NCBI RefSeq assembly: GCF_005377625.1
Contig: NZ_CP040098.1
Coordinates: 3,027,279 to 3,091,278, forward strand
DNA from: Desulfoglaeba alkanexedens ALDC
GTDB lineage: Bacteria; Desulfobacterota; Syntrophobacteria; Syntrophobacterales; DSM-9756
Direction: 5' to 3'
Length of the DNA: 64,000 bases
In this document: piece by piece, positions 1 to 64,000 of the stretch
How the letters are laid out: every line of letters starts with the position of its first letter
Numbering within the stretch: the first letter of the stretch is position 1
Position numbers and translations under genes: made by a program
Notes under the pieces: generated by a model
Told to the model about the DNA's origin: nothing
Seen by the model: the letters and a program-made list of their open reading frames with translations, nothing else
Databases searched by the model: none

Positions 1-351
1 CGGGAAGGGACACCGCCTGTACCGGCATGCCTTGAGTTTTACTCCGACTTCCTGAGTTTCGCCGGTTTCCGGCCCGTGCCGTCGGTTTCCAGGATGAGGC
101 GGTGCCTCTTCTGGCAGACGACGCTCCTTCGGGCCTTCACGGATCCGCGGTTCACCCGCTGGCAGGAAAGGCTGCTCACGGAGCGACTGACCAAGAGGCT
201 GGGAACGCTCCTCGTTCCGCCGCCCGGAAGCGGCATCCAAATCGTGGACGGGCGGAGACCCGCCGCGTCTGAAGGCCGGGATCCGGCCACAGCCTCGTTT
301 TTGGCGTCTTCCGTCATTTACCTGAGCGAACGGCTGCGTGAGCTTTTCTGA
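1..351 (+). CDS. C-terminal part of an unrecognised protein (cut by window edge)
   Basis: An open frame enters from the left edge and runs to a TGA at 349-351, giving about 116 residues. Codon choice is coherent (mostly C or G in third positions) and the peptide is rich in aromatic and arginine residues (FYSDF, RFTRWQERLLTERL), which reads more like a real protein than either minus-strand alternative. It would overlap the convergent transketolase 3' end by 38 bases. I do not recognise the family. It may still be a chance frame. Confidence 0.35.
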   Translation, partial: REGTPPVPACLEFYSDFLSFAGFRPVPSVSRMRRCLFWQTTLLRAFTDPRFTRWQERLLTERLTKRLGTLLVPPPGSGIQIVDGRRPAASEGRDPATASFLASSVIYLSERLRELF

Positions 352-2275
352 AGGCGTCCAGGATTGCCGGGGCATCGAGCCCTTCCATGCGGTAGAGCTC
401 CCGGGGGGCGCCGGAATGCCCGTAGTGTTTGACTCCGAGGCGGACCAGGCGGCAGGAAACGGCCCGGTCGGCCAGGACTCCAGCGACTCGGGCGCCGAGC
501 CCGGTTTCCACGTGGTGGTCTTCCACCGTGAGGATCAAGCCGGTTCCCGCAGCTTCGATGACGGCGTCTTCGTCCAGGGGCTTGATGGAGGCGCAGTTGA
601 CGACGGCCACCTTGAGTCCGTCTTCTTCTTCGAGCAGCCTCTGAGCCTCCAGGGCTATGGCCACCATGGGGCCGTACGCGAGGATCGCCCCGTCGCTTCC
701 CCGCCGCACCCAGTCGGCCCGGCCCGGTCGAAAACGATAGTCGCCGCCGTAGAGGGGGACGCCGTCTCTGTCGGTCAGCACGGGGGTCTTGGAGCGGCCC
801 ATGCCCACGAAGCAGTTGCCGGGATGTTGGGCCGCGTGGCGTACGATGCGGTCGGTCTGGTTGGGATCCGCCGGAATGAAGATGGAAAAGTGGTACAGGT
901 TCTGCAAAAGGCCGATGTAGTCGATGCACTGATGGGTCTGGCCGTCCTCGCCCACGTCCAGGCCCAGGTGCGTACAGACCAGCTTCAGCTGGGACCCGTT
1001 GATGTCGTTCAGTCGATGCTGGTTGTAGACTTCGCTCACGCCGAAGACGCCGAAGGTGCTGAAAAAGACGGCGAACCCTTCGCGGCTCACGGCCCCGGAA
1101 ACCGTGGCGGTGTGGTGTTCCTGAATGCCGGCTTCAAAGAACGCATCAGGCGAAACCTTGTGGAACCCCTTCATCTTCACCGACCCTTCCAGGTCGCAGC
1201 TGAAGCCCAGTATTTTCGGCGTGTCTCCGGTGTTGTTCAGCCGTGCCAGGTCCTCCAGGGCCGCTCCATAGGCCGACCGATTGTCGATGCGCACGTCGGC
1301 CCCGTACTCCCGCGGTGAGCCCTCATGGATTTCGGGGTATGGAATAGCCGGGCAGTAAGCGCTCTGAAACAGGCGGTGGTGCCGGCGCTTTTCCTGGAAG
1401 GATGCCAGGGCGTTTTCCATGCCCAGTTCGGCGAAGGCGCGTTCCGCCTCGTCTTCGGTCAGAGCGCACCCGTGGTAGTGGGCGTTGTTTTCCATGAAAG
1501 AGATGCCTTTTCCCATGACCGTCCGCGCCACGATGACCGAAGGGCGCGCCGGGTCGGGAACGTCCCGCCGATGGACGCGGCGGAGGGCGTCGAAAATTTC
1601 CCGGTAATCGTGGCCGTCTTCCACTGAAATCACGTTCCAGCCGCTAGCGGCGTATTCGTCCCGGATCCTCTGCGGCATAACCGTTTGGGTGTCTCCGCCG
1701 ATCTGGAGCCGATTCCGATCCACGATCCCCAGCAGGTTGCTCAGTTTGTACTTCCAAGCGAAGCGTCTCGCTTCCGAAACCTGGCCCTTCTGCTGTTCGC
1801 CGTCTCCCATGAGCGCGGCCACGCGGGCGTCCCGTTGTCGCAGTCTGAGGGCCAGGGCCATACCGGTGGCCGCCGAGAGCCCCTGGCCCAGGTTGCCCGT
1901 GTTCCATTCCACCCCCGGCACGCAGGTTTCCACGTGCCCGGCGAAGGAAGAGCCTGCGCGGCGGAATTCGAGAAGCATGGCGTCTTCCGCGATGTAGCCG
2001 AATTCGCAGAGAACGGCATAGACGCCGGGGCTGATGTGTCCCATGCTGACGATCAGCCGGTCGCGCTCCGTCCAGCCGGGATCGTGGGGCCTGTGCCGAA
2101 GGGTGCTGTAGAGCATGAGGAGCAGGTGGAGCGACGACATGGAGCCGCCCGGATGGCCGCTTCCGGCCAACGTGGTGCTCAAAATGATGCGCCGCACGCA
2201 ACGGCGCCACATATCGTCCAGGGTCTTCAGTTGATCGTCAGTGAGCTTCTCCTGGTCGAGAGAAATCGCCGGCAT
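314..2275 (-). CDS. tkt: Transketolase, full-length single chain
   Basis: The 653-residue protein transfers two-carbon ketol units with thiamine diphosphate and Mg2+ in the non-oxidative pentose phosphate pathway. The N-terminal half has the GHPGGSMS segment and the ThDP motif GDGEQQKGQVSEA followed by the NRLQ metal-binding stretch. The second half is the pyrimidine-binding domain, with GIQEHHTATVSGA, followed by the C-terminal domain. I chose the ATG at 2275 because AGGAGGGAG lies just upstream; a longer frame starts at 2302. It is cytoplasmic. Full length (typical bacterial enzymes have 620-670 residues) means it is not the split N/C-subunit type seen in some anaerobes. Confidence 0.93.
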   Translation of the reverse strand: MPAISLDQEKLTDDQLKTLDDMWRRCVRRIILSTTLAGSGHPGGSMSSLHLLLMLYSTLRHRPHDPGWTERDRLIVSMGHISPGVYAVLCEFGYIAEDAMLLEFRRAGSSFAGHVETCVPGVEWNTGNLGQGLSAATGMALALRLRQRDARVAALMGDGEQQKGQVSEARRFAWKYKLSNLLGIVDRNRLQIGGDTQTVMPQRIRDEYAASGWNVISVEDGHDYREIFDALRRVHRRDVPDPARPSVIVARTVMGKGISFMENNAHYHGCALTEDEAERAFAELGMENALASFQEKRRHHRLFQSAYCPAIPYPEIHEGSPREYGADVRIDNRSAYGAALEDLARLNNTGDTPKILGFSCDLEGSVKMKGFHKVSPDAFFEAGIQEHHTATVSGAVSREGFAVFFSTFGVFGVSEVYNQHRLNDINGSQLKLVCTHLGLDVGEDGQTHQCIDYIGLLQNLYHFSIFIPADPNQTDRIVRHAAQHPGNCFVGMGRSKTPVLTDRDGVPLYGGDYRFRPGRADWVRRGSDGAILAYGPMVAIALEAQRLLEEEDGLKVAVVNCASIKPLDEDAVIEAAGTGLILTVEDHHVETGLGARVAGVLADRAVSCRLVRLGVKHYGHSGAPRELYRMEGLDAPAILDAFRKAHAAVRSGK

Positions 2276-2562
2276 GAATCTCCCTCCTCCTGCTCGGGCC
2301 ACGGCGGCAGGGTCCTCCGCGGCAATCCACGAAACGGCCCCGTGGGTCCGCGTGTCCCCCGGGGCTCGCCATCATACGCCTTGGACCTTGTTCGGGAATA
2401 CGTCTCACGGCCTTATTGTGGTAGCCGGCTTGCCGGCGACCCCCATCGCGGAGAAGGCCGCTCCTGGAAAGGCTTCGGGTCGCTGGGCGTATCTCGCCGA
2501 CCAGGCTCCCAAGCTGCAATGGCCGAAACCGGATGTTCCTGGATGTTCGCGGATCCGGATCT
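2276..2562. other. Intergenic stretch with a REP-like palindrome
   Basis: No gene is visible between the transketolase start and the Mrp stop. The stretch holds a REP-like palindrome around 2420-2440 (GTAGCCGGCTTGCCGGCGAC), which recurs near 22845, 35085, 35122, 49915 and 62620. The frames that cross it are antisense shadows. Confidence 0.6.
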
Positions 2563-3450
2563 TCAGTGGACGGTGGTTTCGCGCAGTCCACCGCCCGCTC
2601 GATCTTGGCGTGACACCTTTTTCAGAACCGCGTCCGCCAGGTCATGCACCGCTGTTTTGAACGGGGATTCCAATGCGTCTTCCAGGACAGGCCTTCCCGC
2701 GTCGCCGCCTTCCACAACCGAGGGGTCGAAGGGGAGCGAACCCAGGAAGTCGATTTTCATCCGTTCGGCGGTCTTTTCGCCTCCGCCGGTCCGAAAGATG
2801 GGGATGAACCGATTGCAATGAGGGCAGTAAAGCCCGGCCATGTTTTCCACCAGGCCGGCGATGTCCAGGTTCACCTTCTTGCAGAAGTTGATGGATTTCC
2901 GGACGTCGGCGAGAGCCACCTCCTGGGGGGTCGTGACGATGACGGCCTGAGCGTCCGGGATCAGCTGGGCGATGCTGAGCGGTTCATCGCCGGTTCCGGG
3001 CGGGCAGTCGATAACCAGGAAGTCCAAGTCGTTCCAGGAACACTCCGCGATGAACTGTTGGATCACACCATGCTTAAGCGGTCCCCGCCAGATGACCGCG
3101 GAATCCGTATCTTCCATCATGGATTCGATGCTCACCACCTTCAGATTCGGCCGGTATTCGTGAGGGACGATTTCCTGGTCGGGGGTGATGCGCAGGAGGC
3201 CGTGGAGACCGAGCATCTTGGGCACGCTAGGGCCGTGAAGGTCGATGTCCAGGAGTCCCACCTGGTAGCCCTTTTGAGCCAGGGCCAGGGCCAGATACAC
3301 CGCAACGCTGCTCTTACCGACGCCGCCCTTGCCGCTCATCACGATCAGCTTGTGCCTGATGCGTTCGAGCTTGCACTTCAACACGTCTTCCCGTGAATGT
3401 TTGTCTTTGCTTTCGCAATGTTCACACGACTTCGAATCACACGTTCCCAT
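2563..3450 (-). CDS. mrp: Mrp/NBP35-family iron-sulfur cluster carrier ATPase
   Basis: This is a 295-residue P-loop ATPase of the Mrp/NBP35/ApbC group, which carries 4Fe-4S clusters to apo-proteins in the cytoplasm. The deviant Walker A GKGGVGKSS lies near residue 40, followed by the SIMIBI-type DIDLHGPSVPKMLG stretch and the DCPPGTGDE switch. A CPHC pair occurs near residue 215 in the position of the bridging Fe-S cysteines. An extra N-terminal cysteine cluster (C4, C9, C12) resembles the N-terminal ferredoxin-like motif of eukaryotic NBP35. The gene is divergent from the zinc-ribbon gene at 3581, and a good promoter lies between them. Confidence 0.92.
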   Translation of the reverse strand: MGTCDSKSCEHCESKDKHSREDVLKCKLERIRHKLIVMSGKGGVGKSSVAVYLALALAQKGYQVGLLDIDLHGPSVPKMLGLHGLLRITPDQEIVPHEYRPNLKVVSIESMMEDTDSAVIWRGPLKHGVIQQFIAECSWNDLDFLVIDCPPGTGDEPLSIAQLIPDAQAVIVTTPQEVALADVRKSINFCKKVNLDIAGLVENMAGLYCPHCNRFIPIFRTGGGEKTAERMKIDFLGSLPFDPSVVEGGDAGRPVLEDALESPFKTAVHDLADAVLKKVSRQDRAGGGLRETTVH

Positions 3451-3503
3451 GATCCAAGCTCCCTTCCACCGGATAACTGTTGCCGGATCGGTCAGCCGCG
3501 GCT

Positions 3504-3532
3504 AATCTAAAGGGTCTGTCCGTCAATGTCAA
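3504..3532 (-). promoter_or_regulatory. Sigma-70-like promoter for mrp
   Basis: Read on the minus strand, TTGACA (3527-3532) and TAGATT (3504-3509) are separated by exactly 17 bases. They lie 54 bases upstream of the mrp ATG at 3450. The -35 box is perfect. Confidence 0.6.
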
Positions 3533-3580
3533 CCGAGACTCTCGGCGCCCCAGGGTTGAAGTGTTTGCGGAGGTGAAGCT

Positions 3581-3796
3581 ATGCCGATCTACGAGTATCA
3601 TTGCTGCAGCTGTGGTAAGGACTTCGAAACGTTTGTGTGGTCTTCCAGGGACGAAGGAAAGGTCGTCTGTCCCGCCTGCGGGAAAGACGACGTGAAGCGC
3701 CTCTTGTCTTCGTTTTCGTGTCAGGGCAGTCTGACGAATGCGGCGGGTGCCGGATCCGCTTCCGGCTGCGGCGGTGGGCTGGGCGGCTTCAGCTGA
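3581..3796 (+). CDS. FmdB-family zinc-ribbon protein
   Basis: This 71-residue protein starts MPIYEYHC and has the paired knuckles CxxC near residues 9-12 and CPAC near 31-34 that define the FmdB/CxxC_CxxC_SSSS regulatory-protein family. Its tail is Gly/Ser/Cys-rich (SGCGGGLGG). The ATG is preceded by GGAGGTGAA. Members are small and cytoplasmic, presumably zinc-binding, and of poorly known function; the name derives from a suspected role in amidase or formamidase regulation. It is divergent from mrp. A second, longer FmdB-type protein is at 7414. Confidence 0.85.
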   Translation: MPIYEYHCCSCGKDFETFVWSSRDEGKVVCPACGKDDVKRLLSSFSCQGSLTNAAGAGSASGCGGGLGGFS

Positions 3797-3910
3797 GCGT
3801 GACCGGCGACTCGGCGGTGCGCCGAAGCGGTGGTGTCCCAATTGGCGCGACCCGCGGGTGCTTTCCCGCAGGCTGTGGAACGTAAACGGTGGAAAAAGGA
3901 GTGTTTCGCC

Positions 3911-4003
3911 ATGAATTGGGAAATTTTGATCCCCGTGGGGATAGTGGTGGGATGGGTGGTGCTCAACCGCTGGATTCTCCCCAAGATGGGTATTTCCACG
4001 TGA
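3911..4003 (+). CDS. 30-residue single-pass membrane microprotein
   Basis: This is a short frame, below usual ORF cutoffs, encoding MNWEILIPVGIVVGWVVLNR and ten more residues (WILPKMGIST). Residues 4-23 form a clear hydrophobic helix with a basic residue at each turn to the tail. AAAGGAG sits nine bases before the ATG, a good ribosome-binding site. It lies between the FmdB-like gene and the convergent carboxypeptidase gene. The Shine-Dalgarno sequence plus compact hydrophobicity makes a real membrane microprotein likely. No function can be assigned. Confidence 0.55.
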   Translation: MNWEILIPVGIVVGWVVLNRWILPKMGIST

Positions 4004-4096
4004 ATATCGCCTCGATGTGGAATCGGTGATTCCAAGGCCGGGAAGAGTTCCATCAAGAACGCGCCTGAGCGATGATCTTCCGGATCGGTAGCGGGG

Positions 4097-4122
4097 CCGC
4101 CGGGTGTGAGAAGTCCCGGCGG
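4097..4122. terminator. GC-rich hairpin between convergent genes
   Basis: CCGCCGGG (4097-4104) pairs perfectly with CCCGGCGG (4115-4122) across a 10-base loop. It lies just beyond the stop of the minus-strand carboxypeptidase gene and downstream of the plus-strand microprotein. There is no T-run on either side, so intrinsic termination is uncertain. Confidence 0.35.
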
Positions 4123-4137
4123 AATCCGGTACCGCAT

Positions 4138-5421
4138 TCAGAACCGGCGGGGGTGAAAGCGGGCGGCTGAGCGGCGCTTACGGTTGCGCCTGCGGAGGGC
4201 CAGCAGCGCAAGGAAAACCAGGGCTGCGGCCCCGACGGCAATCCCGCCCGTGACCGCCCCGATCCGGCCCCAGTTCCAGTCCTCGGCCTTCAGCAGGGAA
4301 TGCCACGCCCGGACAAAAACGCCGGCCTGGGGGATGTCCTCCCGGCTCACCAGGTCGATGACCCGCGGTTCCCCGTCTCCAACCGTGATCACCGCGGAAC
4401 CGATCACAGCGCCGGTTCCGATCGGCGCAGTCACCGATTCGGGCAGTCTGAGTTCCGTGCGGACGGCATCTTTCATGGCCGCCGGTACAACAAAACCTTC
4501 AGCGGAAGCCGGGAAGAGTTCCAGGGAGTCCTTTACGCCTTTCCAAACCCTGACGGCGGCCACCGGCTTTCCGGGCTCAAACGGCTGCAGCAGGACGTAA
4601 GACCGGAAGCCGTAATTCAACAGCTTCTGCGCTTCCGCTTCCCGGACGGAGGGGCTCTTGGCGCCCATGACCACGGCCAGCAGCCGCATGCCGTCTCTGA
4701 GCGAGGTGGCGGCCAGGTGATAGCCGGCCGCCGCCACGTAGCCGGTTTTCAACCCATCCACCGTTGGGTCTTTTGTAAGGAGGTGGTTCCGGTTGGGTTG
4801 GGTGATGTTGTTGTAGGAGTATTCCAGCATGGAATGGAAACGGAGCGCTTCGGGAAACCGTCTCAAATAGGCGGTGGCAAGGGTCGCCATGTCCCGGGCG
4901 GTGGTGATCTGTTCCGGGTGAGGGAGTCCGTGGGGGTTCCGGAACCGGGTGGCGGTCATGCCCAGTTCCTCGGCCTTGCGGTTCATGGCGTCGACGAAGC
5001 CTTCCACGGTGCCGTAGAGGTGTTCGGCCACGGCCACGCAGGCGTCGTTTCCCGATACCACGGCAATACCCTTCACGAGGTCTTCCAGCGGGACCCGGGT
5101 TCCTACTTCGATGAACATCTTGGATCCACCGGTCCGCCAGGCCTTTTCACTGATCCAGACCGCGTCGTTCCATTTGGCCGTTCCATGTTCCACGGCCTCG
5201 AAAACCAGGTAAAGGGTCATCAGCTTCGTGAAGGAGGCGGGTTCGATGGGAACGTCGGGGGCCTGTTCCAGTAGGACCGTCCCCGTCGAAACTTCAACGA
5301 GAAAGGCCGAGACCGCCTCGACCTGGACCGGTTGGGAAGCCGGGACCGGCGACGGGGAGAGCATCGAGGCGGCCACGAGCCAGAAAAGCGCCACTGAGAT
5401 GGGGATTCGGCGAAACGTCAT
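4138..5421 (-). CDS. dacA: D-alanyl-D-alanine carboxypeptidase (PBP5/DacA family)
   Basis: This 427-residue penicillin-binding protein trims the terminal D-Ala from peptidoglycan stem peptides in the periplasm. All three serine-hydrolase motifs are visible: SFTK (nucleophile and general base), SGN in VVSGNDA, and KTG in GLKTGYV. A signal peptide covers about the first 27 residues. After the catalytic domain comes a PBP5-type C-terminal domain, then a transmembrane helix and a very basic tail, rather than PBP5's amphipathic anchor. I chose the ATG at 5421 (GGAG nine bases upstream) over an upstream arginine-rich extension to 5523. Confidence 0.92.
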   Translation of the reverse strand: MTFRRIPISVALFWLVAASMLSPSPVPASQPVQVEAVSAFLVEVSTGTVLLEQAPDVPIEPASFTKLMTLYLVFEAVEHGTAKWNDAVWISEKAWRTGGSKMFIEVGTRVPLEDLVKGIAVVSGNDACVAVAEHLYGTVEGFVDAMNRKAEELGMTATRFRNPHGLPHPEQITTARDMATLATAYLRRFPEALRFHSMLEYSYNNITQPNRNHLLTKDPTVDGLKTGYVAAAGYHLAATSLRDGMRLLAVVMGAKSPSVREAEAQKLLNYGFRSYVLLQPFEPGKPVAAVRVWKGVKDSLELFPASAEGFVVPAAMKDAVRTELRLPESVTAPIGTGAVIGSAVITVGDGEPRVIDLVSREDIPQAGVFVRAWHSLLKAEDWNWGRIGAVTGGIAVGAAALVFLALLALRRRNRKRRSAARFHPRRF

Positions 5422-5494
5422 AAGGGTGACTCCAGGAGACTCCTTTGCGTTGCTTGAACGGGGAAAGCGGCGTCTTCGGGCGCCCCGCGGTCGG

Positions 5495-5735
5495 TCAGAG
5501 CCTGGGCAGCAGGCTCTCTTCATCTCTGAATTCCGATACGGAGCGTTCCCTGCGGGTCAATTCCAACTTGTTGAGGCCGTCCACGAAGGCCTTGGCGCTC
5601 GCGAGCACGATGTCCGTGTCCACGCCCAGGGCCTGGACCAGGCGGCCTTCCTATTCCATCCGAACGGTGATTTCCCTCTGAGCGTCGGTGCCGGCCGTGG
5701 CGGTCCTCACTTCGCACGGGAACCGCTGACACGGC
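5495..5735 (-). pseudogene. Remnant of the 2-isopropylmalate synthase (leuA) C-terminal domain
   Basis: Read on the minus strand, this frame gives GTDAQREITVRME, then a TAG, then EGRLVQALGVDTDIVLASAK followed by AFVDGLNKLE and a natural TGA. This matches the end of the LeuA regulatory domain, where family members have a GADTDIIVASAKAY-type stretch and end near ALNKL. The TAG replaces what is normally a Tyr codon, and upstream the similarity fades into the signal-peptide-like sequence near 5740. It is a truncated, nonsense-mutated fragment lying just upstream of the carboxypeptidase start. Confidence 0.65.
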
Positions 5736-5835
5736 GGCGAGCAACAGGAAAACCGAGCGCGTGCCGGAGTGTTGCAGGAGCGCGGCGCCTTGTCAACTCG
5801 TTTCCCTTATCGGGAAAGGAGGGGTGATTTTTCTG

Positions 5836-5863
5836 TTGCATTCGGAAAGCGCTTATGTATATT
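5836..5863 (+). promoter_or_regulatory. Candidate sigma-70 promoter for speD-speE
   Basis: TTGCAT (5836-5841) and TATATT (5858-5863) are spaced by 16 bases in the AT-richer stretch upstream of speD, leaving a leader of about 130 bases. No other convincing feature was found in the gap. Confidence 0.4.
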
Positions 5864-6002
5864 AAGGTCCGTTTGGCTCGCCTCCATTTATGGCGCGTGT
5901 TCGGTGAGGTCGTCGATCTCCCCCCCATGAATAGGAGGTTTTTCTTTTTTGTCAACCCAGGGATAAAGGGTTCACCCATGACGTGAGGAAGCAGAGAAGA
6001 AG

Positions 6003-6383
6003 ATGAAATCACTAGGAAAACACTTGATTGTGGAACTGTACCATTGTGATGCGTATCGAATCAACCAGGTGGAGGAAGTGGAACGCATCCTGGTCGAGGC
6101 GGTCAACATCTCCAAAGCCACCATTGTCCAACCGGTTTTCCACCAGTTTTCCCCTCACGGCGTGAGCGGCGTCGTCGTCATCGCCGAATCCCATTTTTCC
6201 ATACACACGTGGCCTGAATTCGGCTACTGCGCCCTCGACATCTTCACGTGCGGCGATCAGATCGATTCGGACGCGTCCCTGCGTTACATCAAGAAGGAAC
6301 TTCAAGCCGAGAGCCTGTTTGTCACAGAAATGCGGCGGGGCATGCTCGACATCCCCACGGAGCGCTTGAGGCATAAACCGTGA
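6003..6383 (+). CDS. speD: S-adenosylmethionine decarboxylase proenzyme
   Basis: This 126-residue pyruvoyl enzyme of the short class 1B type makes decarboxylated AdoMet, the aminopropyl donor for polyamine synthesis. The self-cleavage site is the Glu62-Ser63 bond in AESHFSIHTWPE; Ser63 becomes the pyruvoyl group. The catalytic His (HTW) and Cys83 (FTCGD) are present. The GAGGAAG ribosome site precedes ATG 6003. Its stop overlaps the speE GTG start by four bases, so the two are translationally coupled. Confidence 0.93.
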   Translation: MKSLGKHLIVELYHCDAYRINQVEEVERILVEAVNISKATIVQPVFHQFSPHGVSGVVVIAESHFSIHTWPEFGYCALDIFTCGDQIDSDASLRYIKKELQAESLFVTEMRRGMLDIPTERLRHKP

Positions 6384-7303
6384 GCAAGCGTCCGGCATCG
6401 CATCACCTGCGATACCGCGAGCCCGCCCACGAAGGAGAAGCCATCGAGTATCTGTGCAAGAGGGTGATCTACCGGGGACGCTCGCGGTTCCAGGCGATCG
6501 ACATCATCGAAACGCAGCTGCACGGGCGGATGCTTTTCCTGGACGGTATCGCCCAGTCGTCGGAGATGGACGAGTTCATCTATCACGAGATGCTCGTCCA
6601 TCCGGCGCTGCTCAGCGTGTCCCGCCCAGAGGCGGTCCTGGTGATCGGGGGTGCGGAAGGCGCGACGGTTCGGGAAGTCTTGCGCCACCAAAGCGTCCGT
6701 CGGGTGGTGATGGTGGACATCGACGGCCAGTTGATCGAGGTGTGCCGGGAACACCTTCCCGGCTGGCACGCCGGCGCCTTCGAAGATCCCAGGCTGGAGG
6801 TGGTCGTGGAGGACGGCCGGCGGTACCTGGAGCGCGTCGAGGACTCCTTCGACGCGATCCTGGTGGACCTGAGCGATCCTCTGGAAGGTAGCCCCGCGGT
6901 GTATCTGTTCACCAGCGAATTTTATCGGCGCGTGCGCGAGCGGTTGAATCCGGGCGGAGCCGCGGCGTTCCAGGGAGAAGGGGTCAGCCCTCAGCAGGTG
7001 GAACTGCACGCTCGCATGGTCAACACCCTGAAGAGCGTGTTTCCGGTGGTTCAACCATATCCGTATTTCATCCACAGTTTTCATCGCCCGGATGCCCACA
7101 TCCTGGTTCCGCTGGACCCCGCCTGGTCGCAAGCGAAGTTCGTCGAAAGCGTCCGGAACTGCGGCCTTCCGCTCCGTTACCTTTCCCCCGAAACGGCTCG
7201 GGCCATGTTCTGCCTTCCGCCTTATCTCTGGAAGGCCTACGAGCGGTACTCCCGGATCATCACCGACGACGACCCGAGTCCGGAAAGGAAAGCCGGCGGC
7301 TGA
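6380..7303 (+). CDS. speE: Polyamine aminopropyltransferase, thermospermine-synthase-like
   Basis: This 307-residue aminopropyltransferase starts with GTG in a GTGA overlap with speD. The decarboxylated-AdoMet pocket reads GGAEGATVREVLRH, and the acidic loop reads LVDLSDPLEGSPAVYLFTSEFY. Both resemble the ACL5/thermospermine-synthase branch (GEGxxxREILRH, DLxDPxEGxPxxxLYT) more than E. coli-type spermidine synthase (GGGDGG, DSTDP). The likely product is a long or branched polyamine such as thermospermine, but substrate choice cannot be settled from sequence alone. It forms an operon with speD. Confidence 0.85.
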   Translation: MSKRPASHHLRYREPAHEGEAIEYLCKRVIYRGRSRFQAIDIIETQLHGRMLFLDGIAQSSEMDEFIYHEMLVHPALLSVSRPEAVLVIGGAEGATVREVLRHQSVRRVVMVDIDGQLIEVCREHLPGWHAGAFEDPRLEVVVEDGRRYLERVEDSFDAILVDLSDPLEGSPAVYLFTSEFYRRVRERLNPGGAAAFQGEGVSPQQVELHARMVNTLKSVFPVVQPYPYFIHSFHRPDAHILVPLDPAWSQAKFVESVRNCGLPLRYLSPETARAMFCLPPYLWKAYERYSRIITDDDPSPERKAGG

Positions 7304-7413
7304 GCGAGCCGTGCGGCGGCGGTGCGAAACGCCCGCCCTCATTTGTCCGGCGACCGATCGAACCGTGACGGGACTTCGAGACCACGGCTTCACACGAAGG
7401 GGGTAGAGCGCCC

Positions 7414-7782
7414 ATGCCCATCTATGAATTCCGATGTGTGAAATGCGGTAGAAAGAACGAGTTCATCACGCTTCGGGTTTCGGAACCCGTACCCGAAAAT
7501 TGCCGTTTTTGCGGCGAAAATTCACTCCAGCGCGTGCCGTCCCGGGTGAGGATCCGCCTGTCCGAGGAAACGCGGCTGGAGCGCCTGGCCGACCCCGGGC
7601 GCCTGGGCGCACTCGACGAAGATGATCCCAAGAGCATCGCTCGGTTCATGAAAGCCATGAGCCACGAGATGGGCGACGAGTTCGACGAGGACGTGGACGC
7701 CATGGTCGAAGAAGCCATGGAAGAGGAGGCGCGGGGCGCGGAAACGGAGGATGCCGGCGAAGTTCCCATGGACGATCTGTGA
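7414..7782 (+). CDS. FmdB-like zinc ribbon with acidic tail
   Basis: This 122-residue protein begins MPIYEFRCVKCGRKNEF and has a second knuckle CRFC, giving a four-cysteine zinc ribbon in the first 35 residues as in the FmdB family. The rest is helical and strongly acidic (EEAMEEEARGAETED). It is about 50 residues longer than the copy at 3581. The tail could bind a basic partner. Function is unknown. It follows speE by 110 bases. Confidence 0.75.
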   Translation: MPIYEFRCVKCGRKNEFITLRVSEPVPENCRFCGENSLQRVPSRVRIRLSEETRLERLADPGRLGALDEDDPKSIARFMKAMSHEMGDEFDEDVDAMVEEAMEEEARGAETEDAGEVPMDDL

Positions 7783-7993
7783 AGCCCGGCGGACTCAGCT
7801 TCCCGGTAACGATTCCCGGCTGCGGCCCGTTGGAAGCCGCGGCGGCGATGTTTCAACCCCCGGCATGAGGCGTTCCTTACGTGCCGTTTGCGAACCGCCC
7901 CCCTTCGCGAAAAAGCGGACACCCGATCCCCAAAAATGAGAAGAGTATTCTCAGACAGCCTCTTACAACAGGGATCGGCATGCTGGGTCTGCC

Positions 7994-8893
7994 ATGACCG
8001 TATCTGAAATCACGTTCTGGAAAGAGTCTGTGGGACAGCGGCAGCAGGGGGCGACGCTTGTCGAGTTCCTGGTGCAGGCCTGCCGGTTGAATGAAAGCGA
8101 TGCACGGGATCTCATCGACTTCGGGTCGGTCCAGGTCTCGGGCCGCCGCGAACGGAACCCTTCGCGCCGGCTGTTCCCAGGCGACGAAGTGCGGGTTCAT
8201 TGGCCCCGCAAGGGGATTCGTCGTTTTTACGAAGTGGACCCGGCCCGGTTCCTCCACCGCGACCGCTCGATCCTCGCCTATGACAAAGAAGCCGGCGTTC
8301 CCAGCCAGGAAACCCCTTCCGACGCGTACAACAATCTCTACGCGGCCGTTCTGCGCCACTTGAAAGCCGCCGGTGGAACCCCCTACGCCGCTCTTCACCA
8401 CCGCCTGGACAGGGAAACCAGCGGGGTTATGCTGTTCGCGCTGGATCCTTCCGTGAACCGGGCTCTCGGGAGCCTGTTTCAGCAGCGGAGAATGGTCAAA
8501 TCATACCTGGCCTGGTGTCAAGGGGTTCCGGAAGCCGACCGGTGGTCGGTGGAAAAGGACATCGGCCGCGGAAAAGGCCGCTATCTGGCGTGTCCGAAAG
8601 GGGAAGGAAAGCCTGCCCGCACGGACTTTCGAGTGCTGTGGCGCGGTTCCGAGCGGTCGCTGGTCGCCGCGGAACCCCTGACGGGCCGGACGCACCAGGT
8701 CCGGCTTCACCTGGCCGACTCGGGCCACCCGGTCATCGGCGACCGGCGCTACGGCAGCACCCTTCCAGGGCCACTCCTTCTGCATGCCCACCGCCTGGCC
8801 TTTCCGCATCCGATCACGGGGGAGGAGACGGTCGTGACCGCTCCGCTTCCGGAACACTTTCCGCGCCCCCCCGAGGGAGCCATTCCAGGCTGA
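7994..8893 (+). CDS. RluA-family 23S rRNA pseudouridine synthase
   Basis: This 299-residue protein converts uridine to pseudouridine in RNA. An N-terminal S4-like RNA-binding segment (residues about 20-75, with ARDLIDFGSVQVSGRR) is followed by the catalytic domain with the RluA signature HHRLDRETSG, whose Asp is the nucleophile, and GRTHQVRLHLADSGHPVIGD near the C-terminus. The exact rRNA position (RluC- or RluD-type) is not resolvable. The convergent GTPase gene overlaps its 3' end by 80 bases. Confidence 0.9.
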   Translation: MTVSEITFWKESVGQRQQGATLVEFLVQACRLNESDARDLIDFGSVQVSGRRERNPSRRLFPGDEVRVHWPRKGIRRFYEVDPARFLHRDRSILAYDKEAGVPSQETPSDAYNNLYAAVLRHLKAAGGTPYAALHHRLDRETSGVMLFALDPSVNRALGSLFQQRRMVKSYLAWCQGVPEADRWSVEKDIGRGKGRYLACPKGEGKPARTDFRVLWRGSERSLVAAEPLTGRTHQVRLHLADSGHPVIGDRRYGSTLPGPLLLHAHRLAFPHPITGEETVVTAPLPEHFPRPPEGAIPG

Positions 8894-11117
8894 TGGCGCA
8901 GCACAGAGCCTCCCATTCCTCCAGCAGCTCTTCGGCCCGTGTGCCGATTTCGTCCAGGATGCTCATGTCTTCACGGCGCCTGTCTTCCGCGTCGGCTCCC
9001 CGTTTCACCAGATCTTCGAAGTTTACGTGAGCGGCTTCCGCCCGTGACCGGAAGGCTTCGAGGAGCCGGCTCGCCGCCGAATCGGCCATCCGGTGAAGGT
9101 ACATGAATCGGAAATTTTGACGGTAATCTTTGAAGGCGTAGATCAGTTCGGAAGCGGTTTCGGATTTCACCAGGTCGATGGCTTCCTGAAGCGACTGGGG
9201 CGGCCCGGCGGCGGAAGAGTCCGGGCCCTTTCGGCCGAGTCGGCCTTTCACCTGGGAAAGGAAACGCGTGAGGCGTCCCAAGCCGAACTTGACCAGGAGC
9301 ACGCTTCGGCCCACGGCGTTTTCTTCCACGAAGCCGCTGAACGGCGGCGGGGCAAGCGGTTCCCACTGGATCCATTCACTGGATGGGCCTTGGTCCATGG
9401 GAAGCAGGTCAACGTGATGCCTGGCCAGTTCGGCCCGGTATTCTTCCATGGCCGTCTGGAAAAGGGCCCAGAAGGCCCGCGACGACCGCTCCAGGTTTTC
9501 CCGCAGCGCATCCTCCTGTTCCTTCCCGAACGCGATGGCTCGAAGGTTTACCTTTTCCACCAGGTAACGGGACAGATCCCTGCGAAATTCGAGGTAAAAG
9601 CGGTGCAGTTGCCGCACCAGCCGCCGCGGGTCGTTGAGTTCTTGAAGGTAGTCCGGATCGATGGGGTAGTGTTCGACCGTCTTGAGGGTTTCCTGAACCA
9701 CGGGGCCGCGGTCGAGGTCGAAAAAGCGGCTCACGGCGCCGTCCATGTCCTGTTTGAGGGTTTCCCGGAGGCCGGTGACGGCGTTTTCCAGGGTTCCCAG
9801 GGTGGCCATGAGGGCCTTCTGGCGATTTTCCAGGTGCCGAGCCGACTGTTGCAGGTGATCCAGACGTTCGCCGAAGAACACCTTCTGGGTGCGGGCGGTG
9901 TCGGAGATGGAGTGAGCCGTCATGGCGAGCCGGCCGAGTCCGGCGTTCACAAGCACACGGGTGCGCTGCCGGTCAATGCGCTCGGTGAGTTCTTCCTTGA
10001 GCTGCAGGAAGCCCTTTTCGTGGCGGGCGGCGGCCGCGGCGTCTTTCCGCCACAGTTCGAGCCGACGGCTTTCGCGCTCATCGGCCTCTTCGCCCAAGGC
10101 CGCCACCAGCTGAAACAGGCCGGAAAACGCGAACAGGTTGGGGCTCGGGACGGTCCAGCCCAGTTCCCGGTGCACCCGCTCGATGGACGCCTCCAGGTCT
10201 TCCATGCCGCTGTGACTGTCCAGATCCAGGTTCAAGACGAAAAAGGTCTGCGGCAGCATGCGCAGCGTCTTGATGACCTCGAGCAGTTTCAAGTCGGCTT
10301 CGCGGAGCCCCGTCCGGCTGCTGATGACGTACAGGATGAAGTGGCTCTGCAACAGATACTGCTGGAGCAGCGCCAGGTGGAGCGGGTTGGGGGAATCGCT
10401 TCCCTGGCAGTCGGCGATTTCGATCTCCCCAGAAAGCCAGGCCATGGGGTGGTGGAGTTCCATATCCTCAAGGTAGGCCGCCTGGGATTCTTCACCCACG
10501 AATCGCTGGTGGGCTTTCAACTGCCGGGGGTCCAGGTCCAGGCGCCTCGAGGTTTCAGCCACGGTGTCGCGGAGTTTCGGGTAGCCTTCCAGGTAGGCGT
10601 TCAGTAGGATGAAATTGGGATCCAGCCGGCCGCGGGCCTGCTGCCAGTCCCTCTGAACGGTTTCCAGCCAGCCGCGGAGCCGCTCCCGGTCCTTCGCCCG
10701 CCGCAGATCCACGGCTGGTGTCTCATCCAGGGAATCCCCGAAGACGGGAAGCAGGCGCACCGCGTCGTTCACTTCCGCGTTGACCTGGGCCCAGGATTTG
10801 AGCGCCACCCAGCCTCCCGGCTGTTCCGCCGATCGGATGCGGGTGATGAAGGACGTGATGATTCCCGCGCCGCGCTTGAGAAGGTCGGTTCCGAGGACGG
10901 CGTTGATTAGGGTGCTTTTCCCCGATTTGACGGAGCCCACCACGGCGATGCGCACCAGGGGCGTTTCCATGGATCCGACGGCCAGGCGCAACTGTGCCTT
11001 CCAGCGGCCAGCTTTCGCACCGTCGATCAGGCGGTTGTCTTCGAGCCGCTGGACGGCGTCCTGGAGTGTTTCCGCTTGCGCTTGGATTTTCTGTTTGAAC
11101 CGTTCGTATTCGTTCAT
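8814..11117 (-). CDS. Dynamin-like large GTPase
   Basis: This is a 767-residue bacterial dynamin-like protein. The G domain has P-loop GSVKSGKST, a switch Thr in IITSFIT, a DxxG-type G3 in ADCQGSDS and a G4-like LNLDLDSH. It is followed by long helical regions rich in charged residues and coiled-coil potential (residues about 380-700), as expected for a membrane-remodelling stalk. I prefer ATG 11117 because CAGAGGG precedes it; the open frame continues upstream to a TTG at 11201. Bacterial relatives act in membrane fusion, stress tolerance or division, and the role here is unknown. It has no paired dynamin gene next to it. Confidence 0.8.
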   Translation of the reverse strand: MNEYERFKQKIQAQAETLQDAVQRLEDNRLIDGAKAGRWKAQLRLAVGSMETPLVRIAVVGSVKSGKSTLINAVLGTDLLKRGAGIITSFITRIRSAEQPGGWVALKSWAQVNAEVNDAVRLLPVFGDSLDETPAVDLRRAKDRERLRGWLETVQRDWQQARGRLDPNFILLNAYLEGYPKLRDTVAETSRRLDLDPRQLKAHQRFVGEESQAAYLEDMELHHPMAWLSGEIEIADCQGSDSPNPLHLALLQQYLLQSHFILYVISSRTGLREADLKLLEVIKTLRMLPQTFFVLNLDLDSHSGMEDLEASIERVHRELGWTVPSPNLFAFSGLFQLVAALGEEADERESRRLELWRKDAAAAARHEKGFLQLKEELTERIDRQRTRVLVNAGLGRLAMTAHSISDTARTQKVFFGERLDHLQQSARHLENRQKALMATLGTLENAVTGLRETLKQDMDGAVSRFFDLDRGPVVQETLKTVEHYPIDPDYLQELNDPRRLVRQLHRFYLEFRRDLSRYLVEKVNLRAIAFGKEQEDALRENLERSSRAFWALFQTAMEEYRAELARHHVDLLPMDQGPSSEWIQWEPLAPPPFSGFVEENAVGRSVLLVKFGLGRLTRFLSQVKGRLGRKGPDSSAAGPPQSLQEAIDLVKSETASELIYAFKDYRQNFRFMYLHRMADSAASRLLEAFRSRAEAAHVNFEDLVKRGADAEDRRREDMSILDEIGTRAEELLEEWEALCCAISLEWLPRGGAESVPEAERSRPSPPP

Positions 11118-11274
11118 GACCCTCTGGGCGGCCGGGGGCATTCCAGACCGCGCTTCAAATGATGTCGCCTCCCGGCGCGTGGTGTGGATCTTCCGGGGCA
11201 AAGCAAAAAAGATGCTATCCTATTTTGAGTGCCAGGTAAAGGAAAAGACCGTGCGGCCGTAGGGCAATCACGCA

Positions 11275-11823
11275 TCATAGGGCCGGACTTCCGGGCTGAC
11301 CGGCGCTGATCATTCGCCATCGGGTTCCCCCCCCCCAGATCGCCTCGGCTTTTTTTCGAAGCACCATCAGTGCCGCCGCTTCGGCCAGCGCCTTCTCCTT
11401 GCGCTGCAACTCACGTTCGAGCCGGCGGGTGCGCTTGCGATCGGCCTTCTGCTCGCTTTTCAGCCGGCGGTTCACTTCGCGGTCCCAGTCGTTGGCCGTC
11501 TCGCAGGCCCTGCGCCACCGGGCCAACTGCTCAGGATACAGTCCCTTCCGGCGACAGTACTCGGCCGACTCGGCCTCGTTCATGCCGGCACTCTCAACAA
11601 CGGCATTGAACTTGTCCCGCGCGGTCCATCCCTCAGGCACCCTATCCGAGTCCGGCAGCAACAGCCCCTGCTCACGCGCCTGCCGGTGCCAGAGATACAG
11701 AGTCGCCTCGCTGATGCCTTCCTCCCTGGCCAGCTCGATGATCGACCGGTTGTGCGGCGGCATCATCTTTCTCAGAACAGCTTCTTTACGCTCTTTGGAA
11801 TATCGCATGATCCGATCCTCCAT
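11275..11823 (-). pseudogene. IS3-family transposase orfA remnant
   Basis: The frame resembles the helix-turn-helix subunit (OrfA) of IS3-type elements: MRYSKERKEAVLRKM, AREEGISEATLYLWHRQAR, and AEYCRRKGLYPEQLARW followed by a long coiled coil. It normally ends around LRKKAEAIWG and is continued by orfB. Here a run of ten G (C at 11327-11336 on the plus strand) follows that point, then a short MISA peptide and a stop. No orfB follows; the dynamin gene begins about 160 bases away. It is therefore an incomplete IS, unlikely to move by itself. Confidence 0.75.
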
Positions 11824-11919
11824 CGCCCCTGGAATAGTCGATTGTAGATGGATTTAGATCATGTGACCACTATCCTGACAGGGCTCGGGTCCGCTTGAGT
11901 GACAGGTTGGGCATTCCTG

Positions 11920-12225
11920 TTATTCTGTATTTTTCAACCGTCTTTGCCAGTAGTAAGGTCGCCGTTTCTGGTGGGCAAATGCTACGAGTCGTATTCGTTC
12001 CGGATAAATCGCATATACTAGATTGTAAGGAAATCGCCATAAGGGCTTCCGCCGTACTCTCCGTCCGATTTTCTGGGATGCCTCTGGGTATGTCAAAATC
12101 TGGTCGAGTGCTCGTTCCACATCTTCGAGCAAGTCCGAGCCCAATCCTGGCTGACGCAACTCATAGTAACGTGCTGCCTCGATGAGCTCTGCGTCAGCAT
12201 CGGGATGTAATGTAAGCAGTTTCAC
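11920..12225 (-). CDS. ParE/RelE-superfamily toxin
   Basis: This 101-residue protein has the typical ParE/RelE fold pattern: HPDADAELIEAARYYELRQPGLG at the N-terminus, then RRKPLWRFPYNLVYAIYPERIRLVAFAHQKRRPYYW. Such toxins target gyrase (ParE) or ribosome-bound mRNA (RelE); this one looks closer to ParE. It overlaps the antitoxin gene by four bases, antitoxin first, the standard arrangement. The likely role is stabilisation or stress response of this repeat-rich region. Confidence 0.85.
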   Translation of the reverse strand: MKLLTLHPDADAELIEAARYYELRQPGLGSDLLEDVERALDQILTYPEASQKIGRRVRRKPLWRFPYNLVYAIYPERIRLVAFAHQKRRPYYWQRRLKNTE

Positions 12226-12446
12226 AAGATGGCCGCCCGCGCTCGGCGAAGTGCCTCTTCAGCTGGTATCTCGCTCACCAACTCCTGCTCTAGCTCATCC
12301 AGACGCCGCTCCGCTTCCTCAGCCCACAACGCCTCGATCTCCTCTTCGGACAGCTCGTCGAGGCTTTCGACTATCAGTTTTGCGAGCGCCGCACGCTCCC
12401 TTAAATCCAGTTTCTTAATCTCAGCTTCCAGTTCTTTGATACCCAT
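12222..12446 (-). CDS. Addiction-module antitoxin component
   Basis: This 74-residue acidic helical protein contains LDLRERAALAKLIVESLDEL and EIEALWAEEAERRLDELEQ. That pattern is typical of the putative addiction module component family paired with RelE/ParE toxins. It lacks an obvious DNA-binding domain. It is co-transcribed with, and translationally coupled to, the toxin gene at 11920-12225. Confidence 0.82.
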   Translation of the reverse strand: MGIKELEAEIKKLDLRERAALAKLIVESLDELSEEEIEALWAEEAERRLDELEQELVSEIPAEEALRRARAAIL

Positions 12447-12519
12447 ATGTCTCTACCTCGATGTTCATAGTCGTTTCATTATCCATTCTTGATGACTTCC
12501 TAAACTGATGTTTCGGACC

Positions 12520-12650
12520 GGGTGTAGATCTTTTGAAACGAAAGTGTGAAGGAGTCAGCAGGAAACGGAGCTGATGCGCCTGCTGCTTCAAGGCCATCTG
12601 GATGTACCCCGGAGGGTCACCCCGGATGTCGTTCTAAAAGATCTGCACCC
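12520..12650. mobile_element. MITE-like repeat, copy 1
   Basis: This is a 131-bp copy running from GGGTGTAGATCTTTT to AAAAGATCTGCACCC, a near-perfect 15-bp terminal inverted repeat. It is flanked by TTTCGGACC (12511-12519) and TTTTGGACC (12651-12659), a direct repeat matching at 8 of 9 positions. It contains only the module around GAGCTGATGCGCCTGCTGCT and no protein gene. The rest of the gap to 12926 has no supportable gene and a piece of a short GAACCGCCCCTACGCGAAAA-like repeat near 12770. Confidence 0.75.
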
Positions 12651-12926
12651 TTTTGGACCTCCTCCTTTCCTATAGCACGGACTGGTTTCGTCACCAAGCT
12701 TCCGTTACCGCTTGGATCGCCCGAGCCCTAATAATTATTGGGCAGCTGGCTCCTACTGCCGTTCGCGAAGCGCCCCTACGGGAAAAAACTGAGGCGGATA
12801 GCTTGAATGTGTCCACATATGCAAAAACTTCATGGTTGAGCCGGACGGTGCGGTCCCTCAAATTGTTGAGCATGTCGAGGACAGTCAGCCTGCCTGCCTG
12901 AGAGGTGTCATGGCCCTTGATGCGTG

Positions 12927-13889
12927 TCAACGCAGGGTTGATAGAATGGCGCGGATGTGGCGGAGGACGGCCGGGTGATCTTCCGGGGGGAACCACCGGA
13001 ATTCGGGGTCGTTCCGGAACCAGGTGAGCTGGCGCTTGGCGTAACGGCGGGTATCCCGCTGGATTTCCTCCACGGCCCGCTCCAGCGTGACGGCCCCTTC
13101 CAGAAAGCGGATCAGGTGTCGATAGCCCAGAGATTGCATGGGCTTGAGTTCCGGCCTGTAGCCCCGGGCGAGCAGATCTTTCACTTCTTGCAGGAAGCCC
13201 TGTTCCATCATCTGAAGAACGCGGCGTTTGATCCGCCGGTAGAGATCCTCCCGGTCGCGATGCAGGGCGATCTTGACGCTGGGGTAGAGCGTGTCGCGGA
13301 ACCGATGTCGGCTCTGCCACTGCGATAGGGGTGTGCCGGAAGCGCGGAAGACCTCGAGAGCTCGTAGGATCCGCTGCCGGTCGTGGGGGTGAAGGCGCCG
13401 GCCCATTTCAGGGTCGACCTGGAGCAGCCGGCGGTGGAGCGCTTCCAGTCCACGGGATTCCAGTTCGTCCTGGAGCGCCCGCCGGACCGCGGGGTCGGAG
13501 GGAGGACCGGGGCAGATGCCGCGAGTGAGGACCTTGAGGTACAGGCCGGTTCCGCCGACGACGAGAGGGATTTTTCCTCGACCGTGGCAGGCGTTCACCA
13601 CGGGGCGGGCGTATTCCAGGTAGCGGGCGGCGTCGAAGTCTTCGTCGGGATTCACGACATCGATGAGATGGTGCGGTACGCGGGCGCGTTCCTCCGGCGA
13701 CGGTTTGGCCGTGCCGATGTCCATGAAGCGATAGACCTGCATGGAATCGGCGTTCACGATATCGGTTTGCAGTTCGGTGGCGAGGGCGAGGGAGAGGGCG
13801 GTCTTGCCGACGGCGGTGGGGCCGGCGAGGATGATCACCGGGAGGCGGTCGGATCGGTTTGCATCGGGCGGGAACGGACGGGGAGTCAT
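12927..13889 (-). CDS. miaA: tRNA dimethylallyltransferase
   Basis: This 320-residue enzyme adds the dimethylallyl group to A37 of tRNAs that read UNN codons. The P-loop GPTAVGKTALS and the substrate segment ADSMQVYRFMDIGTAKP are both present, followed by HLIDVVNPDEDF and GGTGLYLK. The start at 13889 gives the usual length and lies 32 bases beyond the mutL stop at 13922; a longer frame reaches 13973. The mutL-miaA order is a common bacterial pairing. Confidence 0.93.
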   Translation of the reverse strand: MTPRPFPPDANRSDRLPVIILAGPTAVGKTALSLALATELQTDIVNADSMQVYRFMDIGTAKPSPEERARVPHHLIDVVNPDEDFDAARYLEYARPVVNACHGRGKIPLVVGGTGLYLKVLTRGICPGPPSDPAVRRALQDELESRGLEALHRRLLQVDPEMGRRLHPHDRQRILRALEVFRASGTPLSQWQSRHRFRDTLYPSVKIALHRDREDLYRRIKRRVLQMMEQGFLQEVKDLLARGYRPELKPMQSLGYRHLIRFLEGAVTLERAVEEIQRDTRRYAKRQLTWFRNDPEFRWFPPEDHPAVLRHIRAILSTLR

Positions 13890-13921
13890 GGGGGCGGCGT
13901 GTCCGTGAGCTGAGCTCGTCG

Positions 13922-15736
13922 TCAGGTCCGGGCGAAAAGGCGGGCGATTTCCTTCAGGGTGAGCTTCCACCACAGGGGCCTTCCGTGGGGGCAGGTGGCG
14001 GAAACGCGCGTTCGGTCCAGGTCCTGCAGAAGTTTTCGGATTTCTTCGGGAGTCAACGGCTGACCCGCTCGGACCGCCCCGTGACAGGCGGCGGTCTTGG
14101 AAAGGGCCGCCGCCGGATCCGGTTTTTCCAGTCCGCGTTCTTCGGTCTCCGTTTCCACTACGGAACGGAGCAGGGCGGCGGGAGCAACGCGGCTCAGCGC
14201 CGCCGGAATGGCCTGGATCACGAAGGCGTCCCCGCCGAAGGGCTCCACTTCGAAGCCCATGGCTTCCAGTTGAGGCAGGTGGCGGCGGAGTCGGGCCGCT
14301 TCTACGGGAAGAAATTCCACCACCTCGGGCTGGAGCAGCCGCTGGGAAGGCGGGCGGCCGGTTTCCAAGTCGACGAGGCGCTCGTAGACAATCCGTTCGT
14401 GGGCGGCGTGTTGATCGATCAGCACCAGGCCGTCGGGGGCTTCGAGCAGGATGTACGCATCGGCGAGTTGGCCGAGGATTTTGAGCCGGGAAAAGCGGGT
14501 GGAGCCGGTTTCCGTGGCTCCGGATTCCGAGGGGTCAAAAAAGTGCTGCTGGTGGAGCGGCCCGTCGCCCGGGCTTATAGAGGGTGGGACGGGACGGAGC
14601 GGCTCGGGGGGAGAGGGCTGAGGGGTTGCCAAGGCCGGGACGGCGGACAGGGCTTCCTGGGATTCGTGAAGACCGCTGCGAGCCCCTGCCGGGACGGTCG
14701 GGTCCGGGAACGGCCCGCCGGCGAGAGGGCGAGACCAGGCTTTCTTCTGCAGCCTAAGGAGCGAACGCGAGAGCGCTTCCTTCACGCCTTGCGTCACTTC
14801 CGAGGGCCTCCGGAAACGCACTTCCCGCTTGGTGGGGTGAACGTTCACGTCCACCTCTTCCGAGGGAAGGGTGAGAGAAAGGACGACGAGCGGGTATTTG
14901 CCCCTGGGGATGAGGGAATCGTAGGCGGAGAGAACGGCGTGGGTGAGGAGGCGGTCTTTCACCGGGCGGCCGTTCACGGTGACAAAGAGGCTCCGCGTGG
15001 AGTTTCGGTGCGCTTCGGGCGGGCTGAGAACTCCCGAAGCCTTGAAGGAGGGGGTTTCCAACTGGAACGGGGCGAGGGATGCGGCGGTGGCGGTTCCGAG
15101 CACCTGGCCGACCCGTTCCCGGAGGTCTTTCACAGGAGGGAACCGGTGCGTTTCGCGCCCGCCGTGGGACATCACGAAGTGGACGCCGGGGTGTGCCAGG
15201 GCCAGGCGCAGCACCTGGTCGGTGATATGGGCCATTTCCGTGTCCACGGACCGCAGGAATTTTCTTCGGGCAGGAAGGTTGAAGAAAAGGTCGCGCACGG
15301 TCACTGAAGTCCCCGGCGGGCATCCGGTTTCCCGAACGTCTCTCAGTACGCCGCCTTCCATTTCGATCCGGGTGCCCGCTACCGTTTCCGCCGTCTTCGT
15401 GACCAGCTCGAAGCGGCTCACCGCCGCGATGCTTGGAAGCGCCTCGCCGCGGAACCCGAGCGATCGGATGGTCTGCAGGTCCTCCGCGGTCCGAATCTTG
15501 CTCGTGGCGTGCCGTTCCAGGGCGAGAAGCGCGTCGTCGGCGTCCATGCCCTCCCCGTCATCTACCACCCGGATTTCTTTGCGGCCGCCCTGAAGGAGTG
15601 ACACCGTAATTCTGCGGCTCCCTGCGTCGATGCTGTTTTCCAGAAGTTCTTTCACGACGGCGGCGGGTCGTTCCACCACTTCGCCCGCCGCGATCTGGTT
15701 GCAGAGTGTTTCCGGAAGCAGCGTGATCCGGCCCAT
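13922..15736 (-). CDS. mutL: DNA mismatch repair protein MutL
   Basis: This 604-residue GHKL ATPase couples mismatch recognition to repair. N-terminal motifs are IAAGEVVERPAAVVKELLEN, DDGEGMD and TSKIRTAEDL...GFRGEALPSIAAVS. The C-terminal dimerisation domain has DQHAAHERIVYERL and ends with ACHGAVRAG and CPHGRP, motifs of MutL proteins with a metal-dependent endonuclease site, as expected for organisms without MutH. ATG 15736 begins the canonical MGRITLLPE sequence; the frame upstream to 15919 is not needed. Confidence 0.95.
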   Translation of the reverse strand: MGRITLLPETLCNQIAAGEVVERPAAVVKELLENSIDAGSRRITVSLLQGGRKEIRVVDDGEGMDADDALLALERHATSKIRTAEDLQTIRSLGFRGEALPSIAAVSRFELVTKTAETVAGTRIEMEGGVLRDVRETGCPPGTSVTVRDLFFNLPARRKFLRSVDTEMAHITDQVLRLALAHPGVHFVMSHGGRETHRFPPVKDLRERVGQVLGTATAASLAPFQLETPSFKASGVLSPPEAHRNSTRSLFVTVNGRPVKDRLLTHAVLSAYDSLIPRGKYPLVVLSLTLPSEEVDVNVHPTKREVRFRRPSEVTQGVKEALSRSLLRLQKKAWSRPLAGGPFPDPTVPAGARSGLHESQEALSAVPALATPQPSPPEPLRPVPPSISPGDGPLHQQHFFDPSESGATETGSTRFSRLKILGQLADAYILLEAPDGLVLIDQHAAHERIVYERLVDLETGRPPSQRLLQPEVVEFLPVEAARLRRHLPQLEAMGFEVEPFGGDAFVIQAIPAALSRVAPAALLRSVVETETEERGLEKPDPAAALSKTAACHGAVRAGQPLTPEEIRKLLQDLDRTRVSATCPHGRPLWWKLTLKEIARLFART

Positions 15737-15891
15737 ATTTGTTCCCGCCTTTCGAATCAGGTTTGGAGCCGAACGCGGTTTCAGGCGGACGTCCCGCGGG
15801 GGAGGATCGCCTGTTGACAGTATTCGGCCCTGTCGTACACTATGCCATGCGTCCGCCACCTCTGCCCATGTCAAGAAAAGGAAACCCCGCC

Positions 15892-17340
15892 ATGGAAGGT
15901 CCCAACCCGTTTCAAGCACTGGTGAACCTTCTGAGCAACGTGCTCGATGCCTACACCACCGCGTATTTCAGCTACGATGAAAGGAATCACGAGTTCCGTC
16001 TGGTGGCGGCCCATTCGTTGAGCAAACATCTGAGGGACGAGCTGGTTCTGCCGCTGGACGGAAGCGGCATCCTTTCGCAGGTTCAAAAAGTGGGGCACAT
16101 CGTGCACCTGGACAAAGTGGACCTGGAAGACGTATCGGCCTCCCTTCCTTTTTACCGTGAGGGTGAATCGCACATCAAGGGGCTTTTGGCCATGCCGGTC
16201 GGCGGCGGGTCGGCACTCCTTTACGTGGACACCAAGCGCCACTGGGGATTCAACGACAAGCAGCGGAAATGGATCGGGGAAGTGGCCGCGGTGCTGGAAC
16301 AGCTCACAGGCCGGGAGCAATGTCTGGCCCGCCAGGAGACCTATTCGAGGATCCTGCAGCTGTGGCACCAGTGGTTCGTGTTGGGCTTCGAACACCAGGA
16401 CAGGGAGGCTCTGGCCCGGCACCTGGTGGACCGGTGCGCGCGGTTCCTGAGGGCGGAGTTCGGGTTTCTGGCCATCCGGCGCAGAGAGGAACCCGAATGG
16501 CAGCTTCTGGCCGCGACGGACAACGTGCCTCGAGGCCTCGTCCGCCAGTTCTTCCCCGTCTCTTCAGGTAGTTTGATCGCGAAAGTTTTACGTGAGGAGC
16601 GCTCGCTTTTGGTGCCCAACCTCAATCCGGAAGTGGACGACCACTATCTCATCAGCCCTTCGGAAAACCTACCGCATGAAGGGCTGTTCTGGTCCGTGCC
16701 GTCAAGGATTTCCAGCGAGCTTTGCGTGGTGCTTTCCCTCATGGCCAAGCGGGAGGAAAGGTGGGAATCCGACGAACTCTACGCGGTGGCACAGGTGCTC
16801 CAAACCTTTACGGTCTTTTACGAAAGGCTCCACTGGAAGGATCGGTACCTGCGAGTGGAAACCCTCGATGAGAATACGGGGCTTCGAAACGCGGAAACCT
16901 TCGAGGCCCTTGTGGACGAAGTGGCGGCGGCGGCCCTTCAGAAGAGCGAACCGATCGTACTGGCGCTGATCCAGTTCGAGCCCTGGCAGTACTGTCACAC
17001 GAAGGTGCCGCCCGCGGAACTCCGCCGGTGGCAGCAAAGGATCGCGCAAGGGTTGAAGAAGGAACTCACGCTGGACATCAGCGCCGGCTGCCTGGCCGAA
17101 AACCGATTTGCGCTCCTGTTTTCGGGTCACGATTTGCGCAGCGTGGATTCCTTTCTCTCCCGGCTGACCGTGCTGCGCCAGAGCCTTCCGGAGGCGAAAC
17201 GGCGGGGGGTTCCGCTTCAGGGTTTTGTGGGGAAGGCGGCTTTTCCCCAGGAAGTCGGGACGCCGGCCGAACTCTGGGCGCTGGCCCACCGAAAGCTCGT
17301 CGAAGCCTTCCAGGTCCACCGCCAAGGCGTCAGGGATTGA
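15892..17340 (+). CDS. GAF-domain protein with degenerate GGDEF-like C-terminus
   Basis: This 482-residue cytoplasmic protein has two GAF-like sensor regions (residues about 15-130 and 165-320). The C-terminal region (about 330-480) has the layout of a GGDEF domain: an NTGLRNAETFEAL start like the DxLTGLxNR motif, and an ENRFALLFSG hairpin where GGDEF would sit. The catalytic residues are missing, so it is probably a sensor or binding domain, not a diguanylate cyclase. The start is chosen for AAAAGGAA before ATG 15892. It sits directly upstream of mreB, with a promoter in between. Confidence 0.7.
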   Translation: MEGPNPFQALVNLLSNVLDAYTTAYFSYDERNHEFRLVAAHSLSKHLRDELVLPLDGSGILSQVQKVGHIVHLDKVDLEDVSASLPFYREGESHIKGLLAMPVGGGSALLYVDTKRHWGFNDKQRKWIGEVAAVLEQLTGREQCLARQETYSRILQLWHQWFVLGFEHQDREALARHLVDRCARFLRAEFGFLAIRRREEPEWQLLAATDNVPRGLVRQFFPVSSGSLIAKVLREERSLLVPNLNPEVDDHYLISPSENLPHEGLFWSVPSRISSELCVVLSLMAKREERWESDELYAVAQVLQTFTVFYERLHWKDRYLRVETLDENTGLRNAETFEALVDEVAAAALQKSEPIVLALIQFEPWQYCHTKVPPAELRRWQQRIAQGLKKELTLDISAGCLAENRFALLFSGHDLRSVDSFLSRLTVLRQSLPEAKRRGVPLQGFVGKAAFPQEVGTPAELWALAHRKLVEAFQVHRQGVRD

Positions 17341-17365
17341 CGCCGGCGCTCACCATGAAAAAGAA

Positions 17366-17394
17366 TTGACCTCCGATAGCGTTCTGAATAGACT
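17366..17394 (+). promoter_or_regulatory. Sigma-70 promoter for mreB
   Basis: TTGACC (17366-17371) and TAGACT (17389-17394) are 17 bases apart, 62 bases upstream of the mreB ATG. Confidence 0.5.
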
Positions 17395-17455
17395 CGCGCC
17401 ATATTTTAAGTTTAGCCCCATCGTGGAACGCACACTAACGGTAGAAGGCCGACCG

Positions 17456-18478
17456 ATGTTTGAACGCCTGCTGAGTTTCTTTTCGAAAGACTTGGCGATG
17501 GATCTTGGAACCGCCAATACTTTGATCTATCTTCGCGGCAAGGGAGTGGTGCTGAACGAGCCGTCGGTGGTGGCCATCAACCAGGACACCCACCAGGTGG
17601 TGGCGGTCGGCCAGGAAGCAAGGAGTCTCATCGGCCGGACCGGACAGCGCATCGTGACCATCCGCCCCCTGAAGGACGGGGTCATCGCCGACTTCGAGGT
17701 CACCAGCGTGATGATCAAGGCGTTCCTGACCAAGGTGCTTTCCCGGCGGCCTCTGGTGCGACCGAAACTGGTGGTGGCCGTTCCCACGGGGATCACATCC
17801 GTCGAAAAACGGGCGGTGATCGAAGCGGCGGAACAGGCGGGCGCCGGAAGGGTTCACCTGATCGAGGAACCCATGGCGGCGGCCATCGGCGCGGGGTTGC
17901 CCATCGACCAGCCCGTCGGCAACATGGTGGTCGACATCGGGGGAGGGACCACCGAAGTGGCGGTCATTTCCATGTTCGCCGTGGCCTACAGCGAATCGGT
18001 CCGGGTGGCGGGCGACGAGGCCAACGAGGCCATCCTGCGCTATATTCAGCGCGAACGGCAGATGATGGTGAGCGAGGTTCTGGCGGAAAATATCAAGATG
18101 AAGATCGGTTCCGCCGTGCCCCTGGAAAAGCCGCTGAAGCTCGAAGTTTCCGGAAAAGAGATCCTCACCGGTATCCCCAAGAACTTCACTGTGACCGACG
18201 AAGAAATCCGAAACGCCATCCGCGAACCCATCCTGGTGATCGTGGATTCGGTTCGGCGGGCCCTGGAAAAGACGCCGCCGGACCTGGTCGCCGATATCGG
18301 CCAGAGCGGCTTCTGGCTGGCCGGCGGCGGTGCGCTCCTAAAGGGACTGGACCGGCTGCTGCATCAGGAAACGGGGCTGCGCGTGAATATCGCCGAAGAT
18401 CCGCTCACCGCGATCGTCCGCGGCGCGGGCGCGGTGGTGGATCATTTCGACTATTTCCGGGAAGTGTTCATCAACTGA
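17456..18478 (+). CDS. mreB: Rod shape-determining actin homologue MreB
   Basis: This 340-residue bacterial actin forms membrane-bound filaments that guide peptidoglycan synthesis. Actin-fold nucleotide motifs are clear: DLGTANTLIY (phosphate 1), VVDIGGGTTEVAVIS (phosphate 2) and GGGALLKGLDRLL (adenosine). MFERLLSFF supplies the N-terminal amphipathic membrane anchor. The ATG is at 17456 with AAGG upstream; the open frame from 17225 is not coding. No mreC or mreD follows, so this copy is not in the usual mreBCD operon. The organism should be rod-shaped or curved. Confidence 0.95.
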   Translation: MFERLLSFFSKDLAMDLGTANTLIYLRGKGVVLNEPSVVAINQDTHQVVAVGQEARSLIGRTGQRIVTIRPLKDGVIADFEVTSVMIKAFLTKVLSRRPLVRPKLVVAVPTGITSVEKRAVIEAAEQAGAGRVHLIEEPMAAAIGAGLPIDQPVGNMVVDIGGGTTEVAVISMFAVAYSESVRVAGDEANEAILRYIQRERQMMVSEVLAENIKMKIGSAVPLEKPLKLEVSGKEILTGIPKNFTVTDEEIRNAIREPILVIVDSVRRALEKTPPDLVADIGQSGFWLAGGGALLKGLDRLLHQETGLRVNIAEDPLTAIVRGAGAVVDHFDYFREVFIN

Positions 18479-18641
18479 CCCGTGGTCAGGACAAGGGAGG
18501 CAAAACAACCGGATTCTGTGTGCCGATCCAACCCGCGCCGTGCCCTTTGGAACTCGGACGTTCGAGGCGGCAGGGGCAAGGCAGGGATTCAGGGCGGAAA
18601 CCGTTCACCCCACCCCAGAGACCCAAACAAGGAGAGGCTCC

Positions 18642-18842
18642 ATGGAACGGCTTTTCACGGCGGCTGAAGTCGAAGGACGCATGGATTGCTACGGCGAGTT
18701 CGACCGAAACGACAGCATCTGTGTGGGCTACTGCGCACTCAATTTCAGTTGCGCCATGGCCAAAGCCCGGTTCGGTTCCCAGGCGCTTACCGACCGTTGG
18801 GACCCACGGAATCTCGATATGCAGACCACCTGGAACCCCTGA
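18642..18842 (+). CDS. Small four-cysteine protein, unknown
   Basis: This 66-residue frame has AGGAGAGG before ATG 18642. Cysteines at 16, 27, 31 and 37 (CYGEF, SICVGYCALNFSC) could bind a metal or form disulfides; no signal peptide is visible. It is 163 bases downstream of mreB on the same strand. I do not recognise the family, but the ribosome site and cysteine spacing suggest a real gene. Confidence 0.55.
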   Translation: MERLFTAAEVEGRMDCYGEFDRNDSICVGYCALNFSCAMAKARFGSQALTDRWDPRNLDMQTTWNP

Positions 18843-18881
18843 TTCGGTCTGAGCCGCCGGGCAACCCGGAACCAGGCGCGT

Positions 18882-19287
18882 TCATTCGGCTTCTTTCTCC
18901 GGTGGACGAACCACGCGGAGTGGGGACCGTTTTTCTTTGTCGACCCGTTCTTCAAGCCATTCCCTCCAGGCCCGATGACCCCTTTCGATGGCTTCCAGGA
19001 ATTCTTTTCTTTTATCTCATCTCCGAGACGGCGTCGCGGAGTTGCGTGCAGATCTTTTGATTCTTGTTCTCAAGCTCCAGCTTGGGAACACAACTGTGCA
19101 GAAGCTCCAGCTTCGGTGAGACCGTTCCCAAGCTGGAGCTTGGGAATGAGGGGAAACGGAGCTGATGCGCTTGCTGCTTCAAGGCCATCTGGATCTACCT
19201 CACAGGGTCACCCTGGATGTCGTTCTAAAAGATCCACACCCCGCGGAGTTTGTCCATGATCCGGCGGAGTCTTTCATTTTCTTCCAT
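18882..19287 (-). pseudogene. Small coiled-coil gene interrupted by a MITE-like repeat
   Basis: Minus-strand coding begins at ATG 19287 (MEENERLRRIMDKLR) and is broken by the repeat element at 19044-19241. Removing the element and one 9-bp target copy restores the frame as DKLR-DAVSEMR. After one further single-base shift the sequence continues as KEFLEAIERGHRAWREWLEE with a stop at 18882. The original product would have been about 65 charged helical residues. I do not recognise its family. Confidence 0.55.
19044..19241. mobile_element. MITE-like repeat, copy 2, perfect 9-bp target duplication
   Basis: This 198-bp element starts GCGTGCAGATCTTTT and ends AAAAGATCCACACCC. It is bordered by exact copies of CGCGGAGTT at 19035-19043 and 19242-19250. 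Inside are the palindromes built on CCAAGCTCCAGCTTGG and the GCTGATGCGCTTGCTGCTTC module. It carries no coding capacity. It interrupts the small gene described at 18882-19287. Confidence 0.82.
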
Positions 19288-19328
19288 GGGCACGGCTTCT
19301 TCTTGAGGTGCGGATTAATCCTTTGTAA

Positions 19329-19358
19329 TTGACAGCTTCCGAGACACTTTCCTATTCT
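19329..19358 (+). promoter_or_regulatory. Sigma-70 promoter for the CBS-ACT gene
   Basis: TTGACA (19329-19334) and TATTCT (19353-19358) are separated by 18 bases, about 40 bases before the ATG at 19401. Confidence 0.5.
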
Positions 19359-19400
19359 GGCGCAACGGGTTTTGTCTGGGATTCCAACGAGGAGACACCC

Positions 19401-20081
19401 ATGTACGTCGGATGGCAGATGAAAAGCAACATAGTCAGCATAACGCCCGACACCCCCATGCTCAAGGCCCGCGAAATCATGGACACCCAAAGGATCTCTC
19501 ATCTGCCCGTAACGGATGGGAAGGCCCGGTTGCTGGGAATCGTGACCGACCGCGACCTGCGGGAGGCCTGGGCGTCGCCCGCGAGCACCCTGAGCGTCTA
19601 CGAGCTCACCTATGTGCTTCAGAAGCTCACCGTGAACAGCATCATGACCAAGAACGTGATCACGGCCACGCCGGACATGACCATCGAGCGGGCGGCCCGC
19701 ATCATTCACGACAACAAGATCGGTGCGCTTCCCGTGGTTCAGAACGAAAAGCTGGTCGGGATCATCACGTCGACGGACCTCATGGAGGTGCTCCTGGTGG
19801 CCCTGGGGATGAGCGAGGACAGCGGCCGCTTGTCCATCCTGGTCAGAGACCGGGTCGGGGTCATCGCCGAAGTGGGGCGGATCATGCAGGAAGCCGAGGT
19901 CAACATCCGGAGCATCATGACCTTTCCGCTCGCGGGCCACGAAGGCGTCTGGCAGCTCATCATGCGGGTGAACCTGGCCGTCCATGCCAGGGCCGTGAAA
20001 GCCCTGGAAGACGCCGGCTATCGAGTGATCGTTCAATATACGGAAGACCTCGCGCCGTACCTGCCGAAAGAAGGGGCGTGA
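19401..20081 (+). CDS. CBS-pair plus ACT domain protein (AcuB-like)
   Basis: This 226-residue protein has two CBS motifs (about residues 9-65 and 75-135, with LLGIVTDRDLRE and LVGIITSTDLMEVL) followed by an ACT domain (ILVRDRVGVIAEVGRIMQEAEVNIRSI). CBS pairs bind adenosyl nucleotides and ACT domains bind amino acids, so this is a metabolite-sensing regulator. The same architecture and length recur at 42405-43085, suggesting a paralogous pair. ATG 19401 has GAGGAGA upstream. Confidence 0.85.
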   Translation: MYVGWQMKSNIVSITPDTPMLKAREIMDTQRISHLPVTDGKARLLGIVTDRDLREAWASPASTLSVYELTYVLQKLTVNSIMTKNVITATPDMTIERAARIIHDNKIGALPVVQNEKLVGIITSTDLMEVLLVALGMSEDSGRLSILVRDRVGVIAEVGRIMQEAEVNIRSIMTFPLAGHEGVWQLIMRVNLAVHARAVKALEDAGYRVIVQYTEDLAPYLPKEGA

Positions 20082-20124
20082 GTTCCGCCGGGTTCCATCT
20101 GGACGAGGCGGAATCGAGACAGCT

Positions 20125-20724
20125 ATGGGTGATGTGATCCGATTCGAACGCGGCGGAGAAGGAAGGGAAAACCTCATCGTGGACCGGCCCATCGCATTTC
20201 GGCGCGGCGACTGGGCCGCCGGTGAGGCGCTTCTCTGCCTGCGCGAAGAATCGCGAAACTACGAAGCCCATCGGGCCGAAGCCCCGGCCCGCCCCGGTCA
20301 CCGGCATATCCGAAGCCTTCCCAACGCTTTCAAGTTGGGGGGAGGCTGCCACTATACGGCCTTGGGCCTCTACCGGCACCGGGAAAACGAAGCGGCCATG
20401 CGGCGGGTCTACCGGCTGGCGGGCTGCATGGAATGCGTGACCGGAGTCCCGACGCCGGTCCTCCGGACGGACCTCCTGAGGCGCTTCTACGACTTCATCC
20501 TGTCGGAACGGGAAGCCCTGCAGGTGGCGTGGCGCGGCAGCGTGGACCGCTACCTCCTTCCGCTCCACCGCTGCCATTACAGCCACGAAACCTTCTTCAA
20601 CCGGGCCGCCGCCGCGCCTTCCCTCAAGGATCTCTTCCAGACCATCGAAACCGAAACCGGCCGCCAGTTCGATCTGCTAGCCGCCCATTACGTCATCTAC
20701 GTTCCCGAATCCTTCGGGGCTTGA
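20125..20724 (+). CDS. Conserved-looking protein of unknown function
   Basis: This 199-residue protein starts 43 bases after the CBS-ACT gene on the same strand, probably in one operon. It has a CMEC pair within RLAGCMECVTGVPTPVLR and several His/Tyr residues (HRCHYSHETFF), but no signal peptide or membrane segment. Codon use matches neighbouring genes. I do not recognise the family. Coupling to a CBS-ACT sensor is the only functional hint. Confidence 0.6.
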   Translation: MGDVIRFERGGEGRENLIVDRPIAFRRGDWAAGEALLCLREESRNYEAHRAEAPARPGHRHIRSLPNAFKLGGGCHYTALGLYRHRENEAAMRRVYRLAGCMECVTGVPTPVLRTDLLRRFYDFILSEREALQVAWRGSVDRYLLPLHRCHYSHETFFNRAAAAPSLKDLFQTIETETGRQFDLLAAHYVIYVPESFGA

Positions 20725-20860
20725 GGCGACAGCAAATAGACGTAAATAGACGACTTTGGATCGAAGATACGCGCTGAGGAATGCAAAATTTATTGTAACC
20801 TGTAGATTGGCCTTCGTTCGCGGTCTAGAGCTGCCAGTCGCCGCCGAGGGCCTTGTCCAC

Positions 20861-21006
20861 CTTGTTCCCAAGCTCCACCATCCACCTTGTTCCCAAGCTC
20901 GAGCTTGGGAACGAGGGGAAACGGAGCTGATGCGCTTGCTGCTTCAGGGCCATCTGGACCTACCTCAGACGGTCACCCTGGATGCCGTTGTAACAGATCC
21001 GCACCC
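20861..21006. repeat. MITE-like repeat, copy 3, left end missing
   Basis: A truncated copy with CCAAGCTCGAGCTTGG palindromes and the GCTGATGCGCTTGCTGCTTC module, ending with a right terminus GATCCGCACCC at 21006. No left terminus or target duplication is seen. No gene is visible between 20725 and 21211. Confidence 0.65.
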
Positions 21007-21211
21007 AACTTCTATGATAGCTGGTATGCTCAACATACCGGAATCACTTTACTAATTGGTTATTTTCATATAAAAAAGGGCGAAGTGATTTTTCCATGCC
21101 GGGATTGGATTCCAGTTTTCGCTGGAATGATGGATGGTTAGGCTGTAAACTCGCGCCTCATTTGCGGCGTTAGGTGCAAGTACCGTAGCTATTCCAGTAG
21201 GAGTGGAACAT

Positions 21212-21427
21212 ATGGCGAAAGCCTTTAACGTCATCATTGAACGTGATAGCGAAGGTTATTACGTTGCCACCGTGCCTGAATTCCGCGGCTGTCACACGCA
21301 AGCCAAGTCGCTGAATGTTCTAATGAAACGTATTCGTGAGGCGATTGAGTTGTACTTGGAAGTTGAAGGCGAAGGTATCTCACTCCCAGAATTTGTAGGG
21401 ATTCAGCGCATCTGGGTTGAACTATGA
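21212..21427 (+). CDS. hicB: HicB-family antitoxin
   Basis: This 71-residue protein has the HicB partial RNase H-like pattern: FNVIIERDSEGYYVATVPEFRGCHTQAKSLNVLMKRIREAIELYL. AGGAG lies eight bases before ATG 21212; a GTG nine bases upstream is less likely. HicB neutralises the HicA mRNA interferase. Its stop overlaps the start of hicA, but the hicA copy here is frameshifted, so the antitoxin may have no active partner. Confidence 0.85.
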   Translation: MAKAFNVIIERDSEGYYVATVPEFRGCHTQAKSLNVLMKRIREAIELYLEVEGEGISLPEFVGIQRIWVEL

Positions 21428-21649
21428 CGAAACCGCCGCGCCTCAGAGGGCAAGCTTTGCTTTTCGCGTTGCAGAAGGCGGGTTTTGCAAGTGGTACGCA
21501 TCAAGGAAAGTCATCGCTTTCTACGCCATGCTGACGGTCGGTGTACGGTTGCTGCCGTTCATCGTGGAGACACCATTGGTCCGGGGTTGATGTCTAAGAT
21601 TCTGCGCCATTGCGACATGACCTCTGACGAGTTAGTGAAATTCCTGTAA
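21424..21649 (+). pseudogene. hicA: HicA toxin gene with a frameshift
   Basis: The frame starts MTKPPRLRGQALLFALQKAGF and then runs into a stop. One base later the natural continuation is present: QVVRIKESHRFLRHADGRCT, then GDTIGPGLMSKILRHCDM and a TAA at 21647. The break is a single extra base near 21482-21488. The SHRFLRH segment holds the catalytic His of the double-stranded RNA-binding-like HicA fold. Inactivation is likely unless the shift is a sequencing error. Confidence 0.75.
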
Positions 21650-21679
21650 AGGTGCGATGGCTATTCTTTTCTTCAAAAT

Positions 21680-21820
21680 GAATTGCGCCTAACCAACGGC
21701 TGGAGCCAAGCGGGCTATCGAGGCGGCTTGTAAAGGTGGTCGGGCCTGTCAGCGGGACCTTAAGCGGGTGCGCCTTGCCGGGGCCGGCCGGCGGCTCAGC
21801 CGCAGGTCGTTATCGGCCGC
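21680..21820. other. Possible integron attC-like recombination site
   Basis: GCGCCTAACCAACGGCTGGAGCC at the left edge is nearly the reverse complement of GGCTCAGCCGCAGGTCGTTA at 21790-21815, with one unpaired G in the stem, a hallmark of attC sites. A GCGTTAGGTGC sequence lies before hicB near 21171. This would make hicBA a gene cassette. The right core (GTTATCG) departs from the GTTRRRY consensus and no integrase gene is present. No gene is seen between 21650 and 21968. Confidence 0.3.
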
Positions 21821-21968
21821 CGGCAAGGGCGGCCGATGTTGTGCGTAGCCCATCTTTGCCAGGACGAGATAAGCTTATCCAGCCCAAGGGTTACCCGGTG
21901 AGCCAGGGGGCTGAAGACTTACCTCCAGGTGAAACGAGTTCCTGACCATTGACAAAAGCGGAGAAAAG

Positions 21969-22358
21969 ATGACCCCAAGGAAATTTCGCCTCAGCTCCGG
22001 GCGATTTTACGACCTTGTGGAGCAGGCCGTCGCACGCATTCCCATGGAAATCCGCCGCCATATGGACAACATCGTGATCACCGTGGAGCCGCGCCCGAGC
22101 GTCGAGATGCTGGAAGAGGTGGGCGTTCCGCCCGGCGAGACCCTCCTGGGGCTCTACCTGGGGGTGCCGCTCACCGAGCGCAGTGTGATGGATCCACCCC
22201 TGTATCCCGATACTATCTACCTGTTTCAAGAGCCTTTGGAGGAGCTGTGTGCAACGCGAGAGGAACTCATCCGGGAAATTGAGATCACCGTGGCGCACGA
22301 AGTGGCCCACGCGCTTGGGTTGAGCGACGAGCGGCTGGAGGAGCTGGGCTACGGGTAG
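21969..22358 (+). CDS. Zincin-like metallopeptidase family protein
   Basis: This 129-residue protein carries the zinc metalloprotease motif HEVAH in EIEITVAHEVAHALGLSDERL near the C-terminus. This matches the small zincin-like family (formerly DUF1025) common in bacteria. Upstream are IPMEIRRHMDNIVITVEPRP and LLGLYLGVPLTER, also typical of the family. The protein is cytoplasmic with unknown substrate. GAGAAAAG precedes the ATG. Confidence 0.82.
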   Translation: MTPRKFRLSSGRFYDLVEQAVARIPMEIRRHMDNIVITVEPRPSVEMLEEVGVPPGETLLGLYLGVPLTERSVMDPPLYPDTIYLFQEPLEELCATREELIREIEITVAHEVAHALGLSDERLEELGYG

Positions 22359-22425
22359 AAATCCGCGGGGCAGGTGAGACTCCCGGGCCCTTTAGAGCCT
22401 GTCCAAACAAGCTCATGCTGTTCGG

Positions 22426-22744
22426 GGGTGCAGATCTTTTGCTTCTTGTTCCCAAGCTCCAGCTTGGGAACACAACTGTGCAGAAGCTCCAGCTTCGGTG
22501 AGCCCGTTCCCAAGCCAGGGCTTGGGAACGAAGGGAAATACCACTTCGAGATCCTAGCGAGCTCCCTAGAAAGACAGCGCGTTTCAGCTGTAGCAGGAGG
22601 GAAGCTGGAGCTTCCCGGGCAGGGCGTTCCCAAGCTGGAGCTTGGGAACGAGAGGAAACGCAGCTGATGCGCTTGCTGCTTCAAGGCCATCTGGATCTAC
22701 CTCAGAGGGTCACCCTGGGTGTCGTTCTAAAAGATCTGCACTCT
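22426..22744. mobile_element. MITE-like repeat, copy 4
   Basis: A 319-bp copy with left terminus GGGTGCAGATCTTTT and right terminus AAAAGATCTGCACTC. Flanks GCTGTTCGG (22417-22425) and GCGGTTCGG (22745-22753) match at 8 of 9 positions if the right end includes one extra base. It holds three CCAAGC..GCTTGG palindromes, a segment GGGAAGCTGGAGCTTCCCGG shared with 58440-58520, and the common GCTGATGCGCTTGCTGCTTC module. Confidence 0.75.
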
Positions 22745-23196
22745 GCGGTTCGGGCCCTAAAGTTCATCGCGGCGGGGGCGCCGCTTCTACAGATCCGCAT
22801 CGCAGCCAAGGCCGCTCCTGCAGCCGCGACGCTGGGTCGCCGGCAAGCCGGCTCCTACAGAAGGGCCGCGAAACCGATTCTCGGACAAGCTCGCAGGGAA
22901 TCCTGCCCATCTGAGCCGGCTGCAAAAGATCCGGGACAACGACAACCGGTGGCACCCGGTGAAGCGATACACGCGCGGAGCGTTCTGAAGCCAGGTTCAC
23001 GCATGGACTTCGCCCCGCCTGCGCTTGAAGGCTCAGTCCCCAATACTGCGGGGCCCACTCGGATCCGACGTCGGATGGTTTCTGAAGGCCGGGCGGCGCG
23101 GCCGCCGAAGGGAGCCGAGCTCCCTCCGGCGGTTTGGGGCACAGAGTGGGTTGCGGTTGAAAGACTTTCGCGGCTTCGCGGCGGGCGCCGGAAACC
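22745..23196. other. Gene-free stretch with REP-like palindromes
   Basis: There is no supportable gene here. It holds REP-like sequences near 22800-22860 (GTCGCCGGCAAGCCGGCTCC and a related GGCCGCTCCTGCAGCC stretch). The open frames are unsupported by ribosome sites or recognisable motifs. Confidence 0.5.
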
Positions 23197-24750
23197 TCAA
23201 GTAGGAATGTTTCCGTGCTTTTTGGGCGGAAGGGCCTGCCGCTTGGTGGCGAGCATGCGAAAGGCGTCGGCGAGGCGCGGCCGGGTTTCGCTGGGGACGA
23301 TCACGCCGTCGATGTACCCTCGGGAAGCGGCGATGTAGGGGTTGTAGAGAAGCGACCGGTATTCCTCGATCTTCTCCTTGCGCTTGGCCGTCGGATCGTC
23401 GGCTTCCTTGATTTCTTTGCGGAAGATGATGTTGGCGGCTCCTTCGGCGCCCATCACGGCGATTTCCGCCGTGGGCCAGGCCAGCACAATATCGGCTCCC
23501 AGATCCTTCGCACACATGGCCAGGTACGATCCGCCGTAATCTTTGCGGACGATGAGGGTGACCTTGGGGACGGTGGCTTCCGAGTAGCACCACAGGAGTT
23601 TGGCGCCGTGGCGGATGATGCCGCCCCATTCCTGTTGCTTTCCCGGAAGGTAGCCGGGGACGTCGGCCAGGGTGAGCAGAGGGATGTTGAAGGCATCGCA
23701 GAAGCGGATGAACCGGGTGGCCTTGTCGGAACAATCCACGTCCAGGCACCCGGCCAGAACTTTCGGCTGGTTGGCGATGATGCCGATGGAGCGGCCGTTC
23801 AGCCGCGCCAGACCGACGATCATGTTCATGGCGTAATTTTGATGCACTTCCATGAAGTCGCCGTTGTCCACGATGGCCCGGATGACGTCCTTCATGTCGT
23901 AGGCGCCCATGGGATTGTCTGGAAGGAGGCTGTCCAGGGCCGCGTCCTGCCGGTTGGGATCGTCGCCGGTGTCTACGATGGGCGGATCTTCCATGTTGTT
24001 GTCCGGAAGAAAGCTCAGAAGCCGCTTGATCTGGTCAATGGCGTGAGCATCGCTGTCACAGGCGAAATGAGCCACCCCGCTCTTGGAGCTGTGCGCCATG
24101 GCGCCCCCCAGTTCTTCCTGGCTGATTTCTTCGCCCAACACCGACTTGATGACGTCCGGGCCCGTAATGAACATGTAGCTGGTGTTTTTCACCATGAAGA
24201 CGAAATCGGTCATCGCCGGCGAATAGACGGCGCCTCCCGCGCACGGGCCCATGATGGCCGAGATCTGGGGAACCACGCCGGAGGCGATGGCGTTCCGGTA
24301 GAAGATTTGGCCGTAACCGGAAAGAGCGTCCACGCCTTCCTGAATCCGGGCGCCGCCGGAGTCATTGAATCCCACGAAAGGCTTCCCGGCCTTCAGCGCC
24401 AGGTCCATCACCTTGCAGATCTTCTTGGAATGCATTTCTCCGAGTGTGCCGGCGCGGGCTGTAAAATCTTGGAAAAACGCAAACACCTGACGGCCGTTCA
24501 CCGTGCCGTAGCCAGTGATGACACCGTCGGCCGGAATGTCCATCTTGTCGAGCCCGAAAAGCGTGCCGCGGTGCTTCACGAAAATATCCAGTTCCCTGAA
24601 ACTCCCCGGATCGAAGAAACGGTCCAGGCGCTCGCGGGCCGTCATCTTGCCTCGTTCGTGTTGCTGGGCGATGGCCTTGTCACCGCCCATCTGTTTGATC
24701 TTAGCTTCCCGCTCGCGCAGTTCCTTGATCTTTTCGGCCACTGTCTGCAT
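23197..24750 (-). CDS. Biotin-dependent acyl-CoA carboxyltransferase (MmdA/PccB type)
   Basis: This 517-residue carboxyltransferase acts on propionyl-CoA or methylmalonyl-CoA. The N-terminal half has GGARIQEGVDALSGYGQIF and the oxyanion loop GPCAGGAVYSPAMTDFVFM; the C-terminal half has GYLPGKQQEWGGIIRHGAKLL and KDYGGSYLAMCAKDLGAD. The length fits MmdA or PccB, which cannot be told apart by sequence alone. In syntrophic or sulfate-reducing deltaproteobacteria it serves the methylmalonyl-CoA propionate route, whose mutase needs B12, a possible link to the corrinoid island. No biotin carrier or decarboxylase membrane subunit is adjacent. Confidence 0.9.
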   Translation of the reverse strand: MQTVAEKIKELREREAKIKQMGGDKAIAQQHERGKMTARERLDRFFDPGSFRELDIFVKHRGTLFGLDKMDIPADGVITGYGTVNGRQVFAFFQDFTARAGTLGEMHSKKICKVMDLALKAGKPFVGFNDSGGARIQEGVDALSGYGQIFYRNAIASGVVPQISAIMGPCAGGAVYSPAMTDFVFMVKNTSYMFITGPDVIKSVLGEEISQEELGGAMAHSSKSGVAHFACDSDAHAIDQIKRLLSFLPDNNMEDPPIVDTGDDPNRQDAALDSLLPDNPMGAYDMKDVIRAIVDNGDFMEVHQNYAMNMIVGLARLNGRSIGIIANQPKVLAGCLDVDCSDKATRFIRFCDAFNIPLLTLADVPGYLPGKQQEWGGIIRHGAKLLWCYSEATVPKVTLIVRKDYGGSYLAMCAKDLGADIVLAWPTAEIAVMGAEGAANIIFRKEIKEADDPTAKRKEKIEEYRSLLYNPYIAASRGYIDGVIVPSETRPRLADAFRMLATKRQALPPKKHGNIPT

Positions 24751-24823
24751 TTCAGATTCTCCTGTTTATGGCAGTCACTTGGGGAGGGATTCCGGCTCGA
24801 ACGCGGTCTCGACCGACGGGGCA

Positions 24824-24851
24824 ATTTTAGTCGGTCACAGCCTGATGTCAA
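24824..24851 (-). promoter_or_regulatory. Sigma-70 promoter for the carboxyltransferase gene
   Basis: On the minus strand, a perfect TTGACA (24846-24851) is followed after 16 bases by TAAAAT (24824-24829), about 75 bases before the ATG at 24750. Confidence 0.6.
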
Positions 24852-24879
24852 GCGCTTTCACCTTGACTTTGCTTGCAAA

Positions 24880-26370
24880 TCAAGGAGTTGGACGTCGGTT
24901 TTCCTGCAGCACGTATCGGGACGCACGCCCCTTGCCGATGCGTTCCAAGACACCGAGGTCCACCATTTCGTTGAGCTCCCGCAGCGCCTGGCGCTCGGAA
25001 ATATCGTTCAGCTGGGAATAGTCGCGGTTGGTGACGGAGCCCAGGCTGCGCACCAGTTCCAGGGCGCGCAGCTGCCGGTGGCGGTGGGGGGAATGGGGGA
25101 GCCGCCGTGCTAGATCGGATTCTTCGGGCATGGGGGCGATTCCCGGTTCCCGAGGCGAAAGAACAGGCTCGGTGCTGCCGGCTTCCACGGTGGAAGGGCG
25201 GGGACGGCGGATTTCCTGAGGCAGGTCCCTGGGGGTGATCACCTCTTCCGCCGCTAGAATCACGGCTCGTTCGATGGTGTTTTCCAGTTCCCGGATGTTC
25301 CCGGGCCAAGGGTAATCGAGGAGATAGCGGAGCGCTTCCGGGTGGATTCGGAAGTTTTCGCGGCCCGTTTCCCGCGCGTATTTTTTCAGAAAATGGTCGG
25401 CAAGCAGCGGGATGTCCTCGGGGCGTTCCCGGAGTGGGGGCAACGTGATGTGAACCACGTTCAACCGGTAGTAGAGGTCGGAACGGAAACGGCCGGCGGT
25501 GGTTTCAGCTTTGAGGTTTCGGTTGGACGCCGCCACCACGCGAACGTCCACATGGAGTGTCTCGCTTCCGCCCACCCGTTCGAAGGCCATTTCCTGGAGC
25601 GCTCTCAGGAGCTTTACCTGGAGTGAAGGGGACATTTCGCTGATTTCGTCGAGAAAGAGCGTTCCCTGGTGCGCCAGTTCGAACCGGCCCTTGCGGAGCG
25701 CCACCGCTCCGCTGAACGCGCCCCGTTCGTGGCCGAACAGCTCACTTTCCAGCAGGTTTTCCGGGAGAGCTCCGCAGTTGACCGAAATGAAGGAACGGTC
25801 TTTCCGGGGGCTGTTGTAGTGGATGGCGCGGGCGATCAATTCCTTGCCCGTTCCCGATTCCCCGGTGATGAGCACGGTGGCCTTGGTGGGGGCCACCCGC
25901 TCGATGAGGTCGTAGATGCGCTGCATGGGAGCGCTCTTGCCGATGATATTGTCGAAGCGGTACCGTTCCTGGAGGGCTTGGGTGAGGTCGTGGTTGCGGC
26001 GGATCAGGTGGTGGTGTTCGACGGCTTTCCGGACGACGAGCTTCAATTCTTCGTTTTCGAATGGCTTGAGGATGTAATCGTAGGCCCCCTTTTTCATGGC
26101 TTCCACGGCCTTTTCCACGGTGCCGTAAGCCGTCATCATGATCACCGGTAGATCCGGGTCGGCCGCATGCACGTGATCGAGAAAGGTCATGCCGTCCATG
26201 CCGGGCATCTTCATGTCCGTAACCACCGCGTCCACGCTGTGTTCCCGGAGCACTTCCAGGCCTCTCTCGGCGCTTTCCGCCGTGATCACCGAATATCCCT
26301 CGTCCGTCAGAAGGTCATCCAGAACGAGAAGGTAGTTCCTTTCGTCGTCGACGATTAAAATGTTTGCCAT
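24880..26370 (-). CDS. Sigma-54-dependent response regulator with winged-helix C-terminus
   Basis: This is a 496-residue NtrC-type regulator. The receiver domain (1-115) has Asp52 in TDMKMPGMDG as the phosphorylation site. The AAA+ domain (about 140-380) has Walker A GESGTGKE and the sigma-54 contact loop as GAFSGA (usually GAFTGA). The C-terminal ~75 residues (RALELVRSLGSVTNRDYSQL and on through RQALRELNEMVDLGVLERIG) look like a winged helix-turn-helix, not the usual Fis-type domain. It forms an operon with the kinase at 26373, overlapping or abutting it, and probably with rarA upstream. Confidence 0.88.
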   Translation of the reverse strand: MANILIVDDERNYLLVLDDLLTDEGYSVITAESAERGLEVLREHSVDAVVTDMKMPGMDGMTFLDHVHAADPDLPVIMMTAYGTVEKAVEAMKKGAYDYILKPFENEELKLVVRKAVEHHHLIRRNHDLTQALQERYRFDNIIGKSAPMQRIYDLIERVAPTKATVLITGESGTGKELIARAIHYNSPRKDRSFISVNCGALPENLLESELFGHERGAFSGAVALRKGRFELAHQGTLFLDEISEMSPSLQVKLLRALQEMAFERVGGSETLHVDVRVVAASNRNLKAETTAGRFRSDLYYRLNVVHITLPPLRERPEDIPLLADHFLKKYARETGRENFRIHPEALRYLLDYPWPGNIRELENTIERAVILAAEEVITPRDLPQEIRRPRPSTVEAGSTEPVLSPREPGIAPMPEESDLARRLPHSPHRHRQLRALELVRSLGSVTNRDYSQLNDISERQALRELNEMVDLGVLERIGKGRASRYVLQENRRPTP

Positions 26371-26372
26371 GG

Positions 26373-27851
26373 TCACGGTGTCGCCTCGTCTTCGTATCCC
26401 CCGGGATGGGGCCGGCGAAGCGGAAGCCGGAGCACGAAAACGGTTCCCCGGCCGGGTTCGCTTTCCACATCCAGCGTGCCGCAGTGGCTGTCCACGATGG
26501 TTCGAACGATCGCCAGCCCGAGGCCCGTTCCCTTCTCGCGCGTGGTGAAGAAGGGATTGAAGATCTTGTGCCGGATTTCCGGCGTAATACCTGCCCCGGT
26601 GTCCGAAACGCGCACTTCCACCGCAGGCTCCGAACGGCTGTCGGTCATTACGAGCGCCGATTCCAGCCGCAGCACGCCGCCTTCGGGCATGGCCTGCGTA
26701 GCGTTGGAGACCAGGTTCACCAACGCCCGGTAAAGAAGATTCGCATCCGCTTCCAGTTTATACTGCCCCGTCTGGTAGGACCTTTCAACCCGGATGCCCC
26801 TTTTCTGGCATTCGGGTTCGAAGACTTCAAGGATGCGGTCGATGATCTCCTCGATCCGGCATACGGCCGGCTCCAGCGTTTTCGGCCTGGCGAAATCTAG
26901 GAATTGCGTCACGATGTTGTTTAGGCGCGTGGCTTCTTCCACTACGATTCCGGCGAGCCTCGACTGGCGCTCGTTTTCGGCCTTGGAAGCCAGGATTTCC
27001 GCGGTGCTCCGGATGATCCCCAAAGGATTTCGGATTTCGTGGGAAACTCCCGCGATCATCTCTCCCAGAGCCGCCAGCCGCTCCGCCTGGTGGAGCTCTT
27101 CCTCCAGCCTCAGGCGCTCGCGGGTCCTGGCCGTCAGGATCACTTCGGCGCGCCGCCCGATGATGAGAAGCGCAGCAAACAGCAGGCTCACGAAAATGAG
27201 GACGCTCGAAACGATGATCACCTGGAAGCGATGGATGGTCTCGTAATCGGAGGAGATGTCCTGGATGATTTCGAAAACCCCCAGAACCCTTCCCCGTTTC
27301 CAGCTCATGGGCCGTTCCTCCCACATGGGAAGATACGTCTTGAGTTGCCAGGCTTCGTTGCGCCACGCAAAGCCCAGGAACGTGGTCTCGGGCCCCTCCA
27401 AGATGGACACTGACTCTCCGCGAAGCGCTCTGTGAAAGTGCTCGCCCAGTTCCATCTTCTTACCCAACTGATCCGGACTGGTGCTGTAGGTCAGAACCTG
27501 CTCGGGATCGTAGATGTTCACCCGTTGGACGGCGAAACCGCGGATTGCGTTTTGCACCACCCGATGCAGGCGTGAGTACTGATGCTCGCGGCTGAGCCGT
27601 ATTTCACCCTCGGCCATAAGCGTCGGCAGCGTGAATTCGAAGAATACCTGGTGATTGAGGTTTTCCGCCACCAGCAGGGCGTATTGTTCGCTCTTCTTGA
27701 GCAGGATCGCCCGCGCCCGGTTAGACAAGAACCAGGACAGAAAAAAGGTCCCCACCAGAAACACGATGAGGCTCGAAACGGAAAGGTACTTCACCAGCCG
27801 GAAGCGCTTGATGGGTTCTGCCGAAAGGTTGCTCCGGGGCGGTTTCGACAC
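26373..27851 (-). CDS. Membrane sensor histidine kinase
   Basis: The kinase has two membrane helices (one near the N-terminus, VKYLSVSSLIVFLVGTFFLS, the other around residues 205-230) bordering a periplasmic sensor region. Then come the H-box GVSHEIRNPLGIIRSTAEIL and an HATPase domain with NLVSNATQAMP, DTGAGI and GTGLGLAIVRTIV. It is the cognate partner of the sigma-54 regulator gene that follows. The start is uncertain: I use GTG 27851 (492 residues), although the frame is open much further and overlaps rarA. Confidence 0.85.
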   Translation of the reverse strand: MSKPPRSNLSAEPIKRFRLVKYLSVSSLIVFLVGTFFLSWFLSNRARAILLKKSEQYALLVAENLNHQVFFEFTLPTLMAEGEIRLSREHQYSRLHRVVQNAIRGFAVQRVNIYDPEQVLTYSTSPDQLGKKMELGEHFHRALRGESVSILEGPETTFLGFAWRNEAWQLKTYLPMWEERPMSWKRGRVLGVFEIIQDISSDYETIHRFQVIIVSSVLIFVSLLFAALLIIGRRAEVILTARTRERLRLEEELHQAERLAALGEMIAGVSHEIRNPLGIIRSTAEILASKAENERQSRLAGIVVEEATRLNNIVTQFLDFARPKTLEPAVCRIEEIIDRILEVFEPECQKRGIRVERSYQTGQYKLEADANLLYRALVNLVSNATQAMPEGGVLRLESALVMTDSRSEPAVEVRVSDTGAGITPEIRHKIFNPFFTTREKGTGLGLAIVRTIVDSHCGTLDVESEPGRGTVFVLRLPLRRPHPGGYEDEATP

Positions 27852-27954
27852 GTCCACGGGCCTGGTGAGCGGGCCTTTCCAAGCGTCTCCCGGGGCTTCG
27901 CGGGCGGTCTCCTCCCGGAGCGATCCGGCACCCGACTTCCAGGGATGCGGCGGT

Positions 27955-29349
27955 TCAGCTTTCGACAGGCTGGTCTTCAATATGGTCTCGTGCAGTCTGC
28001 TTACGGTTTCCGCCTCCTCGGACGATGCGCCGGCGCTTTTCCAGGAGTTCCCGCCACTTGCCTTCCCAGCCCCAGGGCTTGGGGGTATAGAACACTTCGT
28101 TGCCGACCGGTTCCGGAAGGTAGCGTTCCGGCACCCAGCCTTCCGGGCTGTCGTGAGGATACTGATAGTCGCGCGCGTAGCCAAGCCTTTTCATGAGCGA
28201 CGTCGGGGCGTTACGGAGGTGAAACGGCACGGGAACGGCGCCGGTGCGGCGGGCGGTGTCGCGAGCCGCCTTGTAGGCCGTGTAGAGGCTGTTGCTTTTG
28301 GGTGCCAGCGCAACGTAGACGACGGCCTGGGCGAGGGCCAGGTCGCCTTCCGGGCTTCCAAGGAACTGATAGGCCTGCTGAGCGCTCAGAGCCTGCACCA
28401 GGGCGAAAGGATCGGCAAGCCCCACGTCTTCGGAGGCCGCCCGCACGATGCGCCGCGCGATGTACATGGGATCTTCGCCGGCTTCCAGCATGCGCGCCAG
28501 CCAGTAAAGCCCGGCGTCCGGGTCGCTCCCGCGGAGGCTCTTGTGGAGCGCGGAAATCAGGTTGAAATGTTCTTCACCGGCCTTGTCGTAATGGACCGCT
28601 GAACGCTGAAGGGCTTCCCGCATCGCGTCTCCGTCCACCCGACGCACGCCGCCGCTGTCCGGGGGCGTGGTGAGCACGGCCAGTTCCAGCGCATTGAGGG
28701 CCACCCTCGCATCCCCCCCGCTTCCTTCCAGGAGCAGCGCCCAGGCGTTATCATCCATTTCCGCCGGAAAATCGCCTAGGCCGCGTTCCCTGTCTTCCAA
28801 GGTGCGCCGGACGATGGCACGCAATTCTTCCGGTGCCAGGGGTTCCAAAACGAGCACCCGGCTCCGGGATAGGAGCGGCCGGATGATTTCGAAGGATGGG
28901 TTTTCCGTGGTGGCACCGAGCAGCGTCACCGTTCCCTTTTCCACGTGGGGTAGGAGCGCGTCCTGCTGCGCCTTGTTCAGCCGGTGGATTTCGTCCATGA
29001 AAAGCCACGTGCGCTTGCGCGACCGGCTCCAGGCTGCGAGCGCTTCGTCCACCGCGGCTCGGATTTCCCGCGTTCCCGCCGTGACGGCGGACAGGGAAAC
29101 GAGATTGGCGTCCCCCCGGCGGGCGATGAGGCGCGCCAGCGTAGTCTTACCGCACCCCGGAGGGCCCCAGAAAATGAGCGATTGGAACGGACCCTCATGG
29201 ATGAGGCGATGCAGGATCTTTCCTTCCCCGGTGAGATGGGACTGCCCGACGAATTCGTCAAGGCTGCGGGGCCGCATCCGCTCCGCAAGCGGAGCGAAGG
29301 CGGGGTGCGTAGAGTCGCCGTTTCGAAAGAGATTCAGTTGATCCGACAT
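27955..29349 (-). CDS. rarA: Replication-associated recombination protein A (MgsA)
   Basis: This 464-residue AAA+ clamp-loader-like ATPase acts at stalled replication forks. It begins with PLAERMRPRSLDEFVGQSHL, then has Walker A GPPGCGKTTLARLIA, Walker B FMDEIHRLNKAQQDALL and the sensor GATTENPSFEI. The C-terminal tetramerisation domain (GLYWLARMLEAGEDPMYIAR) is complete. It is the first gene of the rarA-kinase-regulator run on the minus strand. Confidence 0.94.
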   Translation of the reverse strand: MSDQLNLFRNGDSTHPAFAPLAERMRPRSLDEFVGQSHLTGEGKILHRLIHEGPFQSLIFWGPPGCGKTTLARLIARRGDANLVSLSAVTAGTREIRAAVDEALAAWSRSRKRTWLFMDEIHRLNKAQQDALLPHVEKGTVTLLGATTENPSFEIIRPLLSRSRVLVLEPLAPEELRAIVRRTLEDRERGLGDFPAEMDDNAWALLLEGSGGDARVALNALELAVLTTPPDSGGVRRVDGDAMREALQRSAVHYDKAGEEHFNLISALHKSLRGSDPDAGLYWLARMLEAGEDPMYIARRIVRAASEDVGLADPFALVQALSAQQAYQFLGSPEGDLALAQAVVYVALAPKSNSLYTAYKAARDTARRTGAVPVPFHLRNAPTSLMKRLGYARDYQYPHDSPEGWVPERYLPEPVGNEVFYTPKPWGWEGKWRELLEKRRRIVRGGGNRKQTARDHIEDQPVES

Positions 29350-29550
29350 GATCCGTCACCTCTGAGCCCGGCGCCGCGGCAGGCGGGAGTCCACCGCCCG
29401 CTCACAACAGAAGCGCCGGTGGATACGGAGGGCCTCCCGTTCACCCGACAGAAGCGCCGCGTGCTCCGTACCGAAATGATCCGGGTCGCTCCTAACCGAT
29501 TGAAACTCTAATAACATAAAATTGGGTTTCCATGGACACGTTGGACACGT

Positions 29551-30552
29551 TCAATGCCGGTCGCGGATCCCCTCCTCTGGGAAGAGATCGCGGACCGCGG
29601 GAATCGCTCCACGGCCTTCAGCCCTTCGGACGCCGCGCAGGATCGCTTCCGCCGCGGCCTGGGCCGCCAGAGAACCCACAACCGTCACCTCCACCCCGGT
29701 CAGATCACCGCAGCTCAACGCAAAGACCGCGTCCCCGTCGTAAAGCGTGTGTGACGGGCTGACCGTTCGTGCCAGTCCGTCCTGGGCCATCTGAGCCACC
29801 TTGGTGAGTTCGGTCTTCGTGAAGGCCACGTTGGTCGCCACCACACCCACTACCGTGTTTTCCCCGGCGGAGAAGCCTCTCAGGCGCTTGAAGCGTCTGA
29901 TTTCCGCATCGGTGCCGACCAGGCGGGACCCTTCGGCGCTGTCCCGACAGCCGGCGATCGGCCGCCCGCTCAACGGATCCACCACGTCCCCGAAGGCGTT
30001 CACCACCATCAGGGCCCCCACCTTCACGCCCGTCGGCACCTCGATCAAGGCGCAGCCCAGCCCGCTTTTCATGCTTCGATCCAGCCCGTGAAGCTTTCCA
30101 ACCGTGGCGCCGGCTCCGGCCCCCACGCAACCTTCCGCCACCGGGCCGTCGGAGGCGTTCTCGCACGCCTGCCGGCCCAGGTCCGCGTCGGGATGGGGGC
30201 CGCCGGCATTCACCCCTAGGTCGAAAATCACGGCACCGGCCACGATGGGGATGATGCCGTAGGCACTGTCGAAGCCGATGGCCCGCTCTTTCAAAAATCG
30301 GCGGACCCCGTCCGCCACGGAAAGCCCGAAAGCGCTTCCGCCGGTGAAGAAAAGCCCGTGGATCCGGTCTACCAGGTTGATCGGTTGAAGGCTGTCCGTT
30401 CCATAAGTACCCGGGGCCCCGCCGCGGACGTCAACACCCGCTATGGCGCCGCCGCGGGAAAGGATCACGGTGCAGCCCGTCCTGGCACCGGGGTGCTCGG
30501 CATGACCAACCATTAGGTTGCCGACGGCGGTGAGCGTGTCGTTTCCAATCAT
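29551..30552 (-). CDS. P1/DmpA-type (S58) aminopeptidase-like protein
   Basis: This 333-residue protein resembles the P1/DmpA family of N-terminal-nucleophile amidases and aminopeptidases. Conserved stretches include GHAEHPGARTGCTVIL, TGGSAFGLSVADGV, GVGAGAGATVGK (here CVGAGAGATVGK), VGALMVVNAFGDVVDPLSG and NTVVGVVATN. I could not identify the self-cleaving Gly-Ser site with confidence, so it may be unprocessed. ATG 30552 has GGAGGAG upstream; a longer frame starts at 30600. Confidence 0.85.
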   Translation of the reverse strand: MIGNDTLTAVGNLMVGHAEHPGARTGCTVILSRGGAIAGVDVRGGAPGTYGTDSLQPINLVDRIHGLFFTGGSAFGLSVADGVRRFLKERAIGFDSAYGIIPIVAGAVIFDLGVNAGGPHPDADLGRQACENASDGPVAEGCVGAGAGATVGKLHGLDRSMKSGLGCALIEVPTGVKVGALMVVNAFGDVVDPLSGRPIAGCRDSAEGSRLVGTDAEIRRFKRLRGFSAGENTVVGVVATNVAFTKTELTKVAQMAQDGLARTVSPSHTLYDGDAVFALSCGDLTGVEVTVVGSLAAQAAAEAILRGVRRAEGRGAIPAVRDLFPEEGIRDRH

Positions 30553-30712
30553 CCTGCTCCTCCCTCTAAGAGCGTGTCCAACAGTGAAAATAACCCCCAT
30601 GACCCCGTGGGGTCACAACGAAACATGAAAATATTGTGAATTGTGGGTTCGACCACGAATATAAAAAGTTTGGTAGCGTACAAAATAATAGACTTAATAT
30701 TTGATGCCAAAT

Positions 30713-30990
30713 TCTATTTCCCCTCCCCTTGTGGGAGGGGATTAAGGGGAGGGGAATGTAACTGATTGACATACATTAATTTTATCACCCTCACCCCAAC
30801 CCTCTCCCATCAAGGGAGAGGGGGACTTTCCCCTCGTTCCCAAGCTCCAGCTTGGGAACGGCCTCATGGGAATCGAAGCTGGAGCTTCTGCACAGTTGTG
30901 TTCCCAAGCTGGAGCTTGGGAACAAGAAGAAGAAGCTGGAGCTTGGGAACAAGAAGAAGAAGCTGGAGCTTGGGAACAAGAAGAAGACTC
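30713..30990. repeat. Composite palindromic repeat with a 27-bp tandem array
   Basis: The left part (30713-30830) is an inverted copy of the block at about 38685-38800, built on CCTCCCCTTGTGGGAGGGG and CTCTCCCATCAAGGGAGAG hairpins. The right part has GTTCCCAAGCTCCAGCTTGG palindromes and then three tandem 27-bp units (AAGCTGGAGCTTGGGAAC plus AAGAAGAAG) at 30906-30986. There are no spacers, so it is not CRISPR. No gene is visible between 30553 and 31007. Confidence 0.75.
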
Positions 30991-31007
30991 CTTCCGTTCC
31001 AGCCGGT

Positions 31008-31853
31008 TCAATCGCCGCACTTGTTGAAAACGCGGGCCAGCAGCCGAAGGTGTCCCTTTTCCTGTTCGGCGAGCGCGAGGAAGGCCCGCTGCGCTTCGGG
31101 ATCCCGCAGTTCGGCGGCGAGGTTCCGGTAGAGATCATAAGCTTTGGATTCGATATCCAGCGCCAGTTCGGCAAAGGCGCTGCAACGATTCAGTGGAAGC
31201 GTCTCCAGCCGCTTCAATGCTTCCTCCAGAGGTTCGCCGCCCTCCAGCAGCTCGCCCGAAAGGACATCGAAGTATGCGTCGAAAGGCGGCCACGAGCGGT
31301 CGCCCGAGGCCTTCTTCAGGTACTCGAAAGCCACGCGTGCGTGCGCTCGTTCCATTCCTGTGAGGGTTTCCGCCGCCCGGGCGAAAGGGGAGTCCGGAAA
31401 TCGGCGGACCACGGCCGCGTAGAACCGCCAGGCTCCCTTTTCCAAGTCGACGGCGTTTTCCAGGATCTCGGCTGGCGTCGCGGCTTTTCGAAACGCCCGG
31501 GTGCGCGGAAACCCCTGCAGCGGTTTTCCGTCCCAGGCCAGATAGCCGCCTTTCAGGTTCGTAACGGCCCTGGGAGAAAGACCGCTGTCGGCGATGAAAG
31601 CAGCCGCGGCGCGGGATCGACCGCCGACGGAGCAGTAAAGGATGACCTCCTTTCGGGGGTCCAGTTCGTGGAGCCGTTGCTCGATCTCGCGGAGCGGGAT
31701 GAGTCTCGCTCCCGGGATGTGCCCGGCTTTGTATTCCTCGGGTTCCCGGACATCCACCAGGACGAAATCCTCTTCCCGCAGACCTCGCAGGTAGCCTTCC
31801 AGTTCGTCGGCGAAAATCGTTTTCACGGAAACGGGTTGCCTCGCGGAATCCAT
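31008..31853 (-). CDS. Rhodanese fused to a ferritin-like (rubrerythrin-type) domain
   Basis: This is a 281-residue fusion. Residues about 10-115 form a rhodanese domain with FVLVDVREPEEYKAGHIPGA and the active-site cysteine loop YCSVGGRSR. Residues about 125-280 are a four-helix ferritin-like domain with Glu/His pairs (DLEKGAWRFY, MERAHARVAFEYL, DIESKAYDLY, EQEKGHLRLL) that can bind a di-iron site. It likely handles sulfane sulfur or peroxide in an anaerobe. GGAGG precedes ATG 31853. It is the last gene of an operon with a cNMP-binding protein and an ABC transporter. Confidence 0.87.
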   Translation of the reverse strand: MDSARQPVSVKTIFADELEGYLRGLREEDFVLVDVREPEEYKAGHIPGARLIPLREIEQRLHELDPRKEVILYCSVGGRSRAAAAFIADSGLSPRAVTNLKGGYLAWDGKPLQGFPRTRAFRKAATPAEILENAVDLEKGAWRFYAAVVRRFPDSPFARAAETLTGMERAHARVAFEYLKKASGDRSWPPFDAYFDVLSGELLEGGEPLEEALKRLETLPLNRCSAFAELALDIESKAYDLYRNLAAELRDPEAQRAFLALAEQEKGHLRLLARVFNKCGD

Positions 31854-31870
31854 GCTTGCCTCCGGCATCC

Positions 31871-32398
31871 TCACGACTGGTACGTGCATTCGTGCACGTG
31901 CTTCTCAAGCAGTCTTTCTTCCATCTGGGCGATCCGCTGGATCATGACCTCCAGGACCTTGATGGAAGTCTCCGGAAATTGAGCCAGGATCTTCCGGAAA
32001 CTCTCCCGATCCAGGGCCACCACCTCCAACTCCGTCACGGCTCTCACAGAAAAAAGCCGCTTGATGTCCGCCAGGAGGGCCAGCCCCCCGAAAAAATCGC
32101 CCTCATGCAGTTCGCTCAGAATATAAGAGTGGTCCTTGTACTCCCGGATGACCTGGGTCCTGCCGCGGGCGATGATGTAGCCTCGGTCGTCCTTGTCCCC
32201 CTGGTGGAAGAGAAATTCGCCCGCGCGGTAGCGGTAGCGTTTGCAGAGGAAGGCGTAGAGCTTGAGTCGTTCCAAGGGAAGGCCGGAAAAGGCCGGAGTG
32301 TTTCGGAGAATCGCCAGGTTGGCTTCCAGTTCGCAACGGTAGTCGCCCTTGCCTCCCTGCGGAAAGTCGCACAGTCTCTCATCCGTGGACGAGTTCAT
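31871..32398 (-). CDS. Cyclic nucleotide-binding domain protein
   Basis: This is a 175-residue protein. Residues about 30-150 form a cNMP-binding beta-roll (LFHQGDKDDRGYIIARGRTQVI, LHEGDFFGGLALL), followed by a helix rich in charged residues (LEVMIQRIAQMEERLLE). There is no DNA-binding domain, so it is not a CRP-type regulator. Its ATG overlaps the 3' end of the ABC transporter gene by 20 bases and its stop lies 17 bases before the rhodanese fusion, so it probably regulates or senses for those partners. Confidence 0.85.
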   Translation of the reverse strand: MNSSTDERLCDFPQGGKGDYRCELEANLAILRNTPAFSGLPLERLKLYAFLCKRYRYRAGEFLFHQGDKDDRGYIIARGRTQVIREYKDHSYILSELHEGDFFGGLALLADIKRLFSVRAVTELEVVALDRESFRKILAQFPETSIKVLEVMIQRIAQMEERLLEKHVHECTYQS

Positions 32399-34880
32399 AG
32401 AGCAGTCCTTTCTGCTTCATGAGTTCATCGTATCGTCCCATTTCGACGATCCTTCCGGCCTTCATGACGGCGATCTTTTCATAATCCCTAATCAGCTCCA
32501 GGCGATGGACCACGTTCACGAGCGTGCTCTTCCCGCGAAGATTGGTATCCAGGTACTGCTGGATCCGCCCCTGGGACGCCATGTCCAGGCTCGCCGTGGC
32601 TTCGTCAAGGATGAGGATCGTGGGCGCCTTGAGGAGTGCGCGGGCCAGCGCAACCTTCTGTTTTTGTCCGCCTGAGAGGCGGTCGCCCCGGCTTCCGACC
32701 TGGAATTCCAGTCCGCCGGCGAGTACCGCGTCGTAGAGGCCTTCGGCCTTGAGGAGGTCCACCACGAGCTTCACGATCCGTTCCTGGGCATGGGTCGATT
32801 CATCCTTGATTCTGCCGAAGAGAATGTTTTCCAAAAGACTCCAAATGTGTACGTATTTGGAAACGTTCACGAAGGTGAACGCTTCGGGGTCTTCTTTGCG
32901 GTAATATTCGCGAAGCTCGGGCCTCGCTTTCAAGACGGCGTTTCGGAGCGACTGCGGGAGAGCGGCCATCTTGTGGCGTGCGGGGATGAAAAGGAGCGCC
33001 AGTTTAAGGAAGGCCTGTTCGTCATCGCGGTAGCGCACCCGCCGATCTTCTTTTCCCAGCCGATCGACCACTTCCGCGTAGGCGTCGATTTCGTCCCGCG
33101 AAATGGGGCTCTGTTCGAAGAAGAAAGGATCTTCCTTCAGGTCGCGAAGGAGGGCGACCGTTTGCGTCGCCACATCGACACCCAGATCCAAAAGAGGCCC
33201 GTAAAGGCCTAGCCGTTTCAGAAAGGCGACGAACCTCTTGTTCGCCGCCAGCCGTTCGAAGGCTGTGTCGTCCCGGTTGGAAAACCCGTAAATGAGGTTG
33301 GCCGCGACGGTGCTGTACTGATGGTAGCGGTCTTCCTGGAAGAACTCCACCACGTCCTCGAGTTCCCTTCCCCAGCGCTTGTGGAAAACGTGGCGCACGA
33401 CCACCAGCTTTTCGGCAAGATCCCCGCAGCACTCCCGGGTCACCACCCGGTTCAGACCGAACTTCAGGACGTCCTCCGTGAGCCCCACGCGCTCCACCAG
33501 CTCCAGGATTTCCCGCTCGTCCGGGAGGAACCGGTACCCGGCTTCCCCGCCGCCGTTTATGGAAAGCATGAGTGAACGGCAGGCGTAGACGATGTTTTCG
33601 CGGATGGTTCCGTCAAAGATGAAGGGATGTTGAGAGACGAAGCTCATGTTGCGGCTCACGTCCAACTTGCTGAGTTCCTTGAGCTCGCGGCCGTCTACCA
33701 GGACGTGACCGCGGTTATAGTTGTAGAGCTGGCCCATCACCATGGCGAGCGTGCTCTTGCCGCTCCCGGAAAGGCCCACAAGCGCCAGGCGTTCCCCGGG
33801 CTGAAGTTCCAGAGAGATCTGGTCCAGGAGGCGGATGTTTCCGTCCACCTCGTAGCTGACATCCTGCACCTCGATGCGGCCTTCCAGTTTCAACGGTTCG
33901 CGATCGGCGGGCTTCAAGGCGAACTCGGGTTCGACATCGAAGGCTTCCATGATTCGGCGGTAGCGCACCCGGCTGTCCTGGAGGCTTTGGTAATAGTCCA
34001 TCAGTTCCTTCCAGGGGTCGTAGAGTTTTTCATAGGCCGAAAGGAATGCCACCAGCTCTCCCAGGTTGAACCGCCCCTGGATGGCCAGGTAACCCCCCAC
34101 GAGAAACAAAAGGAAAGGCCCCAGGCTCTGAAAGAAGTTGTTCACGAACTTGGTGAGGTACTTGAATACGTTGATTCGGTGCCGGAGTCGGAGCAGGCGC
34201 TCCGAGTAGAGAGACACCTTTTCGTTTTCAATGGGAAAGCCAGCGTTTCCATGAATTTCGTGGATTCCCGAAACGGCTTCTCCCACTGCGTTGCTCAAGG
34301 ACCGATTTTCGTTGATACGTTCGCTGTTGAGCTGGTTTACCTTCTTCTGCAAAAAAGGGATGATCAGGACTTCGAACGGGTAAATGGACAGGCTCAGGAT
34401 CGCGAGCAGTGAGTTCAGATAAAACATATAGCCGGCGAAAGCGAGAAGCGTCAGGATGCTCACCACCGGAACCGCCACGGCGCTTCCCAGGAAATCGCCG
34501 ATGGTGGCCATTTCCGATGTGAGCGACGAAATCACCATGCCGGGAGGCGTTTTCCGGAAAAAGGGAAGGGGAAGGCGGAGGATTTTTTCGTAGAGTGTGG
34601 TGCGCATCTCGTTCAAAATTTTCTGGCCGATGTAGCCCTGGAGGACGTTGATGACGTACTTCAGAAGCCCCGCCAACACCACCGCTCCAAGGTATAGGCC
34701 GCAGTAGAGAAAGAGCGAGTTGACATCGCGGAAGCGGATGGCGACGTTCACGATGCGCTTCTGCATTTCCAGCGGAAAGACCCGGAAAAAGATGGTGCAC
34801 ACGATGAGAACGAGCAGAAGGAGCTGAAGCCCCCGGTAGCGGCTGAGAGCCCATGAAAAAAGAGATCGTTTCGATTCCAT
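32379..34880 (-). CDS. ABC exporter with an expanded nucleotide-binding domain
   Basis: This is an 833-residue half-transporter. An N-terminal six-helix exporter domain (residues about 15-310) is followed by a nucleotide-binding domain with Walker A GLSGSGKST near 373, a Q-loop near 413 and LSGGQKQKVALARAL near 735, then ILILDEATASLD. The Q-loop to signature distance is about 320 residues instead of the usual 70-80. Both TIRENIVYACRSL and SLLENILFGRIKDE occur, so the helical subdomain seems duplicated around an unknown insert. ATG 34880 has AGGAG upstream. The substrate is unknown. Confidence 0.85.
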   Translation of the reverse strand: MESKRSLFSWALSRYRGLQLLLLVLIVCTIFFRVFPLEMQKRIVNVAIRFRDVNSLFLYCGLYLGAVVLAGLLKYVINVLQGYIGQKILNEMRTTLYEKILRLPLPFFRKTPPGMVISSLTSEMATIGDFLGSAVAVPVVSILTLLAFAGYMFYLNSLLAILSLSIYPFEVLIIPFLQKKVNQLNSERINENRSLSNAVGEAVSGIHEIHGNAGFPIENEKVSLYSERLLRLRHRINVFKYLTKFVNNFFQSLGPFLLFLVGGYLAIQGRFNLGELVAFLSAYEKLYDPWKELMDYYQSLQDSRVRYRRIMEAFDVEPEFALKPADREPLKLEGRIEVQDVSYEVDGNIRLLDQISLELQPGERLALVGLSGSGKSTLAMVMGQLYNYNRGHVLVDGRELKELSKLDVSRNMSFVSQHPFIFDGTIRENIVYACRSLMLSINGGGEAGYRFLPDEREILELVERVGLTEDVLKFGLNRVVTRECCGDLAEKLVVVRHVFHKRWGRELEDVVEFFQEDRYHQYSTVAANLIYGFSNRDDTAFERLAANKRFVAFLKRLGLYGPLLDLGVDVATQTVALLRDLKEDPFFFEQSPISRDEIDAYAEVVDRLGKEDRRVRYRDDEQAFLKLALLFIPARHKMAALPQSLRNAVLKARPELREYYRKEDPEAFTFVNVSKYVHIWSLLENILFGRIKDESTHAQERIVKLVVDLLKAEGLYDAVLAGGLEFQVGSRGDRLSGGQKQKVALARALLKAPTILILDEATASLDMASQGRIQQYLDTNLRGKSTLVNVVHRLELIRDYEKIAVMKAGRIVEMGRYDELMKQKGLLYELVHG

Positions 34881-35403
34881 GCAAGGCGGCTCCTGGAAGG
34901 AAAAGGGGGCGTCCATAGCGATCGGTGGAGATATTTTCGGTGAAAACCGGACGGTTCGACCGGCCGGCATCGATTTATCCACCATTTTTCACTCAAGCCC
35001 GGCAAAAGTCAACGCGGCCATCCCCACACCGCCGTCAGAGAACGTCCGCGAGCCGCCCGGGAAAGTGCGGTTTTCTTCATCTTGTAGGAGCCGGCTTGCC
35101 TGCGATCTGCTCATACCCCCTGTGGGAGCCGGCTTGCCGGCGATGCTTGTCGCGGGCCAGCCCGCGCCCACAGACGATCCCTCACGGTGTCTCGAAGGCC
35201 CATCCCTTGTCCCTGATCGCGGATCCGGCTACCATGGACCGCGGACACGGCCGGCATGACCTTGGCGGCCACGGAGGGCGAGCGGGCCCAGGGTGTCTGG
35301 AAAACCGCCGGCCGGTAAGGCGGCGCTCCGGTTCCTCCGGCGCGATGACGAATCGCATCACCGTCCACGTGTTCACCTGCCGGTCCCAAGTGGGAGAGGC
35401 GTG
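34881..35403. other. Divergent intergenic region with REP-like repeats
   Basis: No gene is supported here. Two REP-like palindromes occur at about 35083-35165 (TGTAGGAGCCGGCTTGCCTG and GTGGGAGCCGGCTTGCCGGC), followed by TCGCGGGCCAGCCCGCGCCC. The promoters of the ABC operon and the glcF-like gene should lie here, but no strong boxes stood out. Confidence 0.5.
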
Positions 35404-36711
35404 ATGGCTCGGATGAGGCAACTGGCGCGGCTCATCGGCGAACTGGAGGATCAGCTCATCGTCTGCATGCGGTGCGGCATGTGCCAGGCGGTGTGTCCGC
35501 TGTATGAGGAAACGGGGCGCGAAGCCGATGTGGCTCGGGGAAAGCTAGCTCTCCTGGACGGACTGTCCCGGGAAATGTTCAAGGATCCCAAGGGCGTTTC
35601 GGAGAGCCTGAACCGTTGCCTGCTGTGCGGGTCGTGCGAGGCCAACTGCCCGAGCGGTGTGCGGGTGCTCGACATTTTCCTCAAAGCCCGAGCCATCCTC
35701 GCCGGCTACATGGGCCTATCCCCGGTCAAGAAAGCCATCCTCCGCGGCATACTCGCACGCCCCGCCTTCTTCGATTCACTCATGGAATGGGGGGCACGCT
35801 TTCAGACCGTCTTCACGAAACCCGTGGACGACGCGCTGGGAACCAGCTGCGCGCGGTTTCTGTCGCCGGTTCTCGCCGACCGCCGGATCAAACCTCTGGC
35901 GGCGGTCCCTTTCCACGCCAAGGTTCCCGAACGGGATGCACCGGCCGGCCGTTCGAGCCTCAAGGTTGCCTTCTTCGTCGGGTGTCTCATCGATAAGATC
36001 TTTCCCGAAGTGGCCGAAACCGTGCTCCGCGTGCTCGACCATCACGGCGTCGGGGTTTTTCTTCCGCGGAACCAGGCCTGCTGCGGCATTCCCGCGGCGT
36101 CTTCCGGGGATACGGCGACCTTCCGAAAGCTGGTGAGCCACAACCTGGAACGCTTCGACGCGGGACGCTTCGACTACCTGGTGACAGCCTGCGCCACGTG
36201 CACCTTCACCATTCGAAAGATCTGGCCGCTGCTGCTGGAAGACGCCGATCCCGAAACCAAGGCCCGGGCCGCCGCCGTTTCTTCCAAGACCCTCGACATC
36301 CATCAGTTCCTGGCGGCCCACATCCAAGACGTGCCTCCGGCGGCGGAACCGCTCGAAGACGCCGCTCCGGTGGTCACCTATCACGACCCCTGCCACTTGA
36401 GGAAGTCTTTGGGGGTTTTCGTCGAACCGCGCCGCCTCATCCAGGCCAATCCCAACTATCGGTTTCGCGAGATGCCGGAGGCCGACCGCTGCTGTGGATT
36501 GGGCGGAAGTTTCGGGCTGGAACATTATGATTTGTCGTCAAGTATAGGCAAACGGAAGCGAAACAGCATCATTGAGACGGGCTGCGCCGTCGTGGCCACG
36601 GGATGTCCCGCGTGCATGATCCAGCTGCACGATGTCCTCTCCCGATCCGGCGACCGCATCGCCGTCCGCCATGCTATCCAAATCTACGGGGAGATTCTCG
36701 ATTCGTCATGA
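35404..36711 (+). CDS. GlcF-like iron-sulfur/CCG-domain oxidoreductase subunit
   Basis: This 435-residue protein has two ferredoxin-type motifs near the N-terminus (CMRCGMCQAVCP and CLLCGSCEANCP) for 4Fe-4S clusters. Two CCG domains follow, with QACCGIPAA and RCCGLGGSFG, that bind a catalytic or noncubane cluster as in GlcF and heterodisulfide reductase subunit B. Such proteins pass electrons from a flavin-dependent 2-hydroxyacid dehydrogenase (GlcD) to the quinone pool. No glcD lies next to it in this window. GGGAG precedes ATG 35404. Confidence 0.88.
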   Translation: MARMRQLARLIGELEDQLIVCMRCGMCQAVCPLYEETGREADVARGKLALLDGLSREMFKDPKGVSESLNRCLLCGSCEANCPSGVRVLDIFLKARAILAGYMGLSPVKKAILRGILARPAFFDSLMEWGARFQTVFTKPVDDALGTSCARFLSPVLADRRIKPLAAVPFHAKVPERDAPAGRSSLKVAFFVGCLIDKIFPEVAETVLRVLDHHGVGVFLPRNQACCGIPAASSGDTATFRKLVSHNLERFDAGRFDYLVTACATCTFTIRKIWPLLLEDADPETKARAAAVSSKTLDIHQFLAAHIQDVPPAAEPLEDAAPVVTYHDPCHLRKSLGVFVEPRRLIQANPNYRFREMPEADRCCGLGGSFGLEHYDLSSSIGKRKRNSIIETGCAVVATGCPACMIQLHDVLSRSGDRIAVRHAIQIYGEILDSS

Positions 36712-36883
36712 GGTTGCCGTTCAGGCCCGTCCGGCCCAAGAGAATACCCGATCAAGTCTGCATCCAGCTGCGTGAGATGATCTACAAAAAAGTGGTTACT
36801 TGGGCCGCGGTCGTTTTAGGGTCGATCAAGTCTGCATCCAGCTGCGTGAGATGATCTACCGCGGATACCTGAAACCCGGGGAA
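36709..36883 (+). pseudogene. GntR-type regulator N-terminus, duplicated and truncated
   Basis: Starting at ATG 36709 (overlapping the glcF stop), the sequence encodes DQVCIQLREMIY, like the first helix of GntR regulators. A 36-bp segment is repeated exactly at 36750-36785 and 36824-36859. The second copy reads on as RGYLKPGER, the standard GntR continuation, and is then cut by the repeat element at 36884. The rest of the regulator is missing. It may once have controlled the glcF or liv genes. Confidence 0.65.
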
Positions 36884-36998
36884 AGATGCAGATCTTTTGC
36901 TTCTTGTTCCCAAGCTCCAGCTTGGGAACACAACTGTGCAGAAGCTCCAGCTTCGGTGATGCCGTTCCCAAGCCAAAGCTTGGGAACGAGGGGAAATT
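36884..36998. repeat. MITE-like repeat, copy 5, right end missing
   Basis: It begins ATGCAGATCTTTTGCTTCTTG and contains two CCAAGC..GCTTGG palindromes and CACAACTGTGCAGAAGCTCC, then ends without the right terminus at about 36998. It truncates the GntR remnant. Confidence 0.65.
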
Positions 36999-37002
36999 TT
37001 AT

Positions 37003-37029
37003 CCCCGCCATGGTGAAAAGCGGGGTTTT
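37003..37029 (+). terminator. Intrinsic terminator candidate
   Basis: CCCCGC (37003-37008) pairs with GCGGGG (37020-37025), followed by TTTTCGTT. It would end transcripts from the glcF side before the liv promoter. The T-run is short. Confidence 0.4.
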
Positions 37030-37117
37030 CGTTCTGGCACTAATTAGGAGTGAGCAAACAAAACAAAGATTATGTGCAAAATCCTTATATTGGTGTTTAA
37101 AGGAGAACAGGTGCCAC

Positions 37118-37146
37118 TTGACAGATGTGTCGATGACAGATAGCAT
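37118..37146 (+). promoter_or_regulatory. Sigma-70 promoter for the liv operon
   Basis: A perfect TTGACA (37118-37123) is followed after 17 bases by TAGCAT (37141-37146), about 145 bases before the livK ATG. The surrounding stretch is AT-rich and carries no gene. Confidence 0.5.
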
Positions 37147-37289
37147 ATTTGTTGGCAGATCGGCAGATAGCCCCGCGGCATGTTCGAGCTTCAGGTCTTT
37201 TGGTCCACCCCGATTCGCAAGTTCCACAGTTGAGTACACCACACGTGACTGGAGGATAAGTATTAACCTGAGAAAAGGGAGGACGTATC

Positions 37290-38483
37290 ATGAGGAAGTT
37301 GCTATGTGCGGTGTTATGCCTGAGTTTTCTTTGTGTTTTCGGAAATGTTTTAGCCTGGGGCGAAGAAACGCTTCGCGTAGGGATCATTCTTCCGCTTACG
37401 GGAGCAAAGGCTAACTTCGGCGAAATCGAAAAGCTCTCTTTCGATATGGCTCTTAAGGAAATCAATGACGCGGGCGGTATTAACGGCAAGAAATTAGAAT
37501 TTCTTTTCGAAGACGACACGGGACGCCCTGAAGTGGCTCGGTCCGCCGCGGAAAAACTGATCAACAAAGATAAGGTTCTCATGCTTGGCGGAGGCTACGG
37601 TAGTTCCGAAACTTTTGCTATCGCCGGAGTTGCTCAGCAAAACCGAATTCCGTTTCTTGTGAACACCGGCTCCGACGATAAGATCACCGAACAGGGGTGG
37701 GATTACGTTTTTCGTTTGAATCCTCCTGTCAGTGAATATCCCAAGGCACTGGAGTCGTTCCTGGTGGAGGTGGTCAAGCCGAAGACGGCCGCCATTCTTT
37801 ACGAGAATACCAATTTTGGTAGTTCGGGAGCCAGAAAGTTTAAGGAGATTTGTCAAAGACTTGGGATCCAAGTAGTTGTCGAAGAAGGCTACGAACACGG
37901 TGGTGTAGACTTCAAACCCATCCTTATTAAGGTCAAAGATAAAAATCCTGACCTCATCTACATGATTTCCTATGTGATGGATGCCGCCCTGCTTATGCGT
38001 CAGTCCATGGAACTGCGCGTCAAACCGAAATTGTTCGTCGGCGGAGGTGCCGGCTTTACTTTGCCCGAATTTCCGAAAAATGCCGGCAAGGCGGCGGAGA
38101 AGGTCTTTTCCGCAACATTATGGTACCAGACCCTCAAATACCCTGGGGCGCTGGACTACTACAACAAGTTCGTAGCCACCTATAAAAAAGATACGGAATA
38201 TCATGGCGCAGAAGCTTATGCGTCTGCTTACGTTATAGCCGATGCCTTGGAACGGGCCAAATCCACCAGTCGTGACGACATTCGGAAAGCTATGGCGGAA
38301 ACCGACATGATGACCGTATTCGGTCCTGTAAAATTTATTGCCTATGACAAGAAGACCAACCAGAACCGCCTTCCAACGTACCTTGTGCAATGGATCGACG
38401 GCCGTTTGGAACTCGTATGGCCTAAGGAGCTTGCTACCAAACCCTATGTGTATCCCATCGATTGGGAAAGTGTTTGGAGGTAG
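37290..38483 (+). CDS. livK: Branched-chain amino-acid-type periplasmic binding protein
   Basis: This 397-residue type I periplasmic binding protein has a clear signal peptide (residues 1-24, ending near LAWGEE) and the opening LRVGIILPLTGAKANFGE typical of the LivK/AmiC group. GGGAGG precedes the ATG. It should deliver a branched-chain amino acid or related amide or acid to LivHMGF; the exact ligand cannot be told from sequence. Codon use from here to 42259 is noticeably less GC-rich than the flanking housekeeping genes, hinting at acquisition. Confidence 0.88.
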   Translation: MRKLLCAVLCLSFLCVFGNVLAWGEETLRVGIILPLTGAKANFGEIEKLSFDMALKEINDAGGINGKKLEFLFEDDTGRPEVARSAAEKLINKDKVLMLGGGYGSSETFAIAGVAQQNRIPFLVNTGSDDKITEQGWDYVFRLNPPVSEYPKALESFLVEVVKPKTAAILYENTNFGSSGARKFKEICQRLGIQVVVEEGYEHGGVDFKPILIKVKDKNPDLIYMISYVMDAALLMRQSMELRVKPKLFVGGGAGFTLPEFPKNAGKAAEKVFSATLWYQTLKYPGALDYYNKFVATYKKDTEYHGAEAYASAYVIADALERAKSTSRDDIRKAMAETDMMTVFGPVKFIAYDKKTNQNRLPTYLVQWIDGRLELVWPKELATKPYVYPIDWESVWR

Positions 38484-38525
38484 TTCACAAGATGCGGAGC
38501 GTCGCCAGGGGCGCTCCGTTGCTTT

Positions 38526-38907
38526 GGGTGCGGATCTTTTAGAACGACATCCAGGGTGACCCTCTGAGGTAGATGCAGATGGCCTTGAAGCAGCAAGCGC
38601 ATCAGCTTCGTTTCCCCTCGTTCCCAAGCTGGAGCTTGGGAACAAGGTGGAAGGTACAGCTTGGGAACAAGGTCAAAAAAATCCCCCTCTCCCTTGATGG
38701 GAGAGGGTTGGGGTGAGGGTGAGAAAATTAACGAATGTCAATCAGTTACATTCCCCTCCCCTTAATCCCCTCCCACAAGGGGAGGGGAAATAGAATTCCC
38801 CTCGTTCCCAAGCTATGGCTTGGGAACGGCCTCACCGAAGCTGGAACTTCTGCACAGTTGTGTTCCCAAGCTGGAGCTTGGGAACAAGAAGCAAAAGATC
38901 TGCACCC
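38526..38907. mobile_element. MITE-like repeat, copy 6, perfect 9-bp target duplication, splits the liv operon
   Basis: This 382-bp element has left terminus GGGTGCGGATCTTTT and right terminus AAAAGATCTGCACCC. It is flanked by exact CGTTGCTTT at 38517-38525 and 38908-38916. It is the largest copy here, with the GCTGATGCG module in inverted order, several CCAAGCTGGAGCTTGG palindromes, and the TCTCCCTTGATGGGAGAG and CCTCCCACAAGGGGAGG hairpins also found at 30713-30830. Livs H, M, G and F must be read through it or from a promoter it brings. Confidence 0.85.
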
Positions 38908-38954
38908 CGTTGCTTTAGGCACCGCAAGCGGCTCAGAGACAAGGACAGGACGTT

Positions 38955-39830
38955 ATGAGTGTGTTTGTACAAACCGTTGTTGCCGGCACTCTCATGGGGG
39001 GCATCTACGCGCTTATCGGCATTGGGATGACTCTCATCATGGGTGTGATGAAGATCATCAATCTAGCTCATGGCCAGCTCATGATGGTGGCCATGTACAT
39101 TACCTACGTTCTTTACGAATACCTGCATGTGGATCCCTATTTGGCACTGGTGGTTACCATGCCGGCACTCTTTGTGCTTGGTGCCCTGATCCAGCGATAC
39201 CTCTTGAACCCGCTCATCAAGGTGGAAGCCATCCTCCCGGAGAATCAGGTGCTCATGACCGTCGGGATCGGCATGGTCTTGACGGAGATCGCTCGCATGA
39301 TCTTCCATTCCGATTATAAATCGGTACGCCCGGCATACACCTCCATATCGCTTTATGCCGGACCCATCGCTTTCAACCTGCCCATGTGCATCGCCTTTGG
39401 GATTGCCGTTTTATTGACCATCGGGCTTTTTATTTTTCTTTTGAAAACGGATACAGGCAAATCCGTTCGAGCGACGGCCCAGAACAAAGAAGCGGCGCTC
39501 CTTCTAGGGGTCAACGCCGACCGCATCATGGTGTTCACTTACGGATTAGGTGCCGCCCTGGTGGCTGCCGCCGGAACCCTGCTCCTTCCTATCTACTATC
39601 TTTTTCCGGATCTAGGCGGGGCGTTCACTCTCAAAGCTTTCGTGATTACGATCCTTGGCGGGTTGGGTAGCACTGTAGGAGCCATCGTGGGCGGGGTTGT
39701 CTTGGGGGTTTCGGAATCCCTCGGTGCGACCTATGTCTCCATGGGTCTCAAAGACGCCGTGGGCATGGTCATCTTCCTCCTGGTGCTCATCTTTCTTCCC
39801 GGAGGCTTGAAACGCTTGACCAAGATTTAA
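38955..39830 (+). CDS. livH: Branched-chain amino acid ABC permease LivH
   Basis: This 291-residue inner-membrane permease has about eight hydrophobic helices. It opens with VVAGTLMGGIYALIGIGMTLIMGVMKIINLAHG and has the conserved EAA-like TLKAFVITILGGLGSTVGAIVGG loop that contacts the ATPases. The start is ATG 38955. It follows the repeat insertion by 47 bases and precedes livM by 16 bases. Confidence 0.93.
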   Translation: MSVFVQTVVAGTLMGGIYALIGIGMTLIMGVMKIINLAHGQLMMVAMYITYVLYEYLHVDPYLALVVTMPALFVLGALIQRYLLNPLIKVEAILPENQVLMTVGIGMVLTEIARMIFHSDYKSVRPAYTSISLYAGPIAFNLPMCIAFGIAVLLTIGLFIFLLKTDTGKSVRATAQNKEAALLLGVNADRIMVFTYGLGAALVAAAGTLLLPIYYLFPDLGGAFTLKAFVITILGGLGSTVGAIVGGVVLGVSESLGATYVSMGLKDAVGMVIFLLVLIFLPGGLKRLTKI

Positions 39831-39846
39831 TAGGGATGGAGACGGC

Positions 39847-40833
39847 ATGAAAGCAATACGATGGCAGATCGCCTTGATCGTGGCCGCGTCGCTGATTTTT
39901 CCGTGGGTTGTCCGCTCCGAATATTATCTACACGTGATCATTCTGGCTTATATTTGGGTCATTATTGGGTCATCCTGGAACCTTCTGGCTGGCTTTACAG
40001 GGCAAGTGTCTTTCGGTCACGCCATCTTTTTCGGCATCGGGGCCTATACTGCTGGCTTATGTGCTACAAAACTGGGGGTTTCCGCGTGGTGGGGTGTGAT
40101 CTTCGGCGGTCCCATGGCCTCGCTTATAGGTTTTATCATCGGTTGGATCTGCTTTCGGTTGCGAGGACCGTATTTTGCGCTGGCGACCATAGCCGTCGGC
40201 GAGATCTTTCGATTGATCGCCGTGGTGTGGCGCAGTTTTACCGGGGGCATGGAAGGCATTCTGCTGATGCAAACATTCCGAAGCAAACTGCCGTATTATT
40301 ATTTGGCCCTTTTTCTATCTTTGACTTGTATCCTGGCCATTCATCTCGCGATGCGTTCCAAGTGGGGCTACTATTTCGTAGCCATTCGTGAGGATCAGGA
40401 TGCGGCTGAATCCATGGGTGTCAGCGCTTTCCGCTATAAAAGTCTGTCCCTTATCATCAGCTCGTTTTTCACGGGAGTGGCCGGCGCTTTTTACATGAAC
40501 TACATGGCGTTCATCGATCCAGAAGTGGTGTTTTCCTTGCATCACATTTCCATCATGGCCATTTTGGTGGGGATCATCGGAGGTGTCGGCACCCTCTGGG
40601 GACCTCCCCTTGGGGCCTTCATCATGGTGCTGCTCCAGGAAACTTTCAGAAGTTCCTTTTTCGGGCTGGCTCCTCGCTGGGTCAGCGAGGTCCATGTTTT
40701 GGTGTTTGGTCTGCTGGTTATCTTCGTCATCCTATACATGGCAAATGGCGTCGTCGGAGATTGGGATAAGATCCGGCGACTATGGTCTAGAAAGGCCGAA
40801 TCTGTTGCCGCCACAGCAGGAAAGGGCTCATGA
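39847..40833 (+). CDS. livM: Branched-chain amino acid ABC permease LivM
   Basis: This 328-residue permease has the LivM hallmark SWNLLAGFTGQVSFGHAIFFGIGAY near the N-terminus and the ATPase-contact loop VFSLHHISIMAILVGIIGGVGTLWGP. It has about nine hydrophobic helices. Its last codons overlap livG by four bases (ATGA), so the two are coupled. Confidence 0.93.
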   Translation: MKAIRWQIALIVAASLIFPWVVRSEYYLHVIILAYIWVIIGSSWNLLAGFTGQVSFGHAIFFGIGAYTAGLCATKLGVSAWWGVIFGGPMASLIGFIIGWICFRLRGPYFALATIAVGEIFRLIAVVWRSFTGGMEGILLMQTFRSKLPYYYLALFLSLTCILAIHLAMRSKWGYYFVAIREDQDAAESMGVSAFRYKSLSLIISSFFTGVAGAFYMNYMAFIDPEVVFSLHHISIMAILVGIIGGVGTLWGPPLGAFIMVLLQETFRSSFFGLAPRWVSEVHVLVFGLLVIFVILYMANGVVGDWDKIRRLWSRKAESVAATAGKGS

Positions 40834-41549
40834 GCACGCCATTTTTTGAATCCCATGAGCTTACCAAGGACTTTGGTGGTCTTCGGGCCGTCAACGGACT
40901 GAGCTTTCATGTCAATGAAGGGGAAATTTTCGGACTCATTGGCCCCAACGGTTCGGGGAAGACCACCGTCTTCAACCTGATCGGGGGTTATTATCCCATC
41001 ACCTCGGGGTCTCTGCGTTTTCAAGGGACAACCTTAAATAGCCTGCCGACATGGAAAATCTGTAAGCTTGGGATTGGGCGAACTTTTCAGGTGATGAAAC
41101 CTTTACGCCGCATGACGGTCTTAGAAAACGTTATGACGGCCGCCTTTAACCGCACGGATGTCATAGCGGAAAGCCGAAAGAAAGCGCTCGAGGTGCTGGA
41201 GTTCTGCGGGCTTGCCCATAGAAAGGACATGACGGCCAAAGGGCTTCCTATCGGGTATCGCAAACGCTTGGAAATCGCTCGGGCTCTAGCCACCGAGCCC
41301 AAGCTGCTCCTTTTGGACGAGACCATGGCGGGGCTAACCCCTCAGGAGCAGGCTGAGGGTGTGACCTTGATTCGCAAGATTCGAGACTCAGGGATCACCA
41401 TCATCATTGTGGAACACATCATGCGCGTCATCATGAGTCTGTGCGACCGGATTCTGTGTATCAACTATGGCCAACGCATTGCCGAAGGCAGTCCTCAGGA
41501 GGTGGCCAATCATCCCGCGGTTATCGAAGCCTATCTTGGAAAGGAATAG
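40830..41549 (+). CDS. livG: Branched-chain amino acid ABC ATPase LivG
   Basis: This 239-residue ATPase has Walker A GPNGSGKTT, Q-loop TFQ, and Walker B LLLLDETMAGLTPQE. The signature region reads GLPIGYRKRLEIARAL, so the LSxGQ core is degenerate (LPIGY), which is common in LivG relatives. It starts at ATG 40830, overlapping livM by four bases. Confidence 0.92.
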   Translation: MSTPFFESHELTKDFGGLRAVNGLSFHVNEGEIFGLIGPNGSGKTTVFNLIGGYYPITSGSLRFQGTTLNSLPTWKICKLGIGRTFQVMKPLRRMTVLENVMTAAFNRTDVIAESRKKALEVLEFCGLAHRKDMTAKGLPIGYRKRLEIARALATEPKLLLLDETMAGLTPQEQAEGVTLIRKIRDSGITIIIVEHIMRVIMSLCDRILCINYGQRIAEGSPQEVANHPAVIEAYLGKE

Positions 41550-41554
41550 CGGGC

Positions 41555-42259
41555 ATGCTGCAAGTGGAGCAATTGGATGTGTTTTACGGTGACATTCAGG
41601 TGCTGTGGGATATTTCTTTTCACGTGCATAACAATGAATTTGTTGTGCTGGTCGGATCCAATGGAGCGGGAAAATCCACCCTGATGAAAACCATCTCCGG
41701 CCTTGTGCGCCCGAAGCGTGGCAGCATCCGTTTCGGTGATGTGCGCTTGGATCAACTGAAACCGTATGAAATTATTAAATTCGGTTTGTCTCATATCCCT
41801 GAAGGCCGCCAGCTGTTTCCTGAAATGTCGGTTCTTGAAAACCTGGAAATGGGCGCCTTAAATCCTGAGGCGAAAGCCAAGCGTAAGGAAACCCTGGAAT
41901 GGGTATTCTCATTGTTTCCTCGGTTGAAAGAGAGAACCGGCCAGATGGCTGGAACCCTTTCCGGTGGGGAACAACAAATGTGTGCCATTGCCAGAGGTCT
42001 CATGTCTCTGCCTCGCATGGTTTTGCTCGATGAGCCATCCCTGGGGCTTTCTCCACGGTTGACCCAGGAGATTTTTCGGCTGGTCCAGGAAATTCACCAC
42101 AAGGGAATGACAATTCTTATGGTTGAGCAAAACGTCAAGCAGACTCTTGCGATATGCGATAGAGGTTATGTTTTGGAAAACGGCCGGATCGTCCTGGAGG
42201 GCAGAGGCCAGGACCTTTTGGAAGACCAGCGTGTCAAAGAAGCCTTTTTGGGACTCTAA
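41555..42259 (+). CDS. livF: Branched-chain amino acid ABC ATPase LivF
   Basis: This 234-residue second ATPase has Walker A GSNGAGKST, signature LSGGEQQMCAIARGLM and Walker B MVLLDEPSLGLSP. The start is ATG 41555, five bases after the livG stop; a longer frame from 41441 overlaps livG and is not needed. It completes the livKHMGF set. Confidence 0.93.
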   Translation: MLQVEQLDVFYGDIQVLWDISFHVHNNEFVVLVGSNGAGKSTLMKTISGLVRPKRGSIRFGDVRLDQLKPYEIIKFGLSHIPEGRQLFPEMSVLENLEMGALNPEAKAKRKETLEWVFSLFPRLKERTGQMAGTLSGGEQQMCAIARGLMSLPRMVLLDEPSLGLSPRLTQEIFRLVQEIHHKGMTILMVEQNVKQTLAICDRGYVLENGRIVLEGRGQDLLEDQRVKEAFLGL

Positions 42260-42404
42260 CCGTCAACGCCGGTCTATGTCGACTCTCGGCAATGCCCATT
42301 TCAGCTGCCTTCCCGAAAGGGGCTTATCCCCCCTGTGGATTGAGGGTGCCGGCAAACGCGCTCTTTTCCCAAAGTCTTCCCAAGATGAGAGTATCCTTCC
42401 GCCC

Positions 42405-43085
42405 TTAGATGTAAATTTCCCGCTTGTTTTCGCTATGGTCTACCACATAAAGCATCTTGGCCTTTTTTTTCAGGGTTTCTTTTAGTACATCGAGTCTCGC
42501 TCGGTCCAGATTGTAGGCTCGAATGTAGACATGGCGATTTCCAGCCGGAGTTCGGTCATAGGTTCCAAGGATACTGGCGATACGCCCGCCGGCTGCTCGC
42601 ATCACATCGGTAAGTTCTTTGATGGATCCCGGGCGGTCTTCGATCTCGAAGGCAAATTGCACACCACGGTGCTGCAGGCCGCTCAAAGAAATAAGCACTT
42701 TAAACATATCAGCCTGGGTGATGACTCCGACCACGTCACCTCTGTCATCCACTACCGGTGCACCCGAAATGCCATAGTTCAAGAGCTTTTCCGCAGCTTC
42801 TTCCACGGTGAAATGCATCGGGATGGTTACGGGGTTCTTGTTCATGATGTCCCGAACCTTAATACGAGCCAAAAGGTAGAGCAGTTCGTGGACTTCAAGC
42901 AAGGTGGCATCGGAAGGGGATGCCCGTTTGATATCGCTGTCACTGAGCACACCAACAAGCTGGCCTTTTTTCAGGACGGGCAGGATGCGAATGCCTTTCT
43001 CCTTCATGAGATTGACCGCGTTGGACATGGGTTCTTCCGAGTCGATAGTGATAGCGGGTGTGGACATGCATTCTTTGACTAACAT
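42405..43085 (-). CDS. CBS-pair plus ACT domain protein (AcuB-like), second copy
   Basis: This 226-residue paralogue of the protein at 19401-20081 has CBS motifs LVGVLSDSDIKR and VVGVITQADMFKVL in residues 1-135, then an ACT domain starting VQFAFEIEDRPGSIKELTDVM. It presumably binds adenosyl nucleotides plus an amino acid and regulates an unknown target. It is convergent with livF, which might make a link to amino acid uptake, but this is only positional. Confidence 0.87.
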   Translation of the reverse strand: MLVKECMSTPAITIDSEEPMSNAVNLMKEKGIRILPVLKKGQLVGVLSDSDIKRASPSDATLLEVHELLYLLARIKVRDIMNKNPVTIPMHFTVEEAAEKLLNYGISGAPVVDDRGDVVGVITQADMFKVLISLSGLQHRGVQFAFEIEDRPGSIKELTDVMRAAGGRIASILGTYDRTPAGNRHVYIRAYNLDRARLDVLKETLKKKAKMLYVVDHSENKREIYI

Positions 43086-43207
43086 GCGTAACCTCCTTCA
43101 AAAGTGCGTAGACACAAGGCCTTGATACTTTTACGACGCGCCGGGCTGTCCCGGGCGGAACCCGGGGGTGACGCTGCGAAAGCCAGGACACTGCCTTCCA
43201 AACTGAA

Positions 43208-43656
43208 GTTTCCATGATATGTTCCCGTGTGGCCTCCAGCGTCCCCTGCTGTAGTCCCTGTTCTATTCCCTGCCGCAGTCCCTGCTCTATTCCCAAGCGG
43301 ACGCCTTCCTTGTAGCCTTCCTTCTTGATCAGTTCATAGGCATAGGATTCCATCATGATGTCCCTCCTGCGCTCCAGCAGCCGCAACGGTACGTTCGGTT
43401 CCCAGCGGCTTTGCACTTCCAGCAGCACGATAAAGACCCGCCCGTCGGAAGCCCGCACCCGGATGGGAAAGTCGCTTCGGCGAACCGAAGCCGTCTCCTG
43501 GGGAAGTTCCAAAATCTCCGATTCCTCCACGTGCAGACCCAGGAAAAACTCCAGCGCCGCCTCCCGGCAGTGGGCGAGGATGATCTTCATGGCGGCATCG
43601 TAGCCACCCATGGCGACTGCTTGCCATAGTTTCCGAATACCATTTGAAGATATCAC
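43208..43656 (-). pseudogene. Rpn-type nuclease/transposase-like gene, internally deleted
   Basis: The start reads YDAAMKIILAHCREAALEFF, then VRASDGRVFIVLLEVQSRWE, matching the Rpn family of recombination-promoting PD-(D/E)XK nucleases (Glu in LLEVQS). The central part of the family is absent: the sequence jumps to MMESYAYELIKKEGYKEGVR and a Gln/Gly-rich coiled repeat (GIEQGLRQG). The open frame then runs out of frame into the CBS-ACT gene. This is probably a decayed copy. Confidence 0.6.
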
Positions 43657-44170
43657 AGTCCCCAGGGATGGCCAACGAGGCCTTCCCCATAAGACTTCGG
43701 AGGCTGCTTTTCCGTAAGGGCTTGTCCGAAAACAAACTCATGAAACTCGGGCCATGATGAGGTTCCTTGTTCCTGTAGGAGGGGCGCCCTCGCCGCGATG
43801 AACCAACCACAATGCGCCAGTCCATCGGCCCGGTGTTCCGTTACGGGTAGGAGCGGGCTTGCCCGCGACCCGTAAAACCGGCAACGCCGCGTTGACCCTG
43901 GTCGCCGGGAAGTATGGGCGTAGCACCGCTGCGCCCATACAGGGCATGAATCGCTCCTGAAGTGCCATTCGCGAACCGCCCCTACGCGAAAAAACGGACA
44001 TTCAATCCCCAAAAGAGTGACGGGTTGTTGCCATTTTCTCATTGACACACAACGATGTTTTTCCGTTACTATGCTCCTCAAAAAGCAACTTCCTACCATG
44101 CCTTCAGCCATATCCCTTGGAACTGCGGCTAAGAAGCCATGTCTGACGCATCGCCGCCTGGACGCCGCCG
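43657..44170. other. Gene-free stretch with REP-like sequences
   Basis: No supported gene is present. It contains REP-like GTAGGAGGGGCGCCCTCGCC (near 43775) and GGAGCGGGCTTGCCCGCGAC (near 43850). A third element, GCGAACCGCCCCTACGCGAA near 43972, recurs at about 7890 and 12765. Confidence 0.5.
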
Positions 44171-45907
44171 TCAACCGACCCGCAGGTCGATTCCGAGCAC
44201 ACCGCCGATCTTGCCGTTGCCATTGTAGAGCGGAATGGATAGTGTGCAGCACGGCTTTTGGGTTATGGCCGAAATGTAGACCGGAGATATGTACTCTTCC
44301 TCGGCCATGGCCCGCTGCCACCAGGGCCTGACGGCTGCGTTGGATAGTCCCGCAGGAGGTTCGGAGTAAATGAACGATCCGTCGGCCCTGTTGGAATAAA
44401 CCGCTTCGATGTTGGGATGGTCTCTGATCCATTCAGCAAGAATCTTTCGGTGTGTCATCTCATTGAGCTCCTTCAGCCTCGGATCGCGCGCAAGCTTTCT
44501 CAATTCCGCCTTTATCGATTTCAGAGCATCCTCCGAAAGGTGGCTGCCGCCATGAACCAGCGTGAGCAGATCTCCTATAATGCGCCTGAGCCGATCACCT
44601 TGCTTGTGGAGCGCTTCCGAAACCGAGGCTAAATCCTCAGCATTGGCCGCATTCTCCTGAGTCACCTTCTCCATCTCCGTCACGGCTCCCGTGATCTGGT
44701 CCACCTCCTCGGACTGCTGCCGAGAAGCGGTGGCAATCTCCACGGCCAGATCTTTGATGATCGCAGTATTGGAAGCGATTTCGGAGAAGACCCGCGACGT
44801 CAGACCGACAACTTCCGATCCGTTCTTGATTTTCATGTCGGTGCCTTCGATCAGCTCCGTCGTTCTCCTGGCCGCACAGCCTGAACGTATGGCAAGATTT
44901 CTCACTTCCTCGGCCACGACGGCAAAACCGGGACCGGCTTCTCCCGCGCGCGCAGCCTCGACTGCCGCATTGAGGGCCAGAAGATTGGTCTGGAAGGCAA
45001 GTTCATCAATGGTTCCAACTATTTCCTGTGTCTCTTTAGTCGCCTCTTCTATGTCCGCCATGGCCGTTATGAGTTTCGCCATGGATTGGGTGGCTTCCCG
45101 CACACTCAGGTTGGTTTCGCTCACGAGCTGATCGGCTCTGGCAGCGTTTACCGCGTTTTTCTTAATCATCGACGCCATGTGAGCCAACGATGCGGTCGTT
45201 TGCTCAAGGGCCGAAGCCTGCTCCGTAGTTCCACCGGCCAGAGACTTGCTCGCGGTGGAAACCTTATAAGACGTAGCCTCTATATCCCCGGCAGCCGCAT
45301 CCATTCGATGGGATATACCCTTGAGAAGACCGTTGATCTTGCGAGAAGTGAGGAAAGCCGGAAGCATTGTGAACACAATGACCAACCCGATCATAGCAGT
45401 CACGTCCCAACCGAGACGTCGAGCTTTATCCGCCACCATCTTTTCAGACGGAATGTTCTCATTGATCGTTTTCTCAATCTTTTGCGCCAGGCTTATGATT
45501 CTTTGAGCCTCTGCGTTATCACCTTTACCCGCAAACCCGTGCAATCCATCCAGCTCCTTTAAAAGGCCCGAGAGGGGAGGGATGATCCGCTCCAACTCCA
45601 AACGCTCCTCTTGTGACAACCATTCGTTGGAAAAGAGACCTGATGCTTCAACATCTGTTGCACCGGTTTTCTGCCGTTCGGTCGTGTCCTCGCGGCCCCC
45701 CAAAGAGGTTCCATTACCGCGGGGTTGACGCGCCTCGAAACGGGCAACAGCCGCCACTGCCTTCTGACCGGTTACTGCCAGGCGAGTCGTATCCGTAAGT
45801 TCGGAGATTCTTTTAATGGTCAGAAGACACAGAACAGCCAGCAGCACCCAGAAGGTCCCGAAGCACAAGATTATCGTTTTGCCGATCGTGAGTTTTTTCC
45901 ATCCCAT
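44171..45907 (-). CDS. Methyl-accepting chemotaxis protein with C-terminal sensor-like domain
   Basis: This is a 578-residue receptor. Membrane helix 1 (about residues 10-30) and helix 2 (about 168-185, TAMIGLVIVFTMLPAFLTS) enclose a short periplasmic region. The cytoplasmic signalling hairpin has DELAFQTNLLALNAAVEAAR and GPGFAVVAEEVRNLA. Unusually, about 105 extra residues follow the hairpin (from IKAELRKLARDPRLKEL to the end), with NIEAVYSNRADGSFIYSEPP and GGVLGIDLRV. This resembles a Cache-type ligand fold, which normally sits outside the cell. Confidence 0.85.
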   Translation of the reverse strand: MGWKKLTIGKTIILCFGTFWVLLAVLCLLTIKRISELTDTTRLAVTGQKAVAAVARFEARQPRGNGTSLGGREDTTERQKTGATDVEASGLFSNEWLSQEERLELERIIPPLSGLLKELDGLHGFAGKGDNAEAQRIISLAQKIEKTINENIPSEKMVADKARRLGWDVTAMIGLVIVFTMLPAFLTSRKINGLLKGISHRMDAAAGDIEATSYKVSTASKSLAGGTTEQASALEQTTASLAHMASMIKKNAVNAARADQLVSETNLSVREATQSMAKLITAMADIEEATKETQEIVGTIDELAFQTNLLALNAAVEAARAGEAGPGFAVVAEEVRNLAIRSGCAARRTTELIEGTDMKIKNGSEVVGLTSRVFSEIASNTAIIKDLAVEIATASRQQSEEVDQITGAVTEMEKVTQENAANAEDLASVSEALHKQGDRLRRIIGDLLTLVHGGSHLSEDALKSIKAELRKLARDPRLKELNEMTHRKILAEWIRDHPNIEAVYSNRADGSFIYSEPPAGLSNAAVRPWWQRAMAEEEYISPVYISAITQKPCCTLSIPLYNGNGKIGGVLGIDLRVG

Positions 45908-46588
45908 GTACGCCCCCCCCCACCTGAATCTGGTCCTTTCATATATCGCACACGCCCATACGTCATGAGACAGGAGAGCAAAAACTTTGCCATAGAACAG
46001 AATGGACTTATATTCACCTCACGTGGGAAACGGGGTACCTCAATGGGCAAGATTCTTCGGCAGACTTCAAGAACCCGAGCGGGCGTTTCCGTTCAGGCGA
46101 GTCGGTTTGAGCTCAAAGACTTGTAATGTTCGCAGCCCGGCGAATGGCTCTGAAACCACAAAATATGCTTTGGAGATAAAACGCCCAACTATTACAAGAT
46201 TGTACCATCTCCTCCGCAGCACAGGACTCGGAGCGTGGATGTGCTAACATAATCGGCGACAAGGCGTTTGCGCGAGCGGAACAATATTGTATCAGGGCCT
46301 TCGATGAAGGCGATCTGCACGGCGTTGCCTGGATATTCGACATAACGCTAGCGCAAGTGAAGAGCAAGCCGTGGTAGGGGGTGTAGGAATCAGAAGGGGT
46401 GTTGAGGCGCATCAACGCGAGGTGGTGTACCACGGGTTGGGTGATTCAGTTGTGAAGGGAGGACCGAGGATTTGATGGAGGGTGGGGAATCTGGATGGCA
46501 AAAGGACGAGGGTCTGAATCAGGGCTGTGGTGAAGCATGGGCCGACGTGGTGTGTGGCGAGGTTCAGCTTGGAAAGCAGGAAAACCAG
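45908..46588. other. Gene-free stretch
   Basis: About 680 bases between the receptor gene start and the transposase stop. No frame has a convincing ribosome site or motif. A C-run (CCCCCCCCCC) occurs at about 45912. I found no clear terminal inverted repeat for the neighbouring insertion sequence. Confidence 0.4.
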
Positions 46589-48274
46589 CTATTCGCGGAG
46601 GGCTCCATATTTGAGCAGGATGTCTCTCTTGGAGATGGATTCAGGAACTCCGGTTGGCATGCGCACATTTGTTCCGCATAGGATGAAAACCTCGTAGGCG
46701 TCGAAAATGGCGTAGCGGTCTCCCTCGAAGACAATGAGCTTGTTGCCGTTCTCCTGCCTGACCTTTTCGCGGAACTTGCGTATTCCAGTCTCCTGGCCCT
46801 TTTGTGCGAGCTTGTCCTGTTGATCCATCCATGTTTGAAAGGCGGCGGTAAGTGCCATCATGAGCACAGTAAGGTAAACATGGGATCGGAACGCGTCGGC
46901 ATTGTTTCGAGCCGGTCGTTCTATGAACCAGGCTTGCTTTGCCTCCCGGAACAAAGCGTTTTCTATTTCACTGCGGGCGTCATAAGCGTCGTAGACCTCG
47001 AGGGGTTTTTGCACCGAGCCATTGGTGAGGATGACGAGCGTGTCGGAGTCGGGATTGTTGCGTTTGAAAGGGTCGTCGAGTACCACCACAGCATTGAGTG
47101 GATTGGCGGTGAAGTCTTTGCGATTCTGATGACTGCCGCTGCCGAGCTCTCCATAGAATCCGGCCGAGGTGAGGGCTTCGATGCCCACAACGTCCCAGTG
47201 GTCCACAACGGTCGTCTTGTTCGATCCTTTACCAACCGAGCGGGCTTTCTCCCGGGTTTCCCGGATACCGCCGGCGGTAAGCGAAACAGCATCGGCATAG
47301 ACGTCCATGTTGGTTTTGGCTGGAATATAGAAAGTGATGTGCATGGTGTCATGGAGCCACCATAGGAACTTGCCGTCTATGAATCCACGGTCCATGGCCA
47401 AAGAGACGATGGTGGCATGATCCGCAAGGTTTGTGACGGCCTGCTGCACCACTTCACCGGCAAAGTCGACATCGCTCACTTCGATCGTTGCGAACCGCAG
47501 AGCAATAGGAAGGCGGCTTGCAGGGTCCCAGACCACCCATATTTTGAAGCCAAAAACGGTTTCCAGCACCTTTCGGATGCGTTTCTTCCGTCGCCGCAGC
47601 TCGGGAGCTTTTTCCTTGCTAACCTTGCCGCACCCCCGGCATCGCTCCGTGGACTGGATTTCCGAAGAATCCATGAGTGCATGGATTTTTTTGGGGAAGA
47701 AAGAATGGGCCGCCAGGATCGTCACAACGCCGTTGAAGAGCCGCTCCAAGGCACTGGCGGCGATGGCCTGGATGTAGGCGGCGATGGAATCCGGGCAATA
47801 GGGGCCACGGATGGGGGTAGGCCGCGGATCATCGCGGGATGGGTCAGAATCGTCGCAGGGCTCGGCAACAGGCTTCTTCCGACCTCTGGCAGAGGTTCCT
47901 TCACGGACCTCTCTGCCATTGAACCCTACCAGTCGCATGAGGGACTGAGAGGAGAGAATCACCGGATTAATGTGCCAAAAGAAGCGGAGCCCGGCGACGA
48001 TGCGCATGAGGTAGATGAGGATCACGGCGGGGAACTTGATATTGCTGGAACGCTGATTCCTGTTGGGATCAAGCCCCATGAAAAGCTTCATGATCCCGAG
48101 CTCTTCCAGAAAGTAGAAGAACTCGTCGAAAAGACCCGCTTCTCCGAGCCCATAGACCTCGGATATCTCCTCGCGCTCGGCAAGGTCCGAAGCGATTCCA
48201 GCCTGATCCCTGGAAGCCGTGCACCAACTGAGACGCTCGATAATTTTCTGCGACGCTTCAGCTATCGGGTTCAT
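46589..48274 (-). CDS. DDE transposase (IS4/IS1634-like)
   Basis: This is a 561-residue transposase. Candidate catalytic residues are Asp in HALMDSSEIQ, Asp in LAMDRGFIDGKFLWWL and Glu in YDARSEIENALFREAKQAWF, the last fitting the Y-(2)-R-(3)-E-(6)-K signature of IS4-type enzymes. A CRGCGK motif precedes the catalytic core. AAGGAGG precedes ATG 48274. The frame is intact, so the element may be active, but I could not define its ends. Confidence 0.82.
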   Translation of the reverse strand: MNPIAEASQKIIERLSWCTASRDQAGIASDLAEREEISEVYGLGEAGLFDEFFYFLEELGIMKLFMGLDPNRNQRSSNIKFPAVILIYLMRIVAGLRFFWHINPVILSSQSLMRLVGFNGREVREGTSARGRKKPVAEPCDDSDPSRDDPRPTPIRGPYCPDSIAAYIQAIAASALERLFNGVVTILAAHSFFPKKIHALMDSSEIQSTERCRGCGKVSKEKAPELRRRKKRIRKVLETVFGFKIWVVWDPASRLPIALRFATIEVSDVDFAGEVVQQAVTNLADHATIVSLAMDRGFIDGKFLWWLHDTMHITFYIPAKTNMDVYADAVSLTAGGIRETREKARSVGKGSNKTTVVDHWDVVGIEALTSAGFYGELGSGSHQNRKDFTANPLNAVVVLDDPFKRNNPDSDTLVILTNGSVQKPLEVYDAYDARSEIENALFREAKQAWFIERPARNNADAFRSHVYLTVLMMALTAAFQTWMDQQDKLAQKGQETGIRKFREKVRQENGNKLIVFEGDRYAIFDAYEVFILCGTNVRMPTGVPESISKRDILLKYGALRE

Positions 48275-48525
48275 GGGAAAACCTCCTTCTTAAAGGTTTC
48301 TCCCATGCTTATTAATACTAATCGCAGCGGGATGTCCAGAACAAAATGGACTGTCACTAGAATATTGTTCTCGCCCGTAACATCGCGGTTCGGTTGCGCT
48401 CCGATTTCGCCTCGGCGCCCCAACCGCTATATCGAATATCCAGGGCGTTGCCGCGTTCCTTGAGTTTGACAAAGGATTGTGTTATCGGTAGCTTAGCTTT
48501 TCCGTTGTGGAAAAGACACTTGAAA

Positions 48526-48665
48526 GGGTGCAGATCTTTTGCTTCTTGTTTCCAAGCTCCAGCTTGGGAACGAGGGGAAACCGAGCTGATGCGCTTGCTG
48601 CTTCAAGGCCATCTGGATCTACCTCAGAGGGTCACCCTGCATGTCGTTCCAAAAGATCTGCACCC
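48526..48665. mobile_element. MITE-like repeat, copy 7
   Basis: A 140-bp copy with intact 15-bp terminal inverted repeats (GGGTGCAGATCTTTT / AAAAGATCTGCACCC). Flanks CACTTGAAA and AAACCCAAG do not match, so a target duplication is absent here or lost. One CCAAGCTCCAGCTTGG palindrome and the GCTGATGCG module are inside. Confidence 0.75.
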
Positions 48666-48908
48666 AAACCCAAGCGCCCAGATGCCCTGTGGCAATTTGC
48701 GATAAAAGCCGTCCTTGAAACGTATCGGTTCAGGATTACTTGGTTGTATTTAGGTCATGAGTGCCGTTCCTATGCCGCCCAACGCTGAACTAACGAACAG
48801 GCGGGGCACACCGCCATAGGTGTTTTGAAAGATAAAACGCCGCAAAAGCCAGGAGTATGATGCGGCGATTTAACAGCCTCTCATGTCCAGTGAGATGTTA
48901 TATGTGCG

Positions 48909-49142
48909 TTACTTCGGAGGCACCGGTTGGTCAGGAGGGACGCCATATTTGCGTTTTCTGGCTCTGCCCCACCAGCAACCACCGAAAGTGACAGCCAACG
49001 CGATGTTCTGGAAGAACTTCGCGACCTTGTTTCCTTTACGAGCAGCTACGCAGATCGGGCAACCTATCTCGCAGAAATCAGGATCATTGGGATGTAGAAT
49101 CGGCATCTTCCACCCATTCCATCCGTATTTCGATTCCGCCAT
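48909..49142 (-). CDS. Small cysteine-containing, possibly membrane-associated protein
   Basis: This 77-residue protein starts at ATG 49142 with a strong TAAGGAGG seven bases upstream. Cysteines at 24, 28 and 31 (FCEIGCPIC) are followed by a hydrophobic stretch (FFQNIALAVTFGGCWW) and a basic-Pro tail. The CxxxCxxC spacing could bind a metal. I do not recognise the family. The ribosome site and composition support a real gene. Confidence 0.6.
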   Translation of the reverse strand: MAESKYGWNGWKMPILHPNDPDFCEIGCPICVAARKGNKVAKFFQNIALAVTFGGCWWGRARKRKYGVPPDQPVPPK

Positions 49143-49559
49143 GACTAACCTCCTTACGATTCAGTTAAGTAAGTGAATACGAGTGTATAAGCATATAATG
49201 CATTGCTCACCGGAGAGGGCCGCTTTTTGGCCCGAATCCAGTGGAGCAAATGGTTGGGCAATAAGCAATTCCCGAAGCCTCTGTAAAGGCTTGAAAACCG
49301 GGCCTTGAAGGATTTGGTTTTCGCAAACCCGGAGGGTCATTTCGGGCTCCGAAGGGGGTTTCGGCGGTGAACTTTTCAACCATTTTGGTCTTTCATGCTG
49401 GACCACCGGCTCAAATTAAATTTAGCCTTCTGATGTGAATTTTTTCAACCATTTTCGTTTTTCCCGCTGGAGAGCAGCCCGCGTCTTTGCCAGGTTACCC
49501 TGCCATGAAGCCCGGCAAAGACGCTCCTTCCTCCAAGATCCGACTTCGCAAGCATCTGA

Positions 49560-49784
49560 ATGCAGATGGCTCTGGTGAGGGCGGTGCGCCGTGAGTTCGA
49601 AAAGATCCCCGATCCCCGAAAGGGCAGGCCGCAGATCTCCTTTGCGGATGCGGCCATGAGCGCCTTCGCCATGTTTTCTTTGAAGGATCCCTCTCATCCG
49701 GCCTTTGAGAAACACTGGTCGGCTCGGGATCACAACCTGCACGCGCTCTACCACATCTTCTATATTGAAGTTGAACGGGGGTGA
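49560..49784 (+). pseudogene. ISNCY-like transposase N-terminal fragment (left arm)
   Basis: These 74 residues read REFEKIPDPRKGRPQISFADAAMSAFAMFSL and on to NLHALYHIF, matching the start of ISNCY/IS1202-type transposases. The frame then ends at an early stop and the catalytic part is missing. The identical fragment lies inverted at 62770-62994. Confidence 0.7.
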
Positions 49785-50195
49785 GGTATGTCCGAAAACA
49801 GATCGAAGCCGGGCGACCGAGGCCTTACCACAGATTTTGAAATACCTAGCTCCTGCAAAAAAATCATGAAGAATTAACAATTTGTCCCAGAATAGGTTTT
49901 ACTAGCCTTTTGTAGGAACCGGCTTGCCGGCGACCAGGGATTCGGATTGCTGTCCTTTCTTTGTCAGATAGGCTGCCGGTGGTATCTTGAAGCCGACCTT
50001 GGTACGAAAGCCCTTGATGGAGGACCAAGATTCCAAAAGAGTGACATCAACGGATATGCACGAACTATGTTTGGTTTTTGCAACACTCTGTTAAGGTGAC
50101 CGCAACATGACAATATAGCACATATATCTGAGACGTACTGGAAAGATGGGTTTAGCCATCACTTTGCTCTTCAGGAGAGGGTGCAACTTTTTTTC
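49785..50195. other. Gene-free part of the left arm
   Basis: It contains a REP-like TTGTAGGAACCGGCTTGCCG near 49912 and, before the riboswitch, TTTTTTTCTTGACC (50190-50201), a possible -35 region. The -10 that follows (TAGAGG) is weak. The same T-rich TTGACC sequence occurs at about 58376 in repeat copy 8. Confidence 0.45.
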
Positions 50196-50239
50196 TTGAC
50201 CTCTAAAAAATGATGATTTAGAGGAGCAATAAATTGAGA

Positions 50240-50402
50240 GTGGCCCTCGGGCCTTGAAAGGGAAGACGGTGCGATTCCGTCGCGGACCCGCCGCCGTGAC
50301 CGGGGACGAAAGCCGCAATCAAGCCACTGCTCGCAAGGGCGGGAAGGCGCGGCGAGTAGGATGATCCGGAAGCCGGAAGACCTGCTTTCAAAGAGATAGG
50401 GC
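50240..50402 (+). ncRNA. Cobalamin riboswitch 1 (left, upstream)
   Basis: This stretch carries cobalamin-aptamer hallmarks in order: AAAGGGAAGACGGTGCGATTCCGTC, then GACCCGCCGCCGTGACCGGGGACG, AAGCCACTGC, and the B12 box AAGCCGGAAGACCTGC. It is followed 56 bases later by an intrinsic terminator, so it looks like a transcription-attenuation riboswitch that turns off when cobalamin is abundant. An open frame on the opposite strand here is spurious. Confidence 0.9.
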
Positions 50403-50458
50403 TGCCTGGCTCCTCGTGGATGTGGGGGCGCGGCATCTAAAAGTGGGATTAAAAACGG

Positions 50459-50497
50459 AATCCCCGGACGCAGACTATGTGTCCGGGGATTTTTTTA
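50459..50497 (+). terminator. Intrinsic terminator between tandem riboswitches (left)
   Basis: TCCCCGGAC (50461-50469) pairs with GTCCGGGGA (50481-50489), followed by seven T. The hairpin is strong and the U-tract good. Confidence 0.85.
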
Positions 50498-50545
50498 TGC
50501 GTGAAGGGGGTAAGGGATCTAAAAAGGAAAATCTTTAGTTTAGAG

Positions 50546-50692
50546 ATGTTCCCGGATCAAGGGAAGGAAGTGGAAAGCTTCCGCCGCCCCGCGACTGTAA
50601 TCGGGACGAAAGCCGCAAATATGTCACTGTCCTAAAAGGACGGGAAGGCGCGGTGAGTAGGATGAACGAGAGCCAGGAGACCTGTTCCGGAA
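50546..50692 (+). ncRNA. Cobalamin riboswitch 2 (left, adjacent to btuB)
   Basis: A second aptamer follows in the same direction: CCGCCCCGCGACTGTAATCGGGACGAAAGCCGC, GTCACTGTCC, GGGAAGGCGCGGTGAGTAGG and the B12 box GAGCCAGGAGACCTG. It ends about 40 bases before the receptor ATG with no second terminator, so it may control translation by masking the ribosome site. The first receptor start lies at 50735. Confidence 0.9.
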
Positions 50693-50734
50693 GCGTTGGA
50701 TCTTCAAGACCTTCGAGGGAAAGGGAAGAAGAAG

Positions 50735-52666
50735 ATGAATAGATTTATATTATGCGTTCTCCTGATGTTGATAGTCATTTTTTTACCGCACGTTGCCACG
50801 GCGCAAGGACCGGCAGAAGCAACGGAGAAAACCAGGCAAAGCGAGCAAGGTACGGTTGTTCTTGAATCCATTACTGTCACAGCCGAACGCTTTCCGGTGG
50901 AAGAAAGAGAAAGCCCACGCTTTGTTACGGTGGTGAGCTCCGATGAACTCAAGGAAACCGGCGCCAATAACCTGGTGGACGCCCTACGCCGTGTGGGCGG
51001 CCTTTCTTATAGTGCATTCGGCGCCATGGGGGTCAGCCATGGCGGCATGAACAGCAGCGTCTCGATCCGCGGCATCAAGGACGGCGAACTGGTGCTAATA
51101 AACGGCGCCCCCATCCAAGGGGCGGCCGGACACGCCTATGACCTCAACACCATTCCCATTGACCAGATCGAACGTATCGAAATCATGAAGGGAGCGGCCT
51201 CCACTCTTTACGGCGCCGATGCCATGAGCGGGGTCATCAATATCATCACCAAGAAGCCGCGACGGGTGACGGCCTTCAAGGGATCTGTGGAGTTCGGCAA
51301 CGAGTCTTACCATAACCACAGCGTCTCCGCTTTCCTGCCCGGCTTTAATGTCGGTTTGAATTACCAGCATCTGGGGAATCAGACCGAGATCTCCAGGAGT
51401 TTCACTAAGAAATACCGCTATGACCAGGACGACATCGACAAGTATGCCTGGAACCTCAACGCGGAACCGATGAAGAACCTTTATCTGGATTATCTTGGAT
51501 CCTATTACGAAACCGGCTTTGAGAAGCATTACGACGGAAATGCAAAACCTTATGAGGGAACCGATCAAGAACATCAAAAAAACTTCGCCAACCTCCGATA
51601 CGAAACCCCTACCTTCAGCGCCAAGGCCTTCGGTACTTATGATGAGATGCAGCGCAAAGAATACACCAATCCCGGTGACCCGAAGGATCGGAACAAGAAC
51701 TACAACTTCGGACTCAATGGCGACTACCGGTTCCGACTCTTCGACTGGCAGATCAATGTGGGAAGCGAGTGGGTCTACCGGGGTGCGGACTACAACAACA
51801 AGTACGGCGAGCACCATCGAAACGATGTCGCTCCTTTCCTTCAGGTGAAAAAGACCTTCCGGGAACGCCTGACTGCGACCTTGGGGGCGCGGGAGCAATT
51901 CGTTCTGGGGGAATCCGGAACCGACGATTACGACCGTTTCCTGCCCAGCTTTGGTCTCACCTATAAAGCCACGGACGCACTGAACCTTTTCGCCAATGCC
52001 GGAAAGGCCTTTCGCGCGCCGGACTTCAACGACCTGTACTATGAAAGCACCTTTCTGGTCGGCAATCCCAACCTCAAGCCGGAAGAGGGCTGGACCTACG
52101 AGGCAGGTGTAAAATATGACGATGACATGTTCCGCCTGCGCTTATCCGGCTTTTACATGACCTATAAGGACAAAATCGAGTTGGACCGTTCCAGGGGCTA
52201 CCCCCAGACGTACATGAACGCCGGAGACTATGAAAGCAAAGGAGTCGAATGGGAATTTGGTGTCAACCCCTTCGTCCGTAACTTCAAGCAGGTGTGGATG
52301 CGTGACATTTCCGTTTATGCAGCCGGATACTGGGCGGACCCCACGGCCGAAGACCCCGACGGCAGGGAATACCAGACCGGGCCCAAACTTCAGACCAGTC
52401 TCGGCGTCAATTACCTCAGCGAGCCGCTGGTGCTGGATCTGAACTCCCAGATCCTTACATCCAGGGAGCGCGATCTCGACAGCTACTCAGTGCTCAATTT
52501 TTACGGAAAATGCAGACTCCGGAAGGGCTATCTGACCTTCAGCGTGGACAACATCTTTGACGAAGAGGTTCAGGTTTACGGCGATCTGACGGAAGACGCA
52601 TCAAATCGGTATGCCTATTACGAGGTGGAGCGGCTTTTCAAGGTGGGATATGAAATCGATTTTTAA
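50735..52666 (+). CDS. btuB: TonB-dependent corrinoid receptor (BtuB-like), copy 1
   Basis: This 643-residue outer-membrane receptor has a signal peptide (residues 1-23, ending ATAQ), a TonB box-like ESITVTAERF, a plug domain with GVINIITKK and a C-terminal 22-strand barrel ending in Phe (EIDF). Placement under two cobalamin riboswitches makes corrinoid the likely ligand. GAGGGAAAGGGAAG precedes ATG 50735. The gene overlaps the CobN-like gene by 17 bases. It is one of two such receptors in the island, about as long as family members (610-680). Confidence 0.9.
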   Translation: MNRFILCVLLMLIVIFLPHVATAQGPAEATEKTRQSEQGTVVLESITVTAERFPVEERESPRFVTVVSSDELKETGANNLVDALRRVGGLSYSAFGAMGVSHGGMNSSVSIRGIKDGELVLINGAPIQGAAGHAYDLNTIPIDQIERIEIMKGAASTLYGADAMSGVINIITKKPRRVTAFKGSVEFGNESYHNHSVSAFLPGFNVGLNYQHLGNQTEISRSFTKKYRYDQDDIDKYAWNLNAEPMKNLYLDYLGSYYETGFEKHYDGNAKPYEGTDQEHQKNFANLRYETPTFSAKAFGTYDEMQRKEYTNPGDPKDRNKNYNFGLNGDYRFRLFDWQINVGSEWVYRGADYNNKYGEHHRNDVAPFLQVKKTFRERLTATLGAREQFVLGESGTDDYDRFLPSFGLTYKATDALNLFANAGKAFRAPDFNDLYYESTFLVGNPNLKPEEGWTYEAGVKYDDDMFRLRLSGFYMTYKDKIELDRSRGYPQTYMNAGDYESKGVEWEFGVNPFVRNFKQVWMRDISVYAAGYWADPTAEDPDGREYQTGPKLQTSLGVNYLSEPLVLDLNSQILTSRERDLDSYSVLNFYGKCRLRKGYLTFSVDNIFDEEVQVYGDLTEDASNRYAYYEVERLFKVGYEIDF

Positions 52667-55600
52667 GCCTCACAGTGCAATGCGGCCATGGCCGGGCCTT
52701 GCGGTGGTATGCGCCCCGGCTCTGGCGTTCCTGCTTCTGACGGGAGCAGCGGCTTCGGCGCAGGGGAATACCATCGGTTTCTTTGTCGGTGACTCCGACG
52801 CCTACACCTGCGTGCAGGCCGTCAAAAAGCTCGACCTGCCGCAGGTGGAGATCGGCGTTTTCACCGAGGAAGACGTCGCCGATCCCCGAATGGCGGAGTT
52901 TGTCAAGCGCATGGATATCGCGGTGGTCGACATCATGCCGCGCCAGCCGGGGGAATGGCTCCTGGCCAACATGGCCGCTCTTAAGCCGGAAGCCATAATC
53001 TACGCAGTGCGACATTCCAGTCACACCAGGGATTATCTGGACGCCGGCTTTATCATGGACCCCACGGTTCAGAGCTACTTCCAGTTCACCTCGGTCCGGA
53101 ACCTCACCCGCCTGATCCAATTCTTGGCCAAACGCGATTTAAGGATGGCTGTCGAAACGTCTCCACCGGATCTCCCGCCCCAAAACGCCCTCTACCACCC
53201 TGATGCACCCTCGCTCTTCGCGGACCTGGAGTCCTATGCGGCATGGTACCGGCAAAGCGGCCGATATCAGGAGAAGGGTTTATGGGATTTGATGATAGTC
53301 TTTCCCACCTCCCCCATTGATTCCAAAAAGGAGCCGGTGGACGCCCTGGTGCGGGCATACGAAGCAAACGGGATCAACACGGTCGTCTGGCTGCGGGATA
53401 TGGAGGGGTGGGACAAGACCTTAGAGCGCCTGATTTCTTCTCCTCCGCTGAAAGGCCGCTTGGGCTCCGTTACCGGACTGACCTTTAAATTCAGCTCTAC
53501 GCTCTCCGCCGATTTGCTGCCGATCCTTCAAAAAGCGGACGTTCCGGTCTTCAATCCCCAGATGATTTTCTTTTCCACCGGCGAGGAGTGGTCGGCCTCC
53601 AGTCAGGGTATCTCACCCGTGGGGATATCCTTGCAGTTTTCCGTGCCCGAACTTTCCGGTCTGGTGGAGCCGACGGTGATCGGTGTCAAGGAGCGCGTGA
53701 CAACCGACTCTCTAGAGGTCAACACCTATCGCTACGTGCCGGTGACGCCCCTGGTGGAAAAAATGGCGCGCCGGGCGGCTCGCTGGCACCGATTGCGGCA
53801 GATGGAAAACAAGGACAAAAAGATCGTCCTGGTCTATTACAACCACGGGGCCGGCAAACAGAATATCGGCGCAAGCTATCTCAATGTCTTTAGAAGCATC
53901 CGCGAAATCATCCAGGCGATGCAACGGGAAGGCTATCGTATTGAGGGTGAGCTCACCGAAGAGCAGGTCATGGAACTGCTGCTCAAATCCGGTCGTAATA
54001 TCGGTTCCTGGGCCCCGGATGAACTGGACCGCCTGCTTCGGGAGGGAAACGCGGCTTTTGTGGACATGGCCGACTACCGGCGCTGGCTGGCCGAGACCCC
54101 GCCCGAATTTCAAAAAAAGGTGATAGAGCAGTGGGGAAGGCCGGAGGATTCCAACATTATGGTCAAAGACGGCCGGTTTGTCATCCCCTGCGTCCGGCTG
54201 GGCAACCTGATCCTGGTCCCCCAGCCGGTCCGGGGCTGGAGCGATGATCCTGAAAAACTCTATCACAGCACCGTACTTTATCCCCACCATCAGTACATCG
54301 CCTTTTACCTGTGGCTGCAAAAGGTCGTCAAGCCGGACGCCATGATCAGCCTGGGAACCCACGGCACCCACGAATGGCTACCCGGAAAGCAGGCCGGATT
54401 GAGCCATATCTGTCCGCCGGAGGTGCTGATCGGCGATATTCCCAGCATCTATCCCTATATCGTAGACGATGTGGGCGAGGGGCTGCAGGCCAAGCGTCGG
54501 GGCCGGGCCGCGATCGTCGATCACGCCACGCCGCCGTTTAAAAAAGGCGGTATTTACGAAGAATATTCCAACCTGGCCGCCTTGATCAGCGAATATGAAT
54601 CCTCTGCTTCGGAAAAGATCCAGGCGGCCAGACTGGAGCGGATTCGGGAGATGACCTTGAAACTCGGCCTGGACAAGGACCTGGATCTTAAGGTGGTGGA
54701 TGACGACGCCCTGGAAAGAATTGAGCATTACCTGTTGGAACTGAAAACCGAGATGATCCCCTACGGGCTCCACACCTTCGGGGTCTCTTGCCAAGGGGAA
54801 GGACTGGAAGAGACCGCCGCGGCCATCGCTTCCAAGGGTGGTCGATCGGTGGACTTCTACAAAGCGCAGCTTACAGAATGCGGGCCGTCGGAGATGGCAA
54901 ATCTAATGCGCGGCCTGCGCGGCGGATACATTCCCCCGGCATCGGGAAACGACCCTATCCGCAACCCCGAAAGCCTGCCTACCGGCAAAAACTTTTACGG
55001 CTTTGATCCGGACAAGGTGCCTTCCAAGGAGGCTTGGGCGAACGGGGAGAAGGCGGCAAACGAAGTGATCGAAGCCTACCGGCGGAAGCATGAGGGCAAA
55101 TTTCCCGAACAGATCGGCGTGGTGCTATGGGCGGTGGAAACCATCCGGGACGAGGGGATCAATGTGGCTACCGCCTTGAAGCTCTTGGGAGTGCGCCCGG
55201 TCTGGGACCACCGCGACAAGGTGACCGGCGTGGCTCCGATTCCCGGAAGCGAGTTGGGACGGCCGCGGATCGATGTCCTCCTTCAGATGTCGGGGCTGTT
55301 CCGGGACACGTTCCCAACCGTGGCGCTCCTGCTGGACAAGGCCGTCAAGCAGGCGGCGGTGCTCACCGATGTGGAGAATTTTATAAAAAGCCACAGCGAA
55401 GAGATCCGCCGGCAACTGACAGAGCACGGGTACACGGCAGAGGAGGCGGAAAAGCTCTCCCTGGTGCGGCTTTTCAGCGCTCCGCCGGGGGCCTACGGCA
55501 CCAAGGTCGATGATATGACCGGGGCAAGCGGTCTCTGGGAAGACGACCAGGTGGTGGCCGAGCAGGGCTTTATCGACATGGTTTCCTACGGCTATTCCAC

Positions 55601-56627
55601 GGAGATCTGGGGTAAGCCGCTGAAGGAGGTGTACCGAGGCAACCTCAAAAAGGTGGATGCCACCCTACATTCCATCGGCTCCAATCTCTACTCGACCATG
55701 GACAACGACGACATGTTTCAGTACCTGGGCGGGCTTTCCATGGCGGTGCGCAAGGAATCGGGCAAGGACCCGGACGTCTATGTCTCCATGCAGAAAACGC
55801 TCGGTCAGGGCCACGTCGAACCGCTTGCTACCACCATCGGGCGGGAATTGCGCACCCGGTATCTGAACCCCAAATGGATTGCCGGGATGAAAGAGGAAAA
55901 CTACGCCGGCGCCCGGGAGATGGCGGAATTTGTCGAAAACATGTGGGGCTGGCAGGTGACCACGCCCAATGCCATCGACAAAGCCAAGTGGGAACAGACC
56001 TATGAGGTCTACGTGGAAGACAAGTACGGTCTTGAGATCGAAGAATTCTTCAACCGGGCAAACCCCTGGGCCTATCAGTCCATCACCGCCCGCATGCTGG
56101 AGGCTATCCGCAAGGGCTATTGGGAAGCGGATGAAAGAGTGAAAAAGAAGCTGGCTGTCGAATATGCCGTTAACGCGGTCGAAAAGGGGGTGGCCTGCTG
56201 CGATCACACCTGCAACAATCCTCTTTTGAATCAGATGGTGATGAATGTCATTTCTTTGCCCGGCGTACTCTCGCCGGAGGTGGTGGAACAATTCAAGCTG
56301 GCCGTGGAACAGTCGGCTGGAAAACCGTTGGATAAACTGGCGGCAGAGCGAGAGGAACTTTTGAAAGAGCTTCAGGATGGATTGCGCAAGGCGGCTCCTA
56401 GCGCCTCCGATCCGGCAACGGAAGCAACGGAGGCGCGGACCGACCGGGCCGAGGCCGCCCGCGGAGACGTGGCCCAAGCGGTGGAGGGCTACAAAATGGA
56501 AGAGATGAACCAGAAGGATGAGACCACGAATCTGCCCTCTTCGGGCGTTCAATGGGTGGCGTCACTGTTTGTGCTCCTGATTATCGGGTTGTTCGTCTGG
56601 GGGACGCGACGTAAACGACGAAAGTAG
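52650..56627 (+). CDS. Exported, membrane-tethered CobN/HmuS-like chelatase
   Basis: This 1325-residue CobN/BchH-type protein starts at ATG 52650 with AGGTGG upstream, inside the end of the receptor gene. A signal peptide (1-37, AAASAQG) is followed by the large chelatase domain with GTHGTHEWLPGKQ near 568 and ACCDHTCNN near 1183. A variable acidic linker and a C-terminal helix (VQWVASLFVLLIIGLFVWG) with RRKRRK tail follow, so the body is probably periplasmic. CobN normally works in the cytosol with CobS/CobT; none are here. Bacteroidete HmuS, a related CobN-like protein, sits in a similar gene set (TonB receptor, ExbB-like, DUF2149). Confidence 0.88.
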   Translation: MKSIFKPHSAMRPWPGLAVVCAPALAFLLLTGAAASAQGNTIGFFVGDSDAYTCVQAVKKLDLPQVEIGVFTEEDVADPRMAEFVKRMDIAVVDIMPRQPGEWLLANMAALKPEAIIYAVRHSSHTRDYLDAGFIMDPTVQSYFQFTSVRNLTRLIQFLAKRDLRMAVETSPPDLPPQNALYHPDAPSLFADLESYAAWYRQSGRYQEKGLWDLMIVFPTSPIDSKKEPVDALVRAYEANGINTVVWLRDMEGWDKTLERLISSPPLKGRLGSVTGLTFKFSSTLSADLLPILQKADVPVFNPQMIFFSTGEEWSASSQGISPVGISLQFSVPELSGLVEPTVIGVKERVTTDSLEVNTYRYVPVTPLVEKMARRAARWHRLRQMENKDKKIVLVYYNHGAGKQNIGASYLNVFRSIREIIQAMQREGYRIEGELTEEQVMELLLKSGRNIGSWAPDELDRLLREGNAAFVDMADYRRWLAETPPEFQKKVIEQWGRPEDSNIMVKDGRFVIPCVRLGNLILVPQPVRGWSDDPEKLYHSTVLYPHHQYIAFYLWLQKVVKPDAMISLGTHGTHEWLPGKQAGLSHICPPEVLIGDIPSIYPYIVDDVGEGLQAKRRGRAAIVDHATPPFKKGGIYEEYSNLAALISEYESSASEKIQAARLERIREMTLKLGLDKDLDLKVVDDDALERIEHYLLELKTEMIPYGLHTFGVSCQGEGLEETAAAIASKGGRSVDFYKAQLTECGPSEMANLMRGLRGGYIPPASGNDPIRNPESLPTGKNFYGFDPDKVPSKEAWANGEKAANEVIEAYRRKHEGKFPEQIGVVLWAVETIRDEGINVATALKLLGVRPVWDHRDKVTGVAPIPGSELGRPRIDVLLQMSGLFRDTFPTVALLLDKAVKQAAVLTDVENFIKSHSEEIRRQLTEHGYTAEEAEKLSLVRLFSAPPGAYGTKVDDMTGASGLWEDDQVVAEQGFIDMVSYGYSTEIWGKPLKEVYRGNLKKVDATLHSIGSNLYSTMDNDDMFQYLGGLSMAVRKESGKDPDVYVSMQKTLGQGHVEPLATTIGRELRTRYLNPKWIAGMKEENYAGAREMAEFVENMWGWQVTTPNAIDKAKWEQTYEVYVEDKYGLEIEEFFNRANPWAYQSITARMLEAIRKGYWEADERVKKKLAVEYAVNAVEKGVACCDHTCNNPLLNQMVMNVISLPGVLSPEVVEQFKLAVEQSAGKPLDKLAAEREELLKELQDGLRKAAPSASDPATEATEARTDRAEAARGDVAQAVEGYKMEEMNQKDETTNLPSSGVQWVASLFVLLIIGLFVWGTRRKRRK

Positions 56628-56636
56628 GAGAAAACC

Positions 56637-57377
56637 ATGGAATGGAAGAGCCTAGTGCTGGGAATTGCGTTCTGCGTGGGCATCTTCGCCGTCAAAAGCG
56701 GCGTGGGGCTCTCTTACTATATGTCCAAGACCACTTCCTCTCATGCTAGAGCGGTCGCATGGGCGGGGTTTGCCGCGACATATCTCCTGGTTTTCGCGGC
56801 TTGTGGCTACACCCTGGAAAAAATCGATCTGATGCAGCACCTGGTTGCCATTCAGGAGTGGATTCAATCGGGTATGCTGGTGCATCTGCTCATGGCCGCA
56901 ATGCTCCTTCTCTGGGGGCTGCGATTGCTGCGGGAAAACGGAGGCGCTGCCGGTAAAAGCCGCGGATGGATTTTGCTGACCGTCCCTTGCCCGGTCTGCG
57001 CCATGGTGATTCTTTTTTCCGTGGGCTTCATGACGGCTGCCTTCCAGGAATCGCCCCTCACAACGGCCGCCTTGCTCTACTTGGTTTTTCTCTTGATCAA
57101 CACGGTTACCGTAAAGATTATGAGCGCCACACGGAATCGGGAGTCGCCGGAATCGTTTCTGGGGGTGTCCATGTTGGCCATCGCGGCCTATTTTTTCCTT
57201 TCCGTAACGATCATGCCCAATATCGCCGACGCGGACAAGATCTACCAAATGGCACTGTATCCTTCGAATGCGGCCTTCGAAGAACCGCGGCGGCTTTTAG
57301 TCTTTGTAGTCGGCATGCTGGCCGCGTTTCTGTCCGTCTTCGGCATCACATTTCTTCGGATAAGGAAAATGGCATGA
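56637..57377 (+). CDS. DUF2162-like multispanning membrane protein with CPVC motif
   Basis: This 246-residue protein has about seven hydrophobic helices, a pattern I associate with DUF2162, a putative transporter family often near CobN-like genes. The helix LLTVPCPVCAMVILFSVGF has a CPVC pair in the membrane, a possible metal- or redox-active site. It starts nine bases after the chelatase stop and shares ATGA with the next gene. It could be a channel or transporter, or a motor subunit. The DUF assignment is from memory of the pattern and should be tested. Confidence 0.7.
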   Translation: MEWKSLVLGIAFCVGIFAVKSGVGLSYYMSKTTSSHARAVAWAGFAATYLLVFAACGYTLEKIDLMQHLVAIQEWIQSGMLVHLLMAAMLLLWGLRLLRENGGAAGKSRGWILLTVPCPVCAMVILFSVGFMTAAFQESPLTTAALLYLVFLLINTVTVKIMSATRNRESPESFLGVSMLAIAAYFFLSVTIMPNIADADKIYQMALYPSNAAFEEPRRLLVFVVGMLAAFLSVFGITFLRIRKMA

Positions 57378-58024
57378 CAGCAATCGGCGCTTTCCTGAAA
57401 ACCTTCATTTACCTGATTTCCGCTTCCCTGCTCTACCCGGTGCTGTTGCTCTTGTCGGTTCTCTGTCTGTACATCATCGTCTGTGGCGGAACCTTTTTTG
57501 CCGAGTGGTTGGAACGAACCAGGCTCCACAAATGTCCCCCACAGGACCTTCCGGATTTGCTTGCCAACGGTGACCCCTCGGCAGTGGTCGCTCACCGGGT
57601 CAATCGATACATTAAAACGCTTTTGCAGGTCATGCGCCGAAATGACGGCGTGGATGCGGCCGTTGAAAACCTCCTTCAGCAGGAGACCCTGATGCTCTGG
57701 AAGTCGATCGATCGCCTTTGGCTTCTCGTCCGGGTAGCCCCGGCCTTGGGCCTGCTCGGCACCTTGATTCCCATGGGAACCGGCTTGGCGGCCCTGGGCC
57801 AAGGCGATATGACGCAGCTTTCCGCGGACTTGGTGGTCGCGTTCACCACCACTGTTGCCGGTCTCGCCGTCGGGACCGCGGCCGTCGTCATGTACACGGT
57901 CCGGCGACGCTGGATCGAGGAAGACGTGAAGAATATGGAACTGGCAACCGAGCTGCTGACATTGCGAACCGAGAGAGACAAACATGCGTTATTTGAAAAA
58001 ACGGCGAATGAGGCACATCGGTAA
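57374..58024 (+). CDS. MotA/TolQ/ExbB-family proton channel protein
   Basis: This 216-residue protein has an N-terminal helix pair, a cytoplasmic loop and the family signature APALGLLGTLIPMGTGLAALGQGDMTQLSADLVVAFTTTVAGLAVGTAA, which contains the conserved TolQ/ExbB transmembrane helices. Such proteins form the pentameric stator that uses proton motive force to drive TonB, TolA or the flagellar motor. It starts at ATG 57374, coupled to the DUF2162-like gene and overlapping the next gene by 41 bases. No TonB gene is present. Confidence 0.88.
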   Translation: MTAIGAFLKTFIYLISASLLYPVLLLLSVLCLYIIVCGGTFFAEWLERTRLHKCPPQDLPDLLANGDPSAVVAHRVNRYIKTLLQVMRRNDGVDAAVENLLQQETLMLWKSIDRLWLLVRVAPALGLLGTLIPMGTGLAALGQGDMTQLSADLVVAFTTTVAGLAVGTAAVVMYTVRRRWIEEDVKNMELATELLTLRTERDKHALFEKTANEAHR

Positions 58025-58343
58025 AGGACCTGGAGAACCGGCTTTCCAGGAAGACGATCCCATGACCGGCGTTGCAAACTTGTTTGACATCGGGTTGGTC
58101 TTCATTGTGGGGCTTATCATGGCGCTTTTCAGCGTCTATCATCTTCAGGACCTTTTCAGCGAAACTTCTTCATTTACCATCGTCAAGCAAAAACCGAAAA
58201 CCGAGGAGATGGAGATCATCACCAAAGAGGGCAAGAAGATCAAAGCCATCAAAGTGACCAAAGCCACGGTTCAAGGCCGGGGCCAACGCCTTGGTACGGC
58301 TTACAAACTGGAAGACGGGACCATGGTCTATGTGCCGGAATAG
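57984..58343 (+). CDS. DUF2149 protein with ExbD-like membrane helix
   Basis: This 119-residue protein has one N-terminal membrane helix (NLFDIGLVFIVGLIMALFS) with Asp35 in the position of the proton-carrying Asp of ExbD, TolR and MotB. A C-terminal periplasmic domain (about 60-119, with EMEIITKEGKKIKAIKVTKA) follows. This matches DUF2149, whose members lie next to ExbB-like genes. With the upstream protein it should make a proton-driven stator. GAGAGA precedes ATG 57984. Confidence 0.82.
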   Translation: MRYLKKRRMRHIGKGPGEPAFQEDDPMTGVANLFDIGLVFIVGLIMALFSVYHLQDLFSETSSFTIVKQKPKTEEMEIITKEGKKIKAIKVTKATVQGRGQRLGTAYKLEDGTMVYVPE

Positions 58344-58368
58344 GAATAGTAAGTGGAACGAATCAAGA

Positions 58369-58640
58369 GGGTGCAAATTTTTTCTTGACCTCCCAAAAAT
58401 GAGCACTTTCCCCCTCGTTCCCAAGCTCCGGCTTGGGAACGCCCTGCCCGGGAAGCTCCAGCTTCCCTCCTGCTACAGCTGAAACTCGCTGTTTTTCTAG
58501 GGAGCTCGTCAGGATCTCGAAGTGGTCGTTCCCCTCGTTCCCAAGCTCTGGCTTGGGTACGGCCTCACCGAAGCTGGAGCTTCTGCACAGTTGTGTTCCC
58601 AAGCTGGAGCTTGGGAACAAGAAGAAAAAGATCTGCACCC
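58369..58640. mobile_element. MITE-like repeat, copy 8, inside the B12 island
   Basis: A 272-bp copy from GGGTGCAAATTTTTT to AAAAGATCTGCACCC with several CCAAGC..GCTTGG palindromes and the GGGAAGCTCCAGCTTCCC hairpin also in copy 4. Flanks GAATCAAGA and GATCTCCAA do not match. Its left end resembles sequence before riboswitch 1 (GGGTGCAACTTTTTTTCTTG near 50178-50200). Confidence 0.72.
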
Positions 58641-58741
58641 GATCTCCAAGTGGTCTCTGTGGGTGAAGACCGAGATCCACGCTACGATAGTAGATGTGAC
58701 AAAGTAGTGGGTGTCTGGCTTCTTTGTTATGGATTTTGTAG

Positions 58742-58808
58742 CGGGTTTGCGAAAACCAAATCCTTCAAGGCCCGGTTTTCAAGCCTTTATAGCAGCTCCG
58801 GGAATTGC
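58742..58808. repeat. About 67-bp repeat, middle copy
   Basis: CGGGTTTGCGAAAACCAAATCC and on to CCGGGAATTGC. It recurs in inverted orientation at 49266-49332 and in the same orientation at 63042-63109. Here it supplies the last ten codons and stop of the cbiZ-like gene. Confidence 0.8.
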
Positions 58809-59678
58809 TGTTGCCCTGGTGAAGTTTTGACGTGATTCTTTTATCTGCTTGAAACCGTTTTGTTTTTGCAGCGCCTCCATGACCCCTTCATGGACGGCCT
58901 TGCCAATGAGCTCCCCGATCTTGCTGTGTCCGCCTGTGTAGGTGACCTTCGGCCCGTTGACGCCTGAGACCACAATCGCGTTGTCCGTGCCTGTTCCGGT
59001 CGCCTGGACCGATTCCGTGTAGGAACTCTGGACGCCGAGATCCTCGAAGGCCGCGGTCTTTGCCTCGGTGAGCGTGATGATCGCCCGCGCCATGGCCCCG
59101 TCCGTAAGCTCGGCATTGGTCAGGAGGATGACGTTGACTGTTCCGTGGGGTTCTTTATCTCCTGTTTTCCCCTCGATGTGCTTTCCTTCATCCACCCCGG
59201 TGCGGAGGGCGTTGGTCCTGGCTCCTGCGGTCACCAGTGCGGTCACCACGAAGGGAGGGTACCGCTTCGTTACAACGGCGAGGTTCTTCATGTCCGCGGC
59301 TGTGCCGAGCTGGGCGATCTTTTCTTCCGGCACCCCGCTTTCCATGGCGATCCTTTTCTTGATCCCGCGCATGTAGACCTTGCCGCCCACTTCATCCCTG
59401 GTCTTCATCTCCTTACAGACCTTTTTGAAAAGGCCGGGATGGGCGGAATGGTTCACGGCGATCCTGCCCTGGATGAGGCCATCGTTCGTGGAAAGCATCC
59501 GTCTATCCTCAGGGAAGGTGACGACAAGGGTCTTTTCCCAAAATCCGTCCCTTTCGGCCACCTTTATGAAGGCTTTGGCATCGAGTTCAGCAGGAAGCTG
59601 GATCTCCTCTGATGCCCCTGCCGAAAGTGTGACAAGGAGCAGGATCAGGGTAAAAAATACCGACATGGTTCGTTTCAT
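58779..59678 (-). CDS. cbiZ: Exported CbiZ-like adenosylcobinamide amidohydrolase
   Basis: This 299-residue protein has the CbiZ signatures VTAGARTNALRTGVDEG, VNVILLTNAELTDGAMARAI and ATGTGTDNAIVVSG. CbiZ cuts the amide bond between the corrin ring and the aminopropanol arm, giving cobyric acid for corrinoid remodelling. Unlike classical cytosolic CbiZ, it has a signal peptide (residues 1-22, SAGASEE), so it should act in the periplasm. Its start is ATG 59678, with AAGGAG upstream. The C-terminal AIPGAAIKA is encoded by a repeat, so the original C-terminus is altered. Confidence 0.88.
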   Translation of the reverse strand: MKRTMSVFFTLILLLVTLSAGASEEIQLPAELDAKAFIKVAERDGFWEKTLVVTFPEDRRMLSTNDGLIQGRIAVNHSAHPGLFKKVCKEMKTRDEVGGKVYMRGIKKRIAMESGVPEEKIAQLGTAADMKNLAVVTKRYPPFVVTALVTAGARTNALRTGVDEGKHIEGKTGDKEPHGTVNVILLTNAELTDGAMARAIITLTEAKTAAFEDLGVQSSYTESVQATGTGTDNAIVVSGVNGPKVTYTGGHSKIGELIGKAVHEGVMEALQKQNGFKQIKESRQNFTRATAIPGAAIKA

Positions 59679-59765
59679 ACCTTCTCCTTTTCTCCAAACA
59701 GGATGGAATCCCCACCTTTCCCCCTTTATCAAGGGTAACGAGGGGCGAATCGGTATTCATCTGGA

Positions 59766-61817
59766 TCAGATGTCATATCTTAGGCCGAGGAAGAAGCTTC
59801 TGCCCGGCATGGGGTAGTTCTTGACGTATTCGTAGTCCTTGTCAAAGAGGTTGTTGATCTCTCCCCTCAGGGTGAGGCCACCGAACCGGTCAAAGTCAAG
59901 AATCTTCTTGCTCATGGTAAGGTTAGCCACGGTGAAGCCCCCCTCCTCGACAACCGGGGCCACCCACGTAGGCGGCCCGGCACCCAGCCAGTCGTCCACA
60001 TCCTTTTTCCCCGTATAGGCGAGGTTGAGAGCAGCGGTGAAGTCCTTCCGGTTAGAAACCCGGAGTCCGTATGAGACGTTGGCCTCCTCCGTATAGAGGA
60101 GGTCCTTTCCGGTCTCATCATCCTCGTATTTGAAAAGATAGGTGAAGTTGGCATAAGGCCTTATTTCGTAGCCCCATGGGAAAAAACCGCCGATGTCCCA
60201 GGAGATCTCGCCCTCGAGGCCGTCTATGTCCGCGCCGCCGGTGTTTTCCCACGTCATTATGCCCCCTGGTCTGGATACGGACTGGATCTTGTCCTTGAAG
60301 TCCGTCCAGAAAAAGGTCATGGATGCGTTGAAGGAGCGCCGGGAAAGATCGAACCCGACCTCCCAGGTTTCGCTCTTTTCTGGGTCGAGATCAGGGTTTC
60401 CAAGGTAATGAACGTAACTGGTGTAGTCGTAGGCCAGCTCATTCGCCGCCGGCATCCTGAAGCCTTCGCCGTAGTTGGCCCTGAGCTTGAGGTAATCCGT
60501 CAGGAGAAAGGCGACCCCAAGGCGGGGGGTGATCTCCTGATCGTCTTCATTGCGTCCGCGCGGTTCTTTCATTTCCACGTCGTACCAGTCGATCCTGAAG
60601 CCGCCGGTGAAGATGAGCCTTTCATCAAGGAATCTGAGCTTGCCGAGGAGGTAGCCTGCGGTGTTGTCGTACTCGCTCTTTTTGGGGTCGTATGTGGCAT
60701 CGATTTCGTAGTTGTCCCAGTTGAAACCGGCTACAAGGCCCACATGATCCGTGTCAAAGGCGACCTGGGCCTGGGCCCCTTCCTGTTCGGTCTTGGTCAG
60801 TGTTGGGATCCCGTCATCCCAGCCGTCTGGATCGCTTGACATGCGGTCAAACCATGTATCCTCGTCCTCGCCGTCGAAATACCTCGCCATCCAGGAGAAG
60901 GTCCCGCCAGGGGTCCGGCCCTCGTACATGAAATCCAGCGACTCGTTATCCGCGTCCTTATAGTCGTCGAGGTCGTTTTTTGCCAGATATCCGGGGTCTC
61001 CGATGCCTTCCCCATCGTAGTCGTTGTATATGACGCCGATCCGGTGACCCGGCAGGAACTCGTAGCCAAGATTGACATAGACGTTTTCCTGGCGGGAAAA
61101 TCCGGTGTTTTCGTATTGGTCACCGCTGGCGGTATCGTAGTCATCCATCGAGCGATGTTCATATGTGCCGTAGAAATCGACCCCCTTGGTATTGGCCGAA
61201 AGACCCATCGCTTCAGCATCATATTCCCAACTTGCGAGGCCTCCCTCTAGAAATGCGGAGTTATCCACGCCACGTTTCGTGATGATATTGACGACCCCGC
61301 CCATGGCCGCCGAGCCATACTGAACCGAGGCCGGACCCCGAATGATCTCGATCCTTTCCACGTTGTTTCGAATCATGAGCTTGGCCGCATTGCCCGTGGC
61401 TGCGCGTCTTCCGTTGATGAGGATGAGTACGTGGCCCATGAGATCGTTTCCGTGGGTCTCGGTCCGAAACCCCCTGATGCCGACGGCGGTCAGCGCGCCG
61501 GGATAATTCTGGATATGGCCCACGGCCTTTTCTGCAAGGATCTCCCCAAGGGTATGAGCGCTCGAGGCCTTGATCTCCTCCTCGTCAATGACCGTTATGT
61601 TCGCGGTAACCTCTTTGGCCTTCTCTTCGACCCTGCTTGCCGTGACGACGATCTCATCAAGGGTAAGGGCAGCCTTCACATCGCCGTCGGCGGCGAGCGT
61701 CTGATCCAGCGGCAGCATGGTCAGCAGCACGGCGGCCAGAACGCAGGCCGCCCATTTTGATCCTCGGTTTTTTGCCGCCGCTACCGCGGCCCTATCGCCC
61801 CATCTTTGTACCTTCAT
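59766..61817 (-). CDS. btuB: TonB-dependent corrinoid receptor (BtuB-like), copy 2
   Basis: This 683-residue receptor has a signal peptide (LAAVLLTMLPLDQTLAADG), a TonB box LDEIVVTASR, a plug with VRGPASVQYGSAAMGGVVNIITKRG-type sequence (here EIIRGPASVQYGSAAMGG) and a barrel ending LGLRYDI. CGGAGG precedes ATG 61817. It lies 87 bases upstream of cbiZ in one operon, under the right-arm riboswitches. It is divergent in sequence from copy 1, so the two may take different corrinoids. Confidence 0.9.
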   Translation of the reverse strand: MKVQRWGDRAAVAAAKNRGSKWAACVLAAVLLTMLPLDQTLAADGDVKAALTLDEIVVTASRVEEKAKEVTANITVIDEEEIKASSAHTLGEILAEKAVGHIQNYPGALTAVGIRGFRTETHGNDLMGHVLILINGRRAATGNAAKLMIRNNVERIEIIRGPASVQYGSAAMGGVVNIITKRGVDNSAFLEGGLASWEYDAEAMGLSANTKGVDFYGTYEHRSMDDYDTASGDQYENTGFSRQENVYVNLGYEFLPGHRIGVIYNDYDGEGIGDPGYLAKNDLDDYKDADNESLDFMYEGRTPGGTFSWMARYFDGEDEDTWFDRMSSDPDGWDDGIPTLTKTEQEGAQAQVAFDTDHVGLVAGFNWDNYEIDATYDPKKSEYDNTAGYLLGKLRFLDERLIFTGGFRIDWYDVEMKEPRGRNEDDQEITPRLGVAFLLTDYLKLRANYGEGFRMPAANELAYDYTSYVHYLGNPDLDPEKSETWEVGFDLSRRSFNASMTFFWTDFKDKIQSVSRPGGIMTWENTGGADIDGLEGEISWDIGGFFPWGYEIRPYANFTYLFKYEDDETGKDLLYTEEANVSYGLRVSNRKDFTAALNLAYTGKKDVDDWLGAGPPTWVAPVVEEGGFTVANLTMSKKILDFDRFGGLTLRGEINNLFDKDYEYVKNYPMPGRSFFLGLRYDI

Positions 61818-61863
61818 CTTTTCCTCCGTTTCCCGCCCGCGCGGGTTTTCCGAGTGTGGTATT

Positions 61864-62010
61864 CCCGGAACAGGTCTCCTGGCTCTCGTTCATCCTACTC
61901 ACCGCGCCTTCCCATCCCTTCAGGACAGTGGCTTTGTCGCGGCTTTCGTCCCGATTACAGTCGCGGGGCGGCGGAAGCTTTCCACTTCCTTCCCTTGATC
62001 CGGGAGCATC
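61864..62010 (-). ncRNA. Cobalamin riboswitch 3 (right, adjacent to btuB copy 2)
   Basis: Minus-strand aptamer matching riboswitch 2: CCGCCCCGCGACTGTAATCG, then GCCACTGTCC, GGGAAGGCGCGGTGAGTAGG and GAGCCAGGAGACCTG. It ends about 47 bases before the receptor ATG at 61817. Confidence 0.9.
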
Positions 62011-62057
62011 TCTAAACTAAAGATTTTCCTTTTTAGATCCCTTACCCCCTTCACGCA

Positions 62058-62096
62058 TAAAAAAATCCCCGGACACATAGTCTGCGTCCGGGGATT
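62058..62096 (-). terminator. Intrinsic terminator between tandem riboswitches (right)
   Basis: The inverted copy of the left terminator: minus-strand TCCCCGGAC..GTCCGGGGA hairpin followed by seven T. Confidence 0.85.
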
Positions 62097-62156
62097 CCGT
62101 TTTTAATCCCACTTTTAGATGCCGCGCCCCCACATCCACGAGGAGCCAGGCAGCCC

Positions 62157-62319
62157 TATCTCTTTGAAAGCAGGTCTTCCGGCTTCCGGATCACCCTACT
62201 CGCCGCGCCTTCCCGCCCTTGCGAGCAGTGGCTTGATTGCGGCTTTCGTCCCCGGTCACGGCGGCGGGTCCGCGACGGAATCGCACCGTCTTCCCTTTCA
62301 AGGCCCGAGGGCCACTCTC
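62157..62319 (-). ncRNA. Cobalamin riboswitch 4 (right, upstream)
   Basis: Minus-strand aptamer matching riboswitch 1 (AAGCCACTGC, GGCGCGGCGAGTAGG, AAGCCGGAAGACCTGC). Together with riboswitch 3 it forms the second tandem pair. Confidence 0.9.
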
Positions 62320-62769
62320 AATTTGTTGCTCCTCTAAATCATCATTTTTTTGAGGTCAAGAAAAAAGTTGCACCCTCTCTTGAAGAGCAAAGTGATAGCT
62401 AAACCCATCTTTCCAGTACGTCTCAGATATATGTGCGATATCGTCATGTTACGGTCACCCTAACAGAGTGTTGCAAAAACCAAATATAGTTCGTGCATAT
62501 CCGTTGATGTCACTCTTTTGGAATCTTGGTCGTCCATCAAGGGCTTTCGTACCAAGGTCGGCTTCAAGATACCACCGGCAGCCTATCTGACAAAGAAAGG
62601 ACAGCAATCCGAATCCCTGGTCGCCGGCAAGCCGGTTCCTACAAAAAGCCAGTAAAACCTATTCTGGGACAAATTTTTAATTCTTCATGATTTTTTTTTC
62701 AGGAGCTAGTATTTCAAAATCTGTGGTAAGGCTACGGTCGCCCGGCTTCGATCTGTTTTCGGACATACC

Positions 62770-62994
62770 TCACCCCCGTTCAACTTCAATATAGAAGGTG
62801 TGGTAGAGCGCGTGCAGGTTGTGATCCCGAGCCGACCAGCGTTTCTCAAAGGCCGGATGAGAGGGATCCTTCAAAGAAAACATGGCGAAGGCGCTCATGG
62901 CCGCATCCGCAAAGGAGATCTGCGGCCTGCCCTTTCGGGGATCGGGGATCTTTTCGAACTCACGGCGCACCGCCCTCACCAGAGCCATCTGCAT
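62770..62994 (-). pseudogene. ISNCY-like transposase N-terminal fragment (right arm)
   Basis: Same 74-residue fragment as at 49560-49784, with two residue differences (RWSARD and HTFYIEV). It is truncated and inactive. Confidence 0.7.
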
Positions 62995-63307
62995 TCAGAT
63001 GCTTGCGAAGTCGGATCTTGTCGGAGCCCGAAACGACCCCGCGGGTTTGCGAAAACAAAATCCTTCAAGCCCCGCTTTTCAAACCTTTACAGGGGCTACG
63101 GGAATTGCTGACTAACCCCCATGCCCGGGCACGGGCAGAACGAAGGATGAAAATTCGCGATACGGGGCAGTGGGGTAAAGCCCAAAAACATGGCACAATA
63201 AGCAATCGGCATTATTGGTGAATCTTCTATTTTCATGTAAAAATTATAAAATAAAGTTTTTCAAAGAGCGAAATATACGGTAGAAGAGGATAGACAAATC
63301 GGAATTC

Positions 63308-63760
63308 GTGTGCGATAAATGGAATGAAATTTTTCTCTATCCTGGGGGCCATCGGTTGGAGTGCTGCCAAGTGAGCAAAGACGGGACAAAGCTTTATCAG
63401 GCCGAGGCTCAAGCCTGCCGACAGTGTGAAACCCAGCCCCGGTGTTGCCGTTCGAAGTCTGGTCGCCCTCGAACCGTCAAAATCGATAACTACGAGCACT
63501 TGCGTCAAGCAATGGCACGCAAGATGAGTGAACCGAAAGCGCGGGAAGCCTATCGCAGACGCAAGGCGTTTGCGGGACCCGTCTTTGGGCACATGAAAAA
63601 TCTTGGGTTTCGAGGTCTACGCCTGCGGGGTCTGGAAAAGGTCAAGGGCGAGTTTGCCCTGATGAGCGCTGCTCACAACTTCCTGAAAATTGTGAGGGCC
63701 GTGGTGAGGGGTATCCATTTCGAGCAGGGGCAGATGATGGAGCAGGCTGCCTCAAGAGGC
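63308..63760 (+). pseudogene. IS1182-family transposase C-terminal fragment
   Basis: The sequence CRQCETQPRCCRSKSGRPRT, REAYRRRKAFAGPVFGHMKN and GLEKVKGEFALMSAAHNFLK matches the C-terminal end of IS1182-type transposases (cysteine-rich block, then the Glu-like EPVFGQIK region, here GPVFGHMK). The catalytic N-terminal part is absent. The open frame starts at GTG 63308 and ends at 63871. No gene follows to the window end. Confidence 0.7.
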
Positions 63761-64000
63761 AGCTTGCTCCTTTTTGAATGCCTTTTCAGAGACTGCTTAT
63801 GCACGACATCCCCCATCCGCGAGCAAAGACTTTCTCGTTACGGTAGTTTCACCCGACATGTTTGCTTATGAATTATGTATGGCTCGAATTCCAAGCCACA
63901 TTCTCGGACAAACTCTTAGCTTATTTTCAAGGGGAAAATTCCAATTCCCGTTGAACCAAGGCCGTCTTGGTCAAGAATGAACTATAAAACAAGGAGGATT

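Follow-up and report, generated by a model that had tools for sequence, protein, structure and literature searches.

Gene content and operon leaders of the locus

The window, i.e., the 64,000-nucleotide stretch of Desulfoglaeba alkanexedens DNA that was analysed, contained two convergent operons, each preceded by two tandem cobalamin riboswitches (Table 1). The forward-strand operon encoded, in order, a TonB-dependent receptor, a CobN-like protein, a DUF2162 protein, an ExbB-like protein and a DUF2149 protein, and the reverse-strand operon encoded a second receptor followed by an exported CbiZ. This arrangement suggests that, in some bacteria, imported corrinoids may be processed outside the cytoplasm by an exported, anchored CobN-like chelatase that draws on an ion gradient through an ExbB-like motor and not on ATP, in a B12-repressed system that is a sister to the heme-stripping Hmu machinery. 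A first-pass annotation of this DNA had proposed two convergent riboswitch-controlled operons, and these were recovered with four riboswitches, two per operon, which exceeded the number it had given. The riboswitch scores were 91.8–109.6 bits, compared with an Rfam RF00174 gathering score of 31.5. Every part that had been named was present, with Pfam and Rfam scores far above chance; an artefact was considered as the explanation of the locus and rejected. The profile searches that had been proposed for five of the proteins returned the families at the scores listed in Table 1. The leaders of both operons lay inside an inverted repeat of about 1.4 kb, the arms of which were mostly 97–98% complementary.

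Table 1. Positions of the genes, riboswitches and repeat arms in the window.
Feature	Coordinates	Strand	Evidence
Inverted repeat, left arm (holds leader 1)	49264..50690	+	Sequence comparison in window
Cobalamin riboswitch 1, operon 1	50221..50403	+	RF00174, 109.6 bits
Cobalamin riboswitch 2 (tandem), operon 1	50537..50704	+	RF00174, 91.8 bits
TonB-dependent receptor 1	50735..52666	+	Pfam Plug, TonB_dep_Rec_b-barrel
CobN-like (BtuS/HmuS-type) class I chelatase	52611..56627	+	PF02514 (CobN-Mg_chel), 1058 bits; best PDB match HmuS 9d26
DUF2162 membrane protein (HmuT position), intramembrane PCPxC motif	56637..57377	+	PF09930, 130 bits; invariant columns
ExbB-like stator protein (HmuU position), start uncertain	57341..58024	+	PF01618 (MotA_ExbB), 57 bits; hhalign with ExbB 96.3%
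DUF2149 protein (HmuV position), invariant TM Asp35	57984..58343	+	PF09919, 107 bits; alignment
Exported CbiZ	58779..59732	-	PF01955, 168 bits; N-terminal hydrophobic segment
TonB-dependent receptor 2	59766..61817	-	Pfam Plug, TonB-dependent barrel
Cobalamin riboswitch 2 (tandem), operon 2	61852..62036	-	RF00174, 94.2 bits
Inverted repeat, right arm (holds leader 2)	61865..63109	-	Sequence comparison in window
Cobalamin riboswitch 1, operon 2	62152..62334	-	RF00174, 109.2 bits

The open reading frame of receptor 1 opened at TTG 50696, and its likely start was ATG 50735. Both receptors had Plug and barrel domains, as expected of the two BtuB-like TonB receptors described earlier; the label 'BtuB-like' itself, which depends on the riboswitches, was not established by sequence, because neither receptor reached an NCBIfam cut-off among the matches listed. 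For receptor 2, hemin-type models were the best-scoring NCBIfam models among the matches listed, yet they remained below cut-off. The lack of TonB and BtuCDF was a claim for the window; outside it, the genome encoded TonB and ExbBD sets, BtuF/FecCD uptake genes behind other B12 riboswitches, and genes of the anaerobic B12 pathway. The activity that defines a CbiZ amidohydrolase is hydrolysis of adenosylcobinamide or pseudo-B12 to cobyric acid. The likely start of the CbiZ in the window was an ATG at about 59678, the domain match spanned positions 2–191 of 191, and the N-terminus was signal-peptide-like (MKRTMSVFFTLILLLVTLSAGA), in agreement with the export proposed for this protein.

The CobN-like protein and its membrane neighbours

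The CobN-like protein, which was the sole CobN-family member in the genome, had a signal-like N-terminal segment and a C-terminal TM helix. A C-terminal TM helix was also present in 95 of 96 stator-linked CobN-like proteins and in none of the canonical CobN proteins of the same genomes. The signal peptide and C-terminal anchor that had been assigned to this protein agree with these predictions. Predicted export supports a periplasmic location for both the CobN-like protein and CbiZ, and a cytosolic location was not predicted. The stator-linked CobN-like proteins formed one clade (0.94), and the AAA+-linked CobN proteins formed another (0.995).

According to the alignment, the metal site of the window protein included H584, D1034 and Q1037. 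H584 was the equivalent of the catalytic HmuS His538, which was present in all sequences aligned. The column of HmuS His1209 held Asp in 85 of 86 sequences, as in corrin CobN, whereas HmuS and ChlH have His. Judged from these columns, the metal-site signature of the stator-linked proteins is corrin-type. Moreover, none of the aligned module proteins had the HGR (His254) heme site, and the heme-site residues were not conserved. By analogy, the CobN-like protein may remove or exchange metal; this activity, which was given about an even chance, is favoured because HmuS, the only characterised relative in the CobN-like clade of the module, removes metal. Metal insertion is somewhat unlikely, and a role as a non-catalytic carrier is unlikely. 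To our knowledge, no enzymatic demetallation of a cobalt corrin has been described.

The DUF2162-like and ExbB-like proteins were identified as anticipated, and the latter was recognised as an ExbB-type TM2/TM3 channel protein by Pfam and hhalign; a PDB profile search with its alignment gave no match. The ExbD-like membrane Asp expected in DUF2149 was likewise found, and this residue was invariant in the alignment. DUF2149 aligned with ExbD only across the TM Asp segment, with a probability of 1%, and no ExbD-like periplasmic domain was recognisable in it. Neither TonB nor an ExbD with a periplasmic domain was found in the operon. The predicted DUF2149 model was of low confidence (pLDDT 65), and the fold search and PDB profile search with DUF2149 returned spurious matches only. 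The DUF2162 fold search yielded nothing significant (best E 0.25), and a LysE/NicO-type fold was thus unsupported. No DUF2149 relatives were found in viral contigs.

Conservation of the module and related systems

Neighbourhoods were compared for 109 unique DUF2149 loci, of which 98 had a CobN-like gene in the operon; the remaining 11 were near contig ends. The co-occurrence of the CobN-like gene with DUF2149, which had been suggested as a check in related genomes, was observed, and it supports a close tie between the ExbB-like/DUF2149 pair and the CobN-like protein. Receptor genes were found in 90 loci, and canonical ExbD/TonB lay beside the module in 24 (e.g., T. lovleyi). CbiZ was present in 58 loci, usually fused behind a signal-peptide-bearing BtuF; such BtuF–CbiZ fusions occurred in 52 loci, 55 of 56 fusion proteins had a hydrophobic N-terminus, and no description of them was found in the literature searched. 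A hand count gave a riboswitch in 36 of 44 corrinoid-type loci, with eight tested loci lacking one. The corrinoid linkage is supported by the riboswitches, CbiZ and the recurrent BtuF–CbiZ fusions. The T slot was filled by DUF2162, by heme HmuT or by a NicO/HupE-like protein, in step with the apparent substrate, and Brocadia-type loci retained the stator and the CobN-like protein with the T slot missing.

The hmuYRSTUV system of Bacteroidota, which includes the heme dechelatase HmuS (PDB 9d26), shares with the window a receptor, adjacent ExbB-like and DUF2149 genes, and a CobN-family protein of the same clade with a signal and a C-terminal TM helix. In purified form, HmuS works without ATP and halts after 1–2 turnovers (PMC12583661). 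The window locus differs from this system in that no HmuY domain was found in the seven proteins scanned, DUF2162 replaces the unrelated heme-type HmuT, D1034/Q1037 replace His1209/Glu1212 of HmuS, the HGR heme site is missing, and B12 riboswitches and an exported CbiZ are present. BtuS is a B12-regulated CobN-like protein (2003; Rodionov, via the available text of PMC6460266), and B12-riboswitch Hmu-like operons were described in 2023 (PMC10100974). In the available text of these two sources, the operons are treated in passing and in Bacteroidota only, with a B12-regulated CobN-like gene by receptors and HmuT/U/V-like genes, as in the window; that text mentions no exported CbiZ, BtuF–CbiZ fusion, or stator–chelatase role. 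The window protein resembles BtuS in having a B12 riboswitch and TonB-dependent receptor neighbours and, as far as that text describes BtuS, in falling into a third clade distinct from those of CobN and ChlH. The window module is most probably of the same kind. Hence, the module is not wholly new, since hmuSTUV for heme, BtuS and the B12-riboswitch Hmu-like operons were known earlier.

CobN without CobST was reported in Trichlorobacter (Geobacter) lovleyi in 2012 (PMC3403914). The plasmid of this organism (pSZ77/pGLOV01) carries tandem B12 riboswitches, a receptor, DUF2162, ExbB-like, DUF2149 and CobN, with no CobST in the genome; it differs from the window in that ExbB–ExbD–TonB is added in the row and no CbiZ was present in the stretch examined. 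Runella slithyformis plasmid pRUNSL01 has a receptor, a permease, ExbB-like, DUF2149 and a CobN-family protein of the same clade in a row. This cluster is probably a nickel version, because it lies inside hypABF...hypCDE, its T slot holds a NicO/HupE-like permease, and it has no B12 riboswitch. CobNST and ChlHID share the PF02514 fold family, and CobN has the same Asp..Gln metal-site pattern; they are cytosolic, AAA+-driven and in a separate clade, whereas the window protein is predicted to be exported and anchored.

Proposed mechanism and competing explanations

In cytosolic class I chelatases, conformational work is performed by the AAA+ proteins CobST or ChlID. Cobalamin-repressed periplasmic corrinoid processing with a stator-driven chelatase, as a corrinoid-linked sister of heme hmuRSTUV, is judged slightly better than an even bet. 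Corrinoids would enter through the two TonB-dependent receptors, powered by the ordinary TonB–ExbBD of the cell, and the exported CbiZ, which is fused to the binding protein BtuF in relatives, would detach the nucleotide loop once they are in the periplasm. The membrane-anchored chelatase may work on the corrin metal site, the ExbB-like/DUF2149 stator would turn an ion gradient into conformational work on it, as CobST/ChlID do elsewhere, and the DUF2162 protein is probably a permease for a product. The observations behind this reading are the genes and riboswitches present, the export predictions, the clade assignment, the corrin-type residues and the near-invariable chelatase–stator linkage. 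The genome's own ChlI/ChlD-type fusion (see below) and its other corrinoid uptake genes count against it, as do the eight loci with no riboswitch, the low-confidence DUF2149 model, the negative DUF2162 fold search and the fact that enzymatic demetallation of a cobalt corrin is not known to us. The periplasmic corrinoid remodelling put forward in the first-pass annotation was partly supported, with respect to export, corrinoid linkage, the chelatase–stator tie and the lack of dedicated CobST; its inventory was incomplete, and the idea was not wholly new.

More broadly, and with a little less than even probability, a class I tetrapyrrole chelatase clade may have moved to the periplasm and swapped its AAA+ motor for an ion-driven ExbB/DUF2149 stator, with heme (HmuS), nickel (Runella) and corrinoid versions sharing the motor, the three differing in their receptor, in what fills the permease slot and in their metal-site residues. 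If the stator-driven mechanism is correct, the hmu operons of Bacteroidota from gut and mouth would have a function for their DUF2149 protein and the ExbB-like partner of that protein, and the stopping of purified HmuS after one or two turnovers may be accounted for. This would be the first metal chelatase known to us with an ion-gradient drive. Furthermore, many anaerobes would then carry out cobamide remodelling by CbiZ outside the cytoplasm, a point of relevance to how communities share corrinoids. The idea is directly testable because cultured Trichlorobacter lovleyi has the module without CobST.

Energy from the ExbB/DUF2149 pair most likely goes to the chelatase and not to TonB, contrary to the published picture of HmuU/V, because canonical ExbD/TonB is present in 24 of the loci and an ExbD-like periplasmic domain is missing from DUF2149. 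That published assignment (PMC12583661, PMC10100974) would make the pair a dedicated receptor energiser with TonB from elsewhere and leave the CobN-like protein unpowered, which is rather unlikely. It agrees with HmuU being a true ExbB relative (hhalign), and with two points that count against stator coupling, namely the strong receptor linkage (90/109 loci) and the activity, albeit poor, of HmuS without a stator in vitro (1–2 turnovers; PMC12583661). However, the canonical set of T. lovleyi is ExbB–ExbD–TonB in one operon, loci that lack a CobN-like gene are confined to the vicinity of contig ends, other TonB/ExbD sets are encoded in the D. alkanexedens genome, and the DUF2149 and CobN families are both present in Methanosarcina acetivorans, an archaeon without an outer membrane.

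An arrangement in which the DUF2162 permease draws its energy from the pair, with the CobN-like protein as a non-catalytic periplasmic binding or hand-off protein, is improbable. The T slot follows the apparent substrate, and protoporphyrin is still released by B. fragilis btuS1 btuS2 mutants (PMC6460266), both of which are consistent with such an arrangement; HmuS H538A is nevertheless inactive (PMC12583661), the equivalent His was kept in all aligned sequences, and Brocadia-type loci keep the stator and CobN-like protein without a T slot.

The absence of CobS/CobT and ChlI/ChlD was correct for the window, and CobT (PF06213) was absent genome-wide in a profile search, but one ChlI/ChlD-type AAA+ fusion was encoded elsewhere (712,556–714,451; TIGR02442, 691 bits, below its cut-off). 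The fusion adjoined ORFs resembling meaB and methylmalonyl-CoA epimerase with no CobN beside it, and no dedicated CobS/CobT was found. An ordinary cytosolic CobN cobaltochelatase working with this fusion could be imagined, as the only CobN-family protein of the genome is the one described here; this is very unlikely given the predicted export and anchor and the unlinked fusion, and ordinary CobNST was rejected. Moreover, CobT and strong ChlI/D matches were both missing from 9 of 29 module genomes, with the CobN family present in all 29, and genomes such as G008 and G014 had canonical CobN and ChlI/ChlD clusters separate from the module.

Handling of heme or another porphyrin, with the riboswitch as mere cross-regulation, is highly improbable and a plain heme Hmu system was rejected: HmuS is the best PDB match and receptor 2 scored best with hemin-type models, below cut-off, but no HmuY domain was found in the seven proteins scanned, the heme-site residues are not conserved, and the locus and its relatives have tandem B12 riboswitches, CbiZ and BtuF–CbiZ fusions.

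Linkage of the CobN-like chelatase to the stator pair

The DUF2149 family was found in 38 of the 297 genomes sampled from the phylum. Together with plasmids and with 80 named loci obtained by scanning across genomes, the neighbourhoods in this sample gave 109 unique DUF2149 loci. The ExbB-like gene adjoined DUF2149 in 106 of these loci, and a CobN-like gene was present in the DUF2149 operon in 98, within 3.5 kb in 96 of them. In every one of the remaining 11 loci, a contig end was located near DUF2149. A receptor gene was found in 90 loci, a gene in the T slot (the position of HmuT in the Bacteroidota heme system hmuRSTUV) in 91, and canonical ExbD/TonB in 24.

The ExbB-like protein was a true ExbB relative (hhalign 96.3%) with invariant transmembrane residues in the alignment, and the common ground of DUF2149 with ExbD was limited to a transmembrane helix bearing an invariant Asp. 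The role proposed in the literature for HmuU and HmuV, the ExbB-like and DUF2149 proteins of the heme system, is to energise the receptor together with TonB (PMC12583661, PMC10100974). Purified HmuS, the corresponding chelatase, is ATP-independent and halts after 1-2 turnovers (PMC12583661), and a 2026 study of P. gingivalis left open whether HmuT/U/V affect HmuS activity (PMC13227078). Full ExbB-ExbD-TonB sets coexisted with the stator pair in the same loci, for example in T. lovleyi, and the pair persisted in Brocadia, where the T slot was lost. Moreover, the DUF2149 and CobN families both occurred in Methanosarcina acetivorans, an organism that lacks an outer membrane. Together with the near-constant linkage, these three comparative observations argue for an inferred coupling of the ExbB-like/DUF2149 pair to the chelatase. 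The CobN family was present in all 29 module genomes, 9 of which had neither a strong ChlI/D match nor CobT. The first-pass annotation had proposed proton-driven corrinoid processing in the periplasm by the CobN-like protein and an exported CbiZ, with the stator replacing an AAA+ ATPase; this mechanism is plausible.

Chelatase lineage, metal site and exported CbiZ

According to a simple hydropathy test, 95 of 96 stator-linked CobN-like proteins (those encoded beside the pair) carried a C-terminal transmembrane helix, and the N-terminus was strongly hydrophobic in 80; neither feature was found in canonical CobN from the same genomes. In a FastTree phylogeny rooted on a single ChlH, one clade (support 0.94) united the stator-linked proteins of corrinoid type with HmuS and the Runella and Pseudoalteromonas proteins, and another (0.995) held canonical AAA+-linked CobN. 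Hence, the partner protein tracked the tree.

The metal-site residues used by HmuS are His538, His1209 and Glu1212 (PMC12583661). The first column held His in every aligned sequence. Among 86 module proteins, 85 had Asp in the second column, as did CobN of S. meliloti, Spirosoma and Tsukamurella; HmuS and ChlH had His there. The third held Gln in 66 of the 86. This pattern went with the expected substrate rather than with phylogeny and so supports a corrin substrate. This support falls short of proof, as characterised porphyrin-type references are few and canonical CobN-like proteins of Desulfobacterota carry different residues at this site.

CbiZ was encoded in 58 of the 109 loci, 52 of which had a BtuF-CbiZ fusion. 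The fusions comprised Peripla_BP_2, CbiZ and a C-terminal part of about 130 residues without a Pfam match (e.g., L076:10199-12274 and L071:7936-9996, two of the stretches carrying fusions). A hydrophobic N-terminal segment was present in 55 of 56 fusions, so predicted CbiZ export recurs and is not peculiar to the window.

The T slot was occupied by DUF2162 in corrinoid loci; heme loci had an unrelated membrane protein at this position, and Runella a NicO/HupE-like permease. This variation fits a product- or metal-specific permease, and the Runella slithyformis module is a probable nickel version. A fold search with the DUF2162 model gave no significant match. B12 riboswitches were counted by hand in 36 of 44 corrinoid-type loci examined; none was found in Prevotella and Aureibacter, whose loci are of the heme type, or at the loci of Runella and Pseudoalteromonas.

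Earlier relatives include B. fragilis BtuS1/2 and Rodionov's BtuS (PMC6460266), and HmuS is a known dechelatase (PMC12583661). Cobalamin was judged the likely target of Hmu-like operons with B12 riboswitches (PMC10100974), and CobN of unknown role was noted in a TonB cluster of T. lovleyi, whose genome lacks CobST (PMC3403914). A B12-responsive six-gene operon of Xylanibacter with two TonB-dependent receptors (PMC11575231) may be of the same kind. As far as the surveyed literature shows, the following are new: the exported CbiZ or BtuF-CbiZ partner, the chelatase-stator linkage count with the division into clades, a metal site of corrin type, and the module variant in Runella.

The locus and corrinoid genes elsewhere in the genome

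All parts listed by the first-pass annotation were found in place from the window sequence and Pfam. Its BtuB-like label for the two receptors is not established by sequence, because no NCBIfam match among those listed reached its cut-off. Four cobalamin riboswitches were detected with Rfam in the window, as a tandem pair before each of the two convergent operons. The leaders were mutual inverted copies of about 1.4 kb, mostly 97-98% complementary. Recombination between these repeats could flip the whole operon pair, and gene conversion would hold both leaders alike. Transposase-looking ORFs, identified by eye, flank the locus (window 46589-48274 and 63308-63871). The locus is real, and an artefact is excluded. 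The genome is a single contig of 3.37 Mb, and the nearest named DUF2149 relative (92% identity) was from a Desulfobacteraceae MAG.

Features of the locus, the related modules and the ALDC genome (L numbers denote DNA stretches; coordinates after the colon run within the stretch)
Feature	Location	Context
Inverted repeat with both leaders, riboswitches included	49264-50690 and 61865-63109 (window)	near-identical arms about 11 kb apart
Minimal module, gammaproteobacterial	L223:2396-11995, Pseudoalteromonas plasmid pNC201	two receptor-like ORFs enclose ORFs of ExbB-like, DUF2149-like and CobN-like type; T slot without a gene in this stretch
CobN-like/ExbB-like/DUF2149 module with NicO/HupE-like permease	L216:1794-16052, Runella slithyformis plasmid	inside hyp hydrogenase-maturation cluster
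Orphan ChlI/ChlD-type AAA+ fusion	L234:4521-6473; ALDC genome 712.6-714.5 kb	neighbours are meaB- and methylmalonyl-CoA epimerase-like ORFs
CbiK with N-terminal signal-like segment	L016:15285-16262; ALDC genome about 285.8-286.8 kb	downstream of B12 riboswitch
Radical SAM/SPASM protein	L020:16903-18291, ALDC genome	directly 3' of B12 riboswitch

Only one PF02514 protein was encoded in the ALDC genome, and no CobT was found there by profile search. A single ChlI/ChlD-type AAA+ fusion was present; relatives with equal scores and the same gene order occurred, also in genomes where a separate CobN-ChlI-ChlD cluster existed. Each of three ExbD genes had a nearby TonB_C match; by eye, two sites were TonB-ExbBD sets adjoining receptor-like ORFs and one was Tol-Pal. 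CbiD and CbiB were both encoded, and the ORFs adjoining CbiB resembled CbiA and CobQ/CbiP by eye. Twelve riboswitch matches were obtained across the genome; those outside the window included matches upstream of a receptor, of BtuF-like and FecCD genes, and of a signal-peptide-bearing CbiK. The CbiK is a second B12-regulated chelatase and is probably exported. Hence, the genome has corrinoid import and anaerobic synthesis apart from the locus, and de novo synthesis does not require a late-inserting CobN.

Follow-up and report, generated by a model that had tools for sequence, protein, structure and literature searches.

Tandem riboswitches that respond to one ligand are usually taken to be duplicates that make the response sharper. 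In Desulfoglaeba alkanexedens ALDC, two receptor operons are each preceded by two cobalamin aptamers in series, which raises the question of whether the second aptamer is such a duplicate or a separate switch that acts at another step. This question was addressed in a window of 64,000 nucleotides (the whole stretch of DNA that was analysed) and in related leaders across the phylum.

Two aptamers and one terminator in each leader

A both-strand covariance search of the whole 64-kb window with cmscan returned four RF00174 matches, the sole Rfam matches above gathering thresholds (31.5 bits for RF00174; all four at E 1.8e-21 or better). All four are full length, spanning model positions 1–189 with the core and the B12 box. 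Each arm of an inverted repeat holds exactly two of them (91.8–109.6 bits), that is, two complete aptamers of the same class in one leader, not a single significant one. The preliminary description had placed a pair of aptamers in series at 50240–50692 and the same layout on the other arm at 61864–62319. Both placements are right and slightly narrow relative to the RF00174 bounds, and the second arm is a mirror copy on the minus strand, terminator included. The strong terminator claimed after the first aptamer, and the lack of one after the second, were both confirmed by scan. The features of the two arms are as follows.

49264–50690, plus strand: inverted repeat arm A, comprising upstream DNA, aptamer 1, the terminator and most of aptamer 2
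50221–50403, plus strand: aptamer 1 of arm A, ordinary transcriptional type (RF00174, 109.6 bits, E 1.5e-26)
50409–50429, plus strand: P13/L13 hairpin of platform 1, GCUCC[UCGUGGAUGU]GGGGGC, from inspection and folds
50445–50464, plus strand: candidate antiterminator, GGGAUU[AAAAACGG]AAUCCC, with bases in common with the 5′ arm of the terminator
50458–50496, plus strand: intrinsic terminator of arm A, GAATCCCCGGACGCAGACTATGTGTCCGGGGATTT followed by a U tract (7 U), stem of about −26 kcal/mol
50537–50704, plus strand: aptamer 2 of arm A, second-position lineage, without the P2 hairpin (RF00174, 91.8 bits)
50700–50736, plus strand: putative translational platform of arm A, P13 CCUUC[GAGG]GAAAGG (50710–50724)
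50735–52666, plus strand: TonB-dependent receptor 1 (BtuB-like; Pfam PF00593, PF07715)
61865–63109, minus strand: inverted repeat arm B, ending in the 3′ strand of aptamer 2 P1
62334–62152, minus strand: aptamer 1 of arm B (RF00174, 109.2 bits)
62059–62097, minus strand: intrinsic terminator of arm B, with the same sequence as in arm A
62036–61852, minus strand: aptamer 2 of arm B, second-position lineage (RF00174, 94.2 bits)
61823–61845, minus strand: putative translational platform of arm B, P13 CCCGC[GCGG]GCGGG (61832–61845)
61817–59766, minus strand: TonB-dependent receptor 2 (BtuB-like; Pfam PF00593, PF07715)
59732–58779, minus strand: cbiZ (CbiZ, PF01955), downstream of receptor 2

The gaps between aptamers 1 and 2 (133 and 115 nt) are occupied by the first platform and its terminator, and about 30 nt separate the 3′ end of aptamer 2 from the start codon of the receptor. 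The plus-strand operon continues from the btuB-like receptor gene into genes for a CobN-like chelatase, a DUF2162 protein, an ExbB-like protein and a DUF2149 protein. From this gene context (BtuB-like receptors, CobN-like chelatase, CbiZ), the aptamers presumably sense corrinoids. The CobN-like chelatase subunit (52611–56627) has an apparent signal peptide as well as a membrane segment at its C terminus; CbiZ (58779–59732), a corrinoid-remodelling protein, also has an apparent signal peptide and is possibly periplasmic. The 3.37-Mb single-contig genome contains 11 RF00174 matches over the cut-off, and five of the seven outside the window have terminator platforms in a hairpin-plus-U-tract scan.

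The terminator is a 15-pair hairpin with a U tract, positioned within 55 nt of aptamer 1, and the fold of the 93-nt platform 1 has a z-score of −4.4 relative to shuffled sequences. When the 3′ arm of the terminator is removed, the antiterminator hairpin appears in the fold. Related leaders carry GGAUG[AAAAACGG]CAUCC or a variant of it, which likewise overlaps the 5′ arm of their terminator. On the kissing-loop model of PMC10653944, the platform 1 loop CGUGG can form a kissing interaction with L5 (CCCG) if one base is bulged, and a CGNGG loop is found again in most related leaders.

Lineage of the second aptamer

RF00174 matches were listed for the three families of the host order and most were retrieved, giving 185 aptamers from 39 genomes, the window's four included. 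In a FastTree phylogeny of these short RNAs, all second aptamers fall in one clade (support 1.0) of 16 tips, none of which is of the terminator type. In a 214-tip tree with phylum-wide additions, also built from short RNAs, 25 of 25 second aptamers group together with one outsider, and the first aptamers are scattered, close to ordinary switches from their own or related genomes. Because the second aptamers form a lineage separate from the first, in a different part of the tree, origin of the pairs by tandem duplication is ruled out. The difference between the two aptamers noted at the outset is thereby strengthened to a division into two lineages.

The second-type aptamers have an invariant core. 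Relative to ordinary aptamers, their fixed or nearly fixed differences comprise the absence of P2, an A in place of G after P5, a G in place of A in the B12 box, and changes in L5. In P5, a G-C pair is replaced by C-G with compensation; P7, as read, has one base fewer on each side, a compensated loss of one pair. These features bear on whether aptamers 1 and 2 respond to different corrinoids or corrinoid states (adenosyl versus other upper ligands, or base-on versus base-off forms), which would make the leader a two-input gate. Such a gate would fit the separate lineages and the fixed changes seen in P5, L5, P7 and the B12 box, as well as the presence of cbiZ, for corrinoid remodelling, in the btuB2 operon; in a Syntrophaceae record (L084), a second-type aptamer and its receptor directly follow an apparent cbiZ. 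However, both aptamers keep the core and the P8–P12 region and match RF00174. In addition, because broad sensitivity to corrinoids is reported for cobalamin riboswitches (PMC9600662), sequence difference alone is no proof of a different ligand, and we regard the two-input reading as unlikely.

To follow the lineage further, a covariance model (R1) was prepared from 15 second aptamers and searched over 395 genomes of the phylum. R1, for which E-values are rough, scores the arm A aptamer 2 at 161.4 bits (50549–50693) and that of arm B at 154.6 bits. The search yielded 10 new members of at least 115 bits, and the next matches, at about 108 bits or less, are ordinary in behaviour. Eight of the ten have an RF00174 aptamer 118–300 nt upstream, compared with none of nine ordinary controls; seven of these eight tandems have a strong terminator between the aptamers, and none has one after the second. 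Three further class-level searches, which were out of sample, added 14 members, of which 12 stand in tandem (10 complete, and two truncated by contig ends, in which the last part of aptamer 1 or the terminator behind it is still visible). One of the remaining two lies downstream of another receptor gene and the other, a borderline match, is alone. Altogether, 31 of 40 second-type aptamers are second in a tandem, five or six lie within operons, one is at a contig edge and two are alone; ordinary aptamers in second place number 0 of 170 in the host order. In three of the genomes (G015, G031 and G038), a gene stands between an upstream terminator-type switch and a second-type aptamer of the same clade. 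Similarly, in L172, L173 and L174 a terminator-type cobalamin switch heads the operon and the second-type aptamer lies inside, before the next gene.

Three candidates were set aside. G324b (108 bits with R1) groups with ordinary aptamers in the tree, and G038:C371 is degenerate and was left uncounted. G339b was considered as a tandem with a decayed first aptamer; an Rfam search that allowed E-values up to 0.5 detected none upstream, and it was counted as solitary. Beyond the phylum, aptamers that precede TonB receptors score mostly 31–45 bits with R1, with one Nitrospinaceae record at 88, versus 115–170 for the second aptamers.

These comparisons suggest that aptamer 2 is no copy of aptamer 1, and that it belongs to a separate lineage specialised for a position next to the ribosome-binding site and behind another switch or gene. 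More tentatively, it may be a distinct subtype that evolved for this non-leading position, adjusted in its affinity, its kinetics or the corrinoid it prefers so as to shut down mRNA that got past the first switch, and passed on as a unit through recombination inside its conserved stretch; this fuller account is possible, and we hold it at somewhat below even chance.

Switch order and the second platform

Platforms were classed by a uniform hairpin-plus-U-tract scan of the downstream sequence. The 185 aptamers of the order divide into 131 of the terminator type, 46 near a ribosome-binding site without a terminator, and 8 that are unclear. BtuB2 homologs within the order often have two upstream aptamers. 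When a same-leader pair is defined by a gap below 600 nt and the degenerate G038:C371 is left out, the order contains 10 pairs, and in all 10 the terminator type is first and the ribosome-binding-site type second; an eleventh such pair occurs in a SeepSRB2 record (L069). The first switch of a pair must act on transcription and the second is free to act either way, so the uniformity of the second type is the informative part of this result. From partly fragmented comparison genomes, 29 tandem leaders are fully resolved, the window's two included, and two more are cut by contig ends. They come from many families of the phylum and are related by descent, so their counts are not independent events. 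A strong intrinsic terminator follows aptamer 1 in 28 of the 29; in the exception (G336), the hairpin at this place lacks a U tract. In every leader, aptamer 2 adjoins the ribosome-binding site, which is preceded by a covarying P13 hairpin, and an intrinsic terminator follows aptamer 2 in none of the 29, one ambiguous leader (G036) aside. In G036, a U run comes after the hairpin at the ribosome-binding site, which gives this hairpin a possible second role as a terminator.

In the window, the scan found no intrinsic terminator from aptamer 2 up to the start codons at 50735 (plus strand) and 61817 (minus strand); in neither arm does each aptamer have its own terminator. In arm A, a lower stem (AUCUUC/GAAGAU) encloses the Shine-Dalgarno sequence up to the start codon, and in arm B the Shine-Dalgarno sequence is GGAGG at 61823–61827 (minus strand). 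Across leaders, platform 2 consists of a 6-bp hairpin with a loop that is usually GNGG, placed immediately 5′ of the Shine-Dalgarno sequence. This P13 hairpin covaries in 22 leaders: double-change cells number 26 versus 7.5 in shuffles, and the covariation score is 0.626 versus 0.280, a value equalled by 0 of 500 shuffles and higher than that of every slid register. The loops match L5 (CCCG) in the manner of a kissing loop, either as CGG against CCG or with one bulged base. L5 is nearly invariant across the leaders, and base changes in the kissing loop are too few for a covariation count.

The predicted pairing of the Shine-Dalgarno sequence averages 0.65 across leaders, versus 0.49 with shuffled linkers (Wilcoxon p = 4e-4), and is only 0.42 in arm A. 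In arm B, the platform alone leaves the sequence mostly open (paired probability of 0.18), and masking the 3′ strand of P1 raises this value to 0.62. Strand exchange with P1 would fit arm B alone; as a general switch of platform 2 it is unsupported, since masking P1 across leaders gives no rise in pairing (p = 0.085, slightly in the opposite direction). The position of platform 2, the missing terminator and the covarying P13 argue for action at the ribosome-binding site, with a predicted occlusion that is partial in the window.

A different proposal would be that aptamer 2 is a switch of the same kind that only steepens the response, with no translational role and with another form of termination, such as by Rho. 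Pseudo-cooperativity is indeed the published description of AdoCbl doublets of one class (PMC9481103). The proposal is nevertheless very unlikely given the lack of an aptamer 2 terminator in the 29 complete tandems (G036 being ambiguous), against 131 of 185 aptamers with one in the order, and given a second platform that is a covarying hairpin adjoining the ribosome-binding site. That aptamer 2 is a decayed, functionless leftover of duplication is hardly credible, despite one degenerate member (G038:C371), because leftovers would resemble the neighbouring aptamer 1, whereas aptamer 2 has its own conserved lineage, an invariant core and a covarying platform across the phylum.

We consider it likely that the mRNA of each receptor is under the control of two independent cobalamin OFF switches, each working at its own step, in a bi-mechanism tandem. 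The transcriptional and then translational control suggested in the preliminary description is supported, at the level of sequence, by the recurrence of this order in diverged leaders of many genera and by the covariation in platform 2. In the first step, a corrinoid bound to aptamer 1 would stabilise P13 through an L5–L13 kissing loop, an interaction known from cobalamin riboswitches (PMC10653944, PMC9600662). The stabilised P13 would disfavour the antiterminator, and RNA polymerase would stop at the terminator (50458–50496 in arm A). In the second step, transcripts that read through would carry aptamer 2, and its ligand-bound form would keep the Shine-Dalgarno region closed by means of a kissing loop and the P13 hairpin, thereby silencing mRNA that is already made. 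The first switch would set whether an mRNA is completed, and the second whether the completed mRNA is translated.

Known tandems and the history of the two leaders

AdoCbl tandems made up less than 1% of AdoCbl leaders in a 2007 survey (PMC2258182), and 26 AdoCbl doublets are counted in a 2022 review (PMC9481103, which cites Sudarsan 2006). Like the present leaders, these doublets have two RF00174 aptamers per leader, and each aptamer is regarded as an OFF switch in its own right. In contrast to the leaders studied here, they are described as pseudo-cooperative, and the text of the review names no AdoCbl bi-mechanism tandem and no special lineage of second aptamers; its list may include some of the present leaders. 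The term bi-mechanism is the review's own, with SAM-II/SAM-V as its main example, and its tandems are not all sorted by mechanism (PMC9481103). SAM-II/SAM-V resembles the arrangement proposed here in having a terminator first, action at the ribosome-binding site second and two structurally distinct aptamers for the same nutrient; unlike in that case, the two present aptamers fall within a single Rfam family and presumably sense corrinoids. The tandem TPP elements of Desulfovibrio thiSGHFE are likewise a delta-proteobacterial tandem in a cofactor pathway, but each element there has a terminator and only the first has one here (PMC545781). The P13/L13 hairpin that adjoins the ribosome-binding site, with a CGG-type loop facing CCG in L5, is shared with the translational riboswitches E. 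coli btuB and env8HyCbl, which, unlike aptamer 2, act singly (PMC10653944).

No earlier report of AdoCbl bi-mechanism tandems was found in the open literature searched, and the present leaders appear to extend the known types by AdoCbl/AdoCbl bi-mechanism tandems in which the second aptamer is a dedicated one. Their second switch, found phylum-wide and almost only in second place, is of a separate lineage and not the duplicate of the usual explanation. As natural parts, these leaders make the benefit of a second, translational checkpoint testable, and the window's arms form a natural test pair, with near-identical first switches and gene-specific second platforms.

The arms of the inverted repeat (1.2–1.4 kb) are 97–98% identical over most of their length, and a 176-nt segment is missing from arm B. 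Because the repeat ends inside the 3′ strand of aptamer 2 P1, the second platforms are gene-specific; past this point, platforms and genes are unrelated in sequence and alike in layout. A genome of another class (G541; L347) encodes a receptor that is 94% identical to BtuB1 over 486 residues and has a nearly identical tandem leader, arm A platform 2 included. The tandem leader therefore probably belongs to btuB1. The likeness itself probably reflects either a riboswitch–receptor cassette that moved between lineages or contamination of one assembly. G324 contains a receptor with a start region like that of btuB2, and the aptamer of this receptor is a single second-type one that lies downstream of another gene. 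The most economical history is that arm B arose as a copy of the btuB1 leader that recombined with btuB2's own second aptamer and kept the btuB2 ribosome-binding-site platform. By such an inverted duplication, with recombination inside aptamer 2, btuB1 and btuB2 would share one leader and each retain its own platform.

Amid the near-identity of the arms, differences cluster in P10–P11 of aptamer 2 (50617–50643 and the arm B counterpart). In this cluster G541 mostly equals arm B, and in the ribosome-binding-site platform it equals arm A, a mosaic that suggests gene conversion. The receptor operons face each other within the inverted repeat, and the 11-kb segment could be inverted if one arm recombined with the other, which would still leave each operon under a leader. 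By eye, the arms begin in an apparent truncated IS4-type transposase (49529–49845 and 62709–63025); a complete transposase lies at 46589–48274 and a further fragment at 63308–63871. Copies of a palindromic repeat (GTTCCCAAGCT..AGCTTGGGAAC) surround the operons at 48542–48581, 58411–58450, 58531–58570 and 58595–58640. In another record (L079:995-1254), a dispersed GTCATTGCGAGGAGCAAAGCGACGTGGCAATC repeat stands between an aptamer and its apparent terminator platform.

Follow-up and report, generated by a model that had tools for sequence, protein, structure and literature searches.

Predicted export of a CobN-like chelatase from a cobalamin riboswitch-led operon of Desulfoglaeba alkanexedens: a candidate for vitamin B12 salvage in the cell envelope

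One relative of CobN acting outside the cytoplasm is HmuS, a proven heme dechelatase of Bacteroidota encoded in hmuYRSTUV (PDB 9d26, PMC12583661). Bacteroides fragilis has hmu-like operons behind a cobalamin riboswitch, which encode two receptors but lack HmuY and for which a role in cobalamin metabolism was suggested (PMC10100974, section 13). The exact role of the CobN encoded on pSZ77/pGLOV01 of Trichlorobacter (Geobacter) lovleyi was called unknown, and CobST was not found there (PMC3403914). In Pseudomonas aeruginosa, PA1922-PA1925 of the Zur regulon, which combine a TonB receptor gene with genes of the cobN-like and Exb types, are induced by metal starvation (PMC4542158).

Here, we analyzed a window of 64,000 nucleotides of D. 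alkanexedens ALDC (contig NZ_CP040098.1, positions 3,027,279 to 3,091,278) with a CobN-like gene. We read its product as an envelope corrinoid chelatase putatively coupled to an ExbB/DUF2149 proton motor, and consider it probable that the core of the system is an envelope-located, corrinoid-specific, stator-linked class I chelatase. This points to the cell envelope as a site of processing of B12-like molecules, comparable to gut bacteria stripping iron from heme.

Operon organization and predicted export

Two tandem cobalamin riboswitches (RF00174) lie upstream of the operon on the same strand and are followed by the genes for a TonB-dependent receptor, the CobN-like protein, a DUF2162 protein, an ExbB-family protein and a DUF2149 protein, which overlap tightly (17 nt in the case of the receptor and CobN-like genes; Table 1). 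The CobN-like gene is the only PF02514 gene of the genome.

Table 1. Features of the CobN-like operon and the convergent operon (positions in the window)
Feature	Position	Strand	Remark
Cobalamin riboswitch 1	50221..50403	+	RF00174, 109.6 bits
Cobalamin riboswitch 2	50537..50704	+	RF00174, 91.8 bits; tandem with riboswitch 1
TonB-dependent outer-membrane receptor	50735..52666	+	first gene of the operon
Exported (predicted) CobN-like class I chelatase	52650..56627	+	1325 aa; Pfam CobN-Mg_chel, 1057.9 bits
Signal peptide (predicted)	52650..52760	+	residues 1-37, cut between ASA and Q
GTHGTHEW motif	54354..54377	+	His571 = HmuS His-538
TMDNDDMFQYLGG motif	55695..55733	+	Asp1021 aligned to HmuS His-1209
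CCDHTC	56196..56213	+	Cys1183, Cys1188; CX4C ahead of membrane helix
C-terminal transmembrane helix	56541..56597	+	residues 1298-1316; hydropathy
DUF2162 membrane protein	56637..57377	+	
PCPVC in DUF2162	56985-56999	+	residues 117-121
MotA/TolQ/ExbB-family protein	57374..58024	+	
DUF2149 protein	57984..58343	+	single membrane helix and small beta domain
Invariant Asp35 of DUF2149 helix	58086-58088	+	
CbiZ (adenosylcobinamide amidohydrolase family)	58779..59678	-	own signal peptide
Second TonB-dependent receptor	59766..61817	-	convergent operon
Cobalamin riboswitch 3	61852..62036	-	94.2 bits
Cobalamin riboswitch 4	62152..62334	-	109.2 bits

The N-terminus of the CobN-like protein (MKSIFKPHSAMRPWPGLAVVCAPALAFLLLTGAAASA, followed by Q after the predicted cut) has three basic residues, a hydrophobic core with a 12-mer mean hydropathy of 2.73 and an Ala-x-Ala site, and inspection of this sequence revealed no twin-arginine motif. 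At the C-terminus, a single helix is followed by a basic tail ending in RRKRRK. Prediction of export and anchoring was based on hydropathy and conservation. An N-terminal hydrophobic 12-mer of at least 1.8 was present in 105 of the 112 rows of the window's clade (for two of the seven misses the N-terminus does not lie within the contig) and a C-terminal hydrophobic 17-mer of at least 1.6 in all 112, a row count that includes duplicates (at least 11 of the 112 rows look like the same contig twice). By the same criteria, neither feature was found in eight canonical CobN and two BchH sequences. Both the signal peptide and the C-terminal helix named in the preliminary description hold by these criteria and recur in the clade, supporting its proposal of export and inner-membrane anchoring. 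Because of these two features, the CobN-like body should face the periplasm.

Family assignment, active site and genomic context

A quick tree of 52 of 127 sequences, with SH-aLRT as the only support measure, split off canonical CobN (8/8) and BchH (2/2), each as a fully supported side of its own. The CobN-like protein was located in a 42-row set together with HmuS and other exported forms (SH-aLRT 97), HmuS being sampled by two sequences, a long-branched one in the tree and a partial one outside it. This agrees with the earlier view that the protein does not belong to the CobST-dependent CobN, and its best NCBIfam CobN score was 953.5 against a cut-off of 1619. Neither of the two results named beforehand as refuting the proposal, an N-terminal segment that is no signal peptide or a firm place among CobST-dependent CobN, was thus obtained. 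Topology, neighbors and tree grouping all fit, and by these sequence features the protein is an exported class I chelatase encoded alongside ExbB and DUF2149 (BtuS/HmuS class).

It is very improbable that the protein is an ordinary cobaltochelatase subunit with a non-exporting N-terminal segment, paired with a cytosolic ChlID-type protein. Such genes are named CobN in public annotation, and the genome does encode a presumably cytosolic ChlID-type ATPase/VWA protein with a full-length TIGR02442 match (691.5 bits, below the curated cut-off of 779.45); however, the signal peptide and C-terminal helix are conserved and the protein lies outside the canonical clade. A ChlID-type subunit (E<=1e-50) was found in 19 of 35 DUF2149-positive genomes, the other 16 having none, and at no different frequency in DUF2149-negative genomes (11/19); the subunit shows no association with the exported CobN. 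CobT is absent from the genome, but in view of the ChlID-type protein an argument from a missing ATPase partner calls for caution.

His571 of the GTHG motif was conserved in 128 of 128 aligned sequences; in L178, added after this alignment, the equivalent residue is lost. Cys1183 and Cys1188 are invariant in the clade (112/112), so that both motifs highlighted at the outset, GTHGTHEW and ACCDHTC, turned out to be real. Asp1021 occurs in 109 of 112 clade rows and in seven of eight canonical CobN, whereas this position is His in both HmuS and both BchH sequences. In the alignment, the clade does not share the DNRE-type residues that canonical CobN has around 1010-1013, which leaves room for a substrate other than hydrogenobyrinic acid a,c-diamide. 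Comparing the CX4C of the chelatase tail with DUF2162, the absence of which was hand-assigned from the loci, 38 rows had both, 18 neither, two the CX4C only (L159, L178) and none DUF2162 only. This correlation was not rated significant, because it goes back to only one (well-supported) or two independent events in the tree. With His versus Asp at position 1021 as single-residue marker and the paired cysteines, processing of corrinoids in the envelope is directly testable.

The proposed link to corrinoids gained support from Asp1021, from riboswitches and from CbiZ. Of the 30 loci of the phylum that could be scored, 26 have a riboswitch upstream, including L040, found on re-scanning five loci that had upstream sequence but no listed match, and so do seven of nine further loci tested. 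For Pseudomonadota, 14 of 16 loci were scanned and four had one (L181, L182, L183, L184), the match at L184 having 33.5 bits (cut-off 31.5). Among 34 well-covered loci (named, CobN found, at least 4 kb on both sides), ExbB was present in 34, DUF2149 in 33, DUF2162 in 32, a TonB receptor in 31 and CbiZ in 20. Left out of the locus counts were the fragment L070 as well as L071 and L072, which were rejected as DUF2149 loci, their weak matches being ordinary ExbB/ExbD. Clade loci often adjoin an exported BtuF-CbiZ fusion: all four CbiZ neighbors tested were Peripla_BP_2+CbiZ fusions, and 47 of 51 long CbiZ frames carry a hydrophobic N-terminal stretch. The hmu-like neighborhood noted earlier is supported by Aureibacter with the order TBDR-HmuY-CobN-hypothetical-ExbB-DUF2149.

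Motor candidates and possible function

The ExbB-family protein matched PF01618 with 55.5 bits, and its conserved Thr positions fit those of canonical ExbB from T. lovleyi, to which it can be aligned over the LGT and TxxGL blocks (T130 in 89/89). In DUF2149, Asp35 is invariant (76/76) and was aligned to the membrane Asp of ExbD; this motif register fits, but the hhalign probability was only 1.8%, and neither a PDB profile search nor Foldseek with a model of pLDDT 72.5 gave a significant link, so that DUF2149 as ExbD was kept as a guess. Likewise, the idea that DUF2162 resembles DsbD/CcdA or NicO was dropped, as its good model (pLDDT 86.6) had no fold match at E<=0.001. Of the suggested class of motor-coupled chelatases adapted to corrinoids, the corrinoid part gained support, while these searches did not bear out ExbB/DUF2149 driving the chelatase.

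ExbB and DUF2149 could instead serve only the neighboring receptor, as an accessory Ton motor, and the CobN-like protein would then bind or dechelate corrinoids in the periplasm without being powered. HmuU/HmuV have been published as energizing the outer-membrane receptor in Bacteroides (PMC10100974, PMC12583661), and the TonB receptor frequency given above fits this. We nevertheless regard it as doubtful: DUF2149 accompanies CobN in all but one of the well-covered loci, and some operons (L157 of T. lovleyi; L053) have a separate ExbB-ExbD(-TonB) in addition. Moreover, DUF2149 is present in the control genome of Methanosarcina acetivorans, an organism without an outer membrane, and thus the motor need not serve one.

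Rather unlikely is an inner-membrane importer, in which the CobN body would be a giant corrinoid-binding protein feeding a DUF2162 permease driven by ExbB/DUF2149. DUF2162 is annotated as 'predicted transporter' and common in the well-covered loci, and HmuT was suggested to move heme (PMC10100974), but none of the 16 Pseudomonadota loci retaining CobN, ExbB and DUF2149 has DUF2162, the metal-site His571 is retained, and several BtuFCD-like sets are already encoded near riboswitches of this genome.

In our reading of the CobN-like protein as the chelatase of an envelope machinery for vitamin B12 salvage, the receptor would carry the corrinoid into the periplasm, CbiZ would trim the nucleotide loop, and the corrin ring would be bound by the CobN-like body. 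A proton-driven ExbB/DUF2149 stator would replace the ATP-dependent cytoplasmic work of CobST or ChlID, and electrons for the reduction of cobalt may pass through the CXXC of DUF2162 and the CX4C in the tail of the chelatase. By analogy to HmuS and heme iron, we tentatively favor cobalt removal or exchange, ahead of a non-catalytic role in binding or transport, which we hold to be not very likely, and of insertion into metal-free corrinoids, which appears unlikely. Pure removal is disfavored, since a B12-repressed operon destroying B12 would be odd. The most far-reaching version, a thiol-assisted machine driven by the proton motive force that removes or exchanges corrinoid cobalt before uptake (decobaltation/re-metallation), with ExbB/DUF2149 replacing the AAA+ ATPase of CobN/ChlH, is speculative and on balance improbable as a whole.

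If true, class I chelatases would comprise ATP-driven cytosolic and proton-driven envelope machines, the latter in versions tuned to the iron of heme (HmuS), the cobalt of corrinoids (the protein described here) and perhaps zinc (PA1923). Recycling or repair of corrinoids in anaerobes such as sulfate reducers could then take place outside the cytoplasm. We know of no enzyme that has been shown to remove cobalt from a corrin.

Comparison with described systems

HmuS and the window protein are alike as exported, membrane-anchored class I chelatases with a CX4C in the tail; their operons share genes for a TonB receptor, ExbB and DUF2149, and the CXXC of the membrane protein HmuT aligns with that of DUF2162. 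HmuS (9d26) was also the top PDB match, and PMC6460266 connects the name BtuS, coined in a 2003 comparative-genomics paper that it cites, with the salvage of metalloporphyrins. It is still quite improbable that the window protein is itself a heme or metalloporphyrin dechelatase incidentally under B12 control. Compared with LSLDHxxEFMGG of HmuS, its TMDNDDMFQYLGG has Asp for His-1209 and Gln for Glu-1212; the methionine-rich insertion (domain IV) is absent, HmuS residues 700-912 (about 213) having no counterpart; and it differs by its B12 riboswitch, not detected on scanning the HmuS locus L160, by its CbiZ partner and by no HmuY being seen. The alignment begins at HmuS residue 263, the head domain being too divergent, with the heme ligands Met-79 and His-254 unplaced. 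The occurrence of DUF2162-like/DUF2149 relatives in more than 30 B12-riboswitch operons (26 + 7) contradicts the inference in PMC10100974 (section 13) that HmuT and HmuV are markers of heme transport alone.

The hmu-like operons of B. fragilis, compared by description, were mentioned in passing and for Bacteroidetes, and active-site, CbiZ or tree evidence was not found in section 13 of PMC10100974. PA1922-PA1925, likened to the window operon by description alone, share the TonB receptor with a cobN-like and an Exb-type gene and differ by zinc regulation. Canonical CobN (CobNST) has the fold family, the Asp1021-type active site and EWLPGK in common with the window protein, but has neither a signal peptide nor a C-terminal helix, lacks the CX4C in the tail and forms a separate clade. 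The T. lovleyi CobN (38% identity) has the same riboswitch-led operon and lies in the same exported set; no mention of its export was found in the passages of PMC3403914 on this gene. Prior art is thus substantial, with HmuS as proven dechelatase and riboswitch-preceded hmu-like operons noted in Bacteroides, and what we claim as new are the corrin-type active site, the breadth of occurrence, the BtuF-CbiZ partner and the paired-cysteine correlation.

Gene, operon and cellular location

The reading frame proposed in the preliminary description was recovered exactly (1325 aa, CobN/Mg-chelatase family). It is the sole PF02514 member in the host genome (3.37 Mb, single contig), and its closest named record, 95% identical across the protein, comes from Desulfobacteraceae bacterium UBA2174. 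The start codon lies 17 nt within the upstream TonB receptor gene, 5′ of which two cobalamin riboswitches are located, and the genes from CobN-like to DUF2149 are spaced by overlaps or a 9-nt gap. Opposite the operon, a convergent unit comprises two riboswitches, a receptor and CbiZ with its own signal peptide. A DDE transposase gene (46589-48274, minus strand) was found upstream of the B12 region.

Coordinates of the operon genes (window positions) and of CbiZ fusions at fetched loci (L numbers)
Feature	Position	Strand	Remark
CobN-like chelatase	52650-56627	+	CobN/Mg-chelatase family match
DUF2162	56637-57377	+	downstream of CobN-like gene
ExbB	57374-58024	+	after DUF2162
DUF2149	57984-58343	+	after ExbB
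BtuF-like + CbiZ fusion	L044:7337-9385		signal peptide
BtuF-like + CbiZ fusion	L049:6655-8721		signal peptide
BtuF-like + CbiZ fusion	L040:3752-5899		signal peptide
BtuF-like + CbiZ fusion	L116:7629-9989		signal peptide

By hydropathy and sequence inspection, the N-terminus has all three signal-peptide parts, and hydropathy revealed a single C-terminal helix with a basic end. In the clade of this protein, the N-terminal hydrophobic stretch is present in 105/112 rows and the helix in 112/112, the effective sample being about 100 because at least 11 rows seem to come from contigs that were retrieved two times (identical scores). Both features are absent from 8/8 canonical CobN and 2/2 BchH. The predicted signal peptide and anchor are supported, and the observation of a chelatase built for outside the cytoplasm was confirmed.

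Neighborhood and partner proteins

Of 395 genomes from the phylum, 42 had DUF2149 above its cut-off, and in the 37 loci fetched around these matches (L033-L069) receptor, DUF2162, ExbB, DUF2149 and CobN recur in variable order, often with CbiZ. In the reverse approach, 78 loci were found via CobN in named genomes; the 34 with at least 4 kb on both sides contained ExbB (34), DUF2149 (33), DUF2162 (32), receptor (31) and CbiZ (20). Of the 30 phylum loci that no contig end truncates, 26 have a same-strand upstream riboswitch (none at L035, L038, L053, L055), as do 7 of another 9 loci scanned (none at L112, L120). L089, L094, L105, L120 and L146 each carry two CobN-like genes.

A CobT search of the source genome found none. 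One ChlID-type ATPase/VWA protein is encoded, but the distribution of this type (19/35 DUF2149-positive versus 11/19 DUF2149-negative genomes) shows no association with the exported chelatase. ExbB retains the conserved Thr positions, and DUF2149 has one helix with an Asp invariant in 76/76; its kinship with ExbD was sought by profile comparison, PDB profile search and fold search without a significant match. The PCPxC of DUF2162 is invariant in 66/66 and aligned with a CXXC of HmuT, a membrane protein of the Bacteroidota hmu system. A CX4C lies in the chelatase tail, within a region that canonical CobN and BchH do not have; it is missing in 15/16 Pseudomonadota loci, and DUF2162 occurs in 0/16 of them. 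This is suggestive of a thiol relay, the pattern reflecting only one or two evolutionary events.

Other putatively exported corrinoid proteins

CbiZ at the fetched loci is mostly fused C-terminally to a BtuF-like periplasmic binding domain (4/4 checked), and 47/51 long CbiZ frames have a hydrophobic N-terminal stretch. From both features, nucleotide-loop removal should also take place outside the cytoplasm, with the fusions likely acting as periplasmic cobamide amidohydrolase. At L075:12050-14014, a single gene combines a BtuF-like domain with a Gate (nucleoside recognition) membrane domain; it adjoins BtuCD-like genes and a riboswitch.

The sole CbiK-type (class II) cobaltochelatase found in the source genome, G000 (G000:C1:285793-286563, minus strand; L074:7784-8761, minus strand), has a signal peptide and is encoded behind a cobalamin riboswitch (G000:C1:287172-287357), so that a second chelatase may be exported.

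Active site and relation to HmuS

A CobN/BchH/HmuS tree was calculated with 52 rows out of 127 sequences collected. The copy in the window grouped with HmuS and exported forms: a 42-row set (SH-aLRT 97) united it with Aureibacter HmuS and DUF2149-linked forms, leaving canonical CobN (8) and BchH (2) outside. The exact position of HmuS is unsure because its branch is long and single. By sequence, HmuS is also the nearest solved structure.

The HmuS metal site is described between His-538 and His-1209 (PMC12583661). His-538 aligns with His571, in the GTHGTHEW motif, and this His is present in 128/128 aligned sequences; among 16 Pseudomonadota sequences added afterwards, the counterpart is lost in L178 (L178:9419-13366), an exported protein without GTHG and seemingly degenerate at both metal sites. 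The second position, Asp1021, is Asp in 109/112 clade rows (Gly in 3) and 7/8 canonical CobN, and His in 2/2 HmuS and 2/2 BchH. The riboswitch-linked group therefore has the cobaltochelatase-type, not the porphyrin-type, residue. Two of the Pseudomonadota relatives (L179, L180) have His here, within TDHPFEYLGG; a riboswitch scan of their loci found none, and these proteins are possibly porphyrin-type. Another Pseudomonadota group of exported CobN-like proteins (L183-L187) has GRHSTYEF and NND in the active-site motifs; in L183, the gene follows a riboswitch and is accompanied by CbiA- and CobO-like genes.

The protein is best read as an envelope class I chelatase of corrinoid type, part of a salvage machine under B12 control. 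It would be coupled to a stator and may remove, exchange or insert cobalt, and it makes cobalt stripping or swapping in B12 by cells a testable question.

Regarding related systems, PMC3403914 gives the role of the T. lovleyi homologue as unknown, and a Zur-controlled operon containing a cobN-like gene is described in PMC4542158. Heme dechelation in the periplasm has been demonstrated for HmuS, whose cellular electron source is given as unknown (PMC12583661, PMC13227078). Hmu-like operons with cobalamin riboswitches were already described in Bacteroides, with cobalamin suggested (PMC10100974); HmuT and HmuV, the latter corresponding to DUF2149, are said there to look heme-transport-specific, which our loci contradict. 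Despite the like build, identity as HmuS was set aside, since the window protein has the cobaltochelatase-type Asp1021 and lacks the methionine-rich insertion of HmuS.
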